Shown here in pieces: positions 1 to 64,000 of a stretch of 64,000 bases of DNA (its first letter is position 1; each line of letters begins with the position of its first letter). Source of the stretch: Chelativorans sp. AA-79 (GTDB lineage: Bacteria > Pseudomonadota > Alphaproteobacteria > Rhizobiales > Rhizobiaceae); contig NZ_CP120361.1 of assembly GCF_029457495.1 (NCBI RefSeq), positions 4,356,001 to 4,420,000 on the forward strand, given 5' to 3'. Position numbers and translations under genes: made by a program. Below the pieces are notes generated by a model, which made no database searches, was not told where the DNA came from, and saw only the letters and a program-made list of their open reading frames with translations.

Positions 1-802
1 ACGCACGGGCCGCGACCACGCCCATCTCGCCTTGCCCAAGGAAGACGAGAAAATCCGCTTCCGCGACCTCGTCGCCCAGCCGCGCAAGATCATCTCCTCG
101 CCGATCTGGTCGGGGTTGGAGAGCGAGCATGTGTGCTACAACGCCGGCTACACCAACGTGCATCAGTTGATCCCGTGGCGAACGCTGACCGGCCGCCAGC
201 AGCTCTACCAGGATCACCTGTGGATGCGCGCCTTCGGCGAGGGCTTCGTCACCTGGAAGCCGCCGGTCGATCTCAAGACCGTGGCCGAGGCGCTCAAGAA
301 CAACCATGATGGCAGTGCGCATGTAGTGCTGAATTTCATCACTCCGCACCAGAAATGGGGCATACACTCCACCTATTCCGACAACCTCCTGATGCTCACG
401 CTCAACCGCGGTGGGCCGGTAGCGTGGATCAGCGAGACGGACGCGAAGACGGCCGGGATCCGTGACAATGACTGGATCGAGGTCTTCAACCGCAACGGTG
501 TGCTGACGGCGCGCGCGGTGGTCTCGCAACGCGTCAATCCCGGCATGTGCATGATGTACCACGCACAGGAAAAGATCGTGAACACGCCCGGTACGGCGAT
601 CACCGGGCAGCGCGGCGGCATTCACAACTCCGTCACGCGCACGGTACTGAAGCCAACCCACATGATCGGCGGCTATGTCCACCAGGCCTACGGCTTCAAC
701 TATTACGGCACCGTCGGCTCGAACCGGGATGAATTCGTGATCGTGCGCAAGATGGTGGGTGCGGTCGATTGGATGGAAGAAAAATTGGAGGCCGCAGAAT
801 GA
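1..802 (+). CDS. narG: Nitrate reductase alpha subunit, C-terminal part (cut by window edge)
   Basis: This is the C-terminal 266 residues of the cytoplasmic molybdenum subunit that reduces nitrate to nitrite with quinol electrons. The reading frame is open from base 2, so the gene is truncated only by the window edge; an apparent TTG start at 32 is internal. It aligns almost residue for residue with the end of the second NarG in this window (minus strand, 23171-26959), for example in KWGIHSTYS and GQRGGIHNSVTR. The stop overlaps the narH start in an ATGA junction, indicating translational coupling. The two copies are clearly diverged paralogues and not a recent identical repeat. Confidence 0.96.
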   Translation, partial: RTGRDHAHLALPKEDEKIRFRDLVAQPRKIISSPIWSGLESEHVCYNAGYTNVHQLIPWRTLTGRQQLYQDHLWMRAFGEGFVTWKPPVDLKTVAEALKNNHDGSAHVVLNFITPHQKWGIHSTYSDNLLMLTLNRGGPVAWISETDAKTAGIRDNDWIEVFNRNGVLTARAVVSQRVNPGMCMMYHAQEKIVNTPGTAITGQRGGIHNSVTRTVLKPTHMIGGYVHQAYGFNYYGTVGSNRDEFVIVRKMVGAVDWMEEKLEAAE

Positions 803-2322
803 CCATTCGCGCCCAGATCGGCATGGTGCTCAACCTTGACAAATGCATTGGGTGTCACACCTGCTCAGTCACCTGCAAGAACGTCTGGACGAGCCGCGAA
901 GGCGTCGAATACGCCTGGTTCAACAATGTCGAGACAAAGCCCGGCATCGGTTATCCGAAGGAATGGGAGAACCAGAAGCGCTGGAAAGGCGGATGGAAGC
1001 GCCGGAAGAACGGCGGAATAGAGCCGCGGATCGGTGCCAAATGGCGGGTGCTCGCCAACATCTTCGCCAATCCCGACCTGCCCGAGATCGACGACTACTA
1101 CGAGCCCTTTACCTTCGACTATGGGCACCTGCAAAACGCGCCCGAGTCCAAGGCTTTCCCGACCGCGCGGCCGCGCTCGCTGGTCACGGGCGAGCGCATG
1201 GAGAAGATCGAATGGGGGCCGAACTGGGAGGAGATCCTGGGCGGCGAGTTCGAGAAGCGCAGCAAGGACTACAATTTCGAGGGCGTGCAGAAGGAGATTT
1301 ACGGGCAGTTCGAAAACACCTTCATGATGTACCTGCCGAGGCTGTGCGAGCATTGCCTCAATCCCACCTGCGTGGCTGCCTGCCCGTCCGGCGCCATCTA
1401 CAAGCGCGAGGAGGATGGGATCGTCCTGATCGACCAGGACAAATGCCGCGGCTGGCGCATGTGCATCTCCGGCTGCCCGTACAAGAAGATCTATTACAAC
1501 TGGTCGTCCGGCAAATCGGAGAAATGTACCTTCTGCTTCCCGCGCATCGAGGCGGGAATGCCGACCGTCTGCTCGGAAACATGCGTAGGCCGCATCCGCT
1601 ATTTGGGCGTGCTGCTCTATGACGCCGACGCCATCGAGAAAGCGGCGAGCGTGCCCGACGAGAAAGACCTCTATCAGGCGCAGCTCGACCTGTTCCTCGA
1701 CCCCAGCGACCCGGAGGTGATTGCCCGCGCCCGCGCCGACGGCGTGCCGGACGCCTGGCTGGAGGCAGCCAAGCGCTCGCCGGTCTACAAGATGGCGATG
1801 GAATGGAAGGTCGCCTTCCCGCTCCATCCCGAATACCGCACGCTGCCCATGGTCTGGTACGTGCCGCCGCTCTCGCCCATCCAGTCTGCTGCCGAGGCCG
1901 GCAAGATGGGCCTCGATGGCGACATGCCAGACGTGCGCTCGCTTCGCATCCCGCTCCAATATCTCGCCAACCTGCTCACCGCCGGCGACGAGGAGCCGGT
2001 GGCCAAGGCGCTCGAGACGATGCTCGCCATGCGCACCTACATGCGGGCGAAGACGGTGGACGGCGTGAGAGATGAGTCCATTGCCGACAAGGTCGGCCTC
2101 GGCGGCGATCAGATCGAGGAGATGTACCGCATCATGGCCATCGCCAACTACGAGGACCGTTTCGTCATCCCCACCTCCCATCGTGAGCTGGGCGAGGATG
2201 CCTACGATCTGCGCGGCTCCTGTGGCTTCTCCTTCGGCAATGGCTGCACGGACGGCAACAGCGAGGCCAGCCTGTTCGGCGGCAAAAAGCGCAAGGCCAG
2301 GAACCCGATGGAGATTGCCTGA
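799..2322 (+). CDS. narH: Nitrate reductase beta subunit (iron-sulfur)
   Basis: NarH carries electrons from NarI to NarG through three [4Fe-4S] clusters and one [3Fe-4S] cluster. The 507-aa product has the first ferredoxin motif at C16, C19, C22 and C26, then CEHCLNPTC, then CRGWRMC, where Trp replaces a Cys as expected for the 3Fe cluster, and CTFCF/CSETC. The start at 799 (MTIRAQIG) was chosen over an upstream in-frame ATG at 769 because it matches the family N-terminus and makes an ATGA overlap with narG. The stop overlaps the narJ ATG by one base. It is a close paralogue of the narH at 21648-23174. Confidence 0.97.
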   Translation: MTIRAQIGMVLNLDKCIGCHTCSVTCKNVWTSREGVEYAWFNNVETKPGIGYPKEWENQKRWKGGWKRRKNGGIEPRIGAKWRVLANIFANPDLPEIDDYYEPFTFDYGHLQNAPESKAFPTARPRSLVTGERMEKIEWGPNWEEILGGEFEKRSKDYNFEGVQKEIYGQFENTFMMYLPRLCEHCLNPTCVAACPSGAIYKREEDGIVLIDQDKCRGWRMCISGCPYKKIYYNWSSGKSEKCTFCFPRIEAGMPTVCSETCVGRIRYLGVLLYDADAIEKAASVPDEKDLYQAQLDLFLDPSDPEVIARARADGVPDAWLEAAKRSPVYKMAMEWKVAFPLHPEYRTLPMVWYVPPLSPIQSAAEAGKMGLDGDMPDVRSLRIPLQYLANLLTAGDEEPVAKALETMLAMRTYMRAKTVDGVRDESIADKVGLGGDQIEEMYRIMAIANYEDRFVIPTSHRELGEDAYDLRGSCGFSFGNGCTDGNSEASLFGGKKRKARNPMEIA

Positions 2323-3029
2323 TGAAAACCTTCAAGGCGCTTTCGGCGCTGCTTTCCTATCCCACACAGGACCTCCTCGCCGCGCTGCCCGATATCCGCG
2401 CCGAACTTCATGAAGAAGGGCTGCTTGTGCAAGAGCGGCTTGTCGGGCTCGACCGCCTTTTTGGCTGGATGGGCGAGACCGGCATCTACGAGTTGGAGGA
2501 AGCTTACGTCCTCCTGTTCGACCGTTCGCGTGCACTCTCGCTCAACCTGTTCGAGCACGTCCATGGAGAATCCCGCGACCGCGGCCAGGCGATGGTCGAT
2601 CTGAAGGCGCTCTATACGCAGTACGGCCTCGACATGGCACCGGGAGAGTTGCCGGACTTCCTGCCGCTTTTCCTGGAATTCCTTTCCGTCCTGCCGCCGG
2701 AAGAGGCCCGCGAGCACCTTTCCGACGCGGCGCATATCGTGGCCGCACTCGTCGAGCGTCTGGAGAAGCGGGAATCGCCCTATGCCGCCCTGCTCGCGGC
2801 GATTGCCGATCTGGCGGGGAATGGGCCTGATGTTTCGCTGGTGGCGGACGAGGGTACGGCTCCCGACGATCTCGCCGCGCTCGACGCGGCGTGGGAGGAG
2901 GCCGCGGTAACCTTCGGTCCCGGCGAGGCGCTCGACGGCTGTTCGAGCGATCGGCTGGCGACCCGCATGCGTGCCCACCGGCGCAACGCGGCTGCGCACG
3001 ACGCAAGGGGAGACACGGCCAATGTTTGA
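2322..3029 (+). CDS. narJ: Nitrate reductase assembly chaperone NarJ (delta subunit)
   Basis: NarJ is a cytoplasmic TorD/DmsD-like chaperone that holds NarG until the molybdenum cofactor and Fe-S clusters are inserted and NarGH docks on NarI. The 235-aa product has the family core around LFEHVHGESRDRGQAM and the helix LPDFLPLFLEFLS. It sits between narH (TGATG overlap) and narI (8-bp overlap), the canonical order. It shares its core with the NarJ at 20950-21651, but the C-terminal tails differ. Confidence 0.94.
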   Translation: MKTFKALSALLSYPTQDLLAALPDIRAELHEEGLLVQERLVGLDRLFGWMGETGIYELEEAYVLLFDRSRALSLNLFEHVHGESRDRGQAMVDLKALYTQYGLDMAPGELPDFLPLFLEFLSVLPPEEAREHLSDAAHIVAALVERLEKRESPYAALLAAIADLAGNGPDVSLVADEGTAPDDLAALDAAWEEAAVTFGPGEALDGCSSDRLATRMRAHRRNAAAHDARGDTANV

Positions 3030-3741
3030 ACACATCAACTATGCCGTCTTCGGCCTCTACCCCTATCTGTGCCTGACCGTCTTTCTGGCCGGCAGCCTCA
3101 TCCGCTTCGACCGCGAGCAATATTCCTGGAAGAGTTATTCCAGCCAGCTCCTGCGCCGAAGGCAGCTCATCTGGGGCTCCAATCTGTTCCACGTGGGCAT
3201 TCTCGTTATCCTGCTCGGCCACATGGGCGGCCTGCTCACGCCGATCTGGATCTGGGACGCGCTGGGTGTGTCCCACGGCGCCAAGCAGTTGCTCGCCATG
3301 ACGGTCGGCGGTATCGCCGGCATCGCCTGCTTCGTCGGGCTCACCATGCTCCTGCATCGTCGGCTGTTCGACGCGCGCATCCGCAAGACGTCAAACCCCA
3401 GCGACATCGCCGTGCTGGTCATCCTCTATGTCCAGCTTATTCTGGGTCTGGGGACCATTCCCGTCTCGGCCGGGCATCTCGACGGCGAGGAGATGGTGAA
3501 ATTCATGAACTGGGCGCAGGGAATCGTCACCTTGCAGCCGGGCGTGGCCGACTATGTCGCCGACGTGCATCCCGTCTTCCGGGCGCATCTCTTTCTCGGC
3601 ATGACGATCTTTCTCATCTTCCCCTTCACGCGCCTGGTGCACATCTGGAGCGCCCCTGTCTGGTATCTCGGCCGACGCGGCTATCAGATCGTGCGCACGA
3701 AGCGGCCTCAGGGCCACAGCATGGTGAAGCCAGCGGAGTAG
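3022..3741 (+). CDS. narI: Nitrate reductase gamma subunit (cytochrome b, membrane anchor)
   Basis: NarI is the diheme b-type membrane subunit that oxidises quinol and passes electrons to NarH. The 239-aa product has five hydrophobic segments, with candidate heme-ligand histidines in SNLFHVGILVILLGH and in the late FRAHLF and RLVHIWSAP segments. The start at 3022 (MFEHINYAV) is preferred to the upstream in-frame codon at 2971 because the extension is unlike the family and lies within narJ. The gene overlaps the end of narJ by 8 bp. Confidence 0.95.
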   Translation: MFEHINYAVFGLYPYLCLTVFLAGSLIRFDREQYSWKSYSSQLLRRRQLIWGSNLFHVGILVILLGHMGGLLTPIWIWDALGVSHGAKQLLAMTVGGIAGIACFVGLTMLLHRRLFDARIRKTSNPSDIAVLVILYVQLILGLGTIPVSAGHLDGEEMVKFMNWAQGIVTLQPGVADYVADVHPVFRAHLFLGMTIFLIFPFTRLVHIWSAPVWYLGRRGYQIVRTKRPQGHSMVKPAE

Positions 3742-3746
3742 GTACA

Positions 3747-4637
3747 ATGGCGACCATCCTCATCGATCATCGCCCCCATGGCGCAGAGACGGCCGAGAAC
3801 CTGAAACAAGGAAGCCCGGTCGCAGTGAAACCGGCGGCCCGCAGGCCGGCCGTGACGGTCGACGGCACGACGATCCCGCATGCCGCGATCGCCCGCGAAG
3901 CGCAGAACCATCCCGCCGAAAACCCCGCTACGGCGTGGGCCGAAGCGGCCCGCGCATTGGTCGTCCGCGAACTGCTCCTGCAGGAGGGGCGCCGGCTCAG
4001 CCTCGCGGCAGAACCAGTCGAAGACGGTGAGGGCCGCCGCGAGACCGAGGAGCAGGCACTTATCCGCGCACTGCTCGACCGAGAGCTTTCGGTGCCGGAA
4101 GCGGATGAAGCATCGTGCCGGCGCTACTTCGAGAAAAACCGCAACCGCTTCAGGAGCGCGGACCTCTTCGAGGCGGCGCATATCCTCTTCTCTGCCGACC
4201 GGCAGGACGAGGCGGCATTCGCCGAGGCGCTCCGATCCGCCACGGCAGCTTTGGATCTGTTGGCCGCGCATCCCGAGCGCTTTCCAGACCTTGCCCGAGA
4301 GCTGTCCGCCTGTTCATCGTCAGGGAACGGCGGCCATCTCGGTCAGTTCACACGGGATCAGGTCACGCCGGAATTTGCCGCTGCCCTTGACCGGCTGGAA
4401 CCCGGCAGGATAGCAGCCGCACCGGTCGAGACGCGCTATGGTGCTCACATCATCCGTCTCGACCGCCGCATCGAGGGCCGCCTTCTTCCCTTCGAGGCCG
4501 TGCACGAGCAGATCGCCGCCTGGCTCGCCGATTCCGTTTGGCGCCGTGCTGCCGCGCAGTACATTTCCCTGCTTGCCGGCAAGGCCACGATCACTGGTGT
4601 GGACTTCGGCGGCGCCGATACGCCGCTCGTGCAGTGA
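3747..4637 (+). CDS. Parvulin-type peptidyl-prolyl cis-trans isomerase of the nar operon
   Basis: A 296-aa protein with a C-terminal parvulin rotamase domain (about residues 150-260): FEAAHILFSA, a conserved LARELSACSSSGNGGHLG block and TRYGAHIIRLDR. The N-terminal part resembles the NifM/PpiC helical region with the AWAEAARALVVRELLLQEG motif. No signal peptide is visible, so a cytoplasmic folding role for the nitrate reductase complex is likely; that role is inferred from its position 5 bp after narI and from a paralogue in the same position at 19243-20160. The start at 3747 was chosen because it begins just after the narI stop; the same frame runs upstream as a shadow of narI. Confidence 0.9.
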   Translation: MATILIDHRPHGAETAENLKQGSPVAVKPAARRPAVTVDGTTIPHAAIAREAQNHPAENPATAWAEAARALVVRELLLQEGRRLSLAAEPVEDGEGRRETEEQALIRALLDRELSVPEADEASCRRYFEKNRNRFRSADLFEAAHILFSADRQDEAAFAEALRSATAALDLLAAHPERFPDLARELSACSSSGNGGHLGQFTRDQVTPEFAAALDRLEPGRIAAAPVETRYGAHIIRLDRRIEGRLLPFEAVHEQIAAWLADSVWRRAAAQYISLLAGKATITGVDFGGADTPLVQ

Positions 4638-4644
4638 GGCCGCG

Positions 4645-4938
4645 ATGTTCGGTGAATTGATTGCTCATCTCGACCAGCCGGAAATCGCCGCCGAATTGCT
4701 GGCAACACTGGACGATGCCACGCTCGAAGCGACAATCCGCTCATATGCCGCCGCCAACGATATGGCCGTCGCAGACTGCGTGGCGGGGGTAGTCCGCAGC
4801 TTCCTCGACCAGGCCGACGACGATACCTGGCTTCAGCTTGTCGGTATCATGGGGCGGGCCGAGGATCCTGGCCTTGCCGCGCTCCGCGCGATCCTGCGGC
4901 ATTGCGTCGACGATCTGAAAGCGACTGCCGTCGCTTGA
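4645..4938 (+). CDS. Small helical protein downstream of nar parvulin, conserved in both nar operons
   Basis: A 97-aa acidic, probably all-helical protein of unknown function. It aligns with the 113-aa product at 18902-19243, which occupies the same position in the second nar operon: MFGELIA versus MLGDILA at the start, and a shared pattern of a DDTW/EEDW turn followed by MxxxxDPGxAxL. It lies 7 bp after the parvulin stop. The repeated linkage to narGHJI-parvulin suggests an accessory role in nitrate reductase assembly, but no domain was recognised. An upstream in-frame ATG at 4438 lies within the parvulin gene and was rejected. Confidence 0.75.
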   Translation: MFGELIAHLDQPEIAAELLATLDDATLEATIRSYAAANDMAVADCVAGVVRSFLDQADDDTWLQLVGIMGRAEDPGLAALRAILRHCVDDLKATAVA

Positions 4939-4960
4939 TCAAACGCGAAAGATTCTAAGC

Positions 4961-5521
4961 ATGCTCATGGAAATTCCCGCGATAGCAGCTATCCGCGCCG
5001 ACACCGGCGAACCCGTCGATCCGATCTTTGCCGACGTCACAACCGCTTTGCGTCGCTGCGGCCTGCGCATTGGCGGCATCCTGCAGGAAGAGCATCCCGG
5101 CTCTGGCGGTGCACGCTCCGTCACGCGCCTGCGCAACCTTTCCGACGACACGTTGATACAGATTTCACAGGATCTCGGCCGCCATGCCCGCGGCTGCCGC
5201 CTCGATCCGGGTGCACTCGCCGAGGCGGCGCGCCGGCTTGAAGCTACGGTCGACACGGGTGTCGATCTTCTGATCCTCAACCGCTTCGGCAAATCCGAGG
5301 CGGAGGGCGCTGGCCTGCGGCCCATCATCGAGCGGGCGATCCTGGCCGGGGTGCCGGTGCTCACCGCGGTTCGTGGGGAATATGCCTCCGCTTGGGAACA
5401 ATTCCACGACGGAATGGCGGCGTGGCTTCCGGCGGATGCAAGGGCGGTGCTCGCATGGTGCCGGGCGGCGCCCGGCCTGGCTCAGGTGCCTGCCGATGCG
5501 CTGGACGCCGCCGAGCGCTGA
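4961..5521 (+). CDS. DUF2478 family protein linked to molybdoenzyme genes
   Basis: A 186-aa protein matching the DUF2478 pattern: an N-terminal alpha/beta segment where a P-loop-like region would be, then the LRNLSDD region and the conserved LLILNRFGKSEAEGAGLRP motif, a THEP1-like late strand followed by a helix. DUF2478 proteins are usually found beside molybdate transport or molybdoenzyme genes; the biochemical role is unknown. It is followed immediately by the mog-like gene (the stop at 5521 abuts the next start), so a Mo-cofactor supply role is a reasonable inference. Confidence 0.78.
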   Translation: MLMEIPAIAAIRADTGEPVDPIFADVTTALRRCGLRIGGILQEEHPGSGGARSVTRLRNLSDDTLIQISQDLGRHARGCRLDPGALAEAARRLEATVDTGVDLLILNRFGKSEAEGAGLRPIIERAILAGVPVLTAVRGEYASAWEQFHDGMAAWLPADARAVLAWCRAAPGLAQVPADALDAAER

Positions 5522-6049
5522 ATGGTCATGGTCCGTATCGGCATTCTCACCATTTCCGACCGCGCGAGCCGTGGGGAGTATGAAGATGCGAGCGGCGATG
5601 CCATCGAAACTTGGCTCACGCGCGCCATCACCTCACCCTGGTCATCTGACCGGCGTATCGTCCCCGATGGCATTGAGCCGGTCCGAAGCGCCCTGACCTC
5701 TCTTTGCGACAGGGATCATGCCGATCTCATCCTCACCACCGGTGGTACGGGGCCGGCTCCCCGCGATCTGACCCCGGAGGCGATGCAGATGGTGATCGAA
5801 CGTGAACTGCCGGGCTTTGGCGAGCTCATGCGTCGTGTCAGCCTGGAAACCGTGCCCACCGCCATCCTCTCGCGGCAGATGGCGGGCACTCGTGGACACA
5901 CCCTGATCGTCAACCTGCCGGGCAAGCCCGCCTCAATCGATGTCTGCCTGGATGCCGTGTTCCCGGCGATCCCCTATTGCCTGGACCTGATCGGGGCGGG
6001 CCGGATCGATACGGACCCGCATGTGTGCGGTGCCTTTCGGCCTTCTTGA
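5522..6049 (+). CDS. mog: Molybdopterin adenylyltransferase (MogA/MoaB family)
   Basis: This enzyme adenylylates molybdopterin before molybdenum insertion in the cytoplasm. The 175-aa product has the family motifs ILTISDRASRGEYED near the N-terminus, the nucleotide-binding TTGGTGPAPRDLTPEA segment and NLPGKPASID near the C-terminus. It is the last gene of the plus-strand nar block and would directly support cofactor supply to NarG. MogA and MoaB are hard to separate by eye, so the symbol is provisional. It converges on the minus-strand gene at 6075. Confidence 0.9.
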   Translation: MVMVRIGILTISDRASRGEYEDASGDAIETWLTRAITSPWSSDRRIVPDGIEPVRSALTSLCDRDHADLILTTGGTGPAPRDLTPEAMQMVIERELPGFGELMRRVSLETVPTAILSRQMAGTRGHTLIVNLPGKPASIDVCLDAVFPAIPYCLDLIGAGRIDTDPHVCGAFRPS

Positions 6050-6074
6050 GAACTCAGGGCGAGCGAGTATGTCG

Positions 6075-6479
6075 TCAAGAGGGTTTCTTGTTCACGCCAT
6101 CGGTCGACGATGCCGCGGTATGGCGCAACAGACGGGCAGCTTCAACCGCCTGGCTGGCGATTTCGTCGAACAAGAGTGCCATCTCCATGAAAACGGTGGG
6201 ATCGCTCTCGCGGTCGGTGATTTCGTCGATTTCGGCGAGGAACGAGAGTTGAGCGGCAATCCAATCCCTCCGGTGGCGTGCCTCCCTCAATCCGTTCCTC
6301 AACTGATGACGGCTTTCGAGAGCGGAAAAGCGATCGAGCGCTTCGTCCAGTTTCGTCCGGCAGCGGCAATCCAGTTCCACGGAAGACAACACCCGGCGCA
6401 GCCGTGAAGCGACGTCGGAACGGTTTGGGCTATCGGCAGGCTTGGTCACGGCTCGATTCTCCCTCACCAGTTGGCCCAT
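6075..6479 (-). CDS. Hypothetical helical protein
   Basis: A 134-aa charged protein that looks largely alpha-helical; no domain or catalytic motif was recognised. The start at 6479 (MGQLVREN) was chosen because the longer frame, open back to 7139, is mostly an antisense-like shadow of the MOSC gene. The protein composition (RLRRVLSSVELDC, EIDEITDRESD) looks coding. It is the most downstream gene of the minus-strand block, 134 bp after the MOSC gene. Confidence 0.5.
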   Translation of the reverse strand: MGQLVRENRAVTKPADSPNRSDVASRLRRVLSSVELDCRCRTKLDEALDRFSALESRHQLRNGLREARHRRDWIAAQLSFLAEIDEITDRESDPTVFMEMALLFDEIASQAVEAARLLRHTAASSTDGVNKKPS

Positions 6480-6613
6480 GTTGGCGTCGGTGCTCTGCTT
6501 CTCGAAGCAATCCCGGAAGGATAACAACCCGAGTGGGAGGGACGTTGATGTAGCGCAAGCTCGGAAGAAAACATATGTGTCAAACGTGGCGTCATGTGCG
6601 ATGCCGTTACCGG

Positions 6614-7345
6614 TCAGGAAGGCGTCTCTCGCGCGCGTCTTCCATCGCTGGCCGGCTCTCCAGGTGCGGTGAGCCTTCGCGACCAATCCTCGACGGCCCG
6701 ACGTTCGAGCCGGCGGCGTGCCAGCTTGCGCCAGGAATCGGCCAATTCGGGCAAATCTGCGAGCCGGGCAAGACTGCCTAAATTCAGGGTATCGCGGTAG
6801 AGCACGTCCATGATGCGCTCCAGCGTCCATCCGTCGGCCGGCCGTTCGACGAGAGCGATGGAATCGCCCGCCTCGAGACGGCCTTCCTCCAGAACGCGGT
6901 AGTACCAACCGGTGCGCCTGCTTTCCTGAACCTGGCGGGCCATGGTCGGCTCGCCGAACCGCTCGTTGAGCCGCCAACAAGGCTGGCGGCCTTGCGACAC
7001 CTGCACCAGCGCCGTCCCCAGGCGGTAGATATCCCCGACGCAGACATCTTTCTCCGTCATGCCTTCGCTCGAGACATTCTCCCCGAAGGCGCCGACGGTG
7101 GCGAGCTGCTCCACCAAGGAAGGTATTTCGCGCCGCCACCCGGCATAGTGATCGTAAGGATAGTGATGCACGGCCTTCTCGGGGCCGCCGTGATTTTTGC
7201 GGTCGCCCTGCGCATCCCCGGAAAGACCGTCGCGTTGCACCCTAAGCGGCCCTGTCGTCGGGCGCTTGTATATGCCGCTGGGAACGCCGCGGGAGCCAAG
7301 CGGCGCGAGACCGCCGACCAGAACCGCGTGTATCGACACGGTCAT
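6614..7345 (-). CDS. MOSC domain protein (YiiM-like)
   Basis: A 243-aa MOSC-domain protein: DGLSGDAQGDRKNHGGPEKAVHHYP is the family signature around residues 39-63, followed by GAFGENVSSEG and the likely sulfur- or cofactor-binding Cys in QGRQPCWRLNERF. YiiM-type proteins use bound Mo cofactor to reduce N-hydroxylated compounds such as 6-hydroxylaminopurine. The start overlaps the stop of the upstream cyclo-ligase gene (ATGA), so the two are co-translated. It fits the Mo-cofactor theme of the region. Confidence 0.9.
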   Translation of the reverse strand: MTVSIHAVLVGGLAPLGSRGVPSGIYKRPTTGPLRVQRDGLSGDAQGDRKNHGGPEKAVHHYPYDHYAGWRREIPSLVEQLATVGAFGENVSSEGMTEKDVCVGDIYRLGTALVQVSQGRQPCWRLNERFGEPTMARQVQESRRTGWYYRVLEEGRLEAGDSIALVERPADGWTLERIMDVLYRDTLNLGSLARLADLPELADSWRKLARRRLERRAVEDWSRRLTAPGEPASDGRRARETPS

Positions 7346-8052
7346 CGCGTCTCGCCCCCACGGTGCGAGTGGGTGTGAAAGCCGCTTTCCGTCACGATCA
7401 CATCCATTGGAATATCATGCGGTTGCGGGTAGATGGTTGGGAGAGCGGCTTGCTCATAGCCAAGGCCGATCACATGCGGCTTTTTCTGCATGGCGGCGAG
7501 CGTTCGATCGAAGAAGCCGCCGCCATAACCAAGCCGGTAACATGCGCTGTCGAAGCCGACGATCGGCGCGATGACGACGTCCGGCATGACCTCCTCGCCC
7601 TTTGCCGGCACGAGAATATTCCAGATGCCGCGCTCCAGCTTGTCGCCAGGTTTCCAGGCGCGGAACACGAGAGGCGCATGCCGTTCGACCACCACTGGCA
7701 ATGCGCAGGAGCCGCCACGCACAAGGATGTCTTTCATCCAGCCTCGCAGGTCGGGTTCACCACGGAAAGGCCAGTATGCGCTAACGATCCGGCCTGACAC
7801 ATCAGGCAGTACCCTATCAAGGCTCGCGCTGATCTTCTCGGCAAGCCTGGACCGTTCATCTGCGGAAAGCGCCAGCCGTTCCTCAATCAGCCTTTGGCGC
7901 TCCGCCTTGCGCCAACGCGCAACATCGATGCGCTGTTGCAGATCATCGACCGCCAGTCCCAAATAGTCCGAATCAAGCTCATGCATGTAGCAGGGTGGTG
8001 ATGCATAGGAGCCCGTTCCGTCACGCTCGTCGTCGTCTCGTTTTCCACTCAT
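7342..8052 (-). CDS. 5-formyltetrahydrofolate cyclo-ligase family protein
   Basis: A 236-aa protein of the 5-FTHF cyclo-ligase fold, which converts 5-formyl-THF to 5,10-methenyl-THF with ATP. The C-terminal signature RLGYGGGFFDRTLA is intact, as are the basic N-terminal helix and the VSAYWPFRGEPDLRG segment. The start at 8052 is supported by an AGGAG about 6 bases upstream; the same frame is open to 8166 but that would run into the TDT transporter gene. Clustering with Mo-cofactor and NO-stress genes is unusual for a folate enzyme, so a related specialised function cannot be excluded. Confidence 0.87.
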   Translation of the reverse strand: MSGKRDDDERDGTGSYASPPCYMHELDSDYLGLAVDDLQQRIDVARWRKAERQRLIEERLALSADERSRLAEKISASLDRVLPDVSGRIVSAYWPFRGEPDLRGWMKDILVRGGSCALPVVVERHAPLVFRAWKPGDKLERGIWNILVPAKGEEVMPDVVIAPIVGFDSACYRLGYGGGFFDRTLAAMQKKPHVIGLGYEQAALPTIYPQPHDIPMDVIVTESGFHTHSHRGGETR

Positions 8053-8090
8053 ATCATGCTCCTGGCCCGGTGCTCGACCTGCTGGCGGGT

Positions 8091-9176
8091 TTACCGCCGC
8101 TTCACGATGTTGATCCATGCCGCTCGCCCAACATGGATCACCAATCCGGCAAACGTAGCCAACCATGCAGAGATGGCCACAAATATGAAGACCTTCGGGA
8201 TGGAGACGAGAAAGGGCAGATCAAGCGCTCGTGAAAGCTGGTACGTCCCGGTCGTGTACATTCCGAGGGGAAACACCATTCCCCAGAGCTGCGGCTCATA
8301 GACCATCTTGTCCCTCCGTATCACGTACCGCCAAGCCATGAGCGCCAGCAGGAAGGGAATCCACCAGGTGGCAGCAGCCCAGAAGAACAGTGTAAAGCCC
8401 TTTAGAAACGGCAGATAATCCGCAAGTAGCGGCCAATGATCGGCGCGCATGATGAGCGTGGAGCCGGCAAGTGTCGTGATCGCAACCGCGCCCATGTTGA
8501 TCCAGTAAGGTGGCGCGAAGTCGCGTGCTGCCAAGCGCACAAAGGTCAGACGGTAGAAAATCAGCGGAATAATGGCGAGATAAAGCATGCAGCCGATCAT
8601 GAACATGGCGAGGGACAGGAATTGTATCTCCACGGTTGGCGCCGTTTGCAGATCGAGTGTCCCGCGCAAGACGACGATTGACTGTGTCGCGACCGCTGCG
8701 ATCAGCCAGGCACCGTTGATTCCGGCTGCAAGCGATGGCTTGTTCTCGCGCACCGTGACGGCAGTGAAGAACGCGTACATCACGAGCAGCCATAGGCCGA
8801 GCCCGACATACCATAGCGTGCTCGCAACGTCGGGAGCATCGGCCACAATCGCGCTCTGGGTCCCGAGGACGCACGTCCCAGCGACCAGCGTAAAAAACCC
8901 TGGTGCGCGTTGATGATCGGAAAGATCCTCGGTCAGCTTGCTTCGGAACAGGATTATCCGGAGCAGCGTCAGGATCCAAAGGATCACGTAGGCGATCCAG
9001 TTAATGCCGACGAGGAGAGAGGCAAATGCCGGGAACCCTAAAAGCTGGCATGCGATGGACACCACGCCCGTCGCCATCACCAGAGCGAAGTATCCGGGAA
9101 ACAGACTCTCGGCCGCACTGAGGACGAAGGGTCCCAGCGCCGACGATCTCTGTTTGCTATCAGGGGGGGCGGCCAT
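8091..9176 (-). CDS. TDT (TehA/SLAC1-type) membrane transporter
   Basis: A 361-aa integral membrane protein with about ten transmembrane segments. The N-terminal SLFPGYFALVMATGVVSIACQL motif and the later GMVFPLGMYTTGTYQLS segment are characteristic of the tellurite-resistance/dicarboxylate transporter (TDT) family, which includes TehA, SLAC1-type anion channels and malate or sulfite exporters. The substrate cannot be read from sequence. It begins 3 bp after the stop of the small membrane protein at 9180-9572, so the two are probably co-transcribed. Confidence 0.9.
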   Translation of the reverse strand: MAAPPDSKQRSSALGPFVLSAAESLFPGYFALVMATGVVSIACQLLGFPAFASLLVGINWIAYVILWILTLLRIILFRSKLTEDLSDHQRAPGFFTLVAGTCVLGTQSAIVADAPDVASTLWYVGLGLWLLVMYAFFTAVTVRENKPSLAAGINGAWLIAAVATQSIVVLRGTLDLQTAPTVEIQFLSLAMFMIGCMLYLAIIPLIFYRLTFVRLAARDFAPPYWINMGAVAITTLAGSTLIMRADHWPLLADYLPFLKGFTLFFWAAATWWIPFLLALMAWRYVIRRDKMVYEPQLWGMVFPLGMYTTGTYQLSRALDLPFLVSIPKVFIFVAISAWLATFAGLVIHVGRAAWINIVKRR

Positions 9177-9179
9177 CTG

Positions 9180-9572
9180 TCAGTGTTCCAGGTAGCGCGT
9201 CACCAGATCGAGCTGGAGAAAGAAGATAAGCAAAGCCGTGTTTCCCGCCCATGCCACCGTCAACCAGCGGGCCAGTAGACCCCAGAACGGATGCGCGTTG
9301 GTTGCGCAGCGCCAGACAGATACAAGAATCCAGATTGTATAACCGGCAAAGCCGAACAGCAGGAGTTGCTGCGCAACGAGCCGACCTTCGTGTATTGCCA
9401 GAACGTGAAGGAAAACGAAGATGGCGCTCGCGCTGACGCCATAGCCCCAAAACACCTTCCCGAGCGGTTCTGCGCCGTGCCATGCGCGCAACTCCGGCTC
9501 GAAGAAGCCGGAAGTGACGCGTGCCACAAAAGATTTGGAGCGTCGTCCCGATGTCATATTTGGCGCCTTCAC
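9180..9572 (-). CDS. Small three-TM membrane protein
   Basis: A 130-aa protein with three hydrophobic segments (about residues 45-62, 69-86 and 100-123) after a basic N-terminus; the C-terminus is short and cytoplasmic-like. No family was recognised. It lies 3 bp upstream of the TDT transporter and may be an accessory subunit or a protein of the NO-stress regulon, both only inferred from position. Confidence 0.65.
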   Translation of the reverse strand: MKAPNMTSGRRSKSFVARVTSGFFEPELRAWHGAEPLGKVFWGYGVSASAIFVFLHVLAIHEGRLVAQQLLLFGFAGYTIWILVSVWRCATNAHPFWGLLARWLTVAWAGNTALLIFFLQLDLVTRYLEH

Positions 9573-9653
9573 GTGGGCGGGCAGCCTGTTTGCCGAAATC
9601 TCACACCTCCTTGTCTTGATCTCCCGGTGGGCCGGACGGAAGGTGCCTCGGTG

Positions 9654-9854
9654 TTACCGGGACGCCCCACTATCTCCCCAAAGCCAGTCTTCCAGCCAGT
9701 CAAAAAGGACTGCCAGGACAATTGCGAGGGCGACGATTACAAGACGCTGTCGTGCATACCGCATCGCGCTGGTGGGCGGATACCATAGCTCGGCCATCAT
9801 TTCATGAAATCGAACCGGGAGCCGAGGCCCCATAAGGTGGACGAGCCCACTCAC
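9654..9854 (-). CDS. Small single-TM protein coupled to ric
   Basis: A 66-aa protein with one strongly hydrophobic helix (RLVIVALAIVLAVLFDWLEDWLW) near the C-terminus. The GTG start overlaps the stop of the iron-sulfur repair gene (GTGA), the best support that it is translated. No homologue was recognised. An internal start at the second or third Met would give a shorter 36-48-aa membrane peptide; I cannot decide between them. Confidence 0.5.
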   Translation of the reverse strand: MSGLVHLMGPRLPVRFHEMMAELWYPPTSAMRYARQRLVIVALAIVLAVLFDWLEDWLWGDSGASR

Positions 9855-10588
9855 CGCTGCGCGTCCGGTTGCACAGCGGTTGTCGACCCCGCCGGGTATG
9901 CGTGTCCCGCTGATTCCGGTTGTCCAAACCTCGGGAACAGCACGTTGTTCTCCAGATGGATATGCTCCATGACGTCGTCAACGAGTTTGGCCCCGCCCGC
10001 ACAGAGCGCTTGCCAGGATCGGCAAGCGCCTTCCGGCGGAACAAAACCGTTGGCTATCTCTTCCAGCCGCCGCAGGTGATCGCCATGACGGTGGTGATCA
10101 TCACGCATCTGCTCGATCGAAAGCGCATCGAGAGGATCACCATCCCGTCGCATCAGCGGGAAGAGTTCCATCTCCTCCTTCTGCATGTGCACCTCGAGTT
10201 CTGAATGCATCTCGTGGAGCGTGTCGGCGAGTCCGATCGGAGCCTGCGGGTGGACGGCATGAACCGCCTCGACCTTGCGCGCGAGACGTATCAGCTCCGG
10301 CAGCTCGCGCCGATGCGTTTCATGGTATCGGCTCAGGATATGATCGATCAGTGGACCGGTTTCTTCCGGTACCGTGAGACCTGCGTTCGGATCGAGTGCG
10401 GCGAGTGCGCCTTCAATGGAGGCGATATCCAAACCCCGCTTGCTGGCCACTTCCCCCAGCGTCAGATCGCCACCGCAGCAAAAATCCAGCTTGAACTTCC
10501 TGAACACGGCGGTAGCGCCGGGCAATGCAGCTGCGATTTCGCCGATGTTGCGGTCCCTGAGAGAGACTTTCGCGGTTTCGCTGGTCAT
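9851..10588 (-). CDS. ric: Iron-sulfur cluster repair di-iron protein (Ric/DnrN/ScdA/YtfE)
   Basis: A cytoplasmic di-iron protein that restores Fe-S clusters damaged by nitric oxide or oxidants. The 245-aa product has the N-terminal ScdA_N domain with the C37-C38 pair in DFCCGGDLTLGE, then the hemerythrin-like domain with iron ligands in HETHRRELPEL, EMHSELEVHMQKEE, MRDDHHRHGDH and MEHIHLENNVLFPRF. Genes of this family are classical NsrR targets; an NsrR-like palindrome lies at 10648-10670, about 60 bases before the start. Length and domain order are normal. Confidence 0.95.
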   Translation of the reverse strand: MTSETAKVSLRDRNIGEIAAALPGATAVFRKFKLDFCCGGDLTLGEVASKRGLDIASIEGALAALDPNAGLTVPEETGPLIDHILSRYHETHRRELPELIRLARKVEAVHAVHPQAPIGLADTLHEMHSELEVHMQKEEMELFPLMRRDGDPLDALSIEQMRDDHHRHGDHLRRLEEIANGFVPPEGACRSWQALCAGGAKLVDDVMEHIHLENNVLFPRFGQPESAGHAYPAGSTTAVQPDAQR

Positions 10589-10647
10589 CGTTCATTTCCT
10601 TTCCGATCCGGAGGTAGATTTTCCGCCGTGATCCGCCCGCGACGCAA

Positions 10648-10670
10648 AGGGATATTGTACATATATCTCT
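10648..10670. promoter_or_regulatory. Candidate NsrR operator upstream of ric
   Basis: An imperfect 11-1-11 palindrome: left arm AGGGATATTGT, centre A, right arm CATATATCTCT (7 of 11 positions pair). Its layout and AT-rich GATAT/ATATC core match the known NsrR box type (AAGATGCATTT and complement) and the three other candidates in this window. It sits 60 bases before the ric start. The arm match is the weakest of the four. Confidence 0.5.
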
Positions 10671-10741
10671 ATTCTGACTCTGCGTCCCTTGCAAACGCTT
10701 GTGGGCGGACGCCCGTGCTATTGACCGAGGTTAAACGTCAG

Positions 10742-11032
10742 TCATGGATTCCCGGCCCTTCGCAGGGAGTGTGGGAGCTGGTGTTGGCCGAAGTCGATCG
10801 TCGAACGCCGGAGAACCTGGCCTGCATCATTGACATCCAGTCGGACACGACGTCCCTTGTAGAAGAAGGTCAGCCGATGCAGCCCGCGATGTTCCCCCTC
10901 GCCATGCTCGCAAATGCTCGTGATCTCGTTCTCGCACATCAGCGTCTGGACGCGGTGCGCTGGCACATTCAGGAGATCTCCCAGCAGTGCGGCGTCGATG
11001 CAAAAACCGTCTTCGTTTCTTTCTAGCAACAT
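10742..11032 (-). CDS. DUF6522-like small protein
   Basis: A 96-aa protein resembling the DUF6522 family: the N-terminal EDGFCIDAALLGDLLNVP segment, the central LMCENEITSICEHGEGE block and the FYKGRRVRLDVNDAGQVLRRS strand pair. Members are found in denitrification and NO-response gene clusters; function is unknown. It lies 103 bp downstream of the preceding minus-strand gene and 153 bp upstream of ric, with the NsrR-like site in between, so ric probably has its own promoter. Confidence 0.75.
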   Translation of the reverse strand: MLLERNEDGFCIDAALLGDLLNVPAHRVQTLMCENEITSICEHGEGEHRGLHRLTFFYKGRRVRLDVNDAGQVLRRSTIDFGQHQLPHSLRRAGNP

Positions 11033-11135
11033 CCGCAGTTCCTCAAGGAAGACAGAGCGCCCCTCCGTGCAGAATGCAGGCGACGCCCGGCGATTGCGAT
11101 TTGAAAGTCAGTTGCGCCTCCTCCGTCCGCGCATC

Positions 11136-11369
11136 TTACCAAGGCAGCTTCGGTGTTAGCCGATGCAGCAGAACGTCAAAGCGCCTGGCGGTTTTCGGGC
11201 TGGTGTGCCTCAATGCGACGCAAGCCTGCCCGGCGAGACGGCAGGCGAACTCGATCTCGCCAGCTTCTGCGAGTGCCTTGAGGCTCGCGGCCAGGATGTC
11301 GGCGAGATGCCGTGCTTCACCGTCTACGCCAGCTCCACTGGCGGTGATTTCGTTTCCATGCTCGCTCAC
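11136..11369 (-). CDS. Small helical protein coupled to the Nfu_N-DUF59 gene
   Basis: A 77-aa predicted helical protein (ARHLADILAASLKALAEAGEIEFACRLAG) starting with GTG in a GTGA overlap with the stop of the Nfu_N-DUF59 gene. A longer frame open to 11534 is a shadow of that gene. The sequence looks like a small helix bundle with two Cys; no family was recognised. Tight coupling suggests a partner of the upstream Fe-S protein. Confidence 0.6.
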   Translation of the reverse strand: MSEHGNEITASGAGVDGEARHLADILAASLKALAEAGEIEFACRLAGQACVALRHTSPKTARRFDVLLHRLTPKLPW

Positions 11370-12019
11370 CAGCCGCCTCCGTCGCGTATTCCGAAGCGCG
11401 CCTTGGCCCTCTCGCTCATCATTTCTGGTGTCCAGCGTGGTTCGTAGGTGAGCTTCACGTCCACGAACTCGACCCCCGGCACGTTGCTTGCGCACTCGCC
11501 TGCGCCCGCTTTCAGATAGTCCGTCGCCGGACATCCGGGCGTGGTCGTAGTCATAGTGAGATGAACCACACCACCATCTTCGATGGCAACGTCGTAGATC
11601 AGGCCGAGATCGACGATATTGTAACCCAGTTCCGGGTCTATCACCTGACGCAGCGCATCTCTTATGCGCTCGGCAAAATCATTTGTGTCTCCCTCCGCAA
11701 CGGTGCGGTCGGATGACGGTGCGTCAGATCCTGCGGGCTCGACGACCACCGGCGCGCCGGACATAAAGTGCTCCATGATCGCGCCCAGGATCGCCGGCTT
11801 CAGGTGCTGCCACTCACCGCCCCCCTTGGTGACGGTAATGAAATCACCGCCGAGGAATATGCCCGATACGCCCGGAATCTGGAACAACCGTGCCGCGAGC
11901 GGAGAGCTTGCAGCCTGTGAGCTATCGTGGAGGTCGAGTGTGCCGTGGCTGAGCACTTCGCGACCAGGCAGGAATCTGAGGGTCGCAGGGTCCGGCATCG
12001 GCTCGGTCTGGATGAACAT
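11366..12019 (-). CDS. Nfu N-terminal domain fused to DUF59/MIP18 iron-sulfur assembly domain
   Basis: A 217-aa two-domain protein. Residues 1-95 match the Nfu_N domain (MFIQTEPMPDPATLRFLPG, FQIPGVSGIFLGGDFITVTK). Residues about 115-212 match the DUF59/MIP18 (SufT/PaaD-like) domain: VIDPELGYNIVDLGLIYDV and TTTTPGCPATDYL with its conserved Cys. The usual C-terminal NifU-like CxxC scaffold domain of Nfu is absent and replaced by DUF59. It probably acts in Fe-S cluster assembly or repair. The last 40 codons of a second copy survive at 51254-51373. Confidence 0.88.
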   Translation of the reverse strand: MFIQTEPMPDPATLRFLPGREVLSHGTLDLHDSSQAASSPLAARLFQIPGVSGIFLGGDFITVTKGGGEWQHLKPAILGAIMEHFMSGAPVVVEPAGSDAPSSDRTVAEGDTNDFAERIRDALRQVIDPELGYNIVDLGLIYDVAIEDGGVVHLTMTTTTPGCPATDYLKAGAGECASNVPGVEFVDVKLTYEPRWTPEMMSERAKARFGIRDGGGW

Positions 12020-12024
12020 GGCGG

Positions 12025-12552
12025 TCAGGCTCCGTGCTGGCTCGCGACCCTCACCAGGATCCTGTATGTCTTACCATCCGGCTCAAAGCCGCCCCGCCAG
12101 CAATGTCCCCGTTTCTCGAGTTCGGGGAACAGGAACACCGGCTCGCGGCACAGCAGTGCCGAGACAACCTCGCCTTCCTTCATAGTTTCGGTCGCGGCCA
12201 GAATGCGCACCATTGGCTCGGGTGGATCGAGGTCACGATTGTCCATTTCGGTGACTGGCTCTGGCCATTCCTCGCCGTCCCCAGCTGCAATCGAGACTTC
12301 GGCTTCTGAGGGCTTCTCTACTCCGGTCGGCCTGAAGAGCACTTCCCAGTCGCCGGCTTCGAGTTCCCTCGCTTCATGTGAATAGCCTTTCGCGCCAAGG
12401 ACGCTGAAGAGCGGTACGGGCTCGAACGTGGCGAGTAGCCGCAGGCCCTCCCCTGGGCCGAGCGCGGCGACCGCGCTCAGGATTTCCTCAAAGGGTTCTC
12501 CGCCGGCGCGCAGGATGGGGCGGACATCAAGGTCTACGAATGTCATTGTCAT
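12025..12552 (-). CDS. Tandem DUF2249 protein
   Basis: A 175-aa protein made of two DUF2249 repeats. The first (residues 5-75) reads VDLDVRPILRAGGEPFEEIL then GEGLRLLATFEPVPLFSVL; the second, more diverged (about 100-170), has MVRILAATETMKEGEVV, PVFLFPELEKRG and TYRILV. DUF2249 is TusA/SirA-like in fold and frequent in NO and low-oxygen regulons; no reaction is established. It lies 5 bp upstream of the Nfu_N-DUF59 gene and 18 bp downstream of the membrane-protein gene, so it is in one operon with them. Confidence 0.83.
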   Translation of the reverse strand: MTMTFVDLDVRPILRAGGEPFEEILSAVAALGPGEGLRLLATFEPVPLFSVLGAKGYSHEARELEAGDWEVLFRPTGVEKPSEAEVSIAAGDGEEWPEPVTEMDNRDLDPPEPMVRILAATETMKEGEVVSALLCREPVFLFPELEKRGHCWRGGFEPDGKTYRILVRVASQHGA

Positions 12553-12570
12553 CGGCTTTCTCCTTTCGGA

Positions 12571-13926
12571 TCAACTTTGTCGGGCGACCGACATAAGGAG
12601 GCGGGGTCGCGATGCGCCTGCCGGAAGACGCTGCTCTGCCCCCACGTTGAGCAGCCGGCGGGTGCACAGAAGCTGCACGACGATCCCGGAAGTCGCGACA
12701 AGCATCACCGCGGCCGCAAACCTGAATGCGAAGGTGTGTTCCAGGAGGAGCGCAGCAGTGCCGGACCAAACAGCGAGGAAGTAGATGAGGAACCATTTGA
12801 TCGCGCGTTGCTCGATCACCAGGTCCTGCACTCTCGGCGTCGACGCCCTGCCGAGCACGGGTCCGTAGCATTCGAGCCACGTCAGAAAAGCGACGATCTT
12901 GTAGAGCTTGGCGAGGCCGAGCCCGGACAACCAGCCGAAAGCGACCAGGAAGACGAGCGGGGCGATGAAGTCTGACAGCCGGCCGAGTGCGAGTAGGACA
13001 GCCATGAGAACGACGGAGGCCGCAAGCGAAGCGAGCGATAACGCTGCCATGCGGCTGTTCAATTCTATGTCCCGGCGCTTTCGGGCGCGATAAAGATGGA
13101 GCATGTCGCGCCCATAAAGCGCCAAAGCCGCAACGGCGATGAGGCCCGCAACAAGGAGGGCGGTATCAGGCTGTCCCTCCCACCAGATAGCGGCAACTCC
13201 GCCCACGATTGCGATGGTTAGCCCGGCTGCGCCAAGACCGAGCGCCGCATGCGTACTCGGCGAATCGAGTTCCGGTGCGAGCATGAACATGGCCAATAAT
13301 CGGTAGCTGACGCCCATGGCGGTAAAGGTCAGCCAGCCGCCAAAGCCGGCAATCGCGTGGATGGAAACCCCTTCAGCGGCTATGGCAAGGAAAGGCGGAT
13401 ATGTGGTTGCGCCTCCGAGAACGAGCGCAAAGATAATCCCCAACGTCGCAGCAACGGCAACGCTGCAAAGCCCGATCACAACAAAACGTGCCGGCAGAGG
13501 CAACGGCCGCGCGGCCCACAATGTACGCCCGAGGTTCCAGAGAACGAGCGCAAACCCAGCGCCGAGAAGCGCGCTGGCGAGCAGAAAATATGGCAGAACC
13601 GGCTGCACTCGCCCTGCGAGCGTCAGAAAGCCGAGAAGCAGTGCCGCAATGCCGCCGATCAGGCAGATGAGCGTCGGCAAAGGCAACGTGTTGCTGAAAA
13701 GAGGCTTCGCGACAAGAACCGGCACGAACTGGAACAGCGCGCCGCACATCAGGAGGCTCAGCCATCCGAGCGCGACGACGTGTACCAGAACGAGCGTGTC
13801 AGGAGACTTCAGCGGTGCGTTCGGAAAGCCGTATCCCAGGGTCATCATCAACTCCGCCGCAACAAGGGCAAGGAGTGATGCTGCGAAATAGGACATGGTC
13901 CAGCGAGACAGCGAAACTCCAGTCAT
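12571..13926 (-). CDS. Twelve-TM membrane protein resembling heme-copper oxidase subunit I
   Basis: A 451-aa integral membrane protein with about twelve hydrophobic segments. H49 in LVLVHVVALGWLSLLMCGAL and H190 in SIHAIAGFGGWLTFTAMGVSYRL resemble heme- or metal-ligand helices of cbb3/NorB-type subunit I and NnrS-like proteins. The HH pair expected for a CuB or FeB site is not seen, so it is unlikely to be a canonical oxidase. It sits in an operon with DUF2249 and Fe-S proteins after a NsrR-like operator. A heme-binding or NO-related role is inference. Confidence 0.75.
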   Translation of the reverse strand: MTGVSLSRWTMSYFAASLLALVAAELMMTLGYGFPNAPLKSPDTLVLVHVVALGWLSLLMCGALFQFVPVLVAKPLFSNTLPLPTLICLIGGIAALLLGFLTLAGRVQPVLPYFLLASALLGAGFALVLWNLGRTLWAARPLPLPARFVVIGLCSVAVAATLGIIFALVLGGATTYPPFLAIAAEGVSIHAIAGFGGWLTFTAMGVSYRLLAMFMLAPELDSPSTHAALGLGAAGLTIAIVGGVAAIWWEGQPDTALLVAGLIAVAALALYGRDMLHLYRARKRRDIELNSRMAALSLASLAASVVLMAVLLALGRLSDFIAPLVFLVAFGWLSGLGLAKLYKIVAFLTWLECYGPVLGRASTPRVQDLVIEQRAIKWFLIYFLAVWSGTAALLLEHTFAFRFAAAVMLVATSGIVVQLLCTRRLLNVGAEQRLPAGASRPRLLMSVARQS

Positions 13927-13943
13927 GATCGGACACTCCTCGA

Positions 13944-13973
13944 GATCGTACCGGGCACCGGCCCGGTACGATC
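13944..13973 (-). terminator. Perfect 13-bp stem-loop between DUF2249 and the membrane-protein gene
   Basis: GATCGTACCGGGC and its exact complement are separated by the four bases ACCG. The hairpin begins 14 bases after the DUF2249 stop and ends 18 bases before the next start. No T-tract follows on either strand, so it is more likely an intercistronic mRNA-stabilising or attenuating hairpin than a full intrinsic terminator. It would allow different expression of the first gene and the rest of the operon. Confidence 0.7.
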
Positions 13974-13986
13974 CGAAATGGCTGGA

Positions 13987-14247
13987 CTAGGCAGCTTCGG
14001 CACGCTTCCCTATCTCGACACGCCAGACTTCCGGTCCGCGTTCGAGATAGTCCCACGAGAATTGCTCCGGATACTCTGCCTCGAGCTGATAGTAGAGCGG
14101 TTTGGGATCGTGGTCGTTCACCAGGATGAACGCCTCGCCCGCCACGAGGCTTCCCACCAGCTCGAAGATTCGTCTGTGTCGCTCAGCCGGCACCAGCGTA
14201 CGCACGTCCATTACATCAATATCCCGATCCTCAGGTCTGGTCGTCAT
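13987..14247 (-). CDS. DUF2249 single-domain protein
   Basis: An 86-aa protein that is essentially one DUF2249 domain: DVMDVRTLVPAERHRRIFE, then AFILVNDHDPKPLYYQLEAE and the ending FSWDYLERGPEVWRVEIGKR, the strongest form of the family signature. The start at 14247 is preferred because a purine-rich AAGGAG precedes it; an upstream in-frame Met at 14313 gives an unconserved extension. It is the first gene of the minus-strand operon, about 135 bases from the palindrome at 14381-14411. Confidence 0.88.
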   Translation of the reverse strand: MTTRPEDRDIDVMDVRTLVPAERHRRIFELVGSLVAGEAFILVNDHDPKPLYYQLEAEYPEQFSWDYLERGPEVWRVEIGKRAEAA

Positions 14248-14380
14248 CTGAAACTCCTTCTTTCGGCCAGGGAGGCGGTCAGTGGCCTCGCAAGTGTGGA
14301 AGGACGTGCCCAATCGGAAGCGAGTGCACGCGACCTTGCCACGTCGAGCCCGGCCTTACGCCTATGTCGCAGCGTTGATC

Positions 14381-14411
14381 ATAAAAGATGTATTGTCAAT
14401 ATATCTTTTAT
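14381..14411. promoter_or_regulatory. Near-perfect 31-bp NsrR-type palindrome in divergent promoter
   Basis: A 15-1-15 inverted repeat with 14 of 15 positions pairing. The inner 23 bases (14385-14407) are AAGATGTATTG, T, CAATATATCTT, which fit the NsrR 11-1-11 consensus very closely. It lies between the minus-strand DUF2249 operon (start 14247) and the plus-strand gene at 14484, so it can control both directions. A NsrR protein is encoded at 27979-28455. Confidence 0.82.
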
Positions 14412-14483
14412 CGTCTATCGATTGTGAAGCGATGCCAACGCATGGACATGCGTGGCGCAGCTTGCAGAGAGCAAAGAAAGACG

Positions 14484-14948
14484 ATGACCCATTTAGGCAT
14501 CATGACGGGCGGAGAGCACCTAGTCGCAGGCACGGCCGCAAAACTAGTCCAAGTGAGACAAAAGACCGCCGAACGAGAAGAGCTTGCCCGAGCGCTACTG
14601 GCTGCCTTTCGCCGGCATCCTCACGTCAACAATGTGATGACCCATATCAGCCACGGACAGTGGGATCGCGTGGAGGAAGCGCTCCGCGCCATTCTCGACC
14701 CGACTGCTGCGGCCGGCACACTATCCCCGCTGGCGATCAATATCGTGGAGTTAATTGCGGCGGAACAGGGCGTCACTGGGCGTATACTCAGCCTCTTCAT
14801 GAAAGAGTTGCTGGCCAGGTTGCTGCCGCCACAGGAGGCCGCCTGCGTGCAAGCGCACATCTCTGGGGTCTTCGAAGCCTCTGCATCCGAGCGGCCATCC
14901 GCCGCTCACGCGCGAAAAGCAGGCGCCAATCACGGAAGGAGACTCTGA
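14484..14948 (+). CDS. Hypothetical protein, first gene of the divergent NO-response block
   Basis: A 154-aa protein, probably mainly helical (REELARALLAAFRRHPHVNNVM, LAINIVELIAAEQGVTG). No family was recognised. The frame is open back to 14388, but the upstream Met codons lie next to the operator and lack a ribosome site; 14484 is weakly supported by AAAGA. The stop overlaps the next start (TGATG), so this begins a coupled set of small genes under the 14381-14411 palindrome. Confidence 0.62.
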   Translation: MTHLGIMTGGEHLVAGTAAKLVQVRQKTAEREELARALLAAFRRHPHVNNVMTHISHGQWDRVEEALRAILDPTAAAGTLSPLAINIVELIAAEQGVTGRILSLFMKELLARLLPPQEAACVQAHISGVFEASASERPSAAHARKAGANHGRRL

Positions 14949-15187
14949 TGGATGATCCAACCAGAAAATTCGATGCGGGTCGGCGGGCATTTCTGGAGTC
15001 CTTGATACGCGATGATTACGCGCGATGCCATCCAGGGGAAACACTCGACGACCTAATATACCGCGCACGCTTTTCGCGAGAGGACCAGGGTCTCTTGCGC
15101 GACTGGCTCATGTTTGCCGTCACGCGGGAAAAGGAGCACCAGGTAGAGAAGGCCGCTAGCTCTCGCGTTTTCCATCAGGCGGCGTGA
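14948..15187 (+). CDS. Small hypothetical protein
   Basis: A 79-aa charged, probably helical soluble protein (MDDPTRKFDAGRRAFLESL; ETLDDLIYRARFSREDQG). It starts one base inside the upstream stop, preceded by GGAAGGAG, a good ribosome site. It has no recognised domain. The coupling to the 154-aa gene argues for translation. Confidence 0.65.
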   Translation: MDDPTRKFDAGRRAFLESLIRDDYARCHPGETLDDLIYRARFSREDQGLLRDWLMFAVTREKEHQVEKAASSRVFHQAA

Positions 15188-15342
15188 CAGGCGTTGGCAC
15201 AGTTGCCGTTGGTAAGCGGGCTGGCAGGTTCACAAGTCAGAGTGCACGGCGGTTACTGGTAAGGGGAGAAACAGCATGGCGTTCGAGAAAATTGAACAGT
15301 GAGTCGGACCGCCAGCGTGAGACGACATCAGGAGATGTATCG

Positions 15343-15486
15343 ATGAGGAAACCAAGCAAAGAACAGCCGTCGAAGCCGGTTAAGGTGCAGGCCTATGACG
15401 ATTCCGGCCACACCTTGTTGCCCATGCTCATCGCAGGCCTGGTGCTGATCATAATTGGCGCCCTGTTTGTGATGGCATTTGTTTAG
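15343..15486 (+). CDS. 47-aa single-TM protein
   Basis: A small membrane protein: a basic N-terminus (MRKPSKEQPSKP) then one hydrophobic helix (LPMLIAGLVLIIIGALFVMAF) at the C-terminus, predicted Nin. The ATG at 15343 follows AGGAG by 8 bases. The frame stays open upstream, but 15190-15342 carries no convincing protein. Similar one-TM proteins occur at 18712-18918 and 32774-32977. Function unknown. Confidence 0.62.
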   Translation: MRKPSKEQPSKPVKVQAYDDSGHTLLPMLIAGLVLIIIGALFVMAFV

Positions 15487-15577
15487 GTAGAAAGAACTGT
15501 GACAGCGTACCTATCCGCTGAGGTCGGCCACAGGTTTGACGGCTGATCCGTGGGATCCCAATGTTCCGGAGATGGTC

Positions 15578-15916
15578 ATGTCTGAGATGAGTTTTCCAAA
15601 AGCCACGCGTAAGCACGCCGAGCGCCGGCACGCGCTGTCGCCCAACTCCGACGACGCTTTTCGAGCGTTTTCAAAGGCGGTGTTTGATGATGGTGCGCTC
15701 GACAAGCATACGAAGCAGCTCATCGCGGTAGCCGTGGCTCATGTGACCCAATGTGCCTGGTGCATCGAGGGCCATGTCAATGCCGCGCGCCGAGAGGGAG
15801 CGAGCGCAGAAGAGATCATGGAAGCGATTTGGGTCGCCGCCGAGATGCGCGCGGGGGCGACAGTCGCACACTCTATAAAAACACTCGAGCTATTGGACGA
15901 TGCCCAAAAACGATAG
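15578..15916 (+). CDS. Carboxymuconolactone decarboxylase/AhpD-like protein
   Basis: A 112-aa protein with the AhpD core: KHTKQLIAVAVAHVTQCAWCIEGHVNAA, where the CxxC and nearby His form the redox or proton-relay site, then EEIMEAIWVAAEMRAGATVAHS. Such proteins serve as thiol peroxidase partners or as small hexameric enzymes of unknown substrate. The start at 15578 follows a GGAG; a TTG at 15536 would extend it by 14 residues. It lies 24 bp upstream of nnrS. Confidence 0.85.
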   Translation: MSEMSFPKATRKHAERRHALSPNSDDAFRAFSKAVFDDGALDKHTKQLIAVAVAHVTQCAWCIEGHVNAARREGASAEEIMEAIWVAAEMRAGATVAHSIKTLELLDDAQKR

Positions 15917-15940
15917 CTTCCCGCACGGCGGCAGACCGTC

Positions 15941-17140
15941 ATGACGGGCACCGCCGAACAAATGCGGGCTTGGCGCGGTCCAGCTCTGCTGAGCTATGGT
16001 TTCCGCCCGTTCTTCTTCGGCGCGGGGATCTGGGCTTCGCTGGTAATGGTGATCTGGATATCCCTGTTGAACGGTATTCTGGATCTTCCCATAGCGTTTG
16101 ATCCTGTTTCCTGGCATGCGCACGAGTTCCTGTACGGCTATCTGAGTGCGGTGATCGCTGGCTTCTTGTTCACGGCCGTACCGAACTGGACCGGACGTCT
16201 ACCAATCGTGGGCTGGCCGCTCGGCGCATTCTTCGCTCTCTGGATCGTGGGCCGGATCGCCATCGCACTGTCGGCCGGGCTTTCTCCAATTCTGGTGGCG
16301 GCCGCCGATCTCGCATTCCCGCTTGTGTTGGCCGTAGCGATCGCGCGGGAAATCATTAAGGGACGTAACTGGCGAAATCTGATCGTGTTGGCGATGCTTG
16401 GCGTGTTGATTGCCGGCAATCTGGTTTTCCATTGGGAAGCCGCGCATGGAGACTATGCGGCCCGCGGCATGGGGCTGCGAATCGGGCTTGCGGCCGCAGT
16501 CATGCTGATTGCGATAATCGGCGGCCGAATCGTGCCATCCTTTACCCGCAACTGGCTGGCGCGACAAAGTTCTCCGGTCCTTCCTGCACCTCCTATGCAG
16601 CGGTTCGACAAGGTGGCGCTGTCGGTTCTTGCGGTTGCGTTGTTATTGTGGATTGTGCTGCCGCATACATCCACGACCGGACTAGCGATGCTTTTGGCAG
16701 GCGGCATGCACTCGCTTCGGCTGGCGCGCTGGGCCGGAGACCGGACCGCATCGGAGCCGCTCGTCCTTGTTTTGCATGCCGGCTTTGCCTTTGTGCCTCT
16801 TGGTGCGCTCGCGATCGGAACGGCAATTCTTGAGCCCGAATGGATAGACATGGCCGCGGCACAGCACGTCTGGATGGCCGGTGCTATCGGAGTGATGACC
16901 GTCGCAGTGATGACGCGTGCCACGCTCGGTCACACCGGGCGCGCACTGACTGCCGATCTGGGTACCGTCATGATATACATCCTGCTCATCGTCGCTGTAC
17001 TCGTACGCGCTCTGGCCGGACTGACGCCTTCGCTCGCCGTCGCGTTGAATAGCCTTGCCGGGCTTGCCTGGATCGCGGCGTTCAGTGGTTTCTCAGTGCT
17101 CTATGGACGCTATCTGCTTCGATCCAAAGTGCGCGCTTAA
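15941..17140 (+). CDS. nnrS: NnrS family heme-copper membrane protein
   Basis: A 399-aa polytopic protein with about twelve TM helices. The N-terminal LLSYGFRPFFFGAGIWA and WHAHEFLYGYLSAVIAGFLFTAVPNWTGR motifs, GGRIVPSFTRNWLA in the middle and the late VMTRATLGHTGRAL motif are diagnostic of NnrS. NnrS proteins bind heme and copper and protect cells from NO-derived iron-nitrosyl stress, and are typical NNR or NsrR regulon members. It ends the plus-strand block and converges with narK. Confidence 0.95.
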   Translation: MTGTAEQMRAWRGPALLSYGFRPFFFGAGIWASLVMVIWISLLNGILDLPIAFDPVSWHAHEFLYGYLSAVIAGFLFTAVPNWTGRLPIVGWPLGAFFALWIVGRIAIALSAGLSPILVAAADLAFPLVLAVAIAREIIKGRNWRNLIVLAMLGVLIAGNLVFHWEAAHGDYAARGMGLRIGLAAAVMLIAIIGGRIVPSFTRNWLARQSSPVLPAPPMQRFDKVALSVLAVALLLWIVLPHTSTTGLAMLLAGGMHSLRLARWAGDRTASEPLVLVLHAGFAFVPLGALAIGTAILEPEWIDMAAAQHVWMAGAIGVMTVAVMTRATLGHTGRALTADLGTVMIYILLIVAVLVRALAGLTPSLAVALNSLAGLAWIAAFSGFSVLYGRYLLRSKVRA

Positions 17141-17203
17141 CGTCAGATTTACCCACCAATTGCCGTGCTGACCGCAGATATGGCGAGGTGCTTGAGACCC
17201 GCC

Positions 17204-18499
17204 CTATTTTCCGCTCCCGTGTTCCTCAGACTGTTCTGCGATCGCCCCCTCGAGTGAGTCGCCTTGCCTTCGCTCGCCCATCACTGGCAGCTTTCGAATC
17301 TCGGTGACGTAGTTCAGCAGAAGCGATACGACAACAATGCCGTAAAGCAGCATGAATATGCTCGAATTGAACCGGAAGGTCTCGACAATTGCCCCGAACA
17401 TGATCGGCAACAGGAATCCGCCGAGGCCTCCAACCATGCCGACAATACCCGAGACGGTTCCCATGGAATCCGGAAACTCGTCGCCGATATATTTGAAAGT
17501 TGAGGCCATTCCGCAGGCGAAGGCGACACCGAGAACGAAGAGAATGCCCGCGAAGAACCAGAAGGGCGGCGCGACTGAGAAGTGCAGCGGGTTGTCATCC
17601 ACTGTGTGGATTATCAGATCGTGCTTCGGGTAGGACAACAGAAACAGGCAGATCCAAGCGACCCAAAGGACCCACCAAGTGACCGCGTGGGCGCCGAAGC
17701 GATCCGCCAACCAGCCACCAAGCGCACGGAACCCTCCGCCCGGCAGAGAGAAGCAGGCGGCAAGAAGAGCAGCCTGCGCGATGGAAAAGCCATACTCGCT
17801 TCTAAAATAACTCGGCATCCACACTGACAGGGCTGTAAAGCCGCCGAACAGGATCGAATAGTACTGGCAGTATTTCCACACTTGAGGGTTCTTCAGGATG
17901 GCAAACTGTCTGATGGTGGATTTGGGCGTCATCCCACTCGCGCCGGGATCCGGCGCGGATAAAAGCCAGAACAGAGCCGCGGTTGCGATAAGGGCAACGG
18001 CATAGACTCGCGGCACAGCCTGCCAGCCATAGGCATTGATGAGAGCTGGTGCAATAAACATGTTTGCCGCCGCGCCGACAGTCCCAGCGCCGAAGACGCC
18101 CATCGCGAAGCCGCGGTGCTCCTTCGAAAAGAAGCGTGCCACATACGGCGTACCGACCGAGAATGAGGCCCCGACCAGACCGAGTGCCAGACCAAGCAGA
18201 AGAAACTGCCAGAGCGCGGTTGCGTAGGATGACAGCCAGAGCGGAATCGCGCAGACAACGAGAAGGGCGAACATGACGACCCGCCCGCCCAACCGGTCCG
18301 TCCAGATTCCGAGAGGCAGCCGGAACAGAGAACCGGTCAGGATAGGGGTGGCCGTTAGCAGCCCAAATTGGAAAGCGTCGAGGCCGAGTTCTTCCTGGAT
18401 CGGGATGGCCGTGACGCCGAACATCATCCACACCGCAAAGCACACGATGAATGCCCAGGTCGTGACGGCCAGAACGATGATGCTTCGCATGTTCGACAT
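17204..18499 (-). CDS. narK: Nitrate/nitrite MFS transporter NarK
   Basis: A 431-aa major facilitator with about twelve TM segments. The N-terminus shows the NarK1-type WMMFGVTAIPIQEELGLDAFQFGLLTATPILTGSLFRLPLG segment, and VGTPYVARFFSKEHRGFAMGVFGAG carries the nitrate signature region. It imports nitrate or exchanges nitrite for it. It is downstream of the second nar operon, separated from the preceding small gene by 212 bp, so it may also have its own promoter. No NarK1-NarK2 fusion is present. Confidence 0.94.
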   Translation of the reverse strand: MSNMRSIIVLAVTTWAFIVCFAVWMMFGVTAIPIQEELGLDAFQFGLLTATPILTGSLFRLPLGIWTDRLGGRVVMFALLVVCAIPLWLSSYATALWQFLLLGLALGLVGASFSVGTPYVARFFSKEHRGFAMGVFGAGTVGAAANMFIAPALINAYGWQAVPRVYAVALIATAALFWLLSAPDPGASGMTPKSTIRQFAILKNPQVWKYCQYYSILFGGFTALSVWMPSYFRSEYGFSIAQAALLAACFSLPGGGFRALGGWLADRFGAHAVTWWVLWVAWICLFLLSYPKHDLIIHTVDDNPLHFSVAPPFWFFAGILFVLGVAFACGMASTFKYIGDEFPDSMGTVSGIVGMVGGLGGFLLPIMFGAIVETFRFNSSIFMLLYGIVVVSLLLNYVTEIRKLPVMGERRQGDSLEGAIAEQSEEHGSGK

Positions 18500-18711
18500 A
18501 ATGCCCCTCGTGAAAACCCGGTCTACGGTTTCGCGCCCCCCCCTCGTGGAGACAGCGGCCTGTCGGCAGAGTTGACGAAAGTGCGGTGTTCGGGCCCTCC
18601 CTGCGATTCGGCTGAAGGCGCATAGGCGAAACCAGCGAAAATCCCGTTGACGAAATTGTTAGCAGCAAGGACACCTCCGGCATTACCATGCCAGCCGCCA
18701 CTGATCCAAAC

Positions 18712-18918
18712 TCAGCCGAAGGCCAGGTAAAGGAGAATCAGTACGCCGACGATCGTGACAACAAGCCAGATCATGGGCCAAGCACGCCCCTCCTCGCGCT
18801 GAACCGAAGCCGTCTCCAAGGGCGACGGGCTCGGCGTTGAGGTGTTGTGGGTCGTCTCCTTGCGGCTTTTCAGCGCCGGATTTAGCCCCCGCTTCCCATC
18901 GTCATGTCCCTGAGTCAT
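18712..18918 (-). CDS. Small single-TM protein of the second nar operon
   Basis: A 68-aa protein with a polar, Ser/Thr/Pro-rich N-terminal half and one C-terminal TM helix (WPMIWLVVTIVGVLILLYLAFG). The start at 18918 lies inside the end of the upstream 113-aa gene (17-bp overlap), which favours it over a Met at 18960. No family was recognised. It has no counterpart after the first nar operon. Confidence 0.6.
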   Translation of the reverse strand: MTQGHDDGKRGLNPALKSRKETTHNTSTPSPSPLETASVQREEGRAWPMIWLVVTIVGVLILLYLAFG

Positions 18919-19243
18919 GATCTGGTCCTCCACTGGCCGCACACGCAGTATCCAAGGCACGCCGTTCCATGGCCAGTCGCCACCGCACCATCGTCAACAG
19001 ACAGGCGGTTCCGGGGTCGGAACTGTCCCGCATCCGCGACGTCAGGCTTGCCCAATCCTCCTCCGATGCGATCTGCGAAAAGGCCGAAAGAGCGCCGCGC
19101 ACGAACTCCGCGGTGCTTTCGCCCGACCGTTCTGCCGCCGCCTCCACTTCCGACAGAAGACCAGGCATCGTCTCGCGCAACCAGGTCTGGAAGGCGCCCG
19201 AAGAGTGCCGCGCCTCGGCAAGGATATCGCCCAGCATCGCCAT
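18902..19243 (-). CDS. Small helical protein of the second nar operon, paralogue of the 97-aa protein
   Basis: A 113-aa protein that aligns with the product at 4645-4938 over most of its length (MLGDILAE, AEFVRGALSAF, EEDWASLTSRM, DPGTACLLTMVRWRL). It starts one base inside the parvulin stop. The conserved order narGHJI, parvulin, this protein, in two diverged operons indicates a retained accessory function for nitrate reductase, not yet named. Confidence 0.72.
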   Translation of the reverse strand: MAMLGDILAEARHSSGAFQTWLRETMPGLLSEVEAAAERSGESTAEFVRGALSAFSQIASEEDWASLTSRMRDSSDPGTACLLTMVRWRLAMERRALDTACAASGGPDHDSGT

Positions 19244-20160
19244 CAGGTTACCCCGGGTTCGACCATCGCCTCGATGGCAATACCGTCGACCTCGGCACGC
19301 TCGGCGAGCCCGGCGATATAACGCGCCGCGGCGATCGACCAGCTACGCGCCTCAAGCATTTCGGCGATCTTGTCCTTCACCAACTCGAAGGGCAACACAT
19401 GGCCCTCGATCTTGCGCGCCAGGCGGATTACGTGCCAACCATAGCGTGAGCGCACCGGTTCAGATCGTGTCCTTCCTTCTTCCAGTGCCATGATTGCATT
19501 CTCGACATCCGGCAAAAGTTCGCCGCGCCGCACCTGGCCGAGCGAGCCGCCCTGATGCGCCGAAGGACAGGCCGAAAGTTCCCGCGCCACTTCTGCGAAA
19601 GCGGCGGAATCATCGCCGATCTCTCCGATAATGGCACGGGCCTGCGCCTCGGCCTCATCCCATGCTTCCGTATCGTCGCCTTCTGGCTCTATCAGGATAT
19701 GCGAAGCTTCAAAAAGGTCCGGCGTACGGAATTTTCTGGCCTGCGCCGCATAGAAGCGATGGCACTCGTCTTCGTCTGGAACGGCGGGCGTGACTTCCTT
19801 GTCCAGCAGTGCTTCGATCACCGCATCGGTGTCCGTCTCGACCCGGCCTGCCTCATCAGGCTGTGGATCGGCTTCGATGCCAAGCCGTTCAGCCTCCTGC
19901 AACAGGAGCTCGCGGATGGCGAGCGCCCGCACGGCCTCGGTCCATGCAGTTTTGGGATCGGCTGCGGGGTGATGTTGGATCTCCCGGGCGATCCCCTCGG
20001 GCGTGATTTCCACGCCGTTGACCCAGACCTGGGAAAAGCTTGGCGGTTGCATTCGGGGCGCTGGCCCGCCGCCGCACCCGCCCGCCTGGCAAGCGCTCAT
20101 CATCACGGGCTCGGGACGCCTATCGGTTCTCGGCTTTTGCGTATGTGTGGCGTTGCTCAT
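19243..20160 (-). CDS. Parvulin-type peptidyl-prolyl isomerase of the second nar operon
   Basis: A 305-aa paralogue of the isomerase at 3747-4637, with the same NifM/PpiC-like layout: an N-terminal extension containing a Cys/Gly-rich MSACQAGGCGGGPAP segment, a central AWTEAVRALAIRELLLQEAERLG helix and the rotamase domain FEASHILIEPEG, ARELSACPSAHQGGSLGQ, RYGWHVIRLARKIEG. The start at 20160 overlaps the narI stop (ATGA). The Cys-rich N-terminus is absent from the other copy and could bind metal. Confidence 0.9.
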   Translation of the reverse strand: MSNATHTQKPRTDRRPEPVMMSACQAGGCGGGPAPRMQPPSFSQVWVNGVEITPEGIAREIQHHPAADPKTAWTEAVRALAIRELLLQEAERLGIEADPQPDEAGRVETDTDAVIEALLDKEVTPAVPDEDECHRFYAAQARKFRTPDLFEASHILIEPEGDDTEAWDEAEAQARAIIGEIGDDSAAFAEVARELSACPSAHQGGSLGQVRRGELLPDVENAIMALEEGRTRSEPVRSRYGWHVIRLARKIEGHVLPFELVKDKIAEMLEARSWSIAAARYIAGLAERAEVDGIAIEAMVEPGVT

Positions 20161-20939
20161 GCTCCGCTCTCCCCGCTTTCCGATTGTTGTCGTGCTGTCG
20201 TCTGGGCTCCATATCCGCCCAGCGCGCCAGGCCCCGCAGCTCGCCGCCGCACGGGCCCGAGCGAGCGGACGATCTGATAGCCCGGACGGAACAGGTACCA
20301 GATCGGCGCACTCCAGATATGCACAAGTCGCGTGAATGGCGTAATCATGAACAGTGTCAGGCCAAGAATGATGTGAAGCTTGTAGATCAGAGCCACGTCC
20401 GCGATAAGGTCCGGCGCCTCGGGATTCAGCGTCAGGATTCCGCTCGCCCAACCCATGAACTGCACCATTTCGCTGCCGTCGAGATGCTGCATGGTCCAGT
20501 AGATCGTGCCAACGCCCAGCACGAGCTGAAGCCAGATCAGCACCAGAACGGCAATGTCGCCGATCGAGGAGCTCTGCCGAACACGGGGGTCGGCCAGCCG
20601 CCGGTGCAAAAGGATCGTTGCCCCGATCAAGGCCATAATGCCAGCAATCCCGCCCACGACAAGGGCCACCAGCTGCTTGAAGCCGTGGCTGATGCCCAGT
20701 GTGTCAAGCACCCCGATCGGCGTCAGAAGGCCGAAGAGATGGCCGACGAAGAGCACCAGCACGCCGAGATGGAAGAGGTTCGAGCCGATCATCATCTGCC
20801 TGCGGCGCAGGAACTGGCTCGACTGCGCGCGCCAGCTGTACTGGGCCGCATCGAAACGCAAGATCGAGCCGACGAACAGCACTGTCAGCGCCAGGTACGG
20901 ATACCAGCCGAAGGCCAACTGATTGAGAAAGTCGTTCAT
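20157..20939 (-). CDS. narI: Nitrate reductase gamma subunit, second copy
   Basis: A 260-aa diheme cytochrome b subunit with five TM segments and the heme histidine regions SNLFHLGVLVLFVGH and YKLHIILGL...RLVHIWSAPIWYLFRPGYQIVR. The start at 20939 (MNDFLNQL) follows a GGAGAG; the longer frame to 21011 overlaps narJ with an unconserved basic peptide. The C-terminal 25 residues are Gly/Ala/Arg-rich and longer than in the first NarI. Confidence 0.95.
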   Translation of the reverse strand: MNDFLNQLAFGWYPYLALTVLFVGSILRFDAAQYSWRAQSSQFLRRRQMMIGSNLFHLGVLVLFVGHLFGLLTPIGVLDTLGISHGFKQLVALVVGGIAGIMALIGATILLHRRLADPRVRQSSSIGDIAVLVLIWLQLVLGVGTIYWTMQHLDGSEMVQFMGWASGILTLNPEAPDLIADVALIYKLHIILGLTLFMITPFTRLVHIWSAPIWYLFRPGYQIVRSLGPVRRRAAGPGALGGYGAQTTARQQSESGESGA

Positions 20940-20949
20940 CGCACTCTCC

Positions 20950-21651
20950 TCATGCCTTCGTTTTTGCCTGCGCTTCCATCTTTGCCTTGCGCGCCGCACG
21001 GATCTTGGCAACGATTCCGGTTGGCCCTCCCATATCGTGCGGCTCGGTAAACGTTACCGGCTTTTCCTCCCACTCCTCGTCAATCCTGGCGAGATCGTCG
21101 GAGGGTGCATTCTTCTGCAATTCCTCGAGTGCAACGCTGTCCGGCCGGGCTGCCGCGAGCGCGAGCAGGGCGCCGAAAATCGCCGAATAGTCCGAGCCGC
21201 GATCGGCAAGACGCTGTTCGAGTGCAGCGAAGACGTGGGCAGGCTCGCCGAGCATCTCGCGTGCTTCTGCCGGCGCCAGGCACGAGACGAACTCGAGGAA
21301 GACGGGAACGAAGTCCGGCAACTCGTGCGTCTCAAGCAGATAGCCACGGTCGATATATTGCTGGCCGAGATCGATCATCGCCTGACCACGCTCGCGACTA
21401 TCGCCGTGGACATGTTCGAACAGATGCAGAGAAAGAGCGCGAGAGCGGTCGAAGAGCTCGCTATAATCCGCCTGCGCCTCGAGCAAATCCTGTGTCTCGA
21501 GCCGTGCGAGCAGCGGCTCAAGGCGGCGCATCGCGGCGCGCGGCAGTGTCTTCTCGGATAGGAGTGCGGCGCGAATCTCGCCTATATGCGCCTGAAGCTC
21601 GGGCGACGGATAGCCGAGCAGGGCAGCCTGGGCGCGCAGCGTCAGTCTCAT
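20950..21651 (-). CDS. narJ: Nitrate reductase assembly chaperone NarJ, second copy
   Basis: A 233-aa NarJ with LLGYPSPELQAHIGEIRAAL at the N-terminus and the conserved LHLFEHVHGDSRERGQAMIDLGQQY core. It overlaps the narH stop (ATGA) and ends 10 bp before narI. Its Lys-rich end (KAKMEAQAKTKA) differs from the first copy. Role as for the first: NarG maturation in the cytoplasm. Confidence 0.94.
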   Translation of the reverse strand: MRLTLRAQAALLGYPSPELQAHIGEIRAALLSEKTLPRAAMRRLEPLLARLETQDLLEAQADYSELFDRSRALSLHLFEHVHGDSRERGQAMIDLGQQYIDRGYLLETHELPDFVPVFLEFVSCLAPAEAREMLGEPAHVFAALEQRLADRGSDYSAIFGALLALAAARPDSVALEELQKNAPSDDLARIDEEWEEKPVTFTEPHDMGGPTGIVAKIRAARKAKMEAQAKTKA

Positions 21652-23174
21652 GTCGGCACGTCCATATAGGGTTTGCGGGGCGTGCGCTTTGCACCGCCGA
21701 AGAGATTCATTTTCGTGGCGCCGTTGGTGTCCTCCTGGAAGCCGAATCCGGTTGAGCCTCGAAGCACATAGGCGTCCTCCTGAGTCTCTCGGTGCGCCGT
21801 CGGAATCACGTAGCGGTCCTCGTAATTCGCCAGGGCCATGACCTTGTACATGTCCTCGATCATGGCCTGGGTCAGTCCGACACGCTCCGGAATGGAGGGA
21901 TCGATCCGGCCGTCGACGCTCTTGGCGCGCATATAGGCACGCATGGCAAGCATGCGCTCCAGCGCGGACGCCACCGGTTCCTCGTCACCCGCCGTCAGGA
22001 GATTGGCGAGATAGCGCATCGGGATACGCAGGCTGCGCACATCCGGCATGCCGTCCTTGGCGCTGATCTTGCCAGCCTCGTGTGCCGACTGGATGGGGGA
22101 AAGCGGGGGTACGTACCAGACCATCGGCAGCGTGCGGTATTCGGGATGGAGCGGGAAGGCGACTTTCCATTCCACCGCCATCTTGTAGATGGGCGAGCGT
22201 ATCGCCCCCTCGATCCACTGATCGGGAATCCCTTGCGCCCGCGCCTCGGCCTGTATTTCGGGGTCATGCGGATCAAGGAAAACGCCAAGCTGCGCCGGAT
22301 AGAGGTCCTGCTCGTTCTCGACAGAGGCCGCCGCTTCGATCCTATCGGCGTCGTAGAGCACGACGCCGAGATAGCGGATCCGACCGACACAGGTCTCGGA
22401 GCAGACCGTCGGCTGGCCCGTCTCGATGCGCGGATAGCAGAAGATGCACTTTTCGGATTTGCCCGTTGACCAGTTGTAATAGATCTTCTTGTACGGACAG
22501 CCCGAGACACACATGCGCCAGCCACGACACTTTTCCTGGTCGATCAGCACGATCCCGTCTTCCTCGCGCTTGTAGATCGCGCCTGACGGGCAGGAGGCGA
22601 GGCAGGACGGATTGAGGCAGTGCTCGCACAGCCTCGGCAGATACATCATGAAGGTGTTCTCGAACTCGCCGTAAATCTCCTTTTCGACGCCCTCGAAATT
22701 GTAGTCCTTGCTGCGCTTTTCGAACTCTCCGCCAAGCATGTCCTCCCAATTGCCGGACCATTCGATCTTGTTGATGACCGATCCGGTAAGCAGCGAGCGC
22801 GGCTTGGCCGAGGGCTGCGCCTGCAGTTCGGGCGCCTTTTGCAGCCACTCGTATTCGAAGGTGTAAGGTTCGTAGAAATCGTCGATTTCGGGCAGATGGG
22901 GATTGGCGAAGATCTTCGACAGGATGCGCCATTTCGAACCCTGACGCGGAACGAGCTTACCGTTCTTCTTCCTGACCCAGCCGCCCTTCCAGCGCTTCTG
23001 ATTCTCCCAGTCCTTGGGATAGCCGATGCCGGGCTTTGTCTCGACATTGTTGAACCAGACGTATTCGACGCCTTCGCGGTTGGTCCACACATTCTTGCAG
23101 GTGATCGAGCAGGTGTGGCAGCCGATGCACTTGTCGAGGTTCAAGACCATCGAGATTTGCGCTCGGATTCTCAT
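21648..23174 (-). CDS. narH: Nitrate reductase beta subunit, second copy
   Basis: A 508-aa iron-sulfur subunit with the same Cys pattern as the first copy: CIGCHTCSITC at residues 16-26, CEHCLNPSCLASCP, CRGWRMCVSGCP (Trp at the 3Fe position) and CIFCYP with CSETC. The start at 23174 (MRIRAQIS) overlaps the narG stop as ATGA; an upstream in-frame ATG at 23216 lies inside narG. All ligand residues are intact, so it should be functional. Confidence 0.97.
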   Translation of the reverse strand: MRIRAQISMVLNLDKCIGCHTCSITCKNVWTNREGVEYVWFNNVETKPGIGYPKDWENQKRWKGGWVRKKNGKLVPRQGSKWRILSKIFANPHLPEIDDFYEPYTFEYEWLQKAPELQAQPSAKPRSLLTGSVINKIEWSGNWEDMLGGEFEKRSKDYNFEGVEKEIYGEFENTFMMYLPRLCEHCLNPSCLASCPSGAIYKREEDGIVLIDQEKCRGWRMCVSGCPYKKIYYNWSTGKSEKCIFCYPRIETGQPTVCSETCVGRIRYLGVVLYDADRIEAAASVENEQDLYPAQLGVFLDPHDPEIQAEARAQGIPDQWIEGAIRSPIYKMAVEWKVAFPLHPEYRTLPMVWYVPPLSPIQSAHEAGKISAKDGMPDVRSLRIPMRYLANLLTAGDEEPVASALERMLAMRAYMRAKSVDGRIDPSIPERVGLTQAMIEDMYKVMALANYEDRYVIPTAHRETQEDAYVLRGSTGFGFQEDTNGATKMNLFGGAKRTPRKPYMDVPT

Positions 23175-26100
23175 TCCGCGGCCTCCTCCTTGCGTTCCTG
23201 TCTTCCGGTGCCCCAATCGGCGGTTCCGCCCGTTACATCCGCGGCGTCGTCGGCAGCCTTGTCGAACCAGTTCACCTCGCTCATTTTCCGAATGATGACG
23301 ATTTCATCGCGATTGGCGCCCACGGTACCGTAGTAGTTGAAGCCGTAGGCCAGTTGCGCATAGCCGCCGATCATATGCGTCGGCTTCATATTGATGCGCG
23401 TGACGGAATTGTGGATGCCGCCGCGCTGGCCGGTGACCTCCGAGCCGACCGTGTTCACCAGCTTTTCCTGCGCGTGATACATGATGCACGAACCCGGCAT
23501 GATCCGCTGGCTGACGATTGCCCGGGCGGTCAGCGCGCCATTGACGTTGAACGCCTCGATCCAGTCATTGTCGACGATGCCTGCCTCAGCCGCGTCCTTT
23601 TCGCTGATCCACACTGCTGGTCCGCCGCGGTTGAGGCTCAGCATGATGAGGTTTTCGGTATAGGTGGAATGAATCCCCCACTTCTGGTGCGGCGTCAGAA
23701 AGTTCAGTACGATTTCACGATTGCCGTTGGGCAACTTCCCAAGTGCCCGCGCCACGCTCCGTGTGTCGATCGGCGGCTTCCAAGTCACGAAAGCTTCGCC
23801 GAAGGCGCGCATCCAGTGGTGGTCCTGATAAAGCTGCTGGCGACCTGTTATGGTGCGCCAGGGGATTAGCTCATGGACGTTGGTGTAGCCGGCGTTGTAG
23901 CACACCCTCTCGCTCTCGATGCCCGACCAGGTCGGCGAAGAGATGATCTTGCGCGGCTGGCTGACCACGTCGCGGAAGCGGATCTTCTCTTCCTCCTTGC
24001 CTTCCGCTAGATGCGCATGTGGGCGGCCCGTCGCCTTTGAAAGCACGTCCCAAGCCTTGATCGCCACCTCGCCATTCGTCTCCGGCGCCAGCATCAAGAT
24101 GGTCTCGCAAGCATCGATATCGGAATCGACCTTCGGCCGTCCGGCGGCCGGTCCCTCTAGAACACGTCCGTTCAGGTTTCCAAGCTGCTCGACTTCGCGC
24201 TCCGCCTTCCAGATCAGGCCTTTGGAGCCATTGCCGTGCTTTTCGATGTCAGGACCGAAGGACGTAAAGCGGTGAAAGGTCTCGGGATAGTTGCGCTCGA
24301 CCAGATGCACGTTCGGCATGGTCTTGCCAGGGACCGGATCGCATTCGCCGCGCTTCCAGTCCTTCGGCTCGTAGGGCTGGCCAAGCTCGCCCGGCGTGTC
24401 GTGCTGGATCGGCGAGAGTACCAAATCCTTCTCGATGCCGAGCACTTCAGGCGCAACGTCCGAGAACTTTTGTGCAAGGCCGCGGAAAATGGCCCAGTCG
24501 CTGCGTGCCTCCCATGAAGGGTCCACCGCCGCGGTCAACGGATGAACGAAGGGATGCATGTCCGTGGTGTTGAGATCGTGCTTCTCGTACCAGGTCGCTG
24601 TCGGCAGAACGATGTCGGAATAGACGCTGGTAGTCGACATGCGAAAGTCGATATTGACCATGAGATCGAGCTTGCCGACGGGAGCCTCGTCGCGCCAGAC
24701 GACTTCGTCGGGCCGCTGGATTTCCTCGCGGTCGTCGGTCCCCACCACGCCGTGCAACGAGCCGACGAAGTGCTTCAGGAAATATTCATGCCCCTTGCCG
24801 CTGGCGCCCAGCACGTTCGAGCGCCAGAAGAACATGTTGCGGGGCCAGTTGCGCGGGTTGTCGGGATCGGCGTTGGCAAGCCTGATCTTGCCGGATTTGA
24901 GCTCCTCCGACGTTACCTCGCCGGGATCGCGCCCGTCCTCGGCGATGCTGCGGCCGAGATCCAACGGATTGGTTTCGAACTGCGGTGCAGACGGTAACCA
25001 CCCCATGCGCTCGGCGCGGATGTTGTAGTCGAGCATTGCGCCTGACCAATCCCCCGCCGGCGCCAGCGGTGAAAGGAGCTCGGAGACCTTCATCGTTTCG
25101 TAACGCCACTGGTCGCTGTGAGCGTAGAAGAAGGAAGTACCGTTCATTTGCCGTGGAGGTCGGTTCCAGTCGAGCGCAAAAGCGAGCGGCAGCCAGCCGG
25201 TCTGCGGACGCAGCTTCTCCTGCCCCACATAATGCGCCCATCCGCCGCCGGATTTGCCGATGCAACCACACATCACCAGAAGCTGGATGATGCCGCGGTA
25301 GCTCATGTCCATATGGTACCAGTGGTTAAGTCCGGCCCCGAGGATCACCATGGATCGCCCCTCGGTGGTCTCGGCGTTGGCGGCGAACTCGCGCGCAACC
25401 TGGATAATGGCTTGCTGCGGCACGCCGGTCACCTTCTCCGCCCAGGCAGGCGTGAACGGGATGTCATCGTCGAAATGCTTGGCGACGTTTTCACCGCCAA
25501 AACCGCGATCGAGACCGTAATTGGCGCAGTAGAGGTCAAAGACCGTAGCAACCCGCACCTTGCTACCATCGGCACGCTCAATCTCTCGTACCGGGACGTT
25601 GCGCTTGAGGACCCGTTCGTGTCCGGTGGCGACCCAGTCGTGCGCCGCGCTGCCACCGAAATAGGGAAAGGAGACCGGCACGTTATCGTCATGCGCGTCG
25701 GCGAGGCTCATGCGCAGCCGGATATCGCGACCCTTGCCGTCACGCTCCTCGAGGTTCCACTTGCCTTCCTCGCCCCAGCGGAAGCCGCTTGAGCCAAGCG
25801 GCGCCACGAGCTCGCCGCTGATCTCGTCGATCCCGACAGCCTTCCAGTCGGGATTGTTCGTCTCGCCGAGAGAGTCCGCCAGATCGGCCGCCCGCAGCAT
25901 GCGGTCCGGCACCAGATGTCCGTCGCGTTCGCTCAAGGTGACGAGCAGCGGGAAGTCGGAATAGCGCCGAGTGTAACTGGTAAAATATTCAGACTGTCTG
26001 TCCAGATAGAACTCGCGCAATACCACGTGGCCGAGCGCCAGAGCCAGGGCCGCATCCGTGCCCTGCTTGGGATGCAGCCACATGTCGGAGAACTTGGCCG

Positions 26101-26959
26101 CCTCATTATAGTCCGGCGCGATGACGATGCTCTTTGCGCCCCGATATCGCACTTCAGAGTAGAAATGGGCATCGGGCGCGCGCGTCATCGGCACATTCGA
26201 ACCCCAGACCAGCAGGAAGCCCGCATTGTACCAATCAGCGCTCTCCGGCACGTCGGTCTGCTCCCCCCAAACCTGCGGCGAAGAGGGCGGCAGGTCGCAA
26301 TACCAGTCGTAAAAGGAAAGGATGGTGCCGCCGAGCAGCGAGAGATAGCGGGAGCCGGCCGCATAAGAGATCATAGACATAGCTGGAATGGGCGAAAACC
26401 CGGCCACCCGGTCTGGCCCGTACTCGCGAATCGTATACGCATTGGCCGCGGCGATGATCTCGTTGACCTCATCCCAACCCACGCGCACGAAACCACCGCG
26501 GCCGCGCTTGGCCACCCAGTCGCGGCGCTTCGCCCCATCCTGGACGATCGATCGCCAGGCGGCGACCGGACTCATCGTCTTCCGCGCCTCACGCCAATGT
26601 CTGATCAGCCGGGCACGCACGAGCGGATACTTGATGCGTGTTCCCGAATAGAGATACCAGGAATAGCTGGCACCCCGCGGACAGCCGCGCGGCTCATGAT
26701 TGGGCAGATCGGGACGCGTCCGCGGGTAGTCCGTCTGCTGGGTCTCCCAAGTGACGATCCCGCCTTTGACGTAGATCTTCCAGGAGCAGGATCCGGTGCA
26801 GTTCACACCGTGCGTGGAGCGTACGATCTTGTCCGCCGCCCAGCGCTTCCGGTAAGCATCCTCCCACTTGCGGCTTTCTCGCGTCGTAATGCCGTGGCCA
26901 CTCGAGAATGTTTCCTGATCCCTACGAAAATAGGTCAGTCGATCTAAAAAATGGCTCAT
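23171..26959 (-). CDS. narG: Nitrate reductase alpha subunit, complete copy
   Basis: A full-length 1262-aa catalytic subunit. H50, C54, C58 and C93 match the ligands of the FS0 [4Fe-4S] cluster. The segment YDWYCDLPPSSPQVWGEQTD carries the molybdenum-binding Asp region, and many bis-MGD contact blocks are present (RAPDAHFYSEVRY, HPKQGTDAALALALGH). The N-terminus keeps only a vestigial twin-arginine-like motif, as in cytoplasmic NarG. It is the first gene of the minus-strand operon narGHJI-parvulin-113 aa-TM-narK. Confidence 0.98.
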   Translation of the reverse strand: MSHFLDRLTYFRRDQETFSSGHGITTRESRKWEDAYRKRWAADKIVRSTHGVNCTGSCSWKIYVKGGIVTWETQQTDYPRTRPDLPNHEPRGCPRGASYSWYLYSGTRIKYPLVRARLIRHWREARKTMSPVAAWRSIVQDGAKRRDWVAKRGRGGFVRVGWDEVNEIIAAANAYTIREYGPDRVAGFSPIPAMSMISYAAGSRYLSLLGGTILSFYDWYCDLPPSSPQVWGEQTDVPESADWYNAGFLLVWGSNVPMTRAPDAHFYSEVRYRGAKSIVIAPDYNEAAKFSDMWLHPKQGTDAALALALGHVVLREFYLDRQSEYFTSYTRRYSDFPLLVTLSERDGHLVPDRMLRAADLADSLGETNNPDWKAVGIDEISGELVAPLGSSGFRWGEEGKWNLEERDGKGRDIRLRMSLADAHDDNVPVSFPYFGGSAAHDWVATGHERVLKRNVPVREIERADGSKVRVATVFDLYCANYGLDRGFGGENVAKHFDDDIPFTPAWAEKVTGVPQQAIIQVAREFAANAETTEGRSMVILGAGLNHWYHMDMSYRGIIQLLVMCGCIGKSGGGWAHYVGQEKLRPQTGWLPLAFALDWNRPPRQMNGTSFFYAHSDQWRYETMKVSELLSPLAPAGDWSGAMLDYNIRAERMGWLPSAPQFETNPLDLGRSIAEDGRDPGEVTSEELKSGKIRLANADPDNPRNWPRNMFFWRSNVLGASGKGHEYFLKHFVGSLHGVVGTDDREEIQRPDEVVWRDEAPVGKLDLMVNIDFRMSTTSVYSDIVLPTATWYEKHDLNTTDMHPFVHPLTAAVDPSWEARSDWAIFRGLAQKFSDVAPEVLGIEKDLVLSPIQHDTPGELGQPYEPKDWKRGECDPVPGKTMPNVHLVERNYPETFHRFTSFGPDIEKHGNGSKGLIWKAEREVEQLGNLNGRVLEGPAAGRPKVDSDIDACETILMLAPETNGEVAIKAWDVLSKATGRPHAHLAEGKEEEKIRFRDVVSQPRKIISSPTWSGIESERVCYNAGYTNVHELIPWRTITGRQQLYQDHHWMRAFGEAFVTWKPPIDTRSVARALGKLPNGNREIVLNFLTPHQKWGIHSTYTENLIMLSLNRGGPAVWISEKDAAEAGIVDNDWIEAFNVNGALTARAIVSQRIMPGSCIMYHAQEKLVNTVGSEVTGQRGGIHNSVTRINMKPTHMIGGYAQLAYGFNYYGTVGANRDEIVIIRKMSEVNWFDKAADDAADVTGGTADWGTGRQERKEEAAE

Positions 26960-27207
26960 CGGCTAGCCCCCTCCAGGCGTATTCCGTTCGCGATAATCGA
27001 TCGTCAGCAATGTCTCGGATGTTCAACTAGCGTGCGGGATATCGTTATCAAGGTCAACCGCAGTCGGCCGACTTATTTGATCAACGACGCCGTAGTGTTG
27101 GGCGTAAGACCGCCAATTCCAGAGCACTGCCGAGCGGTTTCAACCATTAGCCTTCTCGTCCCATTCTCGAAGCGACAATAGGGCGCGCCTACGGCGTGGG
27201 ACCGTTG
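26960..27207. other. Promoter region of the second nar operon; no gene seen
   Basis: A 248-bp non-coding gap between narG and the remnant of nnrU. A TTGATCAA palindrome at 27077-27084 contains an FNR half-site but lacks the second half at the normal spacing, so no FNR/NNR box is called. Short frames across it have no protein character. Confidence 0.5.
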
Positions 27208-27768
27208 TCACGATCGTATCCAAGTCAGCGGGTGAGGCCCGATGAGGGATTCATGCCTTTGGAAGAGGAACCAGATATAGACGGCTACCGCCGCCACTAT
27301 GGTGAGCCAGATGGCTTCCGCCGCTCACGTTCACTCGTCTAGACAGGATAGCGAAACGACGTTGCCATTGGACGCAATGTGGCTGCCAGCCCAGAGAGCA
27401 AAGCTCCAGAGCACCGGACGCCGTGTCACCGTTGCTGCCGAACCGTGCTCGGTGTCCGAGCCGACTATGCGTAGGGATATTGAGAGCGGATTGGACTCCG
27501 TCAGGACGGCAATGAGCGACCATAACGCAAACGGCATGGTGACTATCGGAACCCACGCCTGCCATTCAGCTGACTCCCACAGCGGCAGGTAGGATGCACG
27601 CCGCGCAGCCAGAATGATCCAGACAATGAGGACCGTCGAGAGGGCTGAGTAGCAGGCGAGATAGGTTCTCCTTCCGAGCCAGACGACGAGGCGAGCACGA
27701 ACTGGCGGCGCTGGCGGGACGATATGAGCAACAACAAAAGCAGTGATCGCGACCAAAAACGCAGCCAT
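27208..27768 (-). pseudogene. nnrU: Broken nnrU (NnrU/MAPEG-like membrane protein)
   Basis: The N-terminal three quarters of an NnrU protein is readable from 27768 (VAITAFVVAHIVPPAPPVRARLV, AWVPIVTMPFALWS, RPVLWSFALWAGSHIASNGN) to a stop at 27331. The family's C-terminal helix continues in another frame down to 27208 (AIWLTIVAAVAVYIWFLFQ, then HESLIGPHPL). About 50-60 residues normally lying between these parts are missing, so an internal deletion with frameshift is likely. A NsrR-like palindrome at 27798-27820 lies just upstream. Confidence 0.72.
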
Positions 27769-27797
27769 GGATTGGACACACCATTGGACAAGCCAAA

Positions 27798-27820
27798 AAG
27801 ATTCATTTAATAGTCATCAT
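27798..27820. promoter_or_regulatory. Candidate NsrR operator upstream of the broken nnrU
   Basis: An 11-1-11 element: AAGATTCATTT, A, ATAGTCATCAT. The left arm matches the NsrR half-site consensus AAGATGCATTT at 10 of 11 positions; the right arm is weaker (7 of 11). It lies 30 bases before the nnrU start and about 160 bases before nsrR, so it could also give autoregulation. Confidence 0.5.
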
Positions 27821-27978
27821 ATAGATACGCGGACGCAATGCGGCATCTTGTGACAAGCAGGTATCTTGATTCAGTGGAGCAGCCGAACGACATTCCCAGT
27901 TTCAGTGGATGTTAGCCTGCAATTGAAACTCGTATGGCCGACAGGGACACAAGTGCGCCCTTGTGATCGGGAGACAAT

Positions 27979-28455
27979 ATGCGCCTGACAACATTCTCGG
28001 ACTATGCTCTTCGCGTCTTGATGTACGCGGCGACGGCAGGTGACCGCCTCGTCACGATCGACGAGACGGCCAAGACCTATGATATTTCACGCGCCCATCT
28101 CATGAAGGTCGTCAATATCCTCACACGAACGGGCTACATCAAAGGTGTGCGCGGACGGTCCGGCGGGTTCACCTTGGCGAAGCGTCCCGAAGACATCAAT
28201 CTCGGCGAGGTGGTGCGGGCGACGGAACCTGATTTCGCGCTCGTCGAGTGTTTCGCCACGGGCAACCAATGCGTCATTACGGGCAGTTGCCGTCTCCCGA
28301 TGGTCTTGAACGAAGCGTTGAATTCATTCGTTGCGACTCTCCACCGGTACACGCTCGCCGATATCGTCCTTAGTCCGCGAGATTTCATACCGCGTGCGGA
28401 ATCCATGGGCACCCGGGGACCGCACCTTGTCGCTGCATCCGGTGAGCGGAACTAG
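27979..28455 (+). CDS. nsrR: Rrf2-family nitric-oxide-sensing repressor NsrR
   Basis: A 158-aa Rrf2 regulator. The N-terminal winged helix (MRLTTFSDYALRVLMYAA; DISRAHLMKVVNILTRTGYIKG; GRSGGF wing) is followed by Cys residues C91, C98 and C104 in the spacing used for Fe-S ligation in NsrR; D8, the fourth ligand in one characterised NsrR, is also present. Holo-NsrR represses NO-detoxification genes and releases DNA when the cluster is nitrosylated. Four matching operator-like palindromes occur in the window. Confidence 0.93.
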   Translation: MRLTTFSDYALRVLMYAATAGDRLVTIDETAKTYDISRAHLMKVVNILTRTGYIKGVRGRSGGFTLAKRPEDINLGEVVRATEPDFALVECFATGNQCVITGSCRLPMVLNEALNSFVATLHRYTLADIVLSPRDFIPRAESMGTRGPHLVAASGERN

Positions 28456-28531
28456 ATCTCATCGATCCATTTCAGCTGACTGCAGGGATCTGCGACAGGT
28501 GATCGCACTGACCGGAATACGGTTGACCATA

Positions 28532-28554
28532 AAGATATATTGAGTATCCATCTT
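28532..28554. promoter_or_regulatory. Candidate NsrR operator upstream of the pseudoazurin gene
   Basis: An 11-1-11 element: AAGATATATTG, A, GTATCCATCTT, with 7 of 11 arm positions pairing and both outer AAGAT/ATCTT blocks intact. It lies about 148 bases before the pseudoazurin start and 77 bases after the nsrR stop. Together with the palindrome at 14381-14411 it defines a local consensus AAGATRTATTG. Confidence 0.62.
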
Positions 28555-28701
28555 TTAGTGTTGAAGCGAAGGCGGTCGTGACCCGAGTTGTCATCGAATT
28601 TCCCTAGAGCGCAAACTTTCGGCCTGCATCGGGGTCTGCGCCGCAAATTGCTTCTGTGAAGACCATCCCGATCCGAAGAATTGACAACAAGGAGAGACTT
28701 C

Positions 28702-29157
28702 ATGCGTTACCTGTCGGTGCTTGCGGCTGGAGCCATGGCAATTGTCGCCCTGAATGGTGTGCAGGCGGCAGAAGTCGAGGTGAAGATGCTCAATCGCGGC
28801 GAAAAAGGCGTGATGGTCTTCGAGCCCGATCTGATCACCATCCAGCCGGGCGACAGCGTCCGTTTTGTTGCAACCGACAAGGGCCACAATGTCGAGAGCA
28901 TCAAGGAGATGCTCCCGGCAGGTGCTGAAGCCTTCACCGGAAAAATGAACAAGGAGCTGACGGTTACTTTCGAACAGCCCGGCGCCTATGGGGTCAAGTG
29001 CAAGCCGCATTACGGCATGGGAATGGTGGCGCTTGTTGTCGTCGGCGAGCCCGAAAACAGGAACGAGGTGGCTGAAGTCAAGCATCCGGGTAAGGCTGGG
29101 AAAGTGTTCACCACGCTTTTTGAGGAACTCGATAAGGTTCAGAGCGCTGCCCGATAA
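28702..29157 (+). CDS. Pseudoazurin (type 1 copper electron carrier)
   Basis: A 151-aa periplasmic cupredoxin that donates electrons to nitrite or nitrous oxide reductase in denitrifiers. The first 22-23 residues are a signal peptide (MRYLSVLAAGAMAIVALNG). The type 1 copper ligands are H62, C100, H103 and M108, with the same spacing as classic pseudoazurins. The start at 28702 is fixed by AAGGAGA just upstream; a TTG at 28681 covers that ribosome site. The matching nitrite reductase gene is not in the window. Confidence 0.95.
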   Translation: MRYLSVLAAGAMAIVALNGVQAAEVEVKMLNRGEKGVMVFEPDLITIQPGDSVRFVATDKGHNVESIKEMLPAGAEAFTGKMNKELTVTFEQPGAYGVKCKPHYGMGMVALVVVGEPENRNEVAEVKHPGKAGKVFTTLFEELDKVQSAAR

Positions 29158-29325
29158 CCTCGCCTACAAGGCTGGACGCTGGCGCGGTCGAGCGCGCGAA
29201 GGTGGAAGGCTTTTGGGAAGTGTCTGCCACTGGGACAATTTCATTGTAGCGAAGTGTTGCCTGTCGCAGCTGCGTGATCTCACCGACCGCATGTCGGCAC
29301 GGTGAACGCAGAGGAGTTTATTAGC

Positions 29326-30984
29326 ATGGTATCGGGATTAACAGTTTCGGAACGGCAACTTTCCTTGGCGATCCTGTTTCTGCTTGCGCTGTGTGGTCTC
29401 GCAATGGCTGCCGGCGGACGTGCCGATTTGCTCGGCATCCACGGCTTTATCGTCCTTGCCTTCAGCGGCGTGCTGTTCTGGTGCGTTCTGTCCGGATTTT
29501 ACGATCCGGAACCTTCGGATGAGAGGTTGTCGCAATATTACGACGATCCAACCAAGGCAGGCATTGTTTTTGCCATGATCTGGGCCGTGATCGGCATGTT
29601 CTTCGGCGTGTGGGTGGCGGCGCTTCTGGCATGGCCCGAACTTACTTTCGTCGACCAGGCTTGGGCGAGCTTCGGGCGTCTCCGTCCCGTGCATACATCT
29701 GGTGTGATCTTCGGCTTCGGCGGCAATGCGCTGATTGCCACGTCCTTCCATGTCCTGCAGCGCACTTCGCGGGCGCGGCTTCCCGATCAGTTCAGCCCGT
29801 GGTTCGTCCTCATCGGTTACAATCTGTTCTGCATTGTCGCGGCGTCGGGCTACCTGATCGGCGTCACTCAGTCGAAGGAATATGCCGAGCCTGAGTGGTA
29901 TGCCGATATTTGGCTGGTGATTGTCTGGGTGGTCTATTTCCTCATCTACATCCGCACTCTGCAGCGACGCAAGGAGCCGCATATCTACGTCGCCAACTGG
30001 TACTATATGGCCTTCATCCTGGTCGTGGCCGTGCTGCACATCGTCAACAATCTCGCTGTACCGATCGGGTGGGGTTCGGCCAAGAGCTATTCGGTTTATT
30101 CCGGCGTGCAGGACGCCATGGTGCAGTGGTGGTACGGCCACAACGCGGTGGCCTTCTTCCTGACGGCCGGCTTTCTCGGCATGATGTACTACTACCTTCC
30201 CAAGCGCGCCGGGCGGCCGATCTTCTCCTATCGGCTCTCCATCATCAGCTTCTGGGGCATCACCTTCTTCTACATGTGGGCGGGATCGCACCACTTGCAC
30301 TACACGGCGCTGCCACAATGGGTACAGTCGTTGGGCATGACCTTTTCCGTCATGCTTCTGGTGCCGTCCTGGGCATCGGCGGGCAATGCGCTTGCCACGC
30401 TAAACGGCGCCTGGGACAAGGTACGTACCGATGCCACGCTCCGCTTCATGATGGTCGCGGCGGTCTTTTACGGGCTTTCCACCTTCGAGGGCTCGTTCAT
30501 GGCGATCCGCGCCGTCAACTCGCTGTCGCACTATACCGATTGGACGGTCGGTCATGTCCATGCCGGCGCGCTCGGCTGGGTGGCGATGATCACCTTCGGT
30601 TCGCTCTACGCGCTGGTGCCGTGGATGTGGAAACAGGAGCGCATGTATTCGCCTGCTCTGGTGGAGGTTCACTTCTGGCTCGCGCTGACGGGTAGCGTTG
30701 TCTACGTCTTCGCGATGTGGAATTCGGGCATCATCCAGGGCCTGATGTGGCGCACCTATAATGACAGCGGCACGCTTGCCTACTCCTTCGTCGACAGCCT
30801 TGTTGCCATGCATCCCTATTACATCGCGCGCACGATAGGTGGCCTTTGCTTCCTGCTCGGCGCGGCGGTGGGCGCCTACAATATCGCCATGACCATCCGA
30901 ATGGCGCGGGCGGGCGGCATTACGGATGAGCAGGACATTCCAGTCAAGCGACCGGTCGGCGTGGCGGTCCAGCCGGGAGAGTGA
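29326..30984 (+). CDS. ccoN: cbb3-type cytochrome c oxidase subunit I
   Basis: A 552-aa catalytic subunit of the high-affinity terminal oxidase: twelve-plus TM helices with the heme b and CuB histidines, seen in [56 protein letters not shown] and [13 protein letters not shown]. The start at 29326 follows AGAGGAG by 9 bases; a GTG at 29302 would place that site inside the gene. It is the first gene of ccoNOQP. No FNR or FixK box is obvious in the 168 bases upstream. Confidence 0.96.
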
Positions 30985-30986
30985 CT

Positions 30987-31721
30987 ATGGGTGAGTTTTT
31001 TCATCGAAAGATCGAGCGGAACGCCATCGGCTTCGTACTGGCCATCATCCTCGTTTCGGGGATCGGAGGCCTGGTCGAGATCGCCCCGCTGTTCACTATC
31101 GATGAAACAGTAGAGGACGCTCCCGACATGCGCGTCTATACGCCGTTGGAACTGGCCGGCCGCAACATCTATATCCGCGAAGGCTGCTATGCCTGTCATT
31201 CGCAGATGATCCGCACCTTGCGAGATGAAGTGGAGCGCTATGGCCCCTATTCGCTGGCAGCCGAGTCACAATACGATCATCCCATGCTCTGGGGATCCAA
31301 GCGGACGGGTCCGGATCTGGCGCGTGTGGGCGGCAAATACTCCGATGCCTGGCATGTCGCGCATCTGATCAATCCACGCGATGTGGTACCGGAATCGGTC
31401 ATGCCTCGCTATGGATGGCTGCAGCGCAACGCGCTTAGGACCAGCGATCTCGGCGATCATCTGACCGCTCAGCGAGCGGTTGGCGTCCCGTATACAGACG
31501 AGATGATCGAGAACGCAACGGCCGATGCCTACGGACAAGCCAGCCCCGATAGCCCGCAGGCTGGCGGTATAAGCGAACGCTACGGCGAGGCAACCAATAT
31601 TCGCGCCTTCGATGGCAATCCCGGTCGCGTGAGCGAGATGGATGCGCTTGTCGCCTACCTCCAGGTTCTCGGGCGTCTGACCGATGCCGCCCATGAGCAG
31701 ACCGCATCGACGCAGGAGTGA
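30987..31721 (+). CDS. ccoO: cbb3-type cytochrome c oxidase subunit II (mono-heme)
   Basis: A 244-aa membrane-anchored c-type cytochrome. An N-terminal TM helix (residues 13-30) is followed by the heme site CYACHSQ at C67-H71 and a later candidate Met ligand in [10 protein letters not shown]. The ATG at 30987 follows GGGAGA and lies 2 bp after ccoN. It passes electrons to subunit I. Length and order are standard. Confidence 0.96.
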
Positions 31722-31724
31722 ACC

Positions 31725-31895
31725 ATGGGGTTCGACCACGATACGCTCGTCGCATTTTCCAAGAGCTGGGGGTTGTTTTACCTGATCGCCCTGTCCATCG
31801 GCGTGTTGATTTACGCCCTATGGCCCTCGAACCGTAAACGTTTCGAGCGCGCAAAGCACAGCATTCTGGACAGCACCGATCGGCCGGGGAAATAG
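31725..31895 (+). CDS. ccoQ: cbb3 oxidase small subunit CcoQ
   Basis: A 56-aa protein with one TM helix (LFYLIALSIGVLIYALWP) followed by basic residues NRKRFERAKHSI, typical of CcoQ. It lies 3 bp after ccoO and 3 bp before ccoP. CcoQ stabilises assembly of CcoP with the core. Confidence 0.9.
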   Translation: MGFDHDTLVAFSKSWGLFYLIALSIGVLIYALWPSNRKRFERAKHSILDSTDRPGK

Positions 31896-31898
31896 GAT

Positions 31899-32777
31899 AT
31901 GAGCATTGAGAAACGCGATCCCGTCACCGGCCGCATGACAACCGGGCATGAATGGAACGGAATTGAGGAACTCGAAACGCCGATCCCTAAAGTCGTGTTC
32001 CTGTTTCTAGCGGCGGCGGTGCTGTTTTCTGTCGTCTATTGGCTGTTGATGCCGGCTTGGCCGCTCGGCTGGACCTACTCGAGGGGCCTTCTCGGCATAG
32101 ATCAGCGCGATGTGGTGACCAGACAGGTGGAGGATGCCGCAGCCGCGCGCACGGTATGGACCGCGCGTATCGCCGAGGAGGACTTTGCGACGATTGCCGC
32201 CGATCCCGACCTCATGCGCCATGTTAAGGATACTGGAGGCACACTCTTTGCCGATAATTGCGCAGTCTGTCACGGAAGCGGCGGAACCGGTGGCCCCGGC
32301 TTCCCCAACCTGACGACTGGATCCTGGCTATGGGGTGGCGACCCGGAAACGATCGCGGAGACCGTCCGTGTCGGCATCAACTCCACCCATGACGAGACAC
32401 GGTTCTCCGAGATGATGGCATTCGGACAGATGGGCGTTCTCAACCGGGAAGAACGAAGGAGTGTCACGGCCTATGTCCGGTCGCTCTCCGGTCAGGAACC
32501 GAGCGAAGCGGATCAAGGACGCCTCAGCGAGGGCGAGGAGCTTTTCGCAACGAACTGCGCCGCATGTCATGGAGAAAACGGCGCAGGGATGCATGAAGTC
32601 GGCGCGCCGGACCTGACCGACGGCAACTGGATCTACGGCGGCGATGCACAGTCTATCATGACGACCATCTATGCCGGCAGGCAGGGGCATATGCCGCACT
32701 GGCAGGACCGGCTTTCGCCCGTCGATATCAAGATCCTCACGCTCTATGTGGGCATGCTTGCTGGAGATTCGCCATGA
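31899..32777 (+). CDS. ccoP: cbb3-type cytochrome c oxidase subunit III (di-heme)
   Basis: A 292-aa subunit with the N-terminal GHEWNGIEELETPIP signature, a TM helix at about residues 31-50 and two heme c sites, CAVCH (C121-H125) and CAACH (C220-H224). It receives electrons from cytochrome c. The stop overlaps the next small gene (ATGA). Confidence 0.96.
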   Translation: MSIEKRDPVTGRMTTGHEWNGIEELETPIPKVVFLFLAAAVLFSVVYWLLMPAWPLGWTYSRGLLGIDQRDVVTRQVEDAAAARTVWTARIAEEDFATIAADPDLMRHVKDTGGTLFADNCAVCHGSGGTGGPGFPNLTTGSWLWGGDPETIAETVRVGINSTHDETRFSEMMAFGQMGVLNREERRSVTAYVRSLSGQEPSEADQGRLSEGEELFATNCAACHGENGAGMHEVGAPDLTDGNWIYGGDAQSIMTTIYAGRQGHMPHWQDRLSPVDIKILTLYVGMLAGDSP

Positions 32778-32977
32778 GCGCAGGCACGCGGGAAACGCGC
32801 GATAGCGCCGTCAACTGGCGCATGGTCTCGGCAATGGTCGTTGTTGCCGGTGCGCTGCTGTTTATCGGCGCCAATGCTCATCTCGTCTATGTGGCACTCG
32901 GTTCCCAGCCCGACTGCGTGCCGCATGAGAAGGCGGACGGCAACGGAACCTATCGTGCCGCAAGGTCGGCCTGTTGA
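32774..32977 (+). CDS. Small single-TM protein in the cbb3 operon
   Basis: A 67-aa protein with one TM helix (MVSAMVVVAGALLFIGANAHLVYVAL) and a C-terminal tail with two Cys (DCVPHEK and the final SAC) that should face the periplasm. It overlaps ccoP by ATGA. It occupies the place where CcoG and CcoH normally lie, but is too short to be CcoH and is not CcoG. A role in oxidase assembly is inferred from position only. Confidence 0.7.
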   Translation: MSAGTRETRDSAVNWRMVSAMVVVAGALLFIGANAHLVYVALGSQPDCVPHEKADGNGTYRAARSAC

Positions 32978-32989
32978 GAGGAGGTCGAT

Positions 32990-33766
32990 ATGGGACATAC
33001 GGAAAACGCACCGCTTCCCCTTTCTGTCCAGCGCCAACGCAATCTGCCGGCAAGCGCCGCTTTCGGCTGGCTGAAAGCCGGATGGAAGGATCTCTGGTTC
33101 AGGCCGCTGCCGAGCCTCGCTTACGGGCTCCTGGTCTTCTTCCTGTCGATTGTTATCGTGTGGGGGATGTTCAGATTCCAGCTCGACTACATACTGTTTC
33201 CGGCCCTTGCCGGCTTCATGGTGGTCGGTCCACTGGTTGCCATCGGCCTCTACCAAAAAAGCCGTGACATCGAGGACGGCCACCTGCCCAGCCTGCTGCG
33301 CATGATCTTCGTCAGAGCCAAATCCGGGGCACAGGTCTGGTTCACCGGCGCGATCCTGTGCCTCCTGATGCTGGTCTGGATGCGGGCCGCCGTTATCATC
33401 TACGCACTCTTTTTCGGCTTGAGGCCGTTTCCCGGCCTCGGCGATGTCGCATCGCTGCTCGTCTCCACCCCCGAAGGCTGGGGCATGTTGTTGGTGGGAA
33501 CGGCGGTCGGTGGGCTGTTTGCCGCCTTTTCCTTCGCCATCAGCACTTTCGCTGTTCCCATGCTTCTGGCGGAGAAGGTCGATGCCTTCACCGCCATGGG
33601 CACCTCGATTTCGCTCGTTTTCAGGAACCTGCCGGTCATGCTGATGTGGGGCGCCATCGTGCTTACCCTATTTTTGGTCAGTGTCGTGACTGGGCTTGTC
33701 GGCCTGATCGCCATCTTTCCTCTGCTCGGTCACGCCACCTGGCGCAGTTACAAAGCGATCCGATGA
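32990..33766 (+). CDS. DUF2189 integral membrane protein
   Basis: A 258-aa protein with about six TM helices matching DUF2189: AFGWLKAGWKDLWFRPLPSL, ALAGFMVVGPLVAIGLYQKSR and TFAVPMLLAEKVDAFTAM. Function is unknown; the family is often found near cbb3 oxidase or copper-related genes. A strong GAGAGGAGG precedes the ATG. It overlaps the P-type ATPase start (ATGA), pointing to a linked role in oxidase maturation. Confidence 0.85.
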   Translation: MGHTENAPLPLSVQRQRNLPASAAFGWLKAGWKDLWFRPLPSLAYGLLVFFLSIVIVWGMFRFQLDYILFPALAGFMVVGPLVAIGLYQKSRDIEDGHLPSLLRMIFVRAKSGAQVWFTGAILCLLMLVWMRAAVIIYALFFGLRPFPGLGDVASLLVSTPEGWGMLLVGTAVGGLFAAFSFAISTFAVPMLLAEKVDAFTAMGTSISLVFRNLPVMLMWGAIVLTLFLVSVVTGLVGLIAIFPLLGHATWRSYKAIR

Positions 33767-36018
33767 GCTGCTGCGCGCCCATAGATCTGGCTGCCGACGC
33801 CGGCCGGACTACGGCGCGGGAAGAATTGCGGTTGGCAAGCCGGGATCTGGGTGGGGGACTCCACGAGACTGACATTGCCGTACCAGAGGTCCATTGCGCC
33901 GGCTGTATCCACACCGTCGAAATGGGCCTGGCGAAGCTACCCGGCGTCGAACAGGTCCGCGTCAACTTGTCGAGCAAGCGTGTCGGCGTCCAGTGGCGCG
34001 GCGATACACCTCCCGACCTGCTAACTGCCCTGGGCAAGCTGGGTTTTCCCGGCCACCTGACCGGCAATGACGACGACAAGGCCGACCCTGAACTGCAGCG
34101 CCTGATACGAGCGCTGGCCGTGGCCGGCTTTTGCGCCATGAACATCATGCTTCTGTCGGTCTCGGTCTGGTCCGGCGCCGATGCCACGACCCGTCATGCG
34201 TTTCACTGGATCGCGGCAGGGCTGGCGCTGTCGTGTCTTCTCTATTCCGGCCGCATCTTCTTCACATCGGCCTGGGTGGCGCTTCGCAGCGGTCGCACCA
34301 ATATGGACGTGCCGATCTCCATCGGCGTGTGCATGGCGTTCGGACTGAGCCTCTACGACACGATCGATAACGGTCCGCACGCCTATTTCGATGCTGCGAC
34401 CGCACTCATCTTCTTCCTGCTTATCGGCCGCACACTCGAGCATCTGATGCGCGAGAAGGCACGATCGGCCGTACACGGACTGATAAGGCTCGCCCCGCGC
34501 GGCGCCACCGTACTGCGCGGGGATGGGCGGCGCGACTATCTGCCGACCGGTGAAATCGAGCCCGGCATGCGGATCGCGATTGCCGCCGGCGAGCGCGTAC
34601 CGGTGGACGCTGTCGTAGAAGACGGCGCCTCCGAACTCGACTGCGCCATCATCACTGGCGAAAGCGAGCCGCAGCGAGTCGCGTCCGGCTCGACCGTGCG
34701 CGCCGGCACGCTCAACCTCTCCGGTCCGCTGGTGATCCGGGCATCGGTATCTGCGGGGAATTCCTTTCTCGCCGAGATGGTCAAGCTGATGGAGGCTGCG
34801 GAAGGCGGGCGTGCCCGCTACCGCCGCCTGGCTGACCGGGCAGCAGCGCTTTATTCCCCGGTCGTTCACTCGGTTGCTTTCCTGACATTCCTTGGCTGGA
34901 TCCTTGCGACCGGAGACTGGCATCGCGCCATCACCATCGCGATTGCCGTGTTGATCATCACCTGTCCCTGTGCGCTGGGGCTTGCCGTTCCCATGGTGCA
35001 GATGGTGGCGGCGCGCCGTCTGTTCGAGAACCGTATCATGGTCAAGGACGGCTCGGCACTGGAGCGCATGGCCGAGATCGATACCGTTGTCTTCGACAAG
35101 ACCGGCACTCTGACGCTCGGCCGACCGAGCCTGATAGACGCCGATACCATCGCTCCGCGGCACTTCGCCATTGCCGGGCTGCTGGCGAGCCATTCGATCC
35201 ATCCCCTGTCGCGGGCGATTGCGAAGGAGGCACCCGTTGCTGGCCATTCGCTCTCCGACGTGGTGGAACGGCCGGGACTAGGCATTGAGGCGCGTGTCGA
35301 CGCCGTCCCCTACCGCCTCGGCCGTGCCGGCTGGGCGCTCGGCCAAGAGGCAAGCGGTCAGGAAGAAGGAACCGTTCTTGCGCGCGAAGGGCAATTGGTG
35401 GCTCGGTTCCGGTTCGACGAGACGCCGCGCCCACAAGCAACGGATGCGGTTGATACGCTGCGCGGTAAGGGCCTGCGGCTCGCCATCCTTTCGGGCGATG
35501 GAGCCGACGCTGTTGCCAACATATCAAGAGAGCTCCGCATCGATGACGCTGTGTCCGGCCTGCTTCCCGCCGAAAAGGTCGAACGGCTCGACACGCTCGC
35601 CCGTGAAGGCCGCAAGGTGCTGATGGTCGGCGATGGTCTCAACGACGCGCCCGCACTTGCCGCATCCCATGTCTCGATGGCGCCGGCGAGTGCTGCCGAT
35701 ATCGGTCGCAATGCGGCGGATTTCGTGTTCCTGCGTGATGGACTCGATGCCGTACCCATGGCGCTCGATGTTTCGCGGGCGGCCGGGCGGCTGGTACGCC
35801 AGAACTTCGTGCTGGCAATCGCCTATAATGCCGTTGCACTGCCTATCGCCCTTGCCGGCCATGTGACGCCGCTGATTGCCGCTCTCGCAATGTCATTTTC
35901 CTCGATCCTGGTGGTGGCCAATGCGCTGCGCCTGAGGGCAGGCAGTGCCGCCCCGCGGAAATCCCGCCTTGTAGGGCATGCGCCGCAAGACGCTCTTCGC
36001 ACGGCATCTGGAGCCTAG
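33763..36018 (+). CDS. ccoI: Copper-transporting P1B-type ATPase for cbb3 maturation
   Basis: A 751-aa P-type ATPase of the FixI/CcoI group. Residues 4-50 hold an N-terminal Cys pair and a heavy-metal domain with C45-x-x-C48 (VHCAGCIHTVE). Further motifs are TGES in the actuator, TCPCALGLA with the metal-binding CPC, DKTGTLT with the phosphorylated Asp, HPLSRAI and GDGLNDAPAL. It supplies copper for the oxidase CuB centre. The same frame runs upstream into DUF2189 as a shadow; the ATG at 33763 overlaps its stop. Confidence 0.95.
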   Translation: MSCCAPIDLAADAGRTTAREELRLASRDLGGGLHETDIAVPEVHCAGCIHTVEMGLAKLPGVEQVRVNLSSKRVGVQWRGDTPPDLLTALGKLGFPGHLTGNDDDKADPELQRLIRALAVAGFCAMNIMLLSVSVWSGADATTRHAFHWIAAGLALSCLLYSGRIFFTSAWVALRSGRTNMDVPISIGVCMAFGLSLYDTIDNGPHAYFDAATALIFFLLIGRTLEHLMREKARSAVHGLIRLAPRGATVLRGDGRRDYLPTGEIEPGMRIAIAAGERVPVDAVVEDGASELDCAIITGESEPQRVASGSTVRAGTLNLSGPLVIRASVSAGNSFLAEMVKLMEAAEGGRARYRRLADRAAALYSPVVHSVAFLTFLGWILATGDWHRAITIAIAVLIITCPCALGLAVPMVQMVAARRLFENRIMVKDGSALERMAEIDTVVFDKTGTLTLGRPSLIDADTIAPRHFAIAGLLASHSIHPLSRAIAKEAPVAGHSLSDVVERPGLGIEARVDAVPYRLGRAGWALGQEASGQEEGTVLAREGQLVARFRFDETPRPQATDAVDTLRGKGLRLAILSGDGADAVANISRELRIDDAVSGLLPAEKVERLDTLAREGRKVLMVGDGLNDAPALAASHVSMAPASAADIGRNAADFVFLRDGLDAVPMALDVSRAAGRLVRQNFVLAIAYNAVALPIALAGHVTPLIAALAMSFSSILVVANALRLRAGSAAPRKSRLVGHAPQDALRTASGA

Positions 36019-36024
36019 ACCGAG

Positions 36025-36240
36025 ATGGGCAACAGTCTGGTCTATCTGGTCCCGTTGGCTCTGGGTTTGGGCGGAGTCGCGCTCGCTGCCTTCTTCTGGT
36101 CGCTGAGGAGCGGACAGTATGACGACCTGGACGGAGCGGCCGAACGCATCTTTCTCGATGAGGAAGATTACAAAGCCGGAGGCGATGAAGTGACCTTCGG
36201 CAATGCCGCGCACAATTCGGACAAGGAGAACACCGGATGA
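36025..36240 (+). CDS. ccoS: cbb3 oxidase maturation protein CcoS
   Basis: A 71-aa protein: an N-terminal TM helix (LVYLVPLALGLGGVALAAFFWSL) followed by the conserved RSGQYDDLDGAAERIFLDEED. CcoS is needed for heme and copper incorporation into the cbb3 core. It follows ccoI by 6 bp and overlaps the hemoglobin gene by ATGA. Confidence 0.95.
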   Translation: MGNSLVYLVPLALGLGGVALAAFFWSLRSGQYDDLDGAAERIFLDEEDYKAGGDEVTFGNAAHNSDKENTG

Positions 36241-36701
36241 AGGGACGTCCCGCGCCACAGCGCACCATCGTAGTGGACGGAAAGCCGCTGCCCGACGTGC
36301 TGGACGAGGCAATGATCGTTTCCGTCGTTCACGGCTTCTACGACCGTATCCGCAGCGACGAATTGCTCGGACCGATCTTCAACGACGCCATCGCCCCGCA
36401 GGACTGGCCGCGCCATCTCGACAAGATGTGCGACTTCTGGTCGGCAACCCTGCTGCGAACCGGTCGCTATGACGGGCGCCCGCTGCCGCCGCATCTGGCG
36501 CTGCCGGGGCTGGGCGAGATGCACTTCCGCCGCTGGCTCAGCCTGTTCAGGGCGACGGTGCAGGGCTTGTGCCCGCCAGATGTGGCCGCCCTGTTCATGG
36601 ACCGGGCGATGCGCATCGCCCATTCCTTCCGGCTGGCCATCGCCTTCAGCCGCGGCGAGGATACGCTTCTTATGCAGCCTATCCTTGAGCAGAGCCTGTA
36701 G
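36237..36701 (+). CDS. Group III truncated hemoglobin
   Basis: A 154-aa globin of the trHbP group: VHGFYDRIRSDELLGPIFNDAI, HLDKMCDFWSATLLRTGRYDG and the likely proximal His in GEMHFRRWLSLF. Group III globins bind O2 and NO and are commonly linked to cbb3 oxidase genes in alphaproteobacteria. Translationally coupled to ccoS, it closes the operon. Confidence 0.9.
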   Translation: MKGRPAPQRTIVVDGKPLPDVLDEAMIVSVVHGFYDRIRSDELLGPIFNDAIAPQDWPRHLDKMCDFWSATLLRTGRYDGRPLPPHLALPGLGEMHFRRWLSLFRATVQGLCPPDVAALFMDRAMRIAHSFRLAIAFSRGEDTLLMQPILEQSL

Positions 36702-37127
36702 TAGCCGTGATGTTCCGGTCTATAACATAGCGGACCTTCAGCGCTGATCACCCTTTGCCTTCTATGGCTCGCTCGGCAGAAGGGCAGTGAGACGCGAAGA
36801 TAACCACTATACAGCCGCTCAATTGGAGTGGCGAGTGATTAGTGGCAAAGGTGATCCGAGGAACACGATCCGGGACCTCGAGCCGGCCTCGCTCGATCAG
36901 GCGAACAGAGAGAGTTTCGAACTGGTCCGAACCCTACGTTGAGCAAATTTCGGTGAACTTTAGCAATTGAATTCACCGCCACACTGCAGTGACACGACGA
37001 TATTGCTCTTCCTCTACAAAACTTCTTCAATCATTTCAGGTATCTGCGTCTCTTTTACGCGCTGGAATAATCATCTGCGGATGCGCTTGGGTGCCATTCT
37101 TGGGGTCCGTGCCGAAACTGCTCATGA
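36702..37127. other. Gene-poor junction after the cbb3 operon
   Basis: About 426 bases without a supportable gene. Local AT content is higher than in the flanking genes, particularly 36940-37060. No clear hairpin terminator, repeat or attachment site was recognised. It separates the respiration island from a 5'-truncated monooxygenase and marks a probable rearrangement edge. Confidence 0.5.
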
Positions 37128-38114
37128 TTGGCGTGCGCTGCGTCTTACGAGGATGAGGACGGCTGCTGCATAGAAAGTACCGGGCGTGAATTGCTGCGGT
37201 TGCGCTACCGCGATTTCATCCGCGATCTGCCTTATCTCGCGGTACTGAGGACAGATCTTGTTCGCTCGCTCGCGGAGATCCTGCCGGAGACCGGCTCGAT
37301 CCGCTTTGGCGAGACGATATCCGGCTTCGAGGACAAGGGCGATTGCGTCGAAGTAACGCTCGGAAGCGGTGAGACATTGCATGCCGATCTGATGATCGGC
37401 GCGGATGGCTTTCGCTCCACCATCCGCCGACGTCTTTTCGGTTCGCACGAAAACTGCCTTCAGCCGCTCGGCTACTATTTTTCTGTCTACGACGTCGACG
37501 CGCCGAAGGACTTCGCGACCGATTTCGTATCCTATGTCGAGCCCGGCCATCTGGCCGAATATTATGCGCTGCACGACGGCCGTCTTGCCGCCATGCATGT
37601 CTGGCGGGACGAACGCACCGGCCTGGAACGGACGGAGGACAAGGTAGGTCTGTTGAGAGAAGTCAGTGCTCGTAGCCATTTGCAGGTGCGCACGCTGCTC
37701 GATCATACAGGCCGGAAGGACGATTCTGTTGTGATCGACAGTCTGACGATGATCGAACTGCCTAAGTGGTCAAGGGGCAGAGTGCTCTTATTGGGTGACG
37801 CAGCCCACTGTCTGACCCTCGTTTCTGGGCAAGGAGCAGGCATGGCACTCGCCTCCGCCGAGATGCTCGGAGAGGCATTAAAGACGAACGGCGATCTGCA
37901 GGAGTCTCTCGCACATCATGAGAAGCGTCTTCGCCCGATCATCGGCCGTCTTCAAACGCGCAGCCGCAAGATGGCCGCAGTCTTCATCCCGCAGAGCGCC
38001 TTTGCCTTCCGGTTCCGCAATTTCGTAATGCGGCACATGCCGCGCGCCTTGCTGGGGCGCTATTTCAGCAATGCAATCCGTTCGGAGATAAAGCTTGCTT
38101 GTAAGACCACGTAG
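37128..38114 (+). pseudogene. FAD-dependent monooxygenase lacking its N-terminus
   Basis: The 328-residue frame matches the middle and end of a PHBH-type flavin monooxygenase: LRTDLVRSLAEILPE, LMIGADGFRSTIRR (the DG motif) and RGRVLLLGDAAHCLTLVSGQGAGMALASA (the GD motif). The N-terminal GxGxxG FAD-binding strand, about 80-100 residues, is missing. The frame is closed by a stop at 37125-37127, and the first usable codon is TTG with no ribosome site. I therefore call it a 5'-deleted remnant. Confidence 0.78.
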
Positions 38115-38216
38115 AAGACCAAGGTGTTTCGCCGCGTCTGCCAATGCGTCGCGGAAATTCACCTCATCTATGCTTTCCGATGTGCGCTCCAGAAATGTTT
38201 CGAAAACAGTCTGCAT
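38110..38216 (-). pseudogene. Possible N-terminal remnant of a LuxR-type regulator
   Basis: The minus-strand frame starting at 38216 reads MQTVFETFLERTSESIDEVN then FRDALADAAKHLGL, a pattern like the start of autoinducer-binding LuxR proteins. After about 38 residues the resemblance ends, and the frame continues antisense to the monooxygenase remnant. It may be a truncated gene at a junction, or chance. Confidence 0.25.
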
Positions 38217-38312
38217 CGATCCAAATCGGGTGAATCTCGGGAAATCTGAAGCGGGCTATTCCTCTGCATCGAGCAGGTGCCTTGCTGCCGCTGATACGTC
38301 ACGAAAGCTCCA

Positions 38313-39758
38313 TCATGCAGCAGGAACGGCATCGCCACGCCAGGCCAGTATAGCCTCCAGGGACAGACCGATACCAAGGAGTCTTCTGTCGCTTCCAACG
38401 GGACCGTCGAGCTCTATACCAACAGGTAGGCCCTGCTCCGTGGCACCAATGGGAATAGTGAGGCCTGGCAGACCGGCATTGGCACCGGGATCCGTATTGC
38501 GGATATACGTGTCGAATACTTTGACAGTTCCGACATCGGGAATATCGATCGTTCCAAAAGCATCATCGATAGCTTCGATCGCGGGAACTGGAGTTGTTGG
38601 AAACAGAAGAGCATCCAATCGAGCATCGTTGAAGACGCGCTCATAAAGGTTGCAAAGCTGCGGGCGGTAGATGGAGACTGCCGCTTCGTAAGCCTCCCCC
38701 AATGCGTCCCGTAAGATCAAATCGAATGCTGCTTGCACATCAGGATTGACGATCTTTTCGGCGATGTTTGCTAAGGTAATTTCGCCGTATCCGTTTTGTG
38801 CCAGATATGCGGGTATGTCGGCGATGGGCTCATGTAGCACCACCGGCGCTGAAATCTTTTCCAGAAGACCGCGCAGTCCAGGAAGATCGACCTCAACAAA
38901 CGTTACACCCTGCTCTTTCAGTCGATTGCACAGTGCATGGCAGACAGTTTCAACCTTGGGATCGAGAGCATCCCAGAAGCACTTCGGCAGGCCGAGCGTA
39001 ACCTGCGAAAGCGGCACTGGCTCCGCGACCTCTCCGCCGCAGATCGCAGCATCAAGCAACGCGAGATCCGCCACCGACACCGCCATCGGGCCGACCGTAT
39101 CGTTGGTGTGGCTTATGGGCAGCACACCATCACATGGGTAGCGCCTCTGTTTCCCCCCGTCGCCGACGGACGGACGTAAACCCGCAATGCCGCAGAGGGA
39201 TGCGGGAATTCTAATGGATCCGGATGTGTCCGTTCCCAAACCCGCCGAGACGATGCCTGCGGCTACTGCGGCAGCCGTTCCACCGGAGGAACCTCCGGTA
39301 ATTCGCAGCGGGTCGTGGGGATTGCGAGTGGATGTGTAGGTCCCGCCAAAATTGGTGTTCGTGATCCCAAACGCCAATTCGTGCAGGTTGGTTTTCCCTA
39401 TGACAATCGCTCCGGCTTCCTGGAGGCGGTCGACCACACTTGCGGTGCGTTGCGCCATCAATCCCGCGAGCGACGGCGTTGCGCCTGTCGTGAACCAGCC
39501 TTTTACGTCAATATTGTCCTTTATGCAGATAGGAAGCCCCGCGAGCGATCCCTGCCGCTCGCCCTGGCGGCGCGACTGATCGATAGTCCGCGCCCGTTCC
39601 AAAGCATCGTCAGCATATACGCCTATGAAGGCGTTCAGGTTTGCATGAGCCTGGACTCTTTCCAAAGCCTCTTTCACCACCGCTTCGGCGGTCGTTTCGC
39701 CCTCGCGCAACGATTTCAGGAGTTCGGTCGCACTCCGCGCCGTGTGTTTTGGTTTCAT
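38313..39758 (-). CDS. Amidase signature family amidase
   Basis: A 481-aa amidase-signature hydrolase. The catalytic Lys lies in GLPICIKDNIDVKG, the cis-Ser in GGSSGGTAAAVAAG and the nucleophile Ser in [16 protein letters not shown]. It would hydrolyse an amide to acid plus ammonia. The start at 39758 overlaps the livM stop (ATGA); the same frame is open upstream across livM as a shadow. It is the last gene of the operon, and its substrate is probably the compound imported by the neighbouring Liv-type transporter. Confidence 0.92.
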   Translation of the reverse strand: MKPKHTARSATELLKSLREGETTAEAVVKEALERVQAHANLNAFIGVYADDALERARTIDQSRRQGERQGSLAGLPICIKDNIDVKGWFTTGATPSLAGLMAQRTASVVDRLQEAGAIVIGKTNLHELAFGITNTNFGGTYTSTRNPHDPLRITGGSSGGTAAAVAAGIVSAGLGTDTSGSIRIPASLCGIAGLRPSVGDGGKQRRYPCDGVLPISHTNDTVGPMAVSVADLALLDAAICGGEVAEPVPLSQVTLGLPKCFWDALDPKVETVCHALCNRLKEQGVTFVEVDLPGLRGLLEKISAPVVLHEPIADIPAYLAQNGYGEITLANIAEKIVNPDVQAAFDLILRDALGEAYEAAVSIYRPQLCNLYERVFNDARLDALLFPTTPVPAIEAIDDAFGTIDIPDVGTVKVFDTYIRNTDPGANAGLPGLTIPIGATEQGLPVGIELDGPVGSDRRLLGIGLSLEAILAWRGDAVPAA

Positions 39759-40780
39759 CAGACGGTCTCCCGTCTCGGCAGCGGAGCTGCATCCGCCGTC
39801 CGGGCTGTGCGCGAGCGGACGAGGTCCTCGAACAGCCCCACAATGCCGCGCGGCATCAGAACCACACACACCACCAGAATCAGCCCCATGCCGATATCCC
39901 GCATATCGCCAAGCTCCCGCATGGCCTCCTCCGCGCACATCAACAAAAGCGCCCCGACGATCGGCCCCCAGATTGTCCCGACCCCGCCGACAATGATCAT
40001 GGAGAGAAGGAACAGCAAATGCGAGAAAGAGAACACCACCGGCCCCACCGCGCCGGTGTTGACCGCATAGAACGATCCTGCAAGTCCGGTAAAGAACGCC
40101 GACAGACCGAAGATCCACAGCTGGTATTTGAAGCGGTCCATGCCGCGCGCGGCCGCGTAGACCGGGTTGTCGCGCAGAGCCTGAAACGCAAGCCCCATCG
40201 GGCTGCGGATGACGATGATCGAAACGATCATCGCAACCGTCAAAATCGCTAGGCCGACATAGTAGCGACCGACATAAAACCCGGAACCAAGCAGCTCCCG
40301 AAAGCCGAGATCGCCAAACCTGGAAAATCCACGAACGCCACCCATCAGCGGCATGCAGCCAGACGGCGGGTTGGTGAAACAGTCCGTATCGTTGACGATG
40401 GTCAGATAGAGGACCTGGGCAACGCACAGCGTGAGCAAAGCGACATAGGGGCCACGCAGCTTCAGGCAGGCAAGGCCAAGCGCGACACTGAACAGAACCG
40501 CCAACAGGGCACCTATCGGCATGGCAAGGATCATCGAGGTGCCGAAATAATATCCCAGCATGGCGGTCGTATAGGCGCCAATGGCGAACAGGGCCATCTG
40601 AGCCAGGGAGAAGATACCGCCGATCCCGAAGACGAGGTTCCACTGGACAACGACGGTGGCCCAGATGAAGAAGAATGTCGTCTGCGTAACCGTGTATCTG
40701 ACTTCGGACACGAGCGGCAGAAGCGCTGCAAGACCCGAAAAGAGCAGACACAGAGTTATGTCTCGCTGCCGCGCGGTCAT
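39758..40780 (-). CDS. livM: Branched-chain amino acid-type ABC permease (LivM)
   Basis: A 340-aa inner-membrane permease with about ten TM helices and LivM motifs: WNLVFGIGGIFSLAQMALFAIGAY, LKLRGPYVALLTL and the ABC-contact loop RDNPVYAAARGMDRFKYQL. The start at 40780 overlaps the livH stop (ATGA). It pairs with LivH to form the channel of a hydrophobic amino acid or amide transporter. Confidence 0.92.
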   Translation of the reverse strand: MTARQRDITLCLLFSGLAALLPLVSEVRYTVTQTTFFFIWATVVVQWNLVFGIGGIFSLAQMALFAIGAYTTAMLGYYFGTSMILAMPIGALLAVLFSVALGLACLKLRGPYVALLTLCVAQVLYLTIVNDTDCFTNPPSGCMPLMGGVRGFSRFGDLGFRELLGSGFYVGRYYVGLAILTVAMIVSIIVIRSPMGLAFQALRDNPVYAAARGMDRFKYQLWIFGLSAFFTGLAGSFYAVNTGAVGPVVFSFSHLLFLLSMIIVGGVGTIWGPIVGALLLMCAEEAMRELGDMRDIGMGLILVVCVVLMPRGIVGLFEDLVRSRTARTADAAPLPRRETV

Positions 40781-41655
40781 AGCCGAACTCCCTGAACGCG
40801 GCCGAATACGCCTTGCGGTCGGCCGATAAGTACAATGATCACCAGGATGAGCAGGAGTGCGAAGCTGAAACGGACACCAAAAACATACTGGACGATTGCC
40901 TCCAAGACGCCGATGAAAAGCGCCGCCATCACGCTGCCGGGAAGACTCCCCAGCCCGGCAACCACACAGATAATGAACGCCTTGAGCATGGGATCCGCAC
41001 CCATATTGGGAAGCAGACTGGAGAGGGAGGAAATCGTTATGCCTGATACCGCGGCCAGCCCGCCCGAAATTGCCAGAACGAGGGCATAGACATAGCCGAT
41101 ACGCACCCCCATCAATTGGGCGGCGTCCCTGTTCTGGGCAGTTGCCCGAATGGCTCTCCCGATCCGTGTTTTCTGGAGGGCAAACCCCAGCGCCGCCATC
41201 AGCAGCATGGCGATGCCAAGGATCATGAGGTTCTGGTAGGGCAGATGCACGCCAGCCAGGGTCAGCGAACCCGGCATCGAAACCGGCTGCGGCTTGGGTT
41301 GCGGCCCGAAGGTTTCCAGAATGATGCTTTCGAGAATGACACCCACGCCGATCGTGGCAATAAAGATGCGGGTCTCGAAATTGGCGGACCGGAGCATCGG
41401 CCGCGCGACAATCTGATAGATCAAGACACCGACGGCAGCACAGACGAGCACCGCGAAGGCGACCCCGACCGGGGCCGGCAAGCCCATCCCGCCGACAGCG
41501 AAATAGGAAAGATACCCGCCAAGCGCCAGGATCGCGCCATGGCTCATATTGAGCATGTTCATCGCGCCGAAAACCAGCGCAAGCCCTGCGGTGGATATCG
41601 CGTACATGGCGCCCAAGGTGAGGCCGGAAGCAAGAATTTGAAGTATTGTGTCCAT
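40777..41655 (-). CDS. livH: Branched-chain amino acid-type ABC permease (LivH)
   Basis: A 292-aa permease with eight or so TM helices: LASGLTLGAMYAISTAGLALVFGAMNMLNMSHGAILALGGY is the LivH N-terminus, and RAIRATAQNRDAAQLMGV is the ATPase-contact loop. The start at 41655 follows GAGGGG; a longer frame reaches 41730 but overlaps livF. Confidence 0.93.
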   Translation of the reverse strand: MDTILQILASGLTLGAMYAISTAGLALVFGAMNMLNMSHGAILALGGYLSYFAVGGMGLPAPVGVAFAVLVCAAVGVLIYQIVARPMLRSANFETRIFIATIGVGVILESIILETFGPQPKPQPVSMPGSLTLAGVHLPYQNLMILGIAMLLMAALGFALQKTRIGRAIRATAQNRDAAQLMGVRIGYVYALVLAISGGLAAVSGITISSLSSLLPNMGADPMLKAFIICVVAGLGSLPGSVMAALFIGVLEAIVQYVFGVRFSFALLLILVIIVLIGRPQGVFGRVQGVRL

Positions 41656-41663
41656 CGGCCCCT

Positions 41664-42386
41664 CTAGGATCCAAGATAGGTTTCGAGCAATTCCGGCCGA
41701 CCGGACATTTCCGAACCTTTTCCGCACCACGCGATGCTGCCGTGGTCGAGAAGATGCACCTCGTCAGCGATATCCGCCGCGCGCATTGCATTTTCCTCGA
41801 CCAGAATCACCGTCCGCCCGGACCCGCGCAGGGTGTCGATCACATCGTAGATCTGATCGATGATGATCGGCGCCAAACCCAGGGAAGGCTCATCCAGCAT
41901 CAGGATCCGCCCCGAGGTCATCAGGCCGCGGCCAATGCCGACCATCCGCCTTTCCCCTCCGGACAACGTGCTGGCCGCCTGCTGCTGCCGGTCGCGCAAC
42001 TTGGGCAGCAGCGAAAAAACCTCCTCCAGCCGCTGCTTCTCGAGCCGCGCGGCGGCAGGCAGATAACTGCCCATGCGGAGGTTTTCCAGAACGGTCATGT
42101 CGGGGAAGAGGAGATCTCCCTGCGGGACATGGACGATGCCGCTGGCGACGATCGCGTCCGGTCGAAGAGGGTCGATACGGGTTCCGGCGAGAGTGATCTG
42201 CCCGGCCGTGATCGGCACAAGCCCGGAAATCGCGCGCAGCAGCGTCGTCTTGCCATGGCCGTTCGGTCCGATCAACGCCGCAAGCGTTCCCGCTCTGACT
42301 TCGAGCGAGAGATCGCGCAGAACAACTTGCGCGCCATAGCCGGCGGTAAGGTTTCGGATCGAGAGTTCAGCCGACATGTTGCGCAT
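41664..42386 (-). CDS. livF: Branched-chain amino acid-type ABC ATPase (LivF)
   Basis: A 240-aa ATPase with Walker A GPNGHGKTT, signature LSGGERRMVGIGRGL, Walker B ILMLDEPSLGL and the H-loop region. The start is either 42386 (MRNMSAE) or 42377 (MSAEL); both lie inside the end of livG. It energises the LivHM transporter. Confidence 0.93.
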   Translation of the reverse strand: MRNMSAELSIRNLTAGYGAQVVLRDLSLEVRAGTLAALIGPNGHGKTTLLRAISGLVPITAGQITLAGTRIDPLRPDAIVASGIVHVPQGDLLFPDMTVLENLRMGSYLPAAARLEKQRLEEVFSLLPKLRDRQQQAASTLSGGERRMVGIGRGLMTSGRILMLDEPSLGLAPIIIDQIYDVIDTLRGSGRTVILVEENAMRAADIADEVHLLDHGSIAWCGKGSEMSGRPELLETYLGS

Positions 42387-43173
42387 CCCCGGCGGTTAAC
42401 GCCGCGACATATTCACCGGCACCCTTGCCCAGATAGACGTCCACAACGTCGCGGTCATTGGCGAGCCCCGCGGCCGGGCCTTCGTAAAGCTTCCGGCCGT
42501 GATGCAGGATCAGCACCCGCGTGGAGAGCTGGACCAAAAACCGCATGACATGCTCGATTAACAGAACCGTCACGCCCGTGGCCGCGACCCCTCTGACAAT
42601 CTCTGCCACATGATCGATTTCCTTATGCGTGAGCCCGCCAACCGGCTCGTCGAGCAGCAGCAACTTTGGCTTCATCACCAGGGCGCTCGCAAGCATCAGA
42701 AGCTTGCGGTCGAGCACGGGCAGCGTCGCCGTCAGACAGTCGTCGCTCCCCGCCAGCCCGACATCGCGCAGCGCCGCATCGACCGCTTCCTCGACCGCAG
42801 GCTCCATGCTGATACCCGGGACAATGCGGTTGCGGCGGCCGTAATAGGCCGCCACGCGCACGTTGTCGCGGACACTCAGGCTATCGAAGCCCGTGTTCAG
42901 CTGGAAAACCCGTGCCATGCCCGCATGGCACATCTGCACGGGCGAACAGCGTGTCACATCCCGTCCTTCGAGCAGGATCTGGCCGCTTGTGGCCGTGTTA
43001 TGTCCCGAGATGATCTCGAACAAGGTGGTCTTTCCGGCGCCGTTCGGGCCGCCGATGCCGAGGATTTCCCCTGCAGGCAGATCGAAGCTCAAATCGTCAA
43101 TGGCAACCAGCGAACCAAATCGCTTTGTGACATTTCGACAGGACAACAAGGGGGGTGAGAGGGTGGCAGACAT
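42367..43173 (-). CDS. livG: Branched-chain amino acid-type ABC ATPase (LivG)
   Basis: A 268-aa ATPase with Walker A GPNGAGKTT. The signature region is altered: VLDRKLLMLASALVMKPKLLLLDEP reads through where LSyGxQRxLEIArAL is usual, so the canonical LSGGQ-like sequence is replaced by TLPVLDRKLLMLASAL. This degenerate form occurs in some Liv systems and probably still works opposite the intact LivF. The start at 43173 is 8 bp after the binding-protein stop. Confidence 0.9.
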   Translation of the reverse strand: MSATLSPPLLSCRNVTKRFGSLVAIDDLSFDLPAGEILGIGGPNGAGKTTLFEIISGHNTATSGQILLEGRDVTRCSPVQMCHAGMARVFQLNTGFDSLSVRDNVRVAAYYGRRNRIVPGISMEPAVEEAVDAALRDVGLAGSDDCLTATLPVLDRKLLMLASALVMKPKLLLLDEPVGGLTHKEIDHVAEIVRGVAATGVTVLLIEHVMRFLVQLSTRVLILHHGRKLYEGPAAGLANDRDVVDVYLGKGAGEYVAALTAGDAQHVG

Positions 43174-43181
43174 CGTCGAAC

Positions 43182-44486
43182 TCACCCCTTCATCCAGGGC
43201 GGCAGCATGAAGGCTGACTTCCCGTATGGCCATGGCGCGATCAGGTCTGGCTCCGCCGTATGTTCCTGTATCTGAAGGAATTGATGCGGCATCCCAAGAG
43301 AAGGATCATCGACAGAGCCTGGATATGAATAGACGTCCTGGGCACCGGCAGTGAAGCGCGTAGTTCCCCCCACGCCCCTGAAAATCAGCGAACGGATCCG
43401 GTCCGCGACTTTTCGGTTCTGCGCGTCATTTCCAGGCTCACCAGAACCGCCCGCAACTGCAGCAGCTGTCGCCCAGATCCAAGCGCCGTTATACGACTGC
43501 ATTCCAGAGTTGTGTCCGGCATCAGCGCCGAAGCGCTCCTTATAGCGCCGTTCAAACTCCAGTCCTATCTCATCCTGGAGAGCGCCAATGACCGTGGAGA
43601 ACACGACGCCGGTCGCGGCCTCGCCGGCAATGTCCCGGAAGGATTTCACCGAAGGCCCGTATTGCATGTAGACGAGGCTCGGCGTGGGGTTGTTCATAAA
43701 CTGAATCATGAACTGCGCCAAGTCCGCCGGGAAGTAGTGGGTGACAACGATGACGGCGGGCGGATCTTGGCGGATTTTTGCAAGAGTTGGTCCCCACTCG
43801 GAAATGGGCACATTGACCGTTTCATAAAGACTGACATCCCAGCCAAATTCCGCAGCGCCGTCGCGAACGGTATTGGCTATGTTCGAAGCGTACGTTCCTG
43901 CCGACAGGATGATCGCCATCTTGTTGTTGGGACGGCTGAAAGAACGGTCGTCCTCAAGACTCTTGAGGAACTTGAGAAGACCAGTGCCGTACCAAATTTC
44001 TGCCGGGTCGGTCTGAAACGAACCGAAATAGCGTTGCGGATCGGACTCCACGAGCGCCCCGTGTCCACGCGAGGTGTCGTTGTGCATGTAGATAATCCCC
44101 GCATCCGCGATGACGTCTTGGACGGCAGAGCCGGAACCGAGGTTGTAGCCATTTATGACGGCGTGTACGGCATACCGATCGATCAGTCGCTGTACGGCCT
44201 GGACGTTGGTGGCATCCCCCATCTGCTTGGTGTCTTCGAAATAGGGCTCCAACGGACGGCCCAGCACGCCGCCCAGGGCATTGATCTCCTCGCATGCGAG
44301 GAGGAGCCCGTTCCGGAACTCGACGCCATCCGCGGCTGCAAAGTCTGTCAACGGCGCGGCCTGACCAATGGGGATCGGCTCACCGCTCGCGTATGCAGTT
44401 CCGTTCGCGCCAACCAATAGACCGGCGCTGCCCGCAAGCAGAGCAGAGCCTTTGAAGAAATTCCGACGATTAATTTGACTGTCCAT
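43182..44486 (-). CDS. Tat-exported amino acid/amide ABC substrate-binding protein
   Basis: A 434-aa periplasmic binding protein of the LivJ/AmiC fold (Peripla_BP_6). The N-terminus carries a twin-arginine signal (RRNFFKGSALLAGSAGLLVG), so it is exported folded. The mature region begins near IPIGQAAPLTDFAAADGVEFRNG; the family motif EEINALGGVLGRPLEPYFEDTK follows. It is longer than typical LivJ and resembles amide- or urea-binding members. It lies between the amidase and livG in the operon. Confidence 0.92.
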   Translation of the reverse strand: MDSQINRRNFFKGSALLAGSAGLLVGANGTAYASGEPIPIGQAAPLTDFAAADGVEFRNGLLLACEEINALGGVLGRPLEPYFEDTKQMGDATNVQAVQRLIDRYAVHAVINGYNLGSGSAVQDVIADAGIIYMHNDTSRGHGALVESDPQRYFGSFQTDPAEIWYGTGLLKFLKSLEDDRSFSRPNNKMAIILSAGTYASNIANTVRDGAAEFGWDVSLYETVNVPISEWGPTLAKIRQDPPAVIVVTHYFPADLAQFMIQFMNNPTPSLVYMQYGPSVKSFRDIAGEAATGVVFSTVIGALQDEIGLEFERRYKERFGADAGHNSGMQSYNGAWIWATAAAVAGGSGEPGNDAQNRKVADRIRSLIFRGVGGTTRFTAGAQDVYSYPGSVDDPSLGMPHQFLQIQEHTAEPDLIAPWPYGKSAFMLPPWMKG

Positions 44487-44517
44487 GGTTTCCTCCTCCA
44501 GTCGCTAGAAATTCCGG

Positions 44518-45945
44518 TTAAAGTTCCGGGCGCCTTCCGCTCCACGGTTTCGCGATCTCCATCTGCCCCGCGAGATTGAACAGGCTGGCCTCATCGTTGA
44601 GCCGCGCCGTCAACTGAACACCAATGGGCAGGTTGTCGCCGGTCCAACTCATCGGGACACTTGCCGAAGGCAATCCGGTCACGTTCGCTGGAGCTGTGAA
44701 GGCGAAGGAATCGAGAACCCGCTGCCACGCCTCTTCGCCACCGAGGGTGCCAGCATCGAAATACCCGAGCTTGGGAGGGGCAAACGGCAGCGTGGGAGAT
44801 AGCCAGATGTCGTATTTTTCGAAGAAATGTCCGAAGACGCGCGCCATACCTTGGAATCGGACAAGATCCTGGATGTAATCGACGGCTCGGCGGTTTATGC
44901 CTCTGGAGAAGAGATACTGGTTGAACGGCTCAAGGTCACGAACCAGAACATCGGGATCGGTGCCGCGGTGCTCCGCAAGCGCGACCAGACCGCGGGTCAC
45001 CGTCATCGGCCAGAAGTTGCTTAGGGCCGCGCGAAACCCCGGGCCGTCGATCGGCGAGGAGATCTCCTCGACGTGGTGTCCGAGCGACCGGCAAAGGTTC
45101 GCCGCCTCCTCGACAGCAGCTACGCATTCGGGCGCGACGTTCGTTCCATCCGGAGCGCCTGAGGAAACGGCAATCCGCAACCCCGCTTGAGGGCTGCGTA
45201 CCGATTCCAAGAAGGGTCGCGGAGGAGGAGGAGCGACATAGGGATCGCCGGCCAGAGGACCGCATGTCGCGTCGAGAATTGCAGCGCTGTCACGCACGCT
45301 CCGGGTGACAACATGCTCCGCAGTAATTCCGCCGATGGATTCGCCGACATCCGGACCAAGGGTGATCCGCCCCCGTGACGGCTTGAGACCGAAGAGACCG
45401 CAGCAGGACGCAGGAATACGGATTGAACCGGCTCCGTCATTGGCATGTGCGGCAGCCACATATTGTGCGGCCACCGCGGCAGCTGCGCCTCCGCTCGATC
45501 CACCCGGCGTATGATCGAGATTCCAGGGATTGCGCGTCGCGCCTCGCCAAGCCGGCTCCGTTGTTCCCACTGAGACCATTTCCGGCACGTTCGTCTTGCC
45601 AAGCGTCACAAAGCCTGCCTGCCGATAGCGGCGCATCAATTCGCTATCGTGGTCGATGACGTTGTCTTTCAGGAGGCGCGCGCTACCTGTCGTCGGCGTG
45701 CCTTTCATATGGCAATAGAAGTCCTTCACAAGGAAGGGAACGCCCCGGAACGGACCATCCACCAAGCTGCCATCCGCGTTCTTACGCGCCTCGTCGAAAA
45801 AACGCTGCGTGACAGCGTTGATTTGCCCGTCACAGGATTCAATCCGGGAGATACTGGCTTCGATCAACTCGCCTGCCGAGATTTCGCCGTCGGCGATTAA
45901 TCTGGCCTGCTCTGTGGCGTCGCACTCGAGAATTTCGGAATTCAC
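44518..45945 (-). CDS. Second amidase-signature family amidase
   Basis: A 475-aa amidase with the triad regions [15 protein letters not shown] (Lys), [17 protein letters not shown] (cis-Ser) and [18 protein letters not shown] (nucleophile Ser). It is only distantly similar to the amidase at 38313-39758, so the two probably act on different amides or on different steps. The start overlaps the aminotransferase stop (ATGA). Confidence 0.92.
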
Positions 45946-47336
45946 GCGGAAACCTCCCGGCCAATAGAAGTGGAAGCGAGAAGCTCGTTCTGCAGATCGG
46001 CAAGTGCATCGGAGAGGCGGGAGAACAAGGTGGCGATCTCCGCCTCCTCGATTACAAGCGGCGGGCAGATGGCGATAACGTCGCCGAGGTTGCGCAAGAT
46101 GATCCCCCGCTCCATAGCAAGCTCGATCAGGCGTGCGCCGACACGGCTGCTGGGCGGGAATGGCGCCCGCGATGCCTTGTCAGCAACCAGTTCCAAGGCG
46201 CCGATCATGCCGATGCCGCGCGTTTCCCCGACAAGTGCGTGGTCCGAGAAGGAATGCAGATGCGCAAGAAAGGTCTTGGAGAGGGAGCGCACGCGCCCTA
46301 GAAGATCAATTTCGTCGTAGATGCGCAGCGTTTCCAAAGCGACAGCGCTTGTTACCGGGTGGCCGGCATACGTAAAACCATGGCCAAAGACGCCAAGCCG
46401 CCCGGCTTCCTCCGACACGGCTTGATAGATTCCACCGCTCATGAGCGTTGCGCCGATCGGCTGATAACCGGAGGAAAGACCCTTTGCCACGCTCATCATA
46501 TCGGGCGTGAATCCGAACGCCTGGCAGCCAAACCAGTGGCCGGTGCGACCGAAACCACAGATCACCTCGTCACTCAGGAGCAGGATGTCATGCCGACGCA
46601 ATAGCGCCTCGATGTCGCGGTAGTAGCCCTCTGGAGGAATGATCACACCGCCGGCGCCCATAACCGGCTCGACGATCATCGCAGCAATATTTTCCGGCCC
46701 TTCGCGCTGGATCAACGCATCGAGCTCGCTCAGCATCCGAGCCGTGAAGGATTCCGGCGTTTCGTCCTTTTGTGCCTGGCGGTAGTGGTGAGGCGCTGCA
46801 GCGAAGAGAACCACATCGTTGTCTTCGAAAGCCATTGCCCCACGTACGTGCGGCAGGCCGCTTAGAGTAGCTCCCATTACGGTGCTGCCGTGATAGGCAT
46901 TGTGCCGGCTTATGATCTTCCGCTTTCGGGGCCGCCCGTGCGCGCTCTGGTATAGCCAGGCAAGCTTGATCATCGTGTCGACGGCCTCCGATCCCGAATT
47001 ACAGAAGGAGACCTTTCCGTCCGACATCGGAGCGATCGACAACAGCTTCTCGGACAGCTCAATCGCGGGCGGATTGGCTCGTCTGTTGAACGTATGATAG
47101 CTGGCAAGCGTCAGGATCTGGTCGTGAGCCGTCTTGGCCAACCGCGGATTAGTGAACCCGAGCGTCGCGCACCAGAGGCTGGCCATTCCTTCGATGTAGC
47201 TGCGGCCCGAGCTGTCGGTGACCGTCACCCCGTTTCCCCGCTCGAAAATGATCGGGCCATCACGATCAAGAACTTTCGGGTCGGTCTGCGGATGAAAGTG
47301 TGCGTGCCGATCAAGAAGGTCCAATGAGTTTCTCAT
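45942..47336 (-). CDS. Class III PLP-dependent aminotransferase
   Basis: A 464-aa omega-amino acid or amine:oxoacid transaminase: GMASLWCATLGFTNPRLA, FCNSGSEAVDTMIKLAW, SRHNAYHGST, LLSDEVICGFGRTGHWFG and the PLP-binding Lys in SVAKGLSSGYQPIGA. Class III enzymes act on beta-alanine, GABA, taurine and related amines. The start at 47336 overlaps the RidA stop (ATGA); the longer frame to 47384 is unconserved. Confidence 0.93.
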   Translation of the reverse strand: MRNSLDLLDRHAHFHPQTDPKVLDRDGPIIFERGNGVTVTDSSGRSYIEGMASLWCATLGFTNPRLAKTAHDQILTLASYHTFNRRANPPAIELSEKLLSIAPMSDGKVSFCNSGSEAVDTMIKLAWLYQSAHGRPRKRKIISRHNAYHGSTVMGATLSGLPHVRGAMAFEDNDVVLFAAAPHHYRQAQKDETPESFTARMLSELDALIQREGPENIAAMIVEPVMGAGGVIIPPEGYYRDIEALLRRHDILLLSDEVICGFGRTGHWFGCQAFGFTPDMMSVAKGLSSGYQPIGATLMSGGIYQAVSEEAGRLGVFGHGFTYAGHPVTSAVALETLRIYDEIDLLGRVRSLSKTFLAHLHSFSDHALVGETRGIGMIGALELVADKASRAPFPPSSRVGARLIELAMERGIILRNLGDVIAICPPLVIEEAEIATLFSRLSDALADLQNELLASTSIGREVSA

Positions 47337-47734
47337 TGCGGCTGCTCCACCCCAGCCGCAATGCATTCGATCTCGACACGCCATTCCGAACGGCCCAACG
47401 CCTTCACGAGCACAAGCGATGCCGCCGGATAGGGTGGCTGAATGAATGAATCACGGACAGCGCGGATGGCCATAAGGTCCGCTTCATCGACGACGAAATA
47501 GTTCATCTTGATGATATTCGCGAATGTGAAGCGGGCCTGTTCGAGGACCTTCGACATGTTCTCGAAGATGATCCGGGTCTGCTCTCCTGCATCGTGCGGA
47601 ATTGAGCCATCGACGCGGACACCAACCTGCCCGGCCAAATGCACAGTGGAGGCGCCTGGCGGCACGATCACGGCATGGCTGTAGTTGCCAAATGGCGCGG
47701 CCACCGCATCGCAATTGAAATAACGAACTGTCAT
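47333..47734 (-). CDS. RidA family protein (enamine/imine deaminase-like)
   Basis: A 133-aa RidA/YjgF protein: GNYSHAVIVPPGASTVHLAGQVGV, GEQTRIIFENMSKVLEQARFTFANIIKMNYFVVD and the end RSEWRVEIECIAA. RidA proteins hydrolyse reactive enamines made by PLP enzymes, which fits its position just upstream of the aminotransferase. The start at 47734 follows GGAG; a GTG at 47761 would overlap the IclR gene. Confidence 0.9.
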   Translation of the reverse strand: MTVRYFNCDAVAAPFGNYSHAVIVPPGASTVHLAGQVGVRVDGSIPHDAGEQTRIIFENMSKVLEQARFTFANIIKMNYFVVDEADLMAIRAVRDSFIQPPYPAASLVLVKALGRSEWRVEIECIAAGVEQPQ

Positions 47735-47757
47735 ATCTTCAATCTCCGTCCTCGCGG

Positions 47758-48507
47758 TCACTGTGCGACAAGCGCGTTAAGTGCTTCGAGGTACTCGTGC
47801 TTGCATTCGCGGAACCGCTCGGCAGGCGCAGATAGAGCGATCGCGAAAGGTGCGGTGCCGGCCTCCAATGGCACCGCCATGCAGCACACGCCCAGCGCAA
47901 ATTCCTCGTTGTCGATGGCGTACCCATTTTTGCGAATGGTCTCGAACTCGCTCTGAAGCGCTCCGAGGTCCGTTAGGGTGCTGGGCGTGAGCGCCACGAG
48001 AGGTTTGCCGGCAAGGTATTCGCGGGCACGGAGGCCAGGAGCGAAAGCCAGCAATACCTTTCCAGCCGCGCGTGCATGCGCATGCTCATATTGCCCGTGC
48101 GGCACTTCAGCGGCACGCACAGCGTTGGTACCGCGTGCCACGTCGAGCGTAACGATCTCGCCTTGCCACCAGCCAACCGCATAGCAGGTCTCTCCTGTAG
48201 TCGCCGCCAACGAACGTACAAGCGGGCGTAGATGATCGGGTGCAGAGAACTGGCGCTGAAAAGCCTCGGCCAAGACACCGGTCTTCAATCCCAAGCGGTA
48301 GTTGCGCCTTTCGTCGCGTGCAATGAAGCCCATGTCGGCCAGCGTATGAACGAGATGATATGCGGTCTGCCGCTCGACGCCGATTGTCTCCGCGATCTCC
48401 CGGACACTGAGGCCAGTTTCACTGCGCGCAATAGCGGTCAGAATATTCATTGCACGCGCCACAGAATTGATGCGTGCGCGAGTGGCAGGTTGTTGAGTGT
48501 CACTCAT
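47758..48507 (-). CDS. IclR family transcriptional regulator
   Basis: A 249-aa IclR protein: N-terminal helix-turn-helix (AMNILTAIARSETGLSVREIAETIGVERQTAYHLVHTLADMGF) and the effector domain with TGETCYAVGWWQGEIVTLDV and GKVLLAFAPGLRAREYL. It is located inside the catabolic operon, one base overlapped with the E1 stop, and so probably controls the operon and itself in response to a pathway intermediate. Confidence 0.92.
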   Translation of the reverse strand: MSDTQQPATRARINSVARAMNILTAIARSETGLSVREIAETIGVERQTAYHLVHTLADMGFIARDERRNYRLGLKTGVLAEAFQRQFSAPDHLRPLVRSLAATTGETCYAVGWWQGEIVTLDVARGTNAVRAAEVPHGQYEHAHARAAGKVLLAFAPGLRAREYLAGKPLVALTPSTLTDLGALQSEFETIRKNGYAIDNEEFALGVCCMAVPLEAGTAPFAIALSAPAERFRECKHEYLEALNALVAQ

Positions 48508-50561
48508 CAGGCGATTTCCTTCTCCATCTGCGGCGCATTGGCGCGAAAGAGGCTTGCTGCGGCATCAACGATCTTTCGGCGGCTCGGTAGGAGGGCTTCT
48601 TGAAGAACGGGGGAAGCCGGGATGCGGACGTCCGGAGCAGCGATCCTTGAAAAGCGGACCGAGCCAGGAGGGAGACGCTCCATCAATCCGGCAACAACTT
48701 CGGCACCGAACCCTCCCGTGTGGTTTGCCTCGTGCGCCACCACCACCCGGCCACCGCAAGCGCTGACGGTCTCGCAAACCGCTTCCCAGTCCAGTGGCGC
48801 TAGCCAGCGCAGATCGAGCACGGCCGCCGATATGCCGATTTTTTCAAGATCGGCCGCAGCCTGCTCAAGCAGCGGCACAACAGCGCCCCAACCGACCAAC
48901 GCGACATCCTGACCGCCTCGCCTCAGAGTGGCACCAAATGCCGGCTCCACTGGTTGGGCTAAGGAAACGCTTGCGGGGATCTGGTAGAGCGCTCGAGACT
49001 CAATGATGATAACCGGATCGTCGTCAGCGACTGCTGCGCGCAGCATGCTGTACGCATCCTGTGGCGTCGCCGGCAGACCGACCCGCAGGCCAGGAATATG
49101 GCTCAGCATGGCTTCCAGACACTGGGAGTGCTGGGCCGTCGAGCCTGGCGTCGCACCTTGCTGTACGCGCACCACCAGAGGGACTGTCCGGCGCCCTTGT
49201 GTCAGATACCGAATGTTGGCCGCCTGATTTATGATCTGGTCGAGCGCAACGAGCAGAAAATCAGCCCACATGATCTCGACGACGGGGCGTTTTCCTTCGA
49301 GCGCTGCCCCCACCGCCGATCCGAGAATGGCCGCCTCAGCAATCGGCGTATCGAAGACACGCTCCTCGCCGAACTCTCGCTGGAGATAACGAGAAGCACC
49401 AAAAATCCCGCCAGCATGACCGACGTCCTCGCCATAGACAACCACGTCGGGATTTGTCGCCAACTCTGCCTTCAGGGCTTCGTTTACAGCTTGGATATAG
49501 GTAAGGTCCTTGACTTCTGCGGTCGCCTCTTCGGCGGCATTTGCCACAGCAGAGCGATGCGGGCCGACAACATGAAGCTTGGCCGTTTCCGGGTCCGGCG
49601 CCGGCAGAGCCAGCACCTTTTCAACGACGGCAGCCCACTCCTGATCAATCCGCTGACGCAGCAGTTCAAGTTCAACTGCGCTACTTATCGCTCTTTCGCA
49701 AAGTTGCTGCTCAATCCACAAGAGCGGGTCACGGGTCTGCGCCTCTTGGCGCTCCTGTTTCGGCCTGTAGTGCTCGATATCCCGATTGTAGTGTCCCCAA
49801 AGACGCGGAACCCGGCACTCAATGAACACCGGTCCTTCGCCGGACACTGCGCGCTCGCGGGCGAGTGCGAATGTTTCCCGCACGGCTAATGGCTCAATGC
49901 CATTAATCGTAACCCCTTGAATGCCGTATCCCGCCGCCCTCTTCGCGAGGCGATCGAGTTTCGTAATGCGTGAGATCGGCGTCATTTCCGACCAACCGTT
50001 GTTCTCGCAGACGAAGATCACCGGTAGTTTGCGGCTGACTGCGAACACGAAAGCTTCGTGGAGCGCCCCCTGACTCGTGGCGCCATCGCCGAAGGTGACG
50101 GCGACAACGCGATTTGCCCCTTCAAGCATGGCCGCCATGGCGGCGCCGCAGGCAATGGGCCCACCAGCGCCGACTATGGAATTTTCTCCAAGAAATCGAT
50201 CATTGGGAGCGGTCACCAAGGCAGAACCGCTGCGACCGCCGTTTACTCCTGCCGCCTTGTGGCAAAGCTCAGCGAGCAGGCCTTCAGCCGATACGCCGCA
50301 TTCCAAGGCCCATCCGTGCCCGCGATAAGTGGCGATAACCCGGTCCTGCTCTTCCAGCGCAGCCAAGGCACCAATTGGCACTGCCTCCTGGCCAGCACAA
50401 AGGTGCACCGAGCCGACGATACTCGGCTCCTTGCTAGTGCTGAGATCGAATGCGGTCTGCTCGAACTGGCGTATGCGATACACCCGTTCATACGCCGAGA
50501 ACAGGAACTCGGCATCAGATACAGAAACTGGTGACGGCACGATGTCTCCCAACGAGTTCAA
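48507..50561 (-). CDS. Fused E1 alpha/beta thiamine-diphosphate dehydrogenase
   Basis: A 684-aa protein that joins an E1 alpha-like half (residues about 15-330) and an E1 beta-like half (about 350-675) of a 2-oxo acid or acetoin dehydrogenase. The ThDP motif is VTFGDGATSQGALHEAFVFAVSRKLPVIFVCENNG; the beta half has VYGEDVGHAGGIFG and VVEIMWADFLLVALDQIINQAA. No E2 or E3 gene is in the operon, so it either recruits them from elsewhere or acts alone. It is the first gene of the operon. Confidence 0.92.
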   Translation of the reverse strand: MNSLGDIVPSPVSVSDAEFLFSAYERVYRIRQFEQTAFDLSTSKEPSIVGSVHLCAGQEAVPIGALAALEEQDRVIATYRGHGWALECGVSAEGLLAELCHKAAGVNGGRSGSALVTAPNDRFLGENSIVGAGGPIACGAAMAAMLEGANRVVAVTFGDGATSQGALHEAFVFAVSRKLPVIFVCENNGWSEMTPISRITKLDRLAKRAAGYGIQGVTINGIEPLAVRETFALARERAVSGEGPVFIECRVPRLWGHYNRDIEHYRPKQERQEAQTRDPLLWIEQQLCERAISSAVELELLRQRIDQEWAAVVEKVLALPAPDPETAKLHVVGPHRSAVANAAEEATAEVKDLTYIQAVNEALKAELATNPDVVVYGEDVGHAGGIFGASRYLQREFGEERVFDTPIAEAAILGSAVGAALEGKRPVVEIMWADFLLVALDQIINQAANIRYLTQGRRTVPLVVRVQQGATPGSTAQHSQCLEAMLSHIPGLRVGLPATPQDAYSMLRAAVADDDPVIIIESRALYQIPASVSLAQPVEPAFGATLRRGGQDVALVGWGAVVPLLEQAAADLEKIGISAAVLDLRWLAPLDWEAVCETVSACGGRVVVAHEANHTGGFGAEVVAGLMERLPPGSVRFSRIAAPDVRIPASPVLQEALLPSRRKIVDAAASLFRANAPQMEKEIA

Positions 50562-50894
50562 TTCAACACATACGCAACCCTAATGGCCGTTCTCCGCAAA
50601 TGTCAATATTATTGTCAGTTTATCACTATTTTATAAAACGGCTCGCATGGATATGAAACCTGCTCCGTCTGCTGGGTTGATTCTGCTGCTAGGCCAGCTT
50701 CCAAAAAATCTGCAATGCTTTGATTTAATTTGATAAACTTGCTTTGATGCAGTGAAGCTTGGCAGCTTTAGGTATCTTGGGCTCAACCACTGATTCCAAG
50801 TCCTGGCCTCGCCGGAGCGGTAACGAGCCGTGTAGATAAAGCTCTGCTCAACGTGCTCCTCGTCAACCCGACCTTCTTCCCCTTTCACCTGCCC
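50562..50894. other. AT-rich promoter region of the catabolic operon
   Basis: A gene-free stretch upstream of the E1 gene, clearly more AT-rich than its flanks. TGCTTTGAT is repeated directly at 50716-50724 and 50740-50748 with a third TTTGAT at 50729, and TGTCA is repeated near 50600. These may be regulator contacts (for example IclR), but no single operator can be named. A frame at 50631-50888 has no protein character. Confidence 0.45.
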
Positions 50895-51251
50895 ACGGTT
50901 GGTGCCGAGACTGAGCCAGGTCGGCGCGGAGGAAGGATACCGGATGCTGCCGAAGGGTCAGCCGTATGGCCGTAGTGCTCCACCACTTCTCTTCCCGCCG
51001 TCATAGGGCGTAGCGATGGCGGCAAGGAGCGGCATCGGTCCGTCGCGCAGCATCTTGATGGCCCAGAGCGCCTCACGCCTCGCAAGGCCGAGTGCGGACC
51101 CGAAGGCATCCGCCTCCGCCAGCTCGACCAGGGCCGCGGCGGGAATGCCGGCGTGGCGCCAGAGATCATCCACTGACGCGAAGGGCAGGTCTTCCCGGCA
51201 GGAGACAAGGCGCGCAGCCTCCGCATTCCCCAATCCCTTGACCATGCGCAG
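50895..51251 (-). pseudogene. Decayed fragment of error-prone DNA polymerase DnaE2 (ImuC)
   Basis: Starting near 51251 the minus strand reads LRMVKGLGNAEAARLVSC, then FASVDDLWRHAGIPAAALVELAEADAF and LGLARREALWAIKMLRD, the late part of DnaE2. The similarity then continues in other frames (MTAGREVVEHYGHT, then LTLRQHPVSFLRADLAQS), so at least two frameshifts have occurred. Both ends of the gene are missing. No imuA or imuB is nearby. Confidence 0.78.
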
Positions 51252-51253
51252 GC

Positions 51254-51373
51254 AGTGTGCCAGGGGGCGAGTTCGTAGATGTGAAACTTACCTACGATCC
51301 GCGCTGGGGACCGGAAATGATGAGCAAACGGGCCAAGGCGCGGTTTGGAATTCGCGACGGAGGCGGCTGGTGA
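51254..51373 (+). pseudogene. Last 40 codons of a second Nfu_N-DUF59 gene
   Basis: The plus strand reads SVPGGEFVDVKLTYDPRWGP then EMMSKRAKARFGIRDGGGW and a stop, matching the C-terminus of the protein at 11366-12019 with only a few substitutions. Everything upstream is replaced by the dnaE2 remnant in the opposite direction. This is a 5'-deleted gene copy whose intact relative lies 39 kb away. Confidence 0.85.
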
Positions 51374-51431
51374 GCAGACGTCGATGAATCCTCCAGGCAG
51401 CACGCCAAGGGTGTAGCCCATCGCAACACCG

Positions 51432-54400
51432 TCACAGGTCTGGCCGCTGATCAGGTAATTTCGGAACACGTCGAAGATCGTCCAGGATCATGTAGAAGCC
51501 GGGCAAGACGGCGAGGATCAGCACGGTTGCGGCCAGAAGGCCGAATACGACCGAGATAACCAGGGGTTTCAGCGTCTGCGCCTGGGTCGAGGTTTCGAAA
51601 AGCAGGGGTGCCATGCCCATGATGGTGGTCGAGACCGATACGAAGATTGGCCGGAACCTCGCGCGGACCGCGTACCCCGCTGCTTCGGCCGCCGGGTTTC
51701 CCTCTGTTCGACGTTCTTTCACGACGCTAACAAGCAGTATCGCGTTATTCACGACGATGCCTGCGAGCGAGGCGGCCCCGACGAGCGATGGCATCGAGAT
51801 ATTGTAGCCCATCACCATATGGCCCCAGACGACGCCGAGAAAGGCCAAGGGGATGGTCAGCATCACGATCAGCGGCTCCACGTAGCTGCGGAACTGGAAA
51901 CTGAGCACGATGTAGATGCCGATCAGGCCGATGAGAAAGCCGCGCAGGATCGAAGCGACCGTCTCGGCCGAATTCGCTGCCTGCCCGCCGATCTGGAAGC
52001 CGAGTCCCGGCGTGCGAGCGGAAAGATCGGGAAGAAAACCTTCCGCCAGCCGCCCCGTGATTGCGTCCGCATTGCCGACCCGCCCGTCCACATCGGCCGA
52101 AACCGTCAGCGTCCTGAGCCCGTTCCGGCGCGTGATACTGCCCCAGCCGCGCGCCTCCTCGATAGTGGCAATGGTGGCGAGCGGCACGGTCGTGCCACCC
52201 GGCAGGGCGATCTCGAATTCGCTCAGGTCTTCGCGGGTGGCGCGGTCGGCGTCTGCCAGCAGGACTTCCAGATCCCAGGCGAGGTCGCCGTGCCGTATTT
52301 CGGGAATCTGCGTACCAAGGAACGCCGCACGCAGTTGGTCCGCGACGCCCGCCGCCGTTAGCCCGAGCGCCTCGGCTCCTGACGCGAGGCTCAGGCGCAG
52401 CTCGGGCGCGCCGGCGCGCAAGTCAACAATGGCGTTGCGCACGCCAGCGTAGCTCTGGAGTTCCGCCAGCGTGGCACGCCCGGCCGCTTCGAGGGTCGCG
52501 AGGTCCGGATGAGTCAGTCGCAGTTCTACCGCAATGCCCTGCGGTCCGATGCCCGGTTCGGTCAGGATCAACGAAGTGACCCCCGGCAAGAGGCCGATCT
52601 CCCCACGCCAGTTTGCGGTGATTTCGTCGAGCGTGCTGGTGCGCGTCTCCGCGCCGAGAAGGTCTGCCGAGACGGTGGCCACATGCGGGCCGCTTTCTCC
52701 GGCCGACAGGTTGCGGCCCAGCCGCGTGATGCGGCGGACTACCAGCGGCCGTGCCTCCGGCTGATGCGGTGTCAGTCGGACGTTCACGCGGTCGAGCGCC
52801 GCCTCGATCTGCGTCACCGCCTCCGTCGTTCGGTCCAACGGCGTGCCTGCTGGCATAAGGATGCGTGCCTCGAGCACGTCGCCGTCGATCTCGGGCATGG
52901 CTTCGCGCTTGACGACGCCCCCGGCAATGGCGCCCACGGTCACGATCAGCGCTCCGATGGCCAACCCGGCAACCAGCCAGCGCCATCTGATCGCCGCGTC
53001 GGCCAGCCGCCCCACGCCGCGTTCGCGCACAGTATCGAATGCGCGGTCGAAGCGGACGCGGAACCGCGATGGTGGACCACCTTCCTTGAGCCCGCCTTTC
53101 AGGTGATGCGGCAGGATCAGGAATGCCTCGACGAGCGAGGCCGCAATCGCCGCGAGCAGCACCACAGGCAGCACCTCCAGCACCGCGCCAAGCTCGCCGG
53201 CGAGGAAAGCCAGTGGCAGAAAAACGGCAAGTGTGGTCAGAAACGACGACACAACGCCGGGTGCCACGGCCCCGACACCGTTGACGACCGTTGCAAGCGT
53301 CACGCCTTTTTCAGAATGCACGGCGATGGATTCGGCGATGACAATGGAATCGTCCATCACGATCCCGATCGCCATCAGAAGCGCGACCAGGGTCATCATG
53401 TTGAGGCTGAGTCCCGTCAGCGCCATCCAGAAAAAGGCGCCCGCGAAGGCCACCGGCAAGCCCATCGCGGTCCAGATGGCGAAGCCCGGTCGAAAAAACA
53501 GACTCATCACTACGACGACGAGGACCAGTCCGATCGCACCGTTCTGCACCAGCATCACCAACCGGTCGCGAATGATCGAGGTGACATCCTGCACAACTTC
53601 GATGCGCACCGTATCGGGCAGGCGTGCGTCCTCGTCCTTCACCAGCCCGGAAACGGCATCGAGCACGCGTAGCGCGTCGGCGTCGAGCGCCTTCGCCACG
53701 TCGATCAGAATCGCGGGGGTATCGTTGACGCTGGCCCGGTTTTCGGCCGGCTCGAAGCGCTCCTCGATCTGCGCCACGTCACCGAGCGTCAGCGTGGCAC
53801 CACTCTCAAGTACGAGAACGGGGATCCCCGCCAGTGTCGTGGCGGTGTCCCGCTCGGCGGTGAATCGCAGGGTCACGTCCGCGCCCGTGCCTTCGAGCGT
53901 TCCTGCGGGCATGTCGATGTTCTGGGCCGCGACGGCAGCGGCCACGCCGGCGGGCGTGAGACCGTGCTGATCGAGCACCGCGCGTCTCGCGGTTATGCTG
54001 AATGTCCGCGTGCCCAGTCCGCTGCGGGTGACGCTGGCCACTCCCGGCAGGGCGGCCAGGCGGTCCGATAGATTGTCGGCGTACTGGTCGAGTTCTGTCA
54101 GAGACAGGTCGCCGGACACGGCCACGGAGGTGACCATGTCGGTGCGATGCAACTCGCGCACGATGGGTGGATCGGCGCGATCGGGGAAGCTGTCGATGGC
54201 TGCCACTTCGGTGCGCAGCGCATTGACGAAGCGCAGCGGGTCGTTGCCGGGGGCCATTGTGGCGACCGCACGGGCGCGACCCGTCTGGGCCGTGCAGGCG
54301 AAGGTCTCGAGCCCCTCAACTCCCTGCACGCTATCCCACAGAGGCGTGCAGATCGCACCCTCGACGTCTTCCGCTGCAGCCCCGCGATAAGGCACGGTGA

Positions 54401-54533
54401 CTTCGGCCTCGACAGGACGGAAATCGGGGAAGGTCTCGCGCAGAAGGCCGGGCGCGGCGAAGCTGCCGGCGGCCAGGAACACCAGGAGCAGCAGGTTTGC
54501 CGCCGTGGGGTGACCTGTGAACCAGCGAATCAT
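51432..54533 (-). CDS. RND efflux transporter (HAE/AcrB-like inner membrane pump)
   Basis: A 1033-aa resistance-nodulation-division permease with twelve TM helices in two repeats. Proton-relay residues are seen in AIGIVMDDSIVIAESIA (adjacent Asp pair) and NNAILLVSVVKER (Lys). The porter domain starts with FPDFRPVEAEVTVPYRGAAAEDVE. The TetR-controlled setting suggests drug or solvent export rather than metal export; the substrate is unknown. No outer-membrane channel gene is adjacent. Confidence 0.93.
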   Translation of the reverse strand: MIRWFTGHPTAANLLLLVFLAAGSFAAPGLLRETFPDFRPVEAEVTVPYRGAAAEDVEGAICTPLWDSVQGVEGLETFACTAQTGRARAVATMAPGNDPLRFVNALRTEVAAIDSFPDRADPPIVRELHRTDMVTSVAVSGDLSLTELDQYADNLSDRLAALPGVASVTRSGLGTRTFSITARRAVLDQHGLTPAGVAAAVAAQNIDMPAGTLEGTGADVTLRFTAERDTATTLAGIPVLVLESGATLTLGDVAQIEERFEPAENRASVNDTPAILIDVAKALDADALRVLDAVSGLVKDEDARLPDTVRIEVVQDVTSIIRDRLVMLVQNGAIGLVLVVVVMSLFFRPGFAIWTAMGLPVAFAGAFFWMALTGLSLNMMTLVALLMAIGIVMDDSIVIAESIAVHSEKGVTLATVVNGVGAVAPGVVSSFLTTLAVFLPLAFLAGELGAVLEVLPVVLLAAIAASLVEAFLILPHHLKGGLKEGGPPSRFRVRFDRAFDTVRERGVGRLADAAIRWRWLVAGLAIGALIVTVGAIAGGVVKREAMPEIDGDVLEARILMPAGTPLDRTTEAVTQIEAALDRVNVRLTPHQPEARPLVVRRITRLGRNLSAGESGPHVATVSADLLGAETRTSTLDEITANWRGEIGLLPGVTSLILTEPGIGPQGIAVELRLTHPDLATLEAAGRATLAELQSYAGVRNAIVDLRAGAPELRLSLASGAEALGLTAAGVADQLRAAFLGTQIPEIRHGDLAWDLEVLLADADRATREDLSEFEIALPGGTTVPLATIATIEEARGWGSITRRNGLRTLTVSADVDGRVGNADAITGRLAEGFLPDLSARTPGLGFQIGGQAANSAETVASILRGFLIGLIGIYIVLSFQFRSYVEPLIVMLTIPLAFLGVVWGHMVMGYNISMPSLVGAASLAGIVVNNAILLVSVVKERRTEGNPAAEAAGYAVRARFRPIFVSVSTTIMGMAPLLFETSTQAQTLKPLVISVVFGLLAATVLILAVLPGFYMILDDLRRVPKLPDQRPDL

Positions 54534-55828
54534 TCGCTCACCTCGACCGGGACCAGCGCCGTGCCGGGGATTGCGGGCGAGACGTCGTCAAGCACAACGC
54601 GGTCACCTGGAGCCAGTCCCTCCGCCACGACGACGCGTCCCCCCTGCACGAAGGCCTTGGCAACCGGACGCAGTTGCAGCCGGTCGTCCGAATCTACAAT
54701 ACGGACAAGCCCACCGTGCAGCGCCGCCTCGGGAATGGTGAGCGCGTCGACAATCGGCGCTCCGGAAAAGCGCAGTTCCACCCGCATGTTCGGCACGAGA
54801 GGCAGGCGCCGGGGCGGATCTGCGCCCTCATAGGGATCTTCCACCGTAACCACGACGGCCACGGTGCGCGCACGGACGTCAAGCCTGCCTTCGATCCGGG
54901 AGACCCGGGCATCCCAGACCTGCGTCGGGTCCGACAGTGGGCTGAGCGCGACATCGATCCGCGACGCGGGGCCCTCGCGCATGAGGCTCATCAGGTCGGC
55001 GCCGGGCGGGATTGGGCCGACCAACCGACGAAAATCGTCCAGGGACAAGTTCGCCACGACCTCGGCTTCCGCAATGCCGTCGCCTCGGACGACGACCTGC
55101 CCCGGCGCGACCATCTGGAACTGCTCGGCGGGTACCTCGGTCACGCGCAGATCGAAGGGCGCGGTTATCACGGTCCGATCCAGCGCCCGGCGCGAGCGGT
55201 CCCGCGCGGCTTCCGTCCGTTCGATCTGCGCAACGATGCGGGCCTTGCGCGCCGGTATCAGGGCCAGCGTGTTTTCCAGTTCGGCGACCGTGCGGCGGGC
55301 AAGCAGCGTGGCGCGCTCTGCCTCGTCGGCACGGGCTGTCGGGACGCTGCCCTGCTCTGCCAAGGTCTGAACGCGCTTCAGCTCCGCCTCGGCAAGGGCA
55401 AGGCGCTCCCGCTCCAGTTCCAGGATTCGGTTTGTGTTGGCCGCCTCGCCGGCAAGCTGCTGGCTTTCGGCTTCAAGCGCAGCCAGATCGGCCTCGGCCT
55501 GTGCAAGCGCAAGTCGATAGTCGGAGGGGTCAATCCTGAGCACCTCCGTGCCCGCTTCGATCAAACGTCCGGGTTCGAGATCGGCGTGACGCCAGACGAC
55601 TTCGCCTTGCATCTCGGCCACGGCAACCCAGGTTTTCGCCGCACGAAGGTTGCCCCATGCGGTGGTCGCGGGGCGGAATTCTTCAGGCGCGAGCGTCATG
55701 ACGCGCACCGGCATCCCCGACACCTCGCCCGGCACCTGCACGGGGCCGGGCGCCGTGGTTATCATCCAGGCTGCGGCGGCTGCCCCGAGCGCCAGGGGCA
55801 GCAGCACGAGAAGAGGTGCAAGACGCAT
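54530..55828 (-). CDS. RND periplasmic adaptor (membrane fusion protein)
   Basis: A 432-aa HlyD-type adaptor: N-terminal membrane segment, lipoyl half-motif near VVWRHADLEPGRLIEAGTEVLRIDP, a helical hairpin at about residues 90-210 (LAQAEADLAALEAESQQLAG, ELERERLALAEAELKRVQ), and beta-barrel domains with VITAPFDLRVTEVPAE. It overlaps the pump gene by ATGA. It connects the pump to an outer-membrane channel encoded elsewhere. Confidence 0.92.
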   Translation of the reverse strand: MRLAPLLVLLPLALGAAAAAWMITTAPGPVQVPGEVSGMPVRVMTLAPEEFRPATTAWGNLRAAKTWVAVAEMQGEVVWRHADLEPGRLIEAGTEVLRIDPSDYRLALAQAEADLAALEAESQQLAGEAANTNRILELERERLALAEAELKRVQTLAEQGSVPTARADEAERATLLARRTVAELENTLALIPARKARIVAQIERTEAARDRSRRALDRTVITAPFDLRVTEVPAEQFQMVAPGQVVVRGDGIAEAEVVANLSLDDFRRLVGPIPPGADLMSLMREGPASRIDVALSPLSDPTQVWDARVSRIEGRLDVRARTVAVVVTVEDPYEGADPPRRLPLVPNMRVELRFSGAPIVDALTIPEAALHGGLVRIVDSDDRLQLRPVAKAFVQGGRVVVAEGLAPGDRVVLDDVSPAIPGTALVPVEVSE

Positions 55829-55832
55829 CGAC

Positions 55833-56321
55833 TCAGCCCTCCGCCCGACGCATCCGTGCCAACGTACTGTCGCGCCGGACGAACTGGTGCCAGAGCGTCG
55901 CCGCCACGTGGAGCGTCACTAGCGCCAATAGGATCAGCTTCATCGCGTTGTGACTCTGCGCCGCGGCCTCGACTCCGCCGAACCATGCGAGCGAGCCGCT
56001 AACCGGCATCAGAATCATCAGCGCATAGAGCCCGAGATGGGTAAGCTTTGAAGCCATCTTCTGCACTGCGCTGCCCTCGACCGGGACGGGCGCGCCCCGC
56101 CGCACGCGAAGGGCGAGCCGCCAGAGGGCAAAGAGCAAGACGAGTGCGCCGCCAACGATGTGGAGAAGGACCAGCGGGTCGAACCCCGTCTCGACGCCTT
56201 CGGTCACGCGATCCCACGCCGCCGAGATTGAATCCTTGAACAGATACTGCTGGACGATCAGCGCAAAGACGATCCAATGGAGCGCGATCTGGGCGCGCGA
56301 GTAGCCAGAGGGAGTGCGCAT
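55833..56321 (-). CDS. Cytochrome b561 family membrane protein
   Basis: A 162-aa four-TM cytochrome b561 with heme histidines in QIALHWIVFALIVQQY, VLLHIVGGALVLLF, QSHNAMKLILLALVTLHVAATLWHQF. It begins MRTPSGYS at 56321 after AAAGGAC; the longer frame to 56579 crosses the divergent promoter. As first gene of the efflux operon it may oxidise membrane quinol for an unknown partner; its link to the pump is unusual. Confidence 0.9.
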   Translation of the reverse strand: MRTPSGYSRAQIALHWIVFALIVQQYLFKDSISAAWDRVTEGVETGFDPLVLLHIVGGALVLLFALWRLALRVRRGAPVPVEGSAVQKMASKLTHLGLYALMILMPVSGSLAWFGGVEAAAQSHNAMKLILLALVTLHVAATLWHQFVRRDSTLARMRRAEG

Positions 56322-56383
56322 CGTCAATGTCCTTTCGTCAGCTGTCACGCGATTGGGACGGTGTTGCGTCCTCATGAAAATTA

Positions 56384-56401
56384 AGTTAGTAATAACTAAC
56401 T
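56384..56401. promoter_or_regulatory. TetR-type operator palindrome
   Basis: AGTTAGT, four bases AATA, then ACTAACT: a perfect 7-4-7 inverted repeat. It sits 17 bases before the TetR-family start and 63 bases before the b561 start, in the divergent promoter, so it is the likely autoregulatory operator controlling both the regulator and the efflux operon. Confidence 0.75.
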
Positions 56402-56417
56402 CACAAGTGGAGTCAAC

Positions 56418-57032
56418 ATGCCGCGACGAAGAAGCGCAGGGGAGCGCAAGGCCGAGATTGTTGCCGAAGTGCTCCGTCTCGCCGACGAGATCGGGCCGGA
56501 TCGCCTGAGCACGACGGATGTCGCCCGTGCCGTGGGGATAACGCAGCCGGCGATCTTCAGGCACTTCGGGACCAAGCATGCGCTTTGGCTAGCGGTTGCC
56601 GAAGACATCGCGGGGCAGCTAACGGCCGCCTGGGACGCCATGGAAGCGGAAAACCACGAGCCGGAGGCGCGCCTCAGAGCATTGATCGGCGCGCAGTTGA
56701 CCGCCATTTCGCGATCACCGGCACTGCCTTCGATCTTGTTCTCGCGTGAGCTGCAGACTGACAATCCGGCGCTGCGCGAGGTCTTCCGGCTGCTTCTGTT
56801 GGCGTTCCAGAAGCGGCTCGTCTCCACGGTCGCGGAATTGCAGGCCGACGGCGTCCTGAGCCGGGATGTTTCCGCGGAGGACGTCGCCGTTCTGCTCACG
56901 TCGCTGATCCAGGGCGTCGCAATCCGCTGGTCGCTGGGCGGGCGTGCCTACCCATTGGTCGCGGAAGGAATGCGGATGTTCGACGTGCAGATGGCTCTCT
57001 TGCGACTGGAAAAGGATAGTTCCCATGGCTGA
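56418..57032 (+). CDS. TetR family repressor of the RND operon
   Basis: A 204-aa TetR-type regulator. The HTH is at residues 10-55 (IVAEVLRLADEIGPDRLSTTDVARAVGITQPAIFRHFGTKHALW). The ligand domain is typical helical sequence. It diverges from the b561-adaptor-pump operon across the palindrome at 56384-56401 and overlaps the following membrane-protein gene by 8 bp. Confidence 0.93.
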   Translation: MPRRRSAGERKAEIVAEVLRLADEIGPDRLSTTDVARAVGITQPAIFRHFGTKHALWLAVAEDIAGQLTAAWDAMEAENHEPEARLRALIGAQLTAISRSPALPSILFSRELQTDNPALREVFRLLLLAFQKRLVSTVAELQADGVLSRDVSAEDVAVLLTSLIQGVAIRWSLGGRAYPLVAEGMRMFDVQMALLRLEKDSSHG

Positions 57033-57402
57033 ACGCAGAACCTTGTCCCGTGTCGCGGGAGTTGTGGCCATCGTCTTCGGTGCGTTGACGATCGTCTCGG
57101 GCGGCGCGACCCTTGTGGGCGCACCCGACATGGGTGCGGTGGTGCCCTTCGTCCTGTGGTTCAACACTCTGGCGGGGGCGGCCTATGTCGCTGCCGGGCT
57201 CGGCCTTTGGCAGGGGCGGAGATGGGCGTTCCCGCTCTCTCTTGCGATCTTCGCCGCCACGGTTCTGGTATTCACGGCCCTGGGATTTCACATCGCGGGG
57301 GGCGGCGCCTACGAGATGCGAACCGTCTACGCCATGACACTGCGCTGCGCGGTCTGGGCAGCGATCGCGTTGGTCGCGCGTCAGTCGCCGGCGAGGAGAT
57401 AA
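57025..57402 (+). CDS. Small four-TM membrane protein
   Basis: A 125-aa protein with four hydrophobic helices (VAGVVAIVFGALTIVSGGATLVG, VPFVLWFNTLAGAAYVAAGLGLW, FPLSLAIFAATVLVFTALGFHI, AMTLRCAVWAAIALVA). No family was recognised. The ATG lies within the end of the TetR gene, so the two are coupled. Confidence 0.7.
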   Translation: MAERRTLSRVAGVVAIVFGALTIVSGGATLVGAPDMGAVVPFVLWFNTLAGAAYVAAGLGLWQGRRWAFPLSLAIFAATVLVFTALGFHIAGGGAYEMRTVYAMTLRCAVWAAIALVARQSPARR

Positions 57403-57675
57403 ATGCGGTGGGCTTGATCGTGCCCCCATAGTCCGCTGGAGAGCATCGTCGTGGATGCACCGCATTGATGCGCGGCCACGCGCAAGTGGGGCAAAAAGTG
57501 TCGCGGCCAACACCGGCTTTCGTTCTCATTGCGAAGACCCGGATGTCGCTGTGAGCCGACTGCCATATCGTACGCCCGCACGGACAAATTGGGTATGGAT
57601 CTGGAACTGTTCATGGAATTGTTCGAAGAGGAGCTGGCAAATTATTGCGCGTGAAGCGCAAGATGAGATGTCATG

Positions 57676-58620
57676 TCATCCGGCCAAGAGATCTTCTGCA
57701 AGGCGGGTGTCAAGCACGATGTTAGATACATAACCACCGCGCAACGCCGCAAGTGTCGGCTGAAGCTTGGAGACTCCGCTGACGACCAGCAGACCCGCCA
57801 TCCTACGCAGGGTGGCGTGGTCTGCACCTATCATTCGCTCGTCCAGATCACCCAGGACCGGGTTGCCATCAGGGTCGATGAAACGCCCGGCAATGATGCC
57901 GACAGCGCCCTTGGACACGTAGTAGGATATGTCCGCTTCGGTCGCGAGCTTGAACTGCACCACATGGGTATCGAAGGTGCACGGGCTTAGCGAATAGACC
58001 GCCTTGTTGCACTCCCCGAGCTTCGACAGCTGCTCGGCGATGATCGGCTCGGCGCGTAGCCTCTCCGCCAGTTCCCTATCCGAACAGACTGCCGGCGCGT
58101 TCAAATTGACGCAATGCGCCGAGAGCCGGCGGGCAATCTCGGTAGTGCAGCTTTCCGAAGTCGGCAACAAAGGGTTTGCGAGGGATCCGATCAACTGACG
58201 CACGGTCAGGCCCCGCACCGGCCACCACGGCACACGCTCCGAGACGAACGATACCGTTTGGCCCCAACTCACCCCCAATATGTCACCTTCTACAACAAAA
58301 TCAGGCAGGAATTGCGCCGCGGCCTCGCACACCTGCAGGGTCGTCTCCTCGTCTGACATGCCGTCATTTGGCACAACGAACGCGTTCTGCACCCCAAAGC
58401 GCTCTCTCAAGGCATCGGCGAGCGCATTGACCCGGAAATGGGCGCCCACGATCTTGACGCCCACGATCTGACGTTCCTTGGCGAGCCGGAGGTAGCTGAT
58501 GATCGTCGGGCGGGACAGATCGAGCATCTTGGCGATGTCGGCCTGATTGAGGCCCTTGATGTAGTAAAGCCACGCCACTTCGGCCACGTTGCGGTCCGAT
58601 GGGTGGTTCGCTCTCGTCAT
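57676..58620 (-). CDS. SorC/DeoR-type sugar-binding transcriptional regulator
   Basis: A 314-aa SorC-family regulator: an N-terminal HTH (VAWLYYIKGLNQADIAKMLDLSRPTIISYLRLAKERQIV) and a sugar-phosphate-binding domain (GDILGVSWGQTVSFVSE, SKGAVGIIAGRFIDPDG, RRMAGLLVVSGVSKLQPTLAALRGG). It is the last gene of the sugar operon and probably senses a phosphorylated product of the pathway. The start at 58620 follows a GGCAGGAAC. Confidence 0.92.
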   Translation of the reverse strand: MTRANHPSDRNVAEVAWLYYIKGLNQADIAKMLDLSRPTIISYLRLAKERQIVGVKIVGAHFRVNALADALRERFGVQNAFVVPNDGMSDEETTLQVCEAAAQFLPDFVVEGDILGVSWGQTVSFVSERVPWWPVRGLTVRQLIGSLANPLLPTSESCTTEIARRLSAHCVNLNAPAVCSDRELAERLRAEPIIAEQLSKLGECNKAVYSLSPCTFDTHVVQFKLATEADISYYVSKGAVGIIAGRFIDPDGNPVLGDLDERMIGADHATLRRMAGLLVVSGVSKLQPTLAALRGGYVSNIVLDTRLAEDLLAG

Positions 58621-58664
58621 GTTCCTGCCTTTCAGACGCGATCGATAGCTGATCTGTCTATTAT

Positions 58665-59657
58665 TCAAGCTGCATTACGCAGTACATCGTCCGTGATTGC
58701 CAAATCGTCTCCGAGATCCCGATCGGGCGCGAGGCCACGTTGTGCCAGGCCGGCGTGGTAGCCGCGGACGGCCTCTTCCGGAGTGGCTTCCCTGTCGGCC
58801 ACCCGCCGCATCCAGGCAATGAGGCTGCATTGGTCTTCGGCCTGATTGATCTTGCGCCCGAAGAGCGCCAGACGCGCGCCATGGCGTTCGCCCTGCGCGA
58901 TCAGTTCGAAGGTATCGCGGTGCGTCGCGCCCGATCCGCCGAGCACGCCAACGGGAAGGCTTGGGTCATGTCCCGCCAACTCTTCCATCGCCGCGGGCCC
59001 GTTATACGCGACCTTCAGGAATTCGGGGCGCTCGGCCTGCGTCAGGCTCGCCATCAGGCGCAAGATGCAGTCGACCACGTAAGCGCCGACGGTTTCGGGC
59101 TCGATCGCACCGGTCCTGTTCGGGTTGAAAACTTCGAGAAAGTGCCGAAGCCCGCGCTCACGCGCTTCCCGGCGGAAGGTCGCGTAAGCATTGAGCGCCG
59201 CGGCATCCGCGTCTGCGTCATTGTTGAAGGTGATGGAATAGAGGCACAAATCGGCCTGTGCAAAGGCCAGATCCGCACCGCGATAAGGGCGCGAAGGTGT
59301 ATCGTCATAGGTGCCGCCTCGGATATTGGCCCAGACATCGGTGGTCTCGTTGGCGCGAAACGCGGGCTGAACAGATGTCTCCGAAAATGCGCCTTCTGCC
59401 AGCAATGCCTCGATATTCCCCGCCGAGGCCAGCAGGATATCGACTTCGTCCTGCTTCAGGATTTCCCGCATCTGGTTCAGGAACTCGGACCGTGTCCTGT
59501 GACCAACGATCCTGCCTCCGGCATCGCGACGCGGGCCGGTCGTCAGAACGCCTCCCGTCACATCTGCGTCCTTCGCGTCCGCGATGATGAAATCACCGGT
59601 CTGGTAATCTCCAGCACGGATGCGGGCGATCTTCCGGGCGTAGCGGTTCCTGGTCAC
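58665..59657 (-). CDS. Aldolase-like protein of the sugar ABC operon, unassigned
   Basis: A 330-aa protein starting with GTG at 59657 after GGGAGGACT. It has TIM-barrel-like alternation with blocks GDFIIADAKDADVTGG, VDILLASAGNIEALL, LAFAQADLCLYSITFNND, HFLEVFNPNRTGAIEPE, FLKVAYNGPAAMEELAGHDP and VGVLGGSGATHRDTFELI. The Lys in FLKVAYNG and the phosphate-binding-like GGSGATHRDT suggest a class I aldolase of the LacD/DeoC kind, but I could not assign the substrate. The flanking kinase would make its phosphorylated substrate. Confidence 0.7.
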   Translation of the reverse strand: MTRNRYARKIARIRAGDYQTGDFIIADAKDADVTGGVLTTGPRRDAGGRIVGHRTRSEFLNQMREILKQDEVDILLASAGNIEALLAEGAFSETSVQPAFRANETTDVWANIRGGTYDDTPSRPYRGADLAFAQADLCLYSITFNNDADADAAALNAYATFRREARERGLRHFLEVFNPNRTGAIEPETVGAYVVDCILRLMASLTQAERPEFLKVAYNGPAAMEELAGHDPSLPVGVLGGSGATHRDTFELIAQGERHGARLALFGRKINQAEDQCSLIAWMRRVADREATPEEAVRGYHAGLAQRGLAPDRDLGDDLAITDDVLRNAA

Positions 59658-60754
59658 TGCAGTCCTCCCTGGATGCGCAGGGACCGGCCGGTCCCGGGAT
59701 CGAAGACGTGGATGTGTTCGGGCTGGATGGCGAAATGCACCGTCGCGCCGAGACTGAGATCGCTGAATGCCTGCGTCACAAAAGAGATCTCCTCCCCGCC
59801 CACATCGGTGATGACTTGCGCCTCGCTGCCCATGTTCTCGATCAGGATGATCGTGCCGGATATCGCATTCAGCGCATCCGCCCCGCACAGATCCATGCGG
59901 GCTGGCCGCAGGCCGAGTTCGACCGATTGGCCCGCATGCAATCGCGGGAACGCATCTTGCGGCAATTGAAGCGAGATGCTGCCGGCATCGGCCACCACCC
60001 CGCCGGGGGCCTGTCGCAAGGTCGCAGAGACAAAATTCATGGCCGGCGTCCCTATGAAATCCGCCACAAAGCGCGAGGCCGGCCGCTCGAAGATTTCGTG
60101 CGGGGGACCCATCTGCTCGATCCTGCCATCACGCATCAGCACGATCCGGTCGGCGATTGTCATCGCCTCCAACTGATCATGCGTGACGAAGATCGTCGTC
60201 GTCTTGAGCGCGAGATGGATCTTGCGGATTTCGGTTCGCAGCTTCTCCCGCAGCTTCGCGTCGAGATTGGAAAGCGGCTCGTCGAACAGAAAGACCTTGG
60301 GGGTCTTGATCATCGCGCGCGCCATGGCGACACGCTGCTGCTGCCCGCCGGAAAGGTTTCTGGGTCGCCGGTCGAGGAACTTCTCCAACCCGAGCAATTC
60401 CGCGACATGGGCAAGCCGGGCGGCAATCTCTTCCCTGGGAACCCGCTGTCGACGCAGTCCAAAAGTGATGTTGTCGGCGACCGACATATGCGGATAGAGC
60501 GCGTAGCTCTGGAACACCATCGCGACATCCCGCTCGCCGGGCGGCAGCACGGTGACGTCCGTGCCGCCGATCTCGATCTTTCCGGAGGTCACCTCTTCCA
60601 GACCGGCTATCATCCGGAGCATGGTGGATTTTCCGCATCCCGAGGGGCCGAGAAACACGACGAATTCGTGATCGGCTATGTCGAGATCCAGTGCCTCGAT
60701 AACCGGGTGAGCACCGTATGATTTGGTGATGTCTGTGCAGGTGATGTTGGCCAT
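59654..60754 (-). CDS. Sugar ABC transporter ATPase (UgpC/MalK family)
   Basis: A 366-aa ATPase: Walker A GPSGCGKSTMLRM, Q-loop FQSYALYPHMSV, signature LSGGQQQRVAMARAM, Walker B VFLFDEPLSNLDAKLR, H-loop FVTHDQLEAM, and the C-terminal MalK-type OB fold. It overlaps the aldolase-like gene by 4 bp and follows the permeases. It energises the carbohydrate importer. Confidence 0.94.
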   Translation of the reverse strand: MANITCTDITKSYGAHPVIEALDLDIADHEFVVFLGPSGCGKSTMLRMIAGLEEVTSGKIEIGGTDVTVLPPGERDVAMVFQSYALYPHMSVADNITFGLRRQRVPREEIAARLAHVAELLGLEKFLDRRPRNLSGGQQQRVAMARAMIKTPKVFLFDEPLSNLDAKLREKLRTEIRKIHLALKTTTIFVTHDQLEAMTIADRIVLMRDGRIEQMGPPHEIFERPASRFVADFIGTPAMNFVSATLRQAPGGVVADAGSISLQLPQDAFPRLHAGQSVELGLRPARMDLCGADALNAISGTIILIENMGSEAQVITDVGGEEISFVTQAFSDLSLGATVHFAIQPEHIHVFDPGTGRSLRIQGGLQ

Positions 60755-60763
60755 ATCGGGTTC

Positions 60764-61579
60764 CTATTTCGGGCCGGCGCGAACCATGGAGTTGATCAGG
60801 CCCATCAGCAGGCCGATGAAGATGAGCGGCGGCAGAACCAGAACGACGGTTGCCGCATTGATCACGCCCCAGGGCACTTCCTTGCCTAGCGAGGTGATCG
60901 ACGCAGCCACGACCGGCAATGTTGCGTTCTGTGCCGCCAGCGTCAGGGCGAGCAGCAACTCGTTCCAGACGAGCACGAAGGTGAAGACGAGGGCTCCGAA
61001 AAGTGAAGGCGCCGCAATGGGCAGTGAGAAGCGCCAGAAGACCTCGGCATCTGAGCACCCTTCCATTCTGGCAGCTTCCTCGATGTCTTTTGGAACGCGT
61101 TCGAAGGCAGGGACGGCCAGCCAGATCGTGGTCGACACCGTCGTCAGCAGGTAGACGACAACCAATCCGAAGAGCGTGTCGTAGATGCCCAGATCCAGGT
61201 AGATCACAATGAAGGGGATCGCGATTGCCACCGGCGGCATGAAACGCAACGAAAGGACGAAGAATTGAATGTCGTCACTCCAGCGCTGCGCATGGCGCGC
61301 CAGAACATGGGCGGCGGGAATCCCCAGAACCGCTCCCACCGTGACCGCCGCGGATACCACCGCGATCGAGTTGAAGAGGCCATCGCGGATGGTCGGGTTC
61401 CGGAAAACGGTGGCAAAATTCTCCAGTGTCGGGTCGAACCAGAGCGTCGGAACCGGCGTGACGATATCCCGCAGTTCCTTGAATGCGCTCAGAAAGGTCC
61501 AGATGATTGGCCCCAGCGCCACGACGATCAGCACTGCCAGGAGCAGGCGTGCCGACCAGGCGGAAATCAGCTTGCCCAT
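60764..61579 (-). CDS. Sugar ABC permease (MalG-like)
   Basis: A 271-aa CUT1 permease with six TM helices and the EAA loop EEAARMEGCSDAEVFWRFSLPIAAPSL. The start at 61579 (MGKLISAW) lies 13 bp inside the other permease; the same frame continues upstream as a shadow. N-terminal TM: LLLAVLIVVALGPIIWTFLSAF. Confidence 0.93.
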   Translation of the reverse strand: MGKLISAWSARLLLAVLIVVALGPIIWTFLSAFKELRDIVTPVPTLWFDPTLENFATVFRNPTIRDGLFNSIAVVSAAVTVGAVLGIPAAHVLARHAQRWSDDIQFFVLSLRFMPPVAIAIPFIVIYLDLGIYDTLFGLVVVYLLTTVSTTIWLAVPAFERVPKDIEEAARMEGCSDAEVFWRFSLPIAAPSLFGALVFTFVLVWNELLLALTLAAQNATLPVVAASITSLGKEVPWGVINAATVVLVLPPLIFIGLLMGLINSMVRAGPK

Positions 61580-62439
61580 TTCTTGCTCGCCTTCCAGATG
61601 ATGGTGAATGCCACCGTGGTGACGATCAAAAGAAGAATGGACATGGCCGATGCGTAGGAAATCCGTCCTCCCATGTTGATGCCCATCTGGTATGCATAGA
61701 GATCGAGTGTTTCCGTCGCCGTGCCCGGCCCGCCGCCGGTCATCACGAAAATCAGGTCGAAGGAGCGAAGCGACTCCACCGCCTTGACCAGCGCAAGGCT
61801 GATAATCGGCCCTTTCAGCATCGGCAGCGTCACATAGGCGTGCACCTCCCACGTGCTGGCGCGATCCAGAAGCGCGGCTTCGATCGGCTCGCGGGGCAGC
61901 GTCTCCAGCAGCTTGAGCAGGATGACGGTGAAGAACAGGCCCCATTGCCAGATGTCCACGACGGCCACTGACGCCAGTGCTATCGAGGGATCGGCGAGGA
62001 ATTCGACAGGGCCGAGCCCGACGAGGCCGCACAGGTAGTTCAGCACGCCAAGCGACGGGGAATACAGAAAGCGCCAGATGAAGGCTGCCGCCACGCGCGG
62101 CAGCAGCACCGGCACGAGAAACGCAAAGCAGATCGTATTGCGCCAGAGCGGCTTTTTCACCGTTTCGAAGATCAGCACCGCAAGCAGGATGGACACCGCC
62201 AGCGTTCCGGCAACGGTGACAAGCTCCCAGGTGGCCGAGATTTCGAGCGCGTTGAAGAAGCGCCGGTCGCGCAGCATGCGAAGGAAGTTGTAGGCACCGA
62301 CGAACTCGTATTCGGACGAACGCAGGGTGCGGTTCATTACCGAAAACCACCCGGCCCCGGCGACCGACACCAGTGCCAGCGCCGCCAACACCGCGATGGT
62401 GGGCAGCAACGAAAGCGCGACGAACCGTTTTCGGGTCAT
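61567..62439 (-). CDS. Sugar ABC permease (MalF-like)
   Basis: A 290-aa permease with six TM helices; the ABC-contact loop is EAALLDRASTWEVHAYVTLPMLKGPI. It is the first permease after the binding protein and forms the channel with the following permease for a sugar or polyol of the CUT1 class. Confidence 0.93.
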   Translation of the reverse strand: MTRKRFVALSLLPTIAVLAALALVSVAGAGWFSVMNRTLRSSEYEFVGAYNFLRMLRDRRFFNALEISATWELVTVAGTLAVSILLAVLIFETVKKPLWRNTICFAFLVPVLLPRVAAAFIWRFLYSPSLGVLNYLCGLVGLGPVEFLADPSIALASVAVVDIWQWGLFFTVILLKLLETLPREPIEAALLDRASTWEVHAYVTLPMLKGPIISLALVKAVESLRSFDLIFVMTGGGPGTATETLDLYAYQMGINMGGRISYASAMSILLLIVTTVAFTIIWKASKKWAS

Positions 62440-62462
62440 GATGTTACCTTGAACGATGACGA

Positions 62463-62497
62463 CCCGTCCGGCGCATCGAGGCGACGAACCGGACGGG
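62463..62497 (-). other. Intercistronic stem-loop after the binding-protein gene
   Basis: CCCGTCCGG and its exact complement CCGGACGGG separated by 17 bases, in the 70-bp gap between the binding-protein stop and the first permease start. Hairpins here are common in ABC operons and raise binding-protein mRNA levels over those of the permeases. No T-tract follows. Confidence 0.6.
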
Positions 62498-62509
62498 CCA
62501 TGACGAGGG

Positions 62510-63805
62510 TTATTTCAGCCGCTGCAGGCTGTCTTCGGCATTGAAGGCGGCTTCGTCCAAAGCTGCCTGCACGTCATCGCGCGTACCGGTGAAAAGCTCC
62601 TCCAGAGCCAAGCCGAGATTGTCGCCGATCTCCGGCCAGGCGGGACTGGCCATGATCAGCAGGCTCGTCTTGTCGGCGGTGGCGAGCAGGGCCTCGATAT
62701 ACTCGGCGGGAACCAGGGCCTTGAAGGCGTCGCTCTGCAGGGTCGAGGTGCGGCCGATATCCGAGGCGATGCCAGCCTCCAGCCGCTTCTGCTCCATTTC
62801 CTTCGAGGTGGCCCAGCCGACGAAATCGCCTGCGACAGTGCGCACGCAGTCTTCTTTCGCGCCTACGGACGACACCGCCCAGCCATGCGCCCAGCCGGCC
62901 GACGGAAGCGGATCGGGCGGCGGCGCATAGCCGACCTTGCCCACAACGGATGACTTCTGCTCATCCTCCATCCAGGGTCCGAAAACGTCGGATTCGATCA
63001 GGAACGCGACCTGGCCTCCACGAAACGCCTCGACGGAGTCCGACCAGTTGAACGTGCCGACACCTGGGGGCGCGTACTCCATGAGCTCCATGTACAGCGT
63101 TGTGGCCTCCACCCCGGCTTCGCCGTTGAATGCGGGCAGGTCGCCATCCATCCATTCGCCACCCATTGCCCGGAAGAACGGCGTCCAGCGCCAGACATTC
63201 ATGCCCGATCCGCGCTGTCCGCGCGCCGCCCAGCCATGGAGACCGTTTTTCGGATCGTCCACCGCCTTGATCGCCGCGCTCAGTTCGTCGAGCGTCTGAG
63301 GTGCATCGATATCCGCCGCCTGGAGGACATCCTTGCGGTACATCAGGATGTCGCCACCGCCGACGAAGGGCGCAAAATACTGCACGCCATCCACCGTGGC
63401 GACGTTGGACAAATCCGTGCGGAAATCCGATAGGTCGTATTCCGCCGGCACGACATCCGCCAACGGATAGACCCACCCCGCCGATACGTATTCGGCAAGA
63501 TTGGCTTCGTCGATATAGAGCACCTGATAGGAGCCGGCGCCGGTGGAGGCATCGAGGCGGGATTTGGCGCGGCGTTCATTCTCGCCCAGAAGCGTGATCC
63601 TGACCTGGGTGCCCCACTTCTCGTTGAACTCCGACAGATGCTCATCCAGCGCCGTCACCGCGGGCATGCCCTGGGCAATGACGTTCAGCGCCGGCACCTC
63701 GCCCTTACACACCATTGCATCGTTCTGCGCGCTGGCGTCGGTGGTTGCTGCCAGAGGCAGGAAGGTCAGAGCGGCTGACCCCAGCAGGAAACGTTTGAAT
63801 GTCAT
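62510..63805 (-). CDS. Sugar ABC substrate-binding protein (SBP_bac family)
   Basis: A 431-aa periplasmic binding protein with a Sec signal peptide (MTFKRFLLGSAALTFLPLAATTDASAQ). Family cues are LDEHLSEFNEKWGTQVRIT, YVSAGWVYPLADVV, FAPFVGGGDILMYRKDVLQAADIDAPQTLDEL and FLIESDVFGPWMEDEQ. The start at 63805 follows GGGAGAGA; a Met at 63826 precedes that site. It leads the transporter genes. Confidence 0.93.
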   Translation of the reverse strand: MTFKRFLLGSAALTFLPLAATTDASAQNDAMVCKGEVPALNVIAQGMPAVTALDEHLSEFNEKWGTQVRITLLGENERRAKSRLDASTGAGSYQVLYIDEANLAEYVSAGWVYPLADVVPAEYDLSDFRTDLSNVATVDGVQYFAPFVGGGDILMYRKDVLQAADIDAPQTLDELSAAIKAVDDPKNGLHGWAARGQRGSGMNVWRWTPFFRAMGGEWMDGDLPAFNGEAGVEATTLYMELMEYAPPGVGTFNWSDSVEAFRGGQVAFLIESDVFGPWMEDEQKSSVVGKVGYAPPPDPLPSAGWAHGWAVSSVGAKEDCVRTVAGDFVGWATSKEMEQKRLEAGIASDIGRTSTLQSDAFKALVPAEYIEALLATADKTSLLIMASPAWPEIGDNLGLALEELFTGTRDDVQAALDEAAFNAEDSLQRLK

Positions 63806-63853
63806 GACTTCTCTCTCCCTTTTCATTCGAGTTTTCGGGCTCCCCCGATGGCC

Positions 63854-64000
63854 TTATGGCCCTGCCAGCAACTCGGCCATTCCCTGGTCGAGACGCTGGA
63901 ATTCCTCCAGTCTGTCGTTGTAGAAAGCGCCAAGGCCGCGGTCCGGCACGTAGCGGCGCGCAACTCCGGTCATCGCCCGTGTCGCCTGTTTCAGGTCCGC
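63854..64000 (-). CDS. C-terminal end of a carbohydrate kinase of FGGY type (cut by window edge)
   Basis: The last 48 residues, open to the window edge: AMTGVARRYVPDRGLGAFYN then DRLEEFQRLDQ. This matches the C-terminus of FGGY kinases such as xylulokinase (RYxPDxxLxxxYDxR). It would phosphorylate the imported sugar or polyol. It lies 48 bp upstream of the binding-protein gene. Confidence 0.68.
   Translation of the reverse strand, partial: ADLKQATRAMTGVARRYVPDRGLGAFYNDRLEEFQRLDQGMAELLAGP

Follow-up and report, generated by a model that had tools for sequence, protein, structure and literature searches.

A predicted NO-responsive gene set of Chelativorans, containing a two-histidine heme-copper oxidase homologue, resembles the Thermus drp locus

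Several described systems come close to the locus analyzed here. In Thermus, the genes drpA and drpB have been treated as a bicistronic, DnrT-dependent unit, and the available text of PMC6282519 describes only these two of the drp genes. A drpAB double mutant makes NarG, at one tenth of the activity, and deletion of drpAB renders nar transcription independent of nitrate, which the Thermus authors read mainly as the loss of a nitrate sensor (PMC6282519). For the Thermus B homologue (see below) and the DUF59 gene, we found no phenotype in the literature searched, part of which was available as partial text. Another involves COG4309, which we take to be the DUF2249 family. In three rhizobia, COG4309 probably shares a transcript with nor genes, as it often does with norB in beta-proteobacteria, according to the available text of PMC1274295, which also gives the NsrR consensus as gATGyAT-N5-ATrCATc. 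The available text of PMC11218638 credits Pei et al. 2014 with linking DUF2249 to heme-copper oxidase (HCO) homologues.

We analyzed a 64,000-nucleotide stretch of Chelativorans DNA (the window), in which eight ORFs lie on one strand between positions 9654 and 14247 (Table 1). A preliminary description had counted seven genes and named six; the two ORFs it left unnamed are E, which is conserved and begins with GTG, and the 66-aa H. Its one-strand run of DUF2249, double DUF2249, Nfu_N plus DUF59, DUF6522 and Ric genes is borne out by Pfam and NCBIfam scores. The short gaps and overlaps that it reported hold for A to E, with gaps of 60 (A–B), 18 (B–C) and 5 nt (C–D) and a 4-nt overlap of D and E. 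Beyond E they do not: the E–F and F–G gaps measure 103 and 153 nt, followed by a 4-nt overlap of G and H. By these measured gaps, A to E alone are tightly packed. A scan of 9400–14700 returned no sigma-70-type promoter (1.1 expected) and five terminator-like sites (4.1 expected, sd 2.0).

Table 1. Coordinates of ORFs and operator-like sites in the window
Feature	Position	Strand	Evidence
A: single DUF2249 protein, 86 aa, DrpA-like	13987..14247	-	PF10006 106.8 bits
B: twelve-TM two-histidine homologue of heme-copper oxidase subunit I, 451 aa	12571..13926	-	
C: double DUF2249 protein, 175 aa, DrpB-like without DUF1858	12025..12552	-	PF10006 121.5 bits
D: Nfu_N + DUF59 (FeS_assembly_P) fusion, 217 aa	11366..12019	-	PF08712 91.7, PF01883 74 bits
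E: conserved three-helix protein, 77 aa	11136..11369	-	GTG start
F: DUF6522 protein, 96 aa, occasional neighbor	10742..11032	-	PF20132 101.4 bits
G: Ric/YtfE-type di-iron protein, 245 aa	9851..10588	-	TIGR03652 212.6 bits, cut-off 204.7
H: 66-aa ORF overlapping Ric end	9654..9854	-	no Pfam match; probably one TM helix (by eye)
NsrR-type 23-bp palindromic operator, upstream of core operon	14385..14407	.	18/18 scored positions
Weaker operator-like palindrome, F–Ric gap	10647..10669	.	15/18 scored; 4 mismatches to genome-scan pattern
Third NsrR-type site, between Rrf2 gene and pseudoazurin (28681)	28532..28554	.	17/18 scored; 2 mismatches
Rrf2-family regulator, candidate NsrR for these operators	27979..28455	+	PF02082 118.2 bits

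For the comparison of neighborhoods we took the best 80 of 229 relatives of B, so these loci lean toward close kin of the window. Next to B, C was present in 78 of the 80 loci, D in 75, A (counted from 80 bits) in 59 and E in 51. Of the 67 loci whose flanks were long enough, 43 had A, C, D and E together. A was not found in 21 of these 80 loci and E in 29, some of the loci stopping at contig ends. The profiles of C, D and E had no match in eight stretches from the distant clade, some of them short. DUF6522 lay within 7 kb of B in 10 of the best 80 loci and Ric near B in one. The Ric protein scored 240.7 against the YtfE model, short of its cut-off (254). Co-occurrence across genomes, which the preliminary description had proposed as a check, thus holds for A–E, fails for Ric and largely fails for DUF6522. 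A seven-gene module including Ric and DUF6522 was rejected, as that set is not conserved among these 80 loci. Judged from sequence, the conserved unit is A-B-C-D-E: a DUF2249 protein, a twelve-TM protein, a double DUF2249 protein, a DUF59 protein with optional Nfu_N and a 77-aa helical protein.

Both A and C exceed the PF10006 cut-off (29.5), C in two stretches and with an additional TusA match (30.7 bits). Hits below 100 bits were left out of both alignments; in the 58 A sequences kept, H24 and H46 are invariant. The TusA cysteine position was placed by eye from the Pfam TusA match and from what we take to be the TusA motif. In C this position is Pro in 79 of 80 sequences (best 80 of 229) with one gap, and in A it is Val, Ile, Pro or Met in 58 of 58, never Cys. 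Sulfur delivery by 'TusA-like' DUF2249 proteins, as previously suggested, therefore finds no backing, and we rejected a sulfur relay through them because the cysteine position is not conserved. A shares 64% identity with Thermus DUF2249 proteins over 81%, and the DrpB-like protein of Thermus aligns with C over 156 columns at 35% identity (E 4e-24). A DrpA-like and a DrpB-like protein are thus found together in the window.

C163 of D is present in 99% of 76 aligned sequences; the Nfu_N part occurs in 18 of the 75 loci with a D match (best 80 of 229). E has no Pfam or NCBIfam match. Its C43 is present in 53 of 53 aligned sequences and its H69 in 96%; the AF2 model reaches pLDDT 83.7 and pTM 0.65, and its best Foldseek match has an E value of 1.3.

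B has no Pfam match at E up to 1, PF05940 (NnrS) included, and no match to PDB sequences at E up to 10. Its predicted structure contains twelve long helices in a heme-copper oxidase fold, so the earlier label of the 451-aa protein as 'HCO-like, twelve TM' was right. H49 (TM2) and H190 (TM6) are the only invariant histidines in 81 B sequences, and the same pattern is seen in 14 B sequences from three clades, B being common to all three clades examined. Catalytic CcoN and NorB subunits have six ligand histidines, which serve two hemes and CuB/FeB; B has only its two invariant ones. The protein shows a threefold internal repeat in a two-clade alignment (units 1 versus 2, E 4.3e-6; 1 versus 3, E 2.1e-6; 2 versus 3, E 5e-4), units 1 and 2 giving no match with A1 alone. 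Across the repeat units H49 pairs with H190, and the unit 3 counterpart, in TM10, is Phe326. The full-length B profile shows weak or no similarity to CcoN and NnrS; for NnrS, hhalign detects no kinship (E 0.73). Compared unit by unit, B unit 1 matches the last unit of CcoN; no match was seen for unit 2 with two CcoN units, unit 3 with the last or unit 1 with the first. Among the matches listed, no Sphingopyxis B appears by name, names being sparse there, and SGRAN_3394-3396 is a B-C-D candidate only.

The 'strong NsrR-type operator' noted earlier upstream of the core operon has held up well. Besides its full score (Table 1), it agrees by eye with the published consensus at 13 of 14 positions and is the only zero-mismatch site for the search pattern in the 5.76-Mb genome; the reversed pattern found no site with three or fewer mismatches in the same genome. 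The weaker palindrome lies between F and Ric, so Ric may start its own transcript. A similar 23-bp palindrome, matching at least 15 of 18 positions, lies upstream in 45 of 77 loci (the best 80 of 229 less three with too little upstream DNA), against ∼0.1 expected in mononucleotide shuffles. It is absent in the other 32 of these 77, and no NsrR-type site was found before the S. meliloti copy or before Thermus drpA; NO-type NsrR control is thus not found in every member. An Rrf2 gene with the motif C-x5-7-C-x5-C is present in 34 of the same 77 loci, which, with the operator counts, supports NO-type regulation as earlier proposed. The Rrf2 protein in the window scores below the cut-offs of both the NsrR model (124.9 against 182) and the RirA model (129.1 against 193).

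In an order-level sample, B was found in 15 of 297 genomes. NirK was present in 12 of these 15 (p 2.3e-6), NirK or NarG in all 15 (p 6.3e-7) and cNorB in 8, compared with 46 of the 282 others (p 0.0017); these values ignore shared ancestry. NirK and B were within 8 kb on one contig in 7 of the 12 genomes with both. NirK and NarG were called above curated cut-offs (68 and 64 of the 297 genomes), and any match at the E limits used would give 77 and 65. A phylum sample, which overlaps the order sample in genomes, was kept out of the association tests. NnrS is encoded in the window, and at 200 bits or more it lies near B in 15 of the best 80 of 229 loci. Sinorhizobium meliloti 2011 has a B homologue, and in S. 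meliloti ABS7 the genes adjoin nnrS and nirK. The neighborhoods and the NirK/NarG association together support the denitrification setting claimed for the operon.

Three Thermus plasmids match the A, B, C and D profiles, and in two of them the set directly follows nar genes. The Thermus locus has the order DrpA-DrpB-4TM-protoglobin-B-DUF59. The Thermus B homologue keeps both histidines. E was looked for in these plasmids and not found. That a similar gene set adjoins Thermus nitrate-respiration genes suggests that the module helps keep nitrogen-oxide respiration working.

We favor, as plausible though short of probable, the reading that A–E form an NO-inducible maintenance module for nitrogen-oxide respiration, matching the Thermus drp locus in composition. 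Without NO, an NsrR-type repressor would keep the promoter shut, as the operator suggests; with NO, A–E would be expressed. B would be a membrane protein of the HCO superfamily that has kept the fold and two ligand histidines (H49 in TM2, H190 in TM6). These may hold one heme b, and at the membrane B might meet NO, or pass on electrons or heme. A and C (DUF2249), D (DUF59) and, in many proteobacteria, E would be soluble partners that keep or restore the metal centers (Fe–S, Mo or heme) of N-oxide-respiring enzymes against NO. In the Chelativorans genome, Ric may add di-iron repair via its own site. We infer, as parts of this reading, the identity of the repressor, heme occupancy, NO chemistry, the protein targets and physical complexes.

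Some of the same evidence could be read with B as the sole effector: an NnrS-like membrane heme protein whose binding or consumption of NO would limit nitrosyl damage, with the DUF2249 and DUF59 proteins serving only to assemble it. NnrS has been proposed to belong to the same wider superfamily as B, two histidines suit one heme, B is the component common to all three clades and NsrR-type control is seen in many loci. Yet the hhalign comparison gives no B–NnrS kinship, NnrS is already encoded in the window and near B in some other loci, and the soluble Thermus proteins DrpA and DrpB have phenotypes of their own in the available text, so we regard this alternative as unlikely. Somewhat less likely still is a sensory system, of the kind proposed for Thermus DrpA/DrpB, in which B would act as the membrane receptor and the DUF2249 proteins A and C would signal nitrate or NO to the transcription machinery. 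The nitrate-independent nar transcription of the drpAB deletion (available text) and the identity of A to Thermus DUF2249 proteins speak for it. However, many proteobacterial copies of the module lie behind an NO-type operator themselves, and none of the module proteins has a Pfam match to a DNA-binding or kinase domain, though B and E match no family. Nor would sensing explain why the Thermus mutant loses NarG activity with NarG protein present.

We give little credence to the idea, hinted at for COG4309, that the module serves the maturation of NO reductase alone. The probable joint transcription of COG4309 with nor genes (three rhizobia) and, often, with norB (beta-proteobacteria) given in the available text of PMC1274295, the DUF2249 genes adjoining nor genes on two plasmids and the enrichment of cNorB in B genomes point that way; however, 7 of the 15 B genomes lack cNorB, the only type counted, at the threshold used, NirK is the stronger partner of B and the Thermus phenotype lies in nitrate reductase. 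Despite the modeled fold, a role for B as a new type of catalytic oxidase or NO reductase is very improbable. With two invariant histidines only, in 81 sequences and in three clades, and Phe326 at the TM10 position that pairs with H49, we rejected B as an oxidase or NO reductase.

Returning to the maintenance module, its wider form is doubtful: that DrpA/DrpB and the proteobacterial operon are one widespread four-protein machine that rebuilds or keeps the metal centers of N-oxide enzymes under NO. Its proposed proteins are a DUF2249 protein, a double DUF2249 protein, a single-heme membrane protein of HCO fold and a DUF59 protein. If so, DrpAB 'nitrate sensing' would be a secondary consequence of enzymes failing to mature, and a fold known from oxidases would have come to serve maintenance. 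One gene set here joins three facts: DUF2249 in NO regulons, two-histidine oxidase homologues and the inactive NarG seen in Thermus drpAB mutants. Should this gene set maintain metal centers, denitrifiers would have a so far unassigned layer of tolerance to nitrosative stress, and the view of the Thermus genes as a 'nitrate sensor' would have to be revised.

Among the matches listed in open-access literature, some available as partial text, we found no description of the five-gene set, and the guessed S. meliloti locus tags SMa1253-1261 had no mention in the open-access literature searched. The earlier statement that no described system of this composition was known holds only with qualification, given the DUF2249–HCO link attributed to Pei et al. 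2014 and the Thermus drp locus, which matches in composition. Like the locus studied here, the COG4309-norB operons place a DUF2249 gene in predicted NsrR/NnrR regulons; they differ in that the available text of PMC1274295 mentions neither an HCO homologue like B nor DUF59 beside it. NnrS (PF05940) is likewise a membrane protein, placed in NO regulons in the available text and found here in denitrification loci, but B lacks a PF05940 match and kinship by hhalign. From CcoN of cbb3 oxidase and NorB of cNOR, B differs in keeping two of the six ligand histidines. The three-unit HCO-homology proteins (HCOH) of Pei et al. 2014 are said to have 12 TM helices, a threefold repeat and two conserved histidines, all of which B shares, together with DUF2249 neighbors. 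In the Thermus drp locus, DrpB carries an extra DUF1858, where C shows DUF2249/TusA matches only, and there are two additional proteins, one of 144 aa with a weak COX1 match and a protoglobin-ThiS protein. In common, the two loci have a single DUF2249 protein, a double DUF2249 protein, a 12-TM two-histidine HCO homologue and a DUF59 protein, encoded in one run.

With B, a 451-aa twelve-TM homologue of heme-copper oxidase subunit I, as the query, we confirmed 229 relatives in named genome records, and the best 80 of these served as the locus set. Neighboring genes in the 80 loci were identified by comparison with the window's own proteins. Among these best 80 of 229, B is adjoined by C (a double DUF2249 protein) in 78 loci, by D (DUF59) in 75, by A (a single DUF2249 protein) in 59 and by E (a small helical protein) in 51. 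DUF6522 lies within 7 kb of B in 10 loci, and Ric in one. A, C, D and E occur together in 43 of the 67 loci having sufficient flank. These neighbor counts define A–E as the conserved core, with Ric and DUF6522 as local additions. The Nfu_N part of D was seen in only 18 of the 75 loci with a D match, so DUF59 is the constant part of this protein. Other recurrent neighbors (one representative each checked) include NnrS, a Crp/FNR regulator and a copper-type P-ATPase, as well as a DUF1858 protein, a DUF1971 cupin, a multicopper oxidase-like protein and an FMN_bind/Fer4_5 protein whose domains make it NosR-like. CcoN-like genes were matched at no less than 200 bits in 12 of the 80 loci.

Genes of the A–H run (window coordinates)
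Gene	Position	Strand	Product
A	13987-14247	-	DUF2249
B	12571-13926	-	451 aa
C	12025-12552	-	two DUF2249 domains
D	11366-12019	-	Nfu_N + DUF59
E	11136-11369	-	77 aa
F	10742-11032	-	DUF6522
G	9851-10588	-	Ric
H	9654-9854	-	66 aa

In the window, each junction within A–E spans at most 60 bases or is an overlap, and wider gaps lie beyond (103 bases for E–F, 153 for F–G). Downstream of A–H on the same minus strand, at 8091–9572, a SLAC1/TDT family transporter follows a 130-aa ORF without known family; the plus strand at 15536–17140 encodes an AhpD-like (CMD) protein, then NnrS. Two narG genes flank the region (1–778 and 23261–26956, from genome coordinates), on opposite strands and with 22 kb between them in the genome.

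An NsrR-type 23-bp palindrome lies at 14385–14407, 138–160 bases upstream of A. Sites matching at least 15 of the 18 scored positions were found upstream of A or B in 45 of the 77 loci with enough upstream DNA (from the best 80 of 229). With 20 mononucleotide shuffles per locus, ∼0.1 locus of 77 was expected at 15/18 and none at 16 or above. Nearly all 45 sites share the center ATTGACAAT, though its five positions fall outside the scoring. Within the retrieved DNA, 34 of these 77 loci had an Rrf2 gene encoding a C-x5-7-C-x5-C motif; the share was 26/45 among loci with a site and 8/32 among those lacking one (p 0.005). No NsrR-type site was found before the S. meliloti copy or three Thermus copies (best 9–10/18). 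A pattern scan of the window's own genome, allowing up to 3 mismatches, matched five places. Two are the sites upstream of A and at window 28532, before pseudoazurin. A third, at 4332821, has a Crp/FNR-type regulator gene on one side and a divergent radical-SAM gene on the other, and cNorB (4335917) is ∼3 kb away. The remaining two have 3 mismatches each. An operator-like site at 10647 precedes Ric and, with 4 mismatches, is outside these five. The candidate regulator, encoded by the Rrf2 gene at 27979, scores under the cut-offs of both the NsrR and RirA models. In 27979–30984 this gene is followed in turn by the site at 28532, by pseudoazurin and by a cbb3-type ccoN; the NO-type regulon may thus take in an oxidase operon. 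The site at 14385 may also control two overlapping, divergent plus-strand ORFs at 14388–15187, which have no Pfam or NCBIfam match.

SGRAN_3394–3396, of undefined function and divergent from nsrR, is described as the most NO-induced operon of Sphingopyxis granuli TFA, at 100–200 fold (PMC6472365). A Sphingobium locus has the same layout, with an NsrR-like gene, divergent, then B-C-D, and an operator-like site (16/18) ∼49 bases upstream of B-C-D. SGRAN_3394–3396 may be the same genes as B-C-D.

B occurs in 15 of 297 genomes of an order-level sample. By a test that ignores shared ancestry, these genomes more often carry NirK (12/15 versus 56/282 others, p 2.3e-6), NarG (7/15 versus 57/282, p 0.024), either of the two (15/15 versus 104/282, p 6.3e-7) and cNorB (8/15 versus 46/282, p 0.0017). 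Compared across NirK, NarG and cNorB, what the module tracks is nitrogen-oxide respiration, not cNOR alone; that it is specific to NO reductase, the last of three rival readings, we consider very unlikely. Our tentative preference, short of an even chance, is that the module provides NO-induced upkeep of metal centers for nitrogen-oxide respiration, with B as its single-heme membrane part.

A sensing role ranks between the other two rivals and seems quite unlikely. The Thermus DUF2249 proteins DrpA and DrpB have been presented as a nitrate sensor encoded by a two-gene operon; in the same source, a drpA/drpB double mutant had 90 versus 900 units of nitrate reductase activity with NarG still present, and the authors concluded an additional maturation role (PMC6282519). 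Of the evidence assembled, this activity loss is the one functional datum bearing on the module's target; it tells about the DUF2249 proteins rather than about B. That B is purely NO-binding leads the rivals, yet is itself unlikely.

Distant forms of B make up eight of the 22 occurrences in 397 genomes of a phylum sample (E 1e-19 to 1e-35), and six of the eight, when aligned, were 23–26% identical. A divergent hemerythrin protein lies beside B in four of six such loci tested (L104, L105, L106 and L110; other Pseudomonadota), fused to DUF2249 in L104 and L105; the tested neighbor in the other two is a protein of no family and a radical-SAM protein, respectively. On plasmids, tblastn matched B in 113 records, 50 from Sinorhizobium and 42 from Rhizobium. 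S. meliloti ABS7 pSymA has the order DUF2249-B-(unannotated stretch)-DUF59, adjoining nnrS, nirK and a Crp/Fnr gene; the unannotated stretch (L089:11360-12187) matches C, mostly in the same open frame as D and partly in another. In two haloarchaeal plasmids (L114:8206-10057 and L118:8254-10138), ric comes directly behind the gene for a long DUF2249 protein, so the DUF2249–Ric pairing exists in archaea too.

The closest comparison is with the Thermus drp locus. Two T. thermophilus plasmids carry, after the nar operon, genes for DUF2249, 273-aa, 144-aa, protoglobin-ThiS, 383-aa and DUF59 proteins in this order, and at several junctions gene ends touch or overlap. In a T. brockianus plasmid, genes of these same sizes follow one another, with other genes between them and the nar genes. 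In L112, one of the two T. thermophilus plasmids, the 273-aa protein comprises DUF1858 and two DUF2249 domains, the protoglobin protein matches ThiS, and the 144-aa protein, by eye a single four-helix unit, weakly matches COX1. The 144-aa and protoglobin genes lie between DrpB and the B homologue (L112:10007-11283 and L120:10007-11283). This homologue, the 383-aa protein, matches a two-clade B profile at E ∼1e-35 with both histidines aligned, a close-kin profile at 1e-10, and B itself by pairwise BLASTP at 2e-7 over 67 residues; a CcoN fragment in the same profile search gave ∼1e-6. H49 and H190 are invariant in 14 sequences from three clades. The profile of E found no match in any of the three Thermus plasmids. 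A 2020 review also treats drpAB as bigenic, and its relevant text leaves the genes behind drpAB unmentioned (PMC7694296). A matches Thermus DUF2249 proteins at 64% identity and C the DrpB-like protein at 35% over 156 columns, and all three plasmids yield matches to every one of the A, B, C and D profiles.
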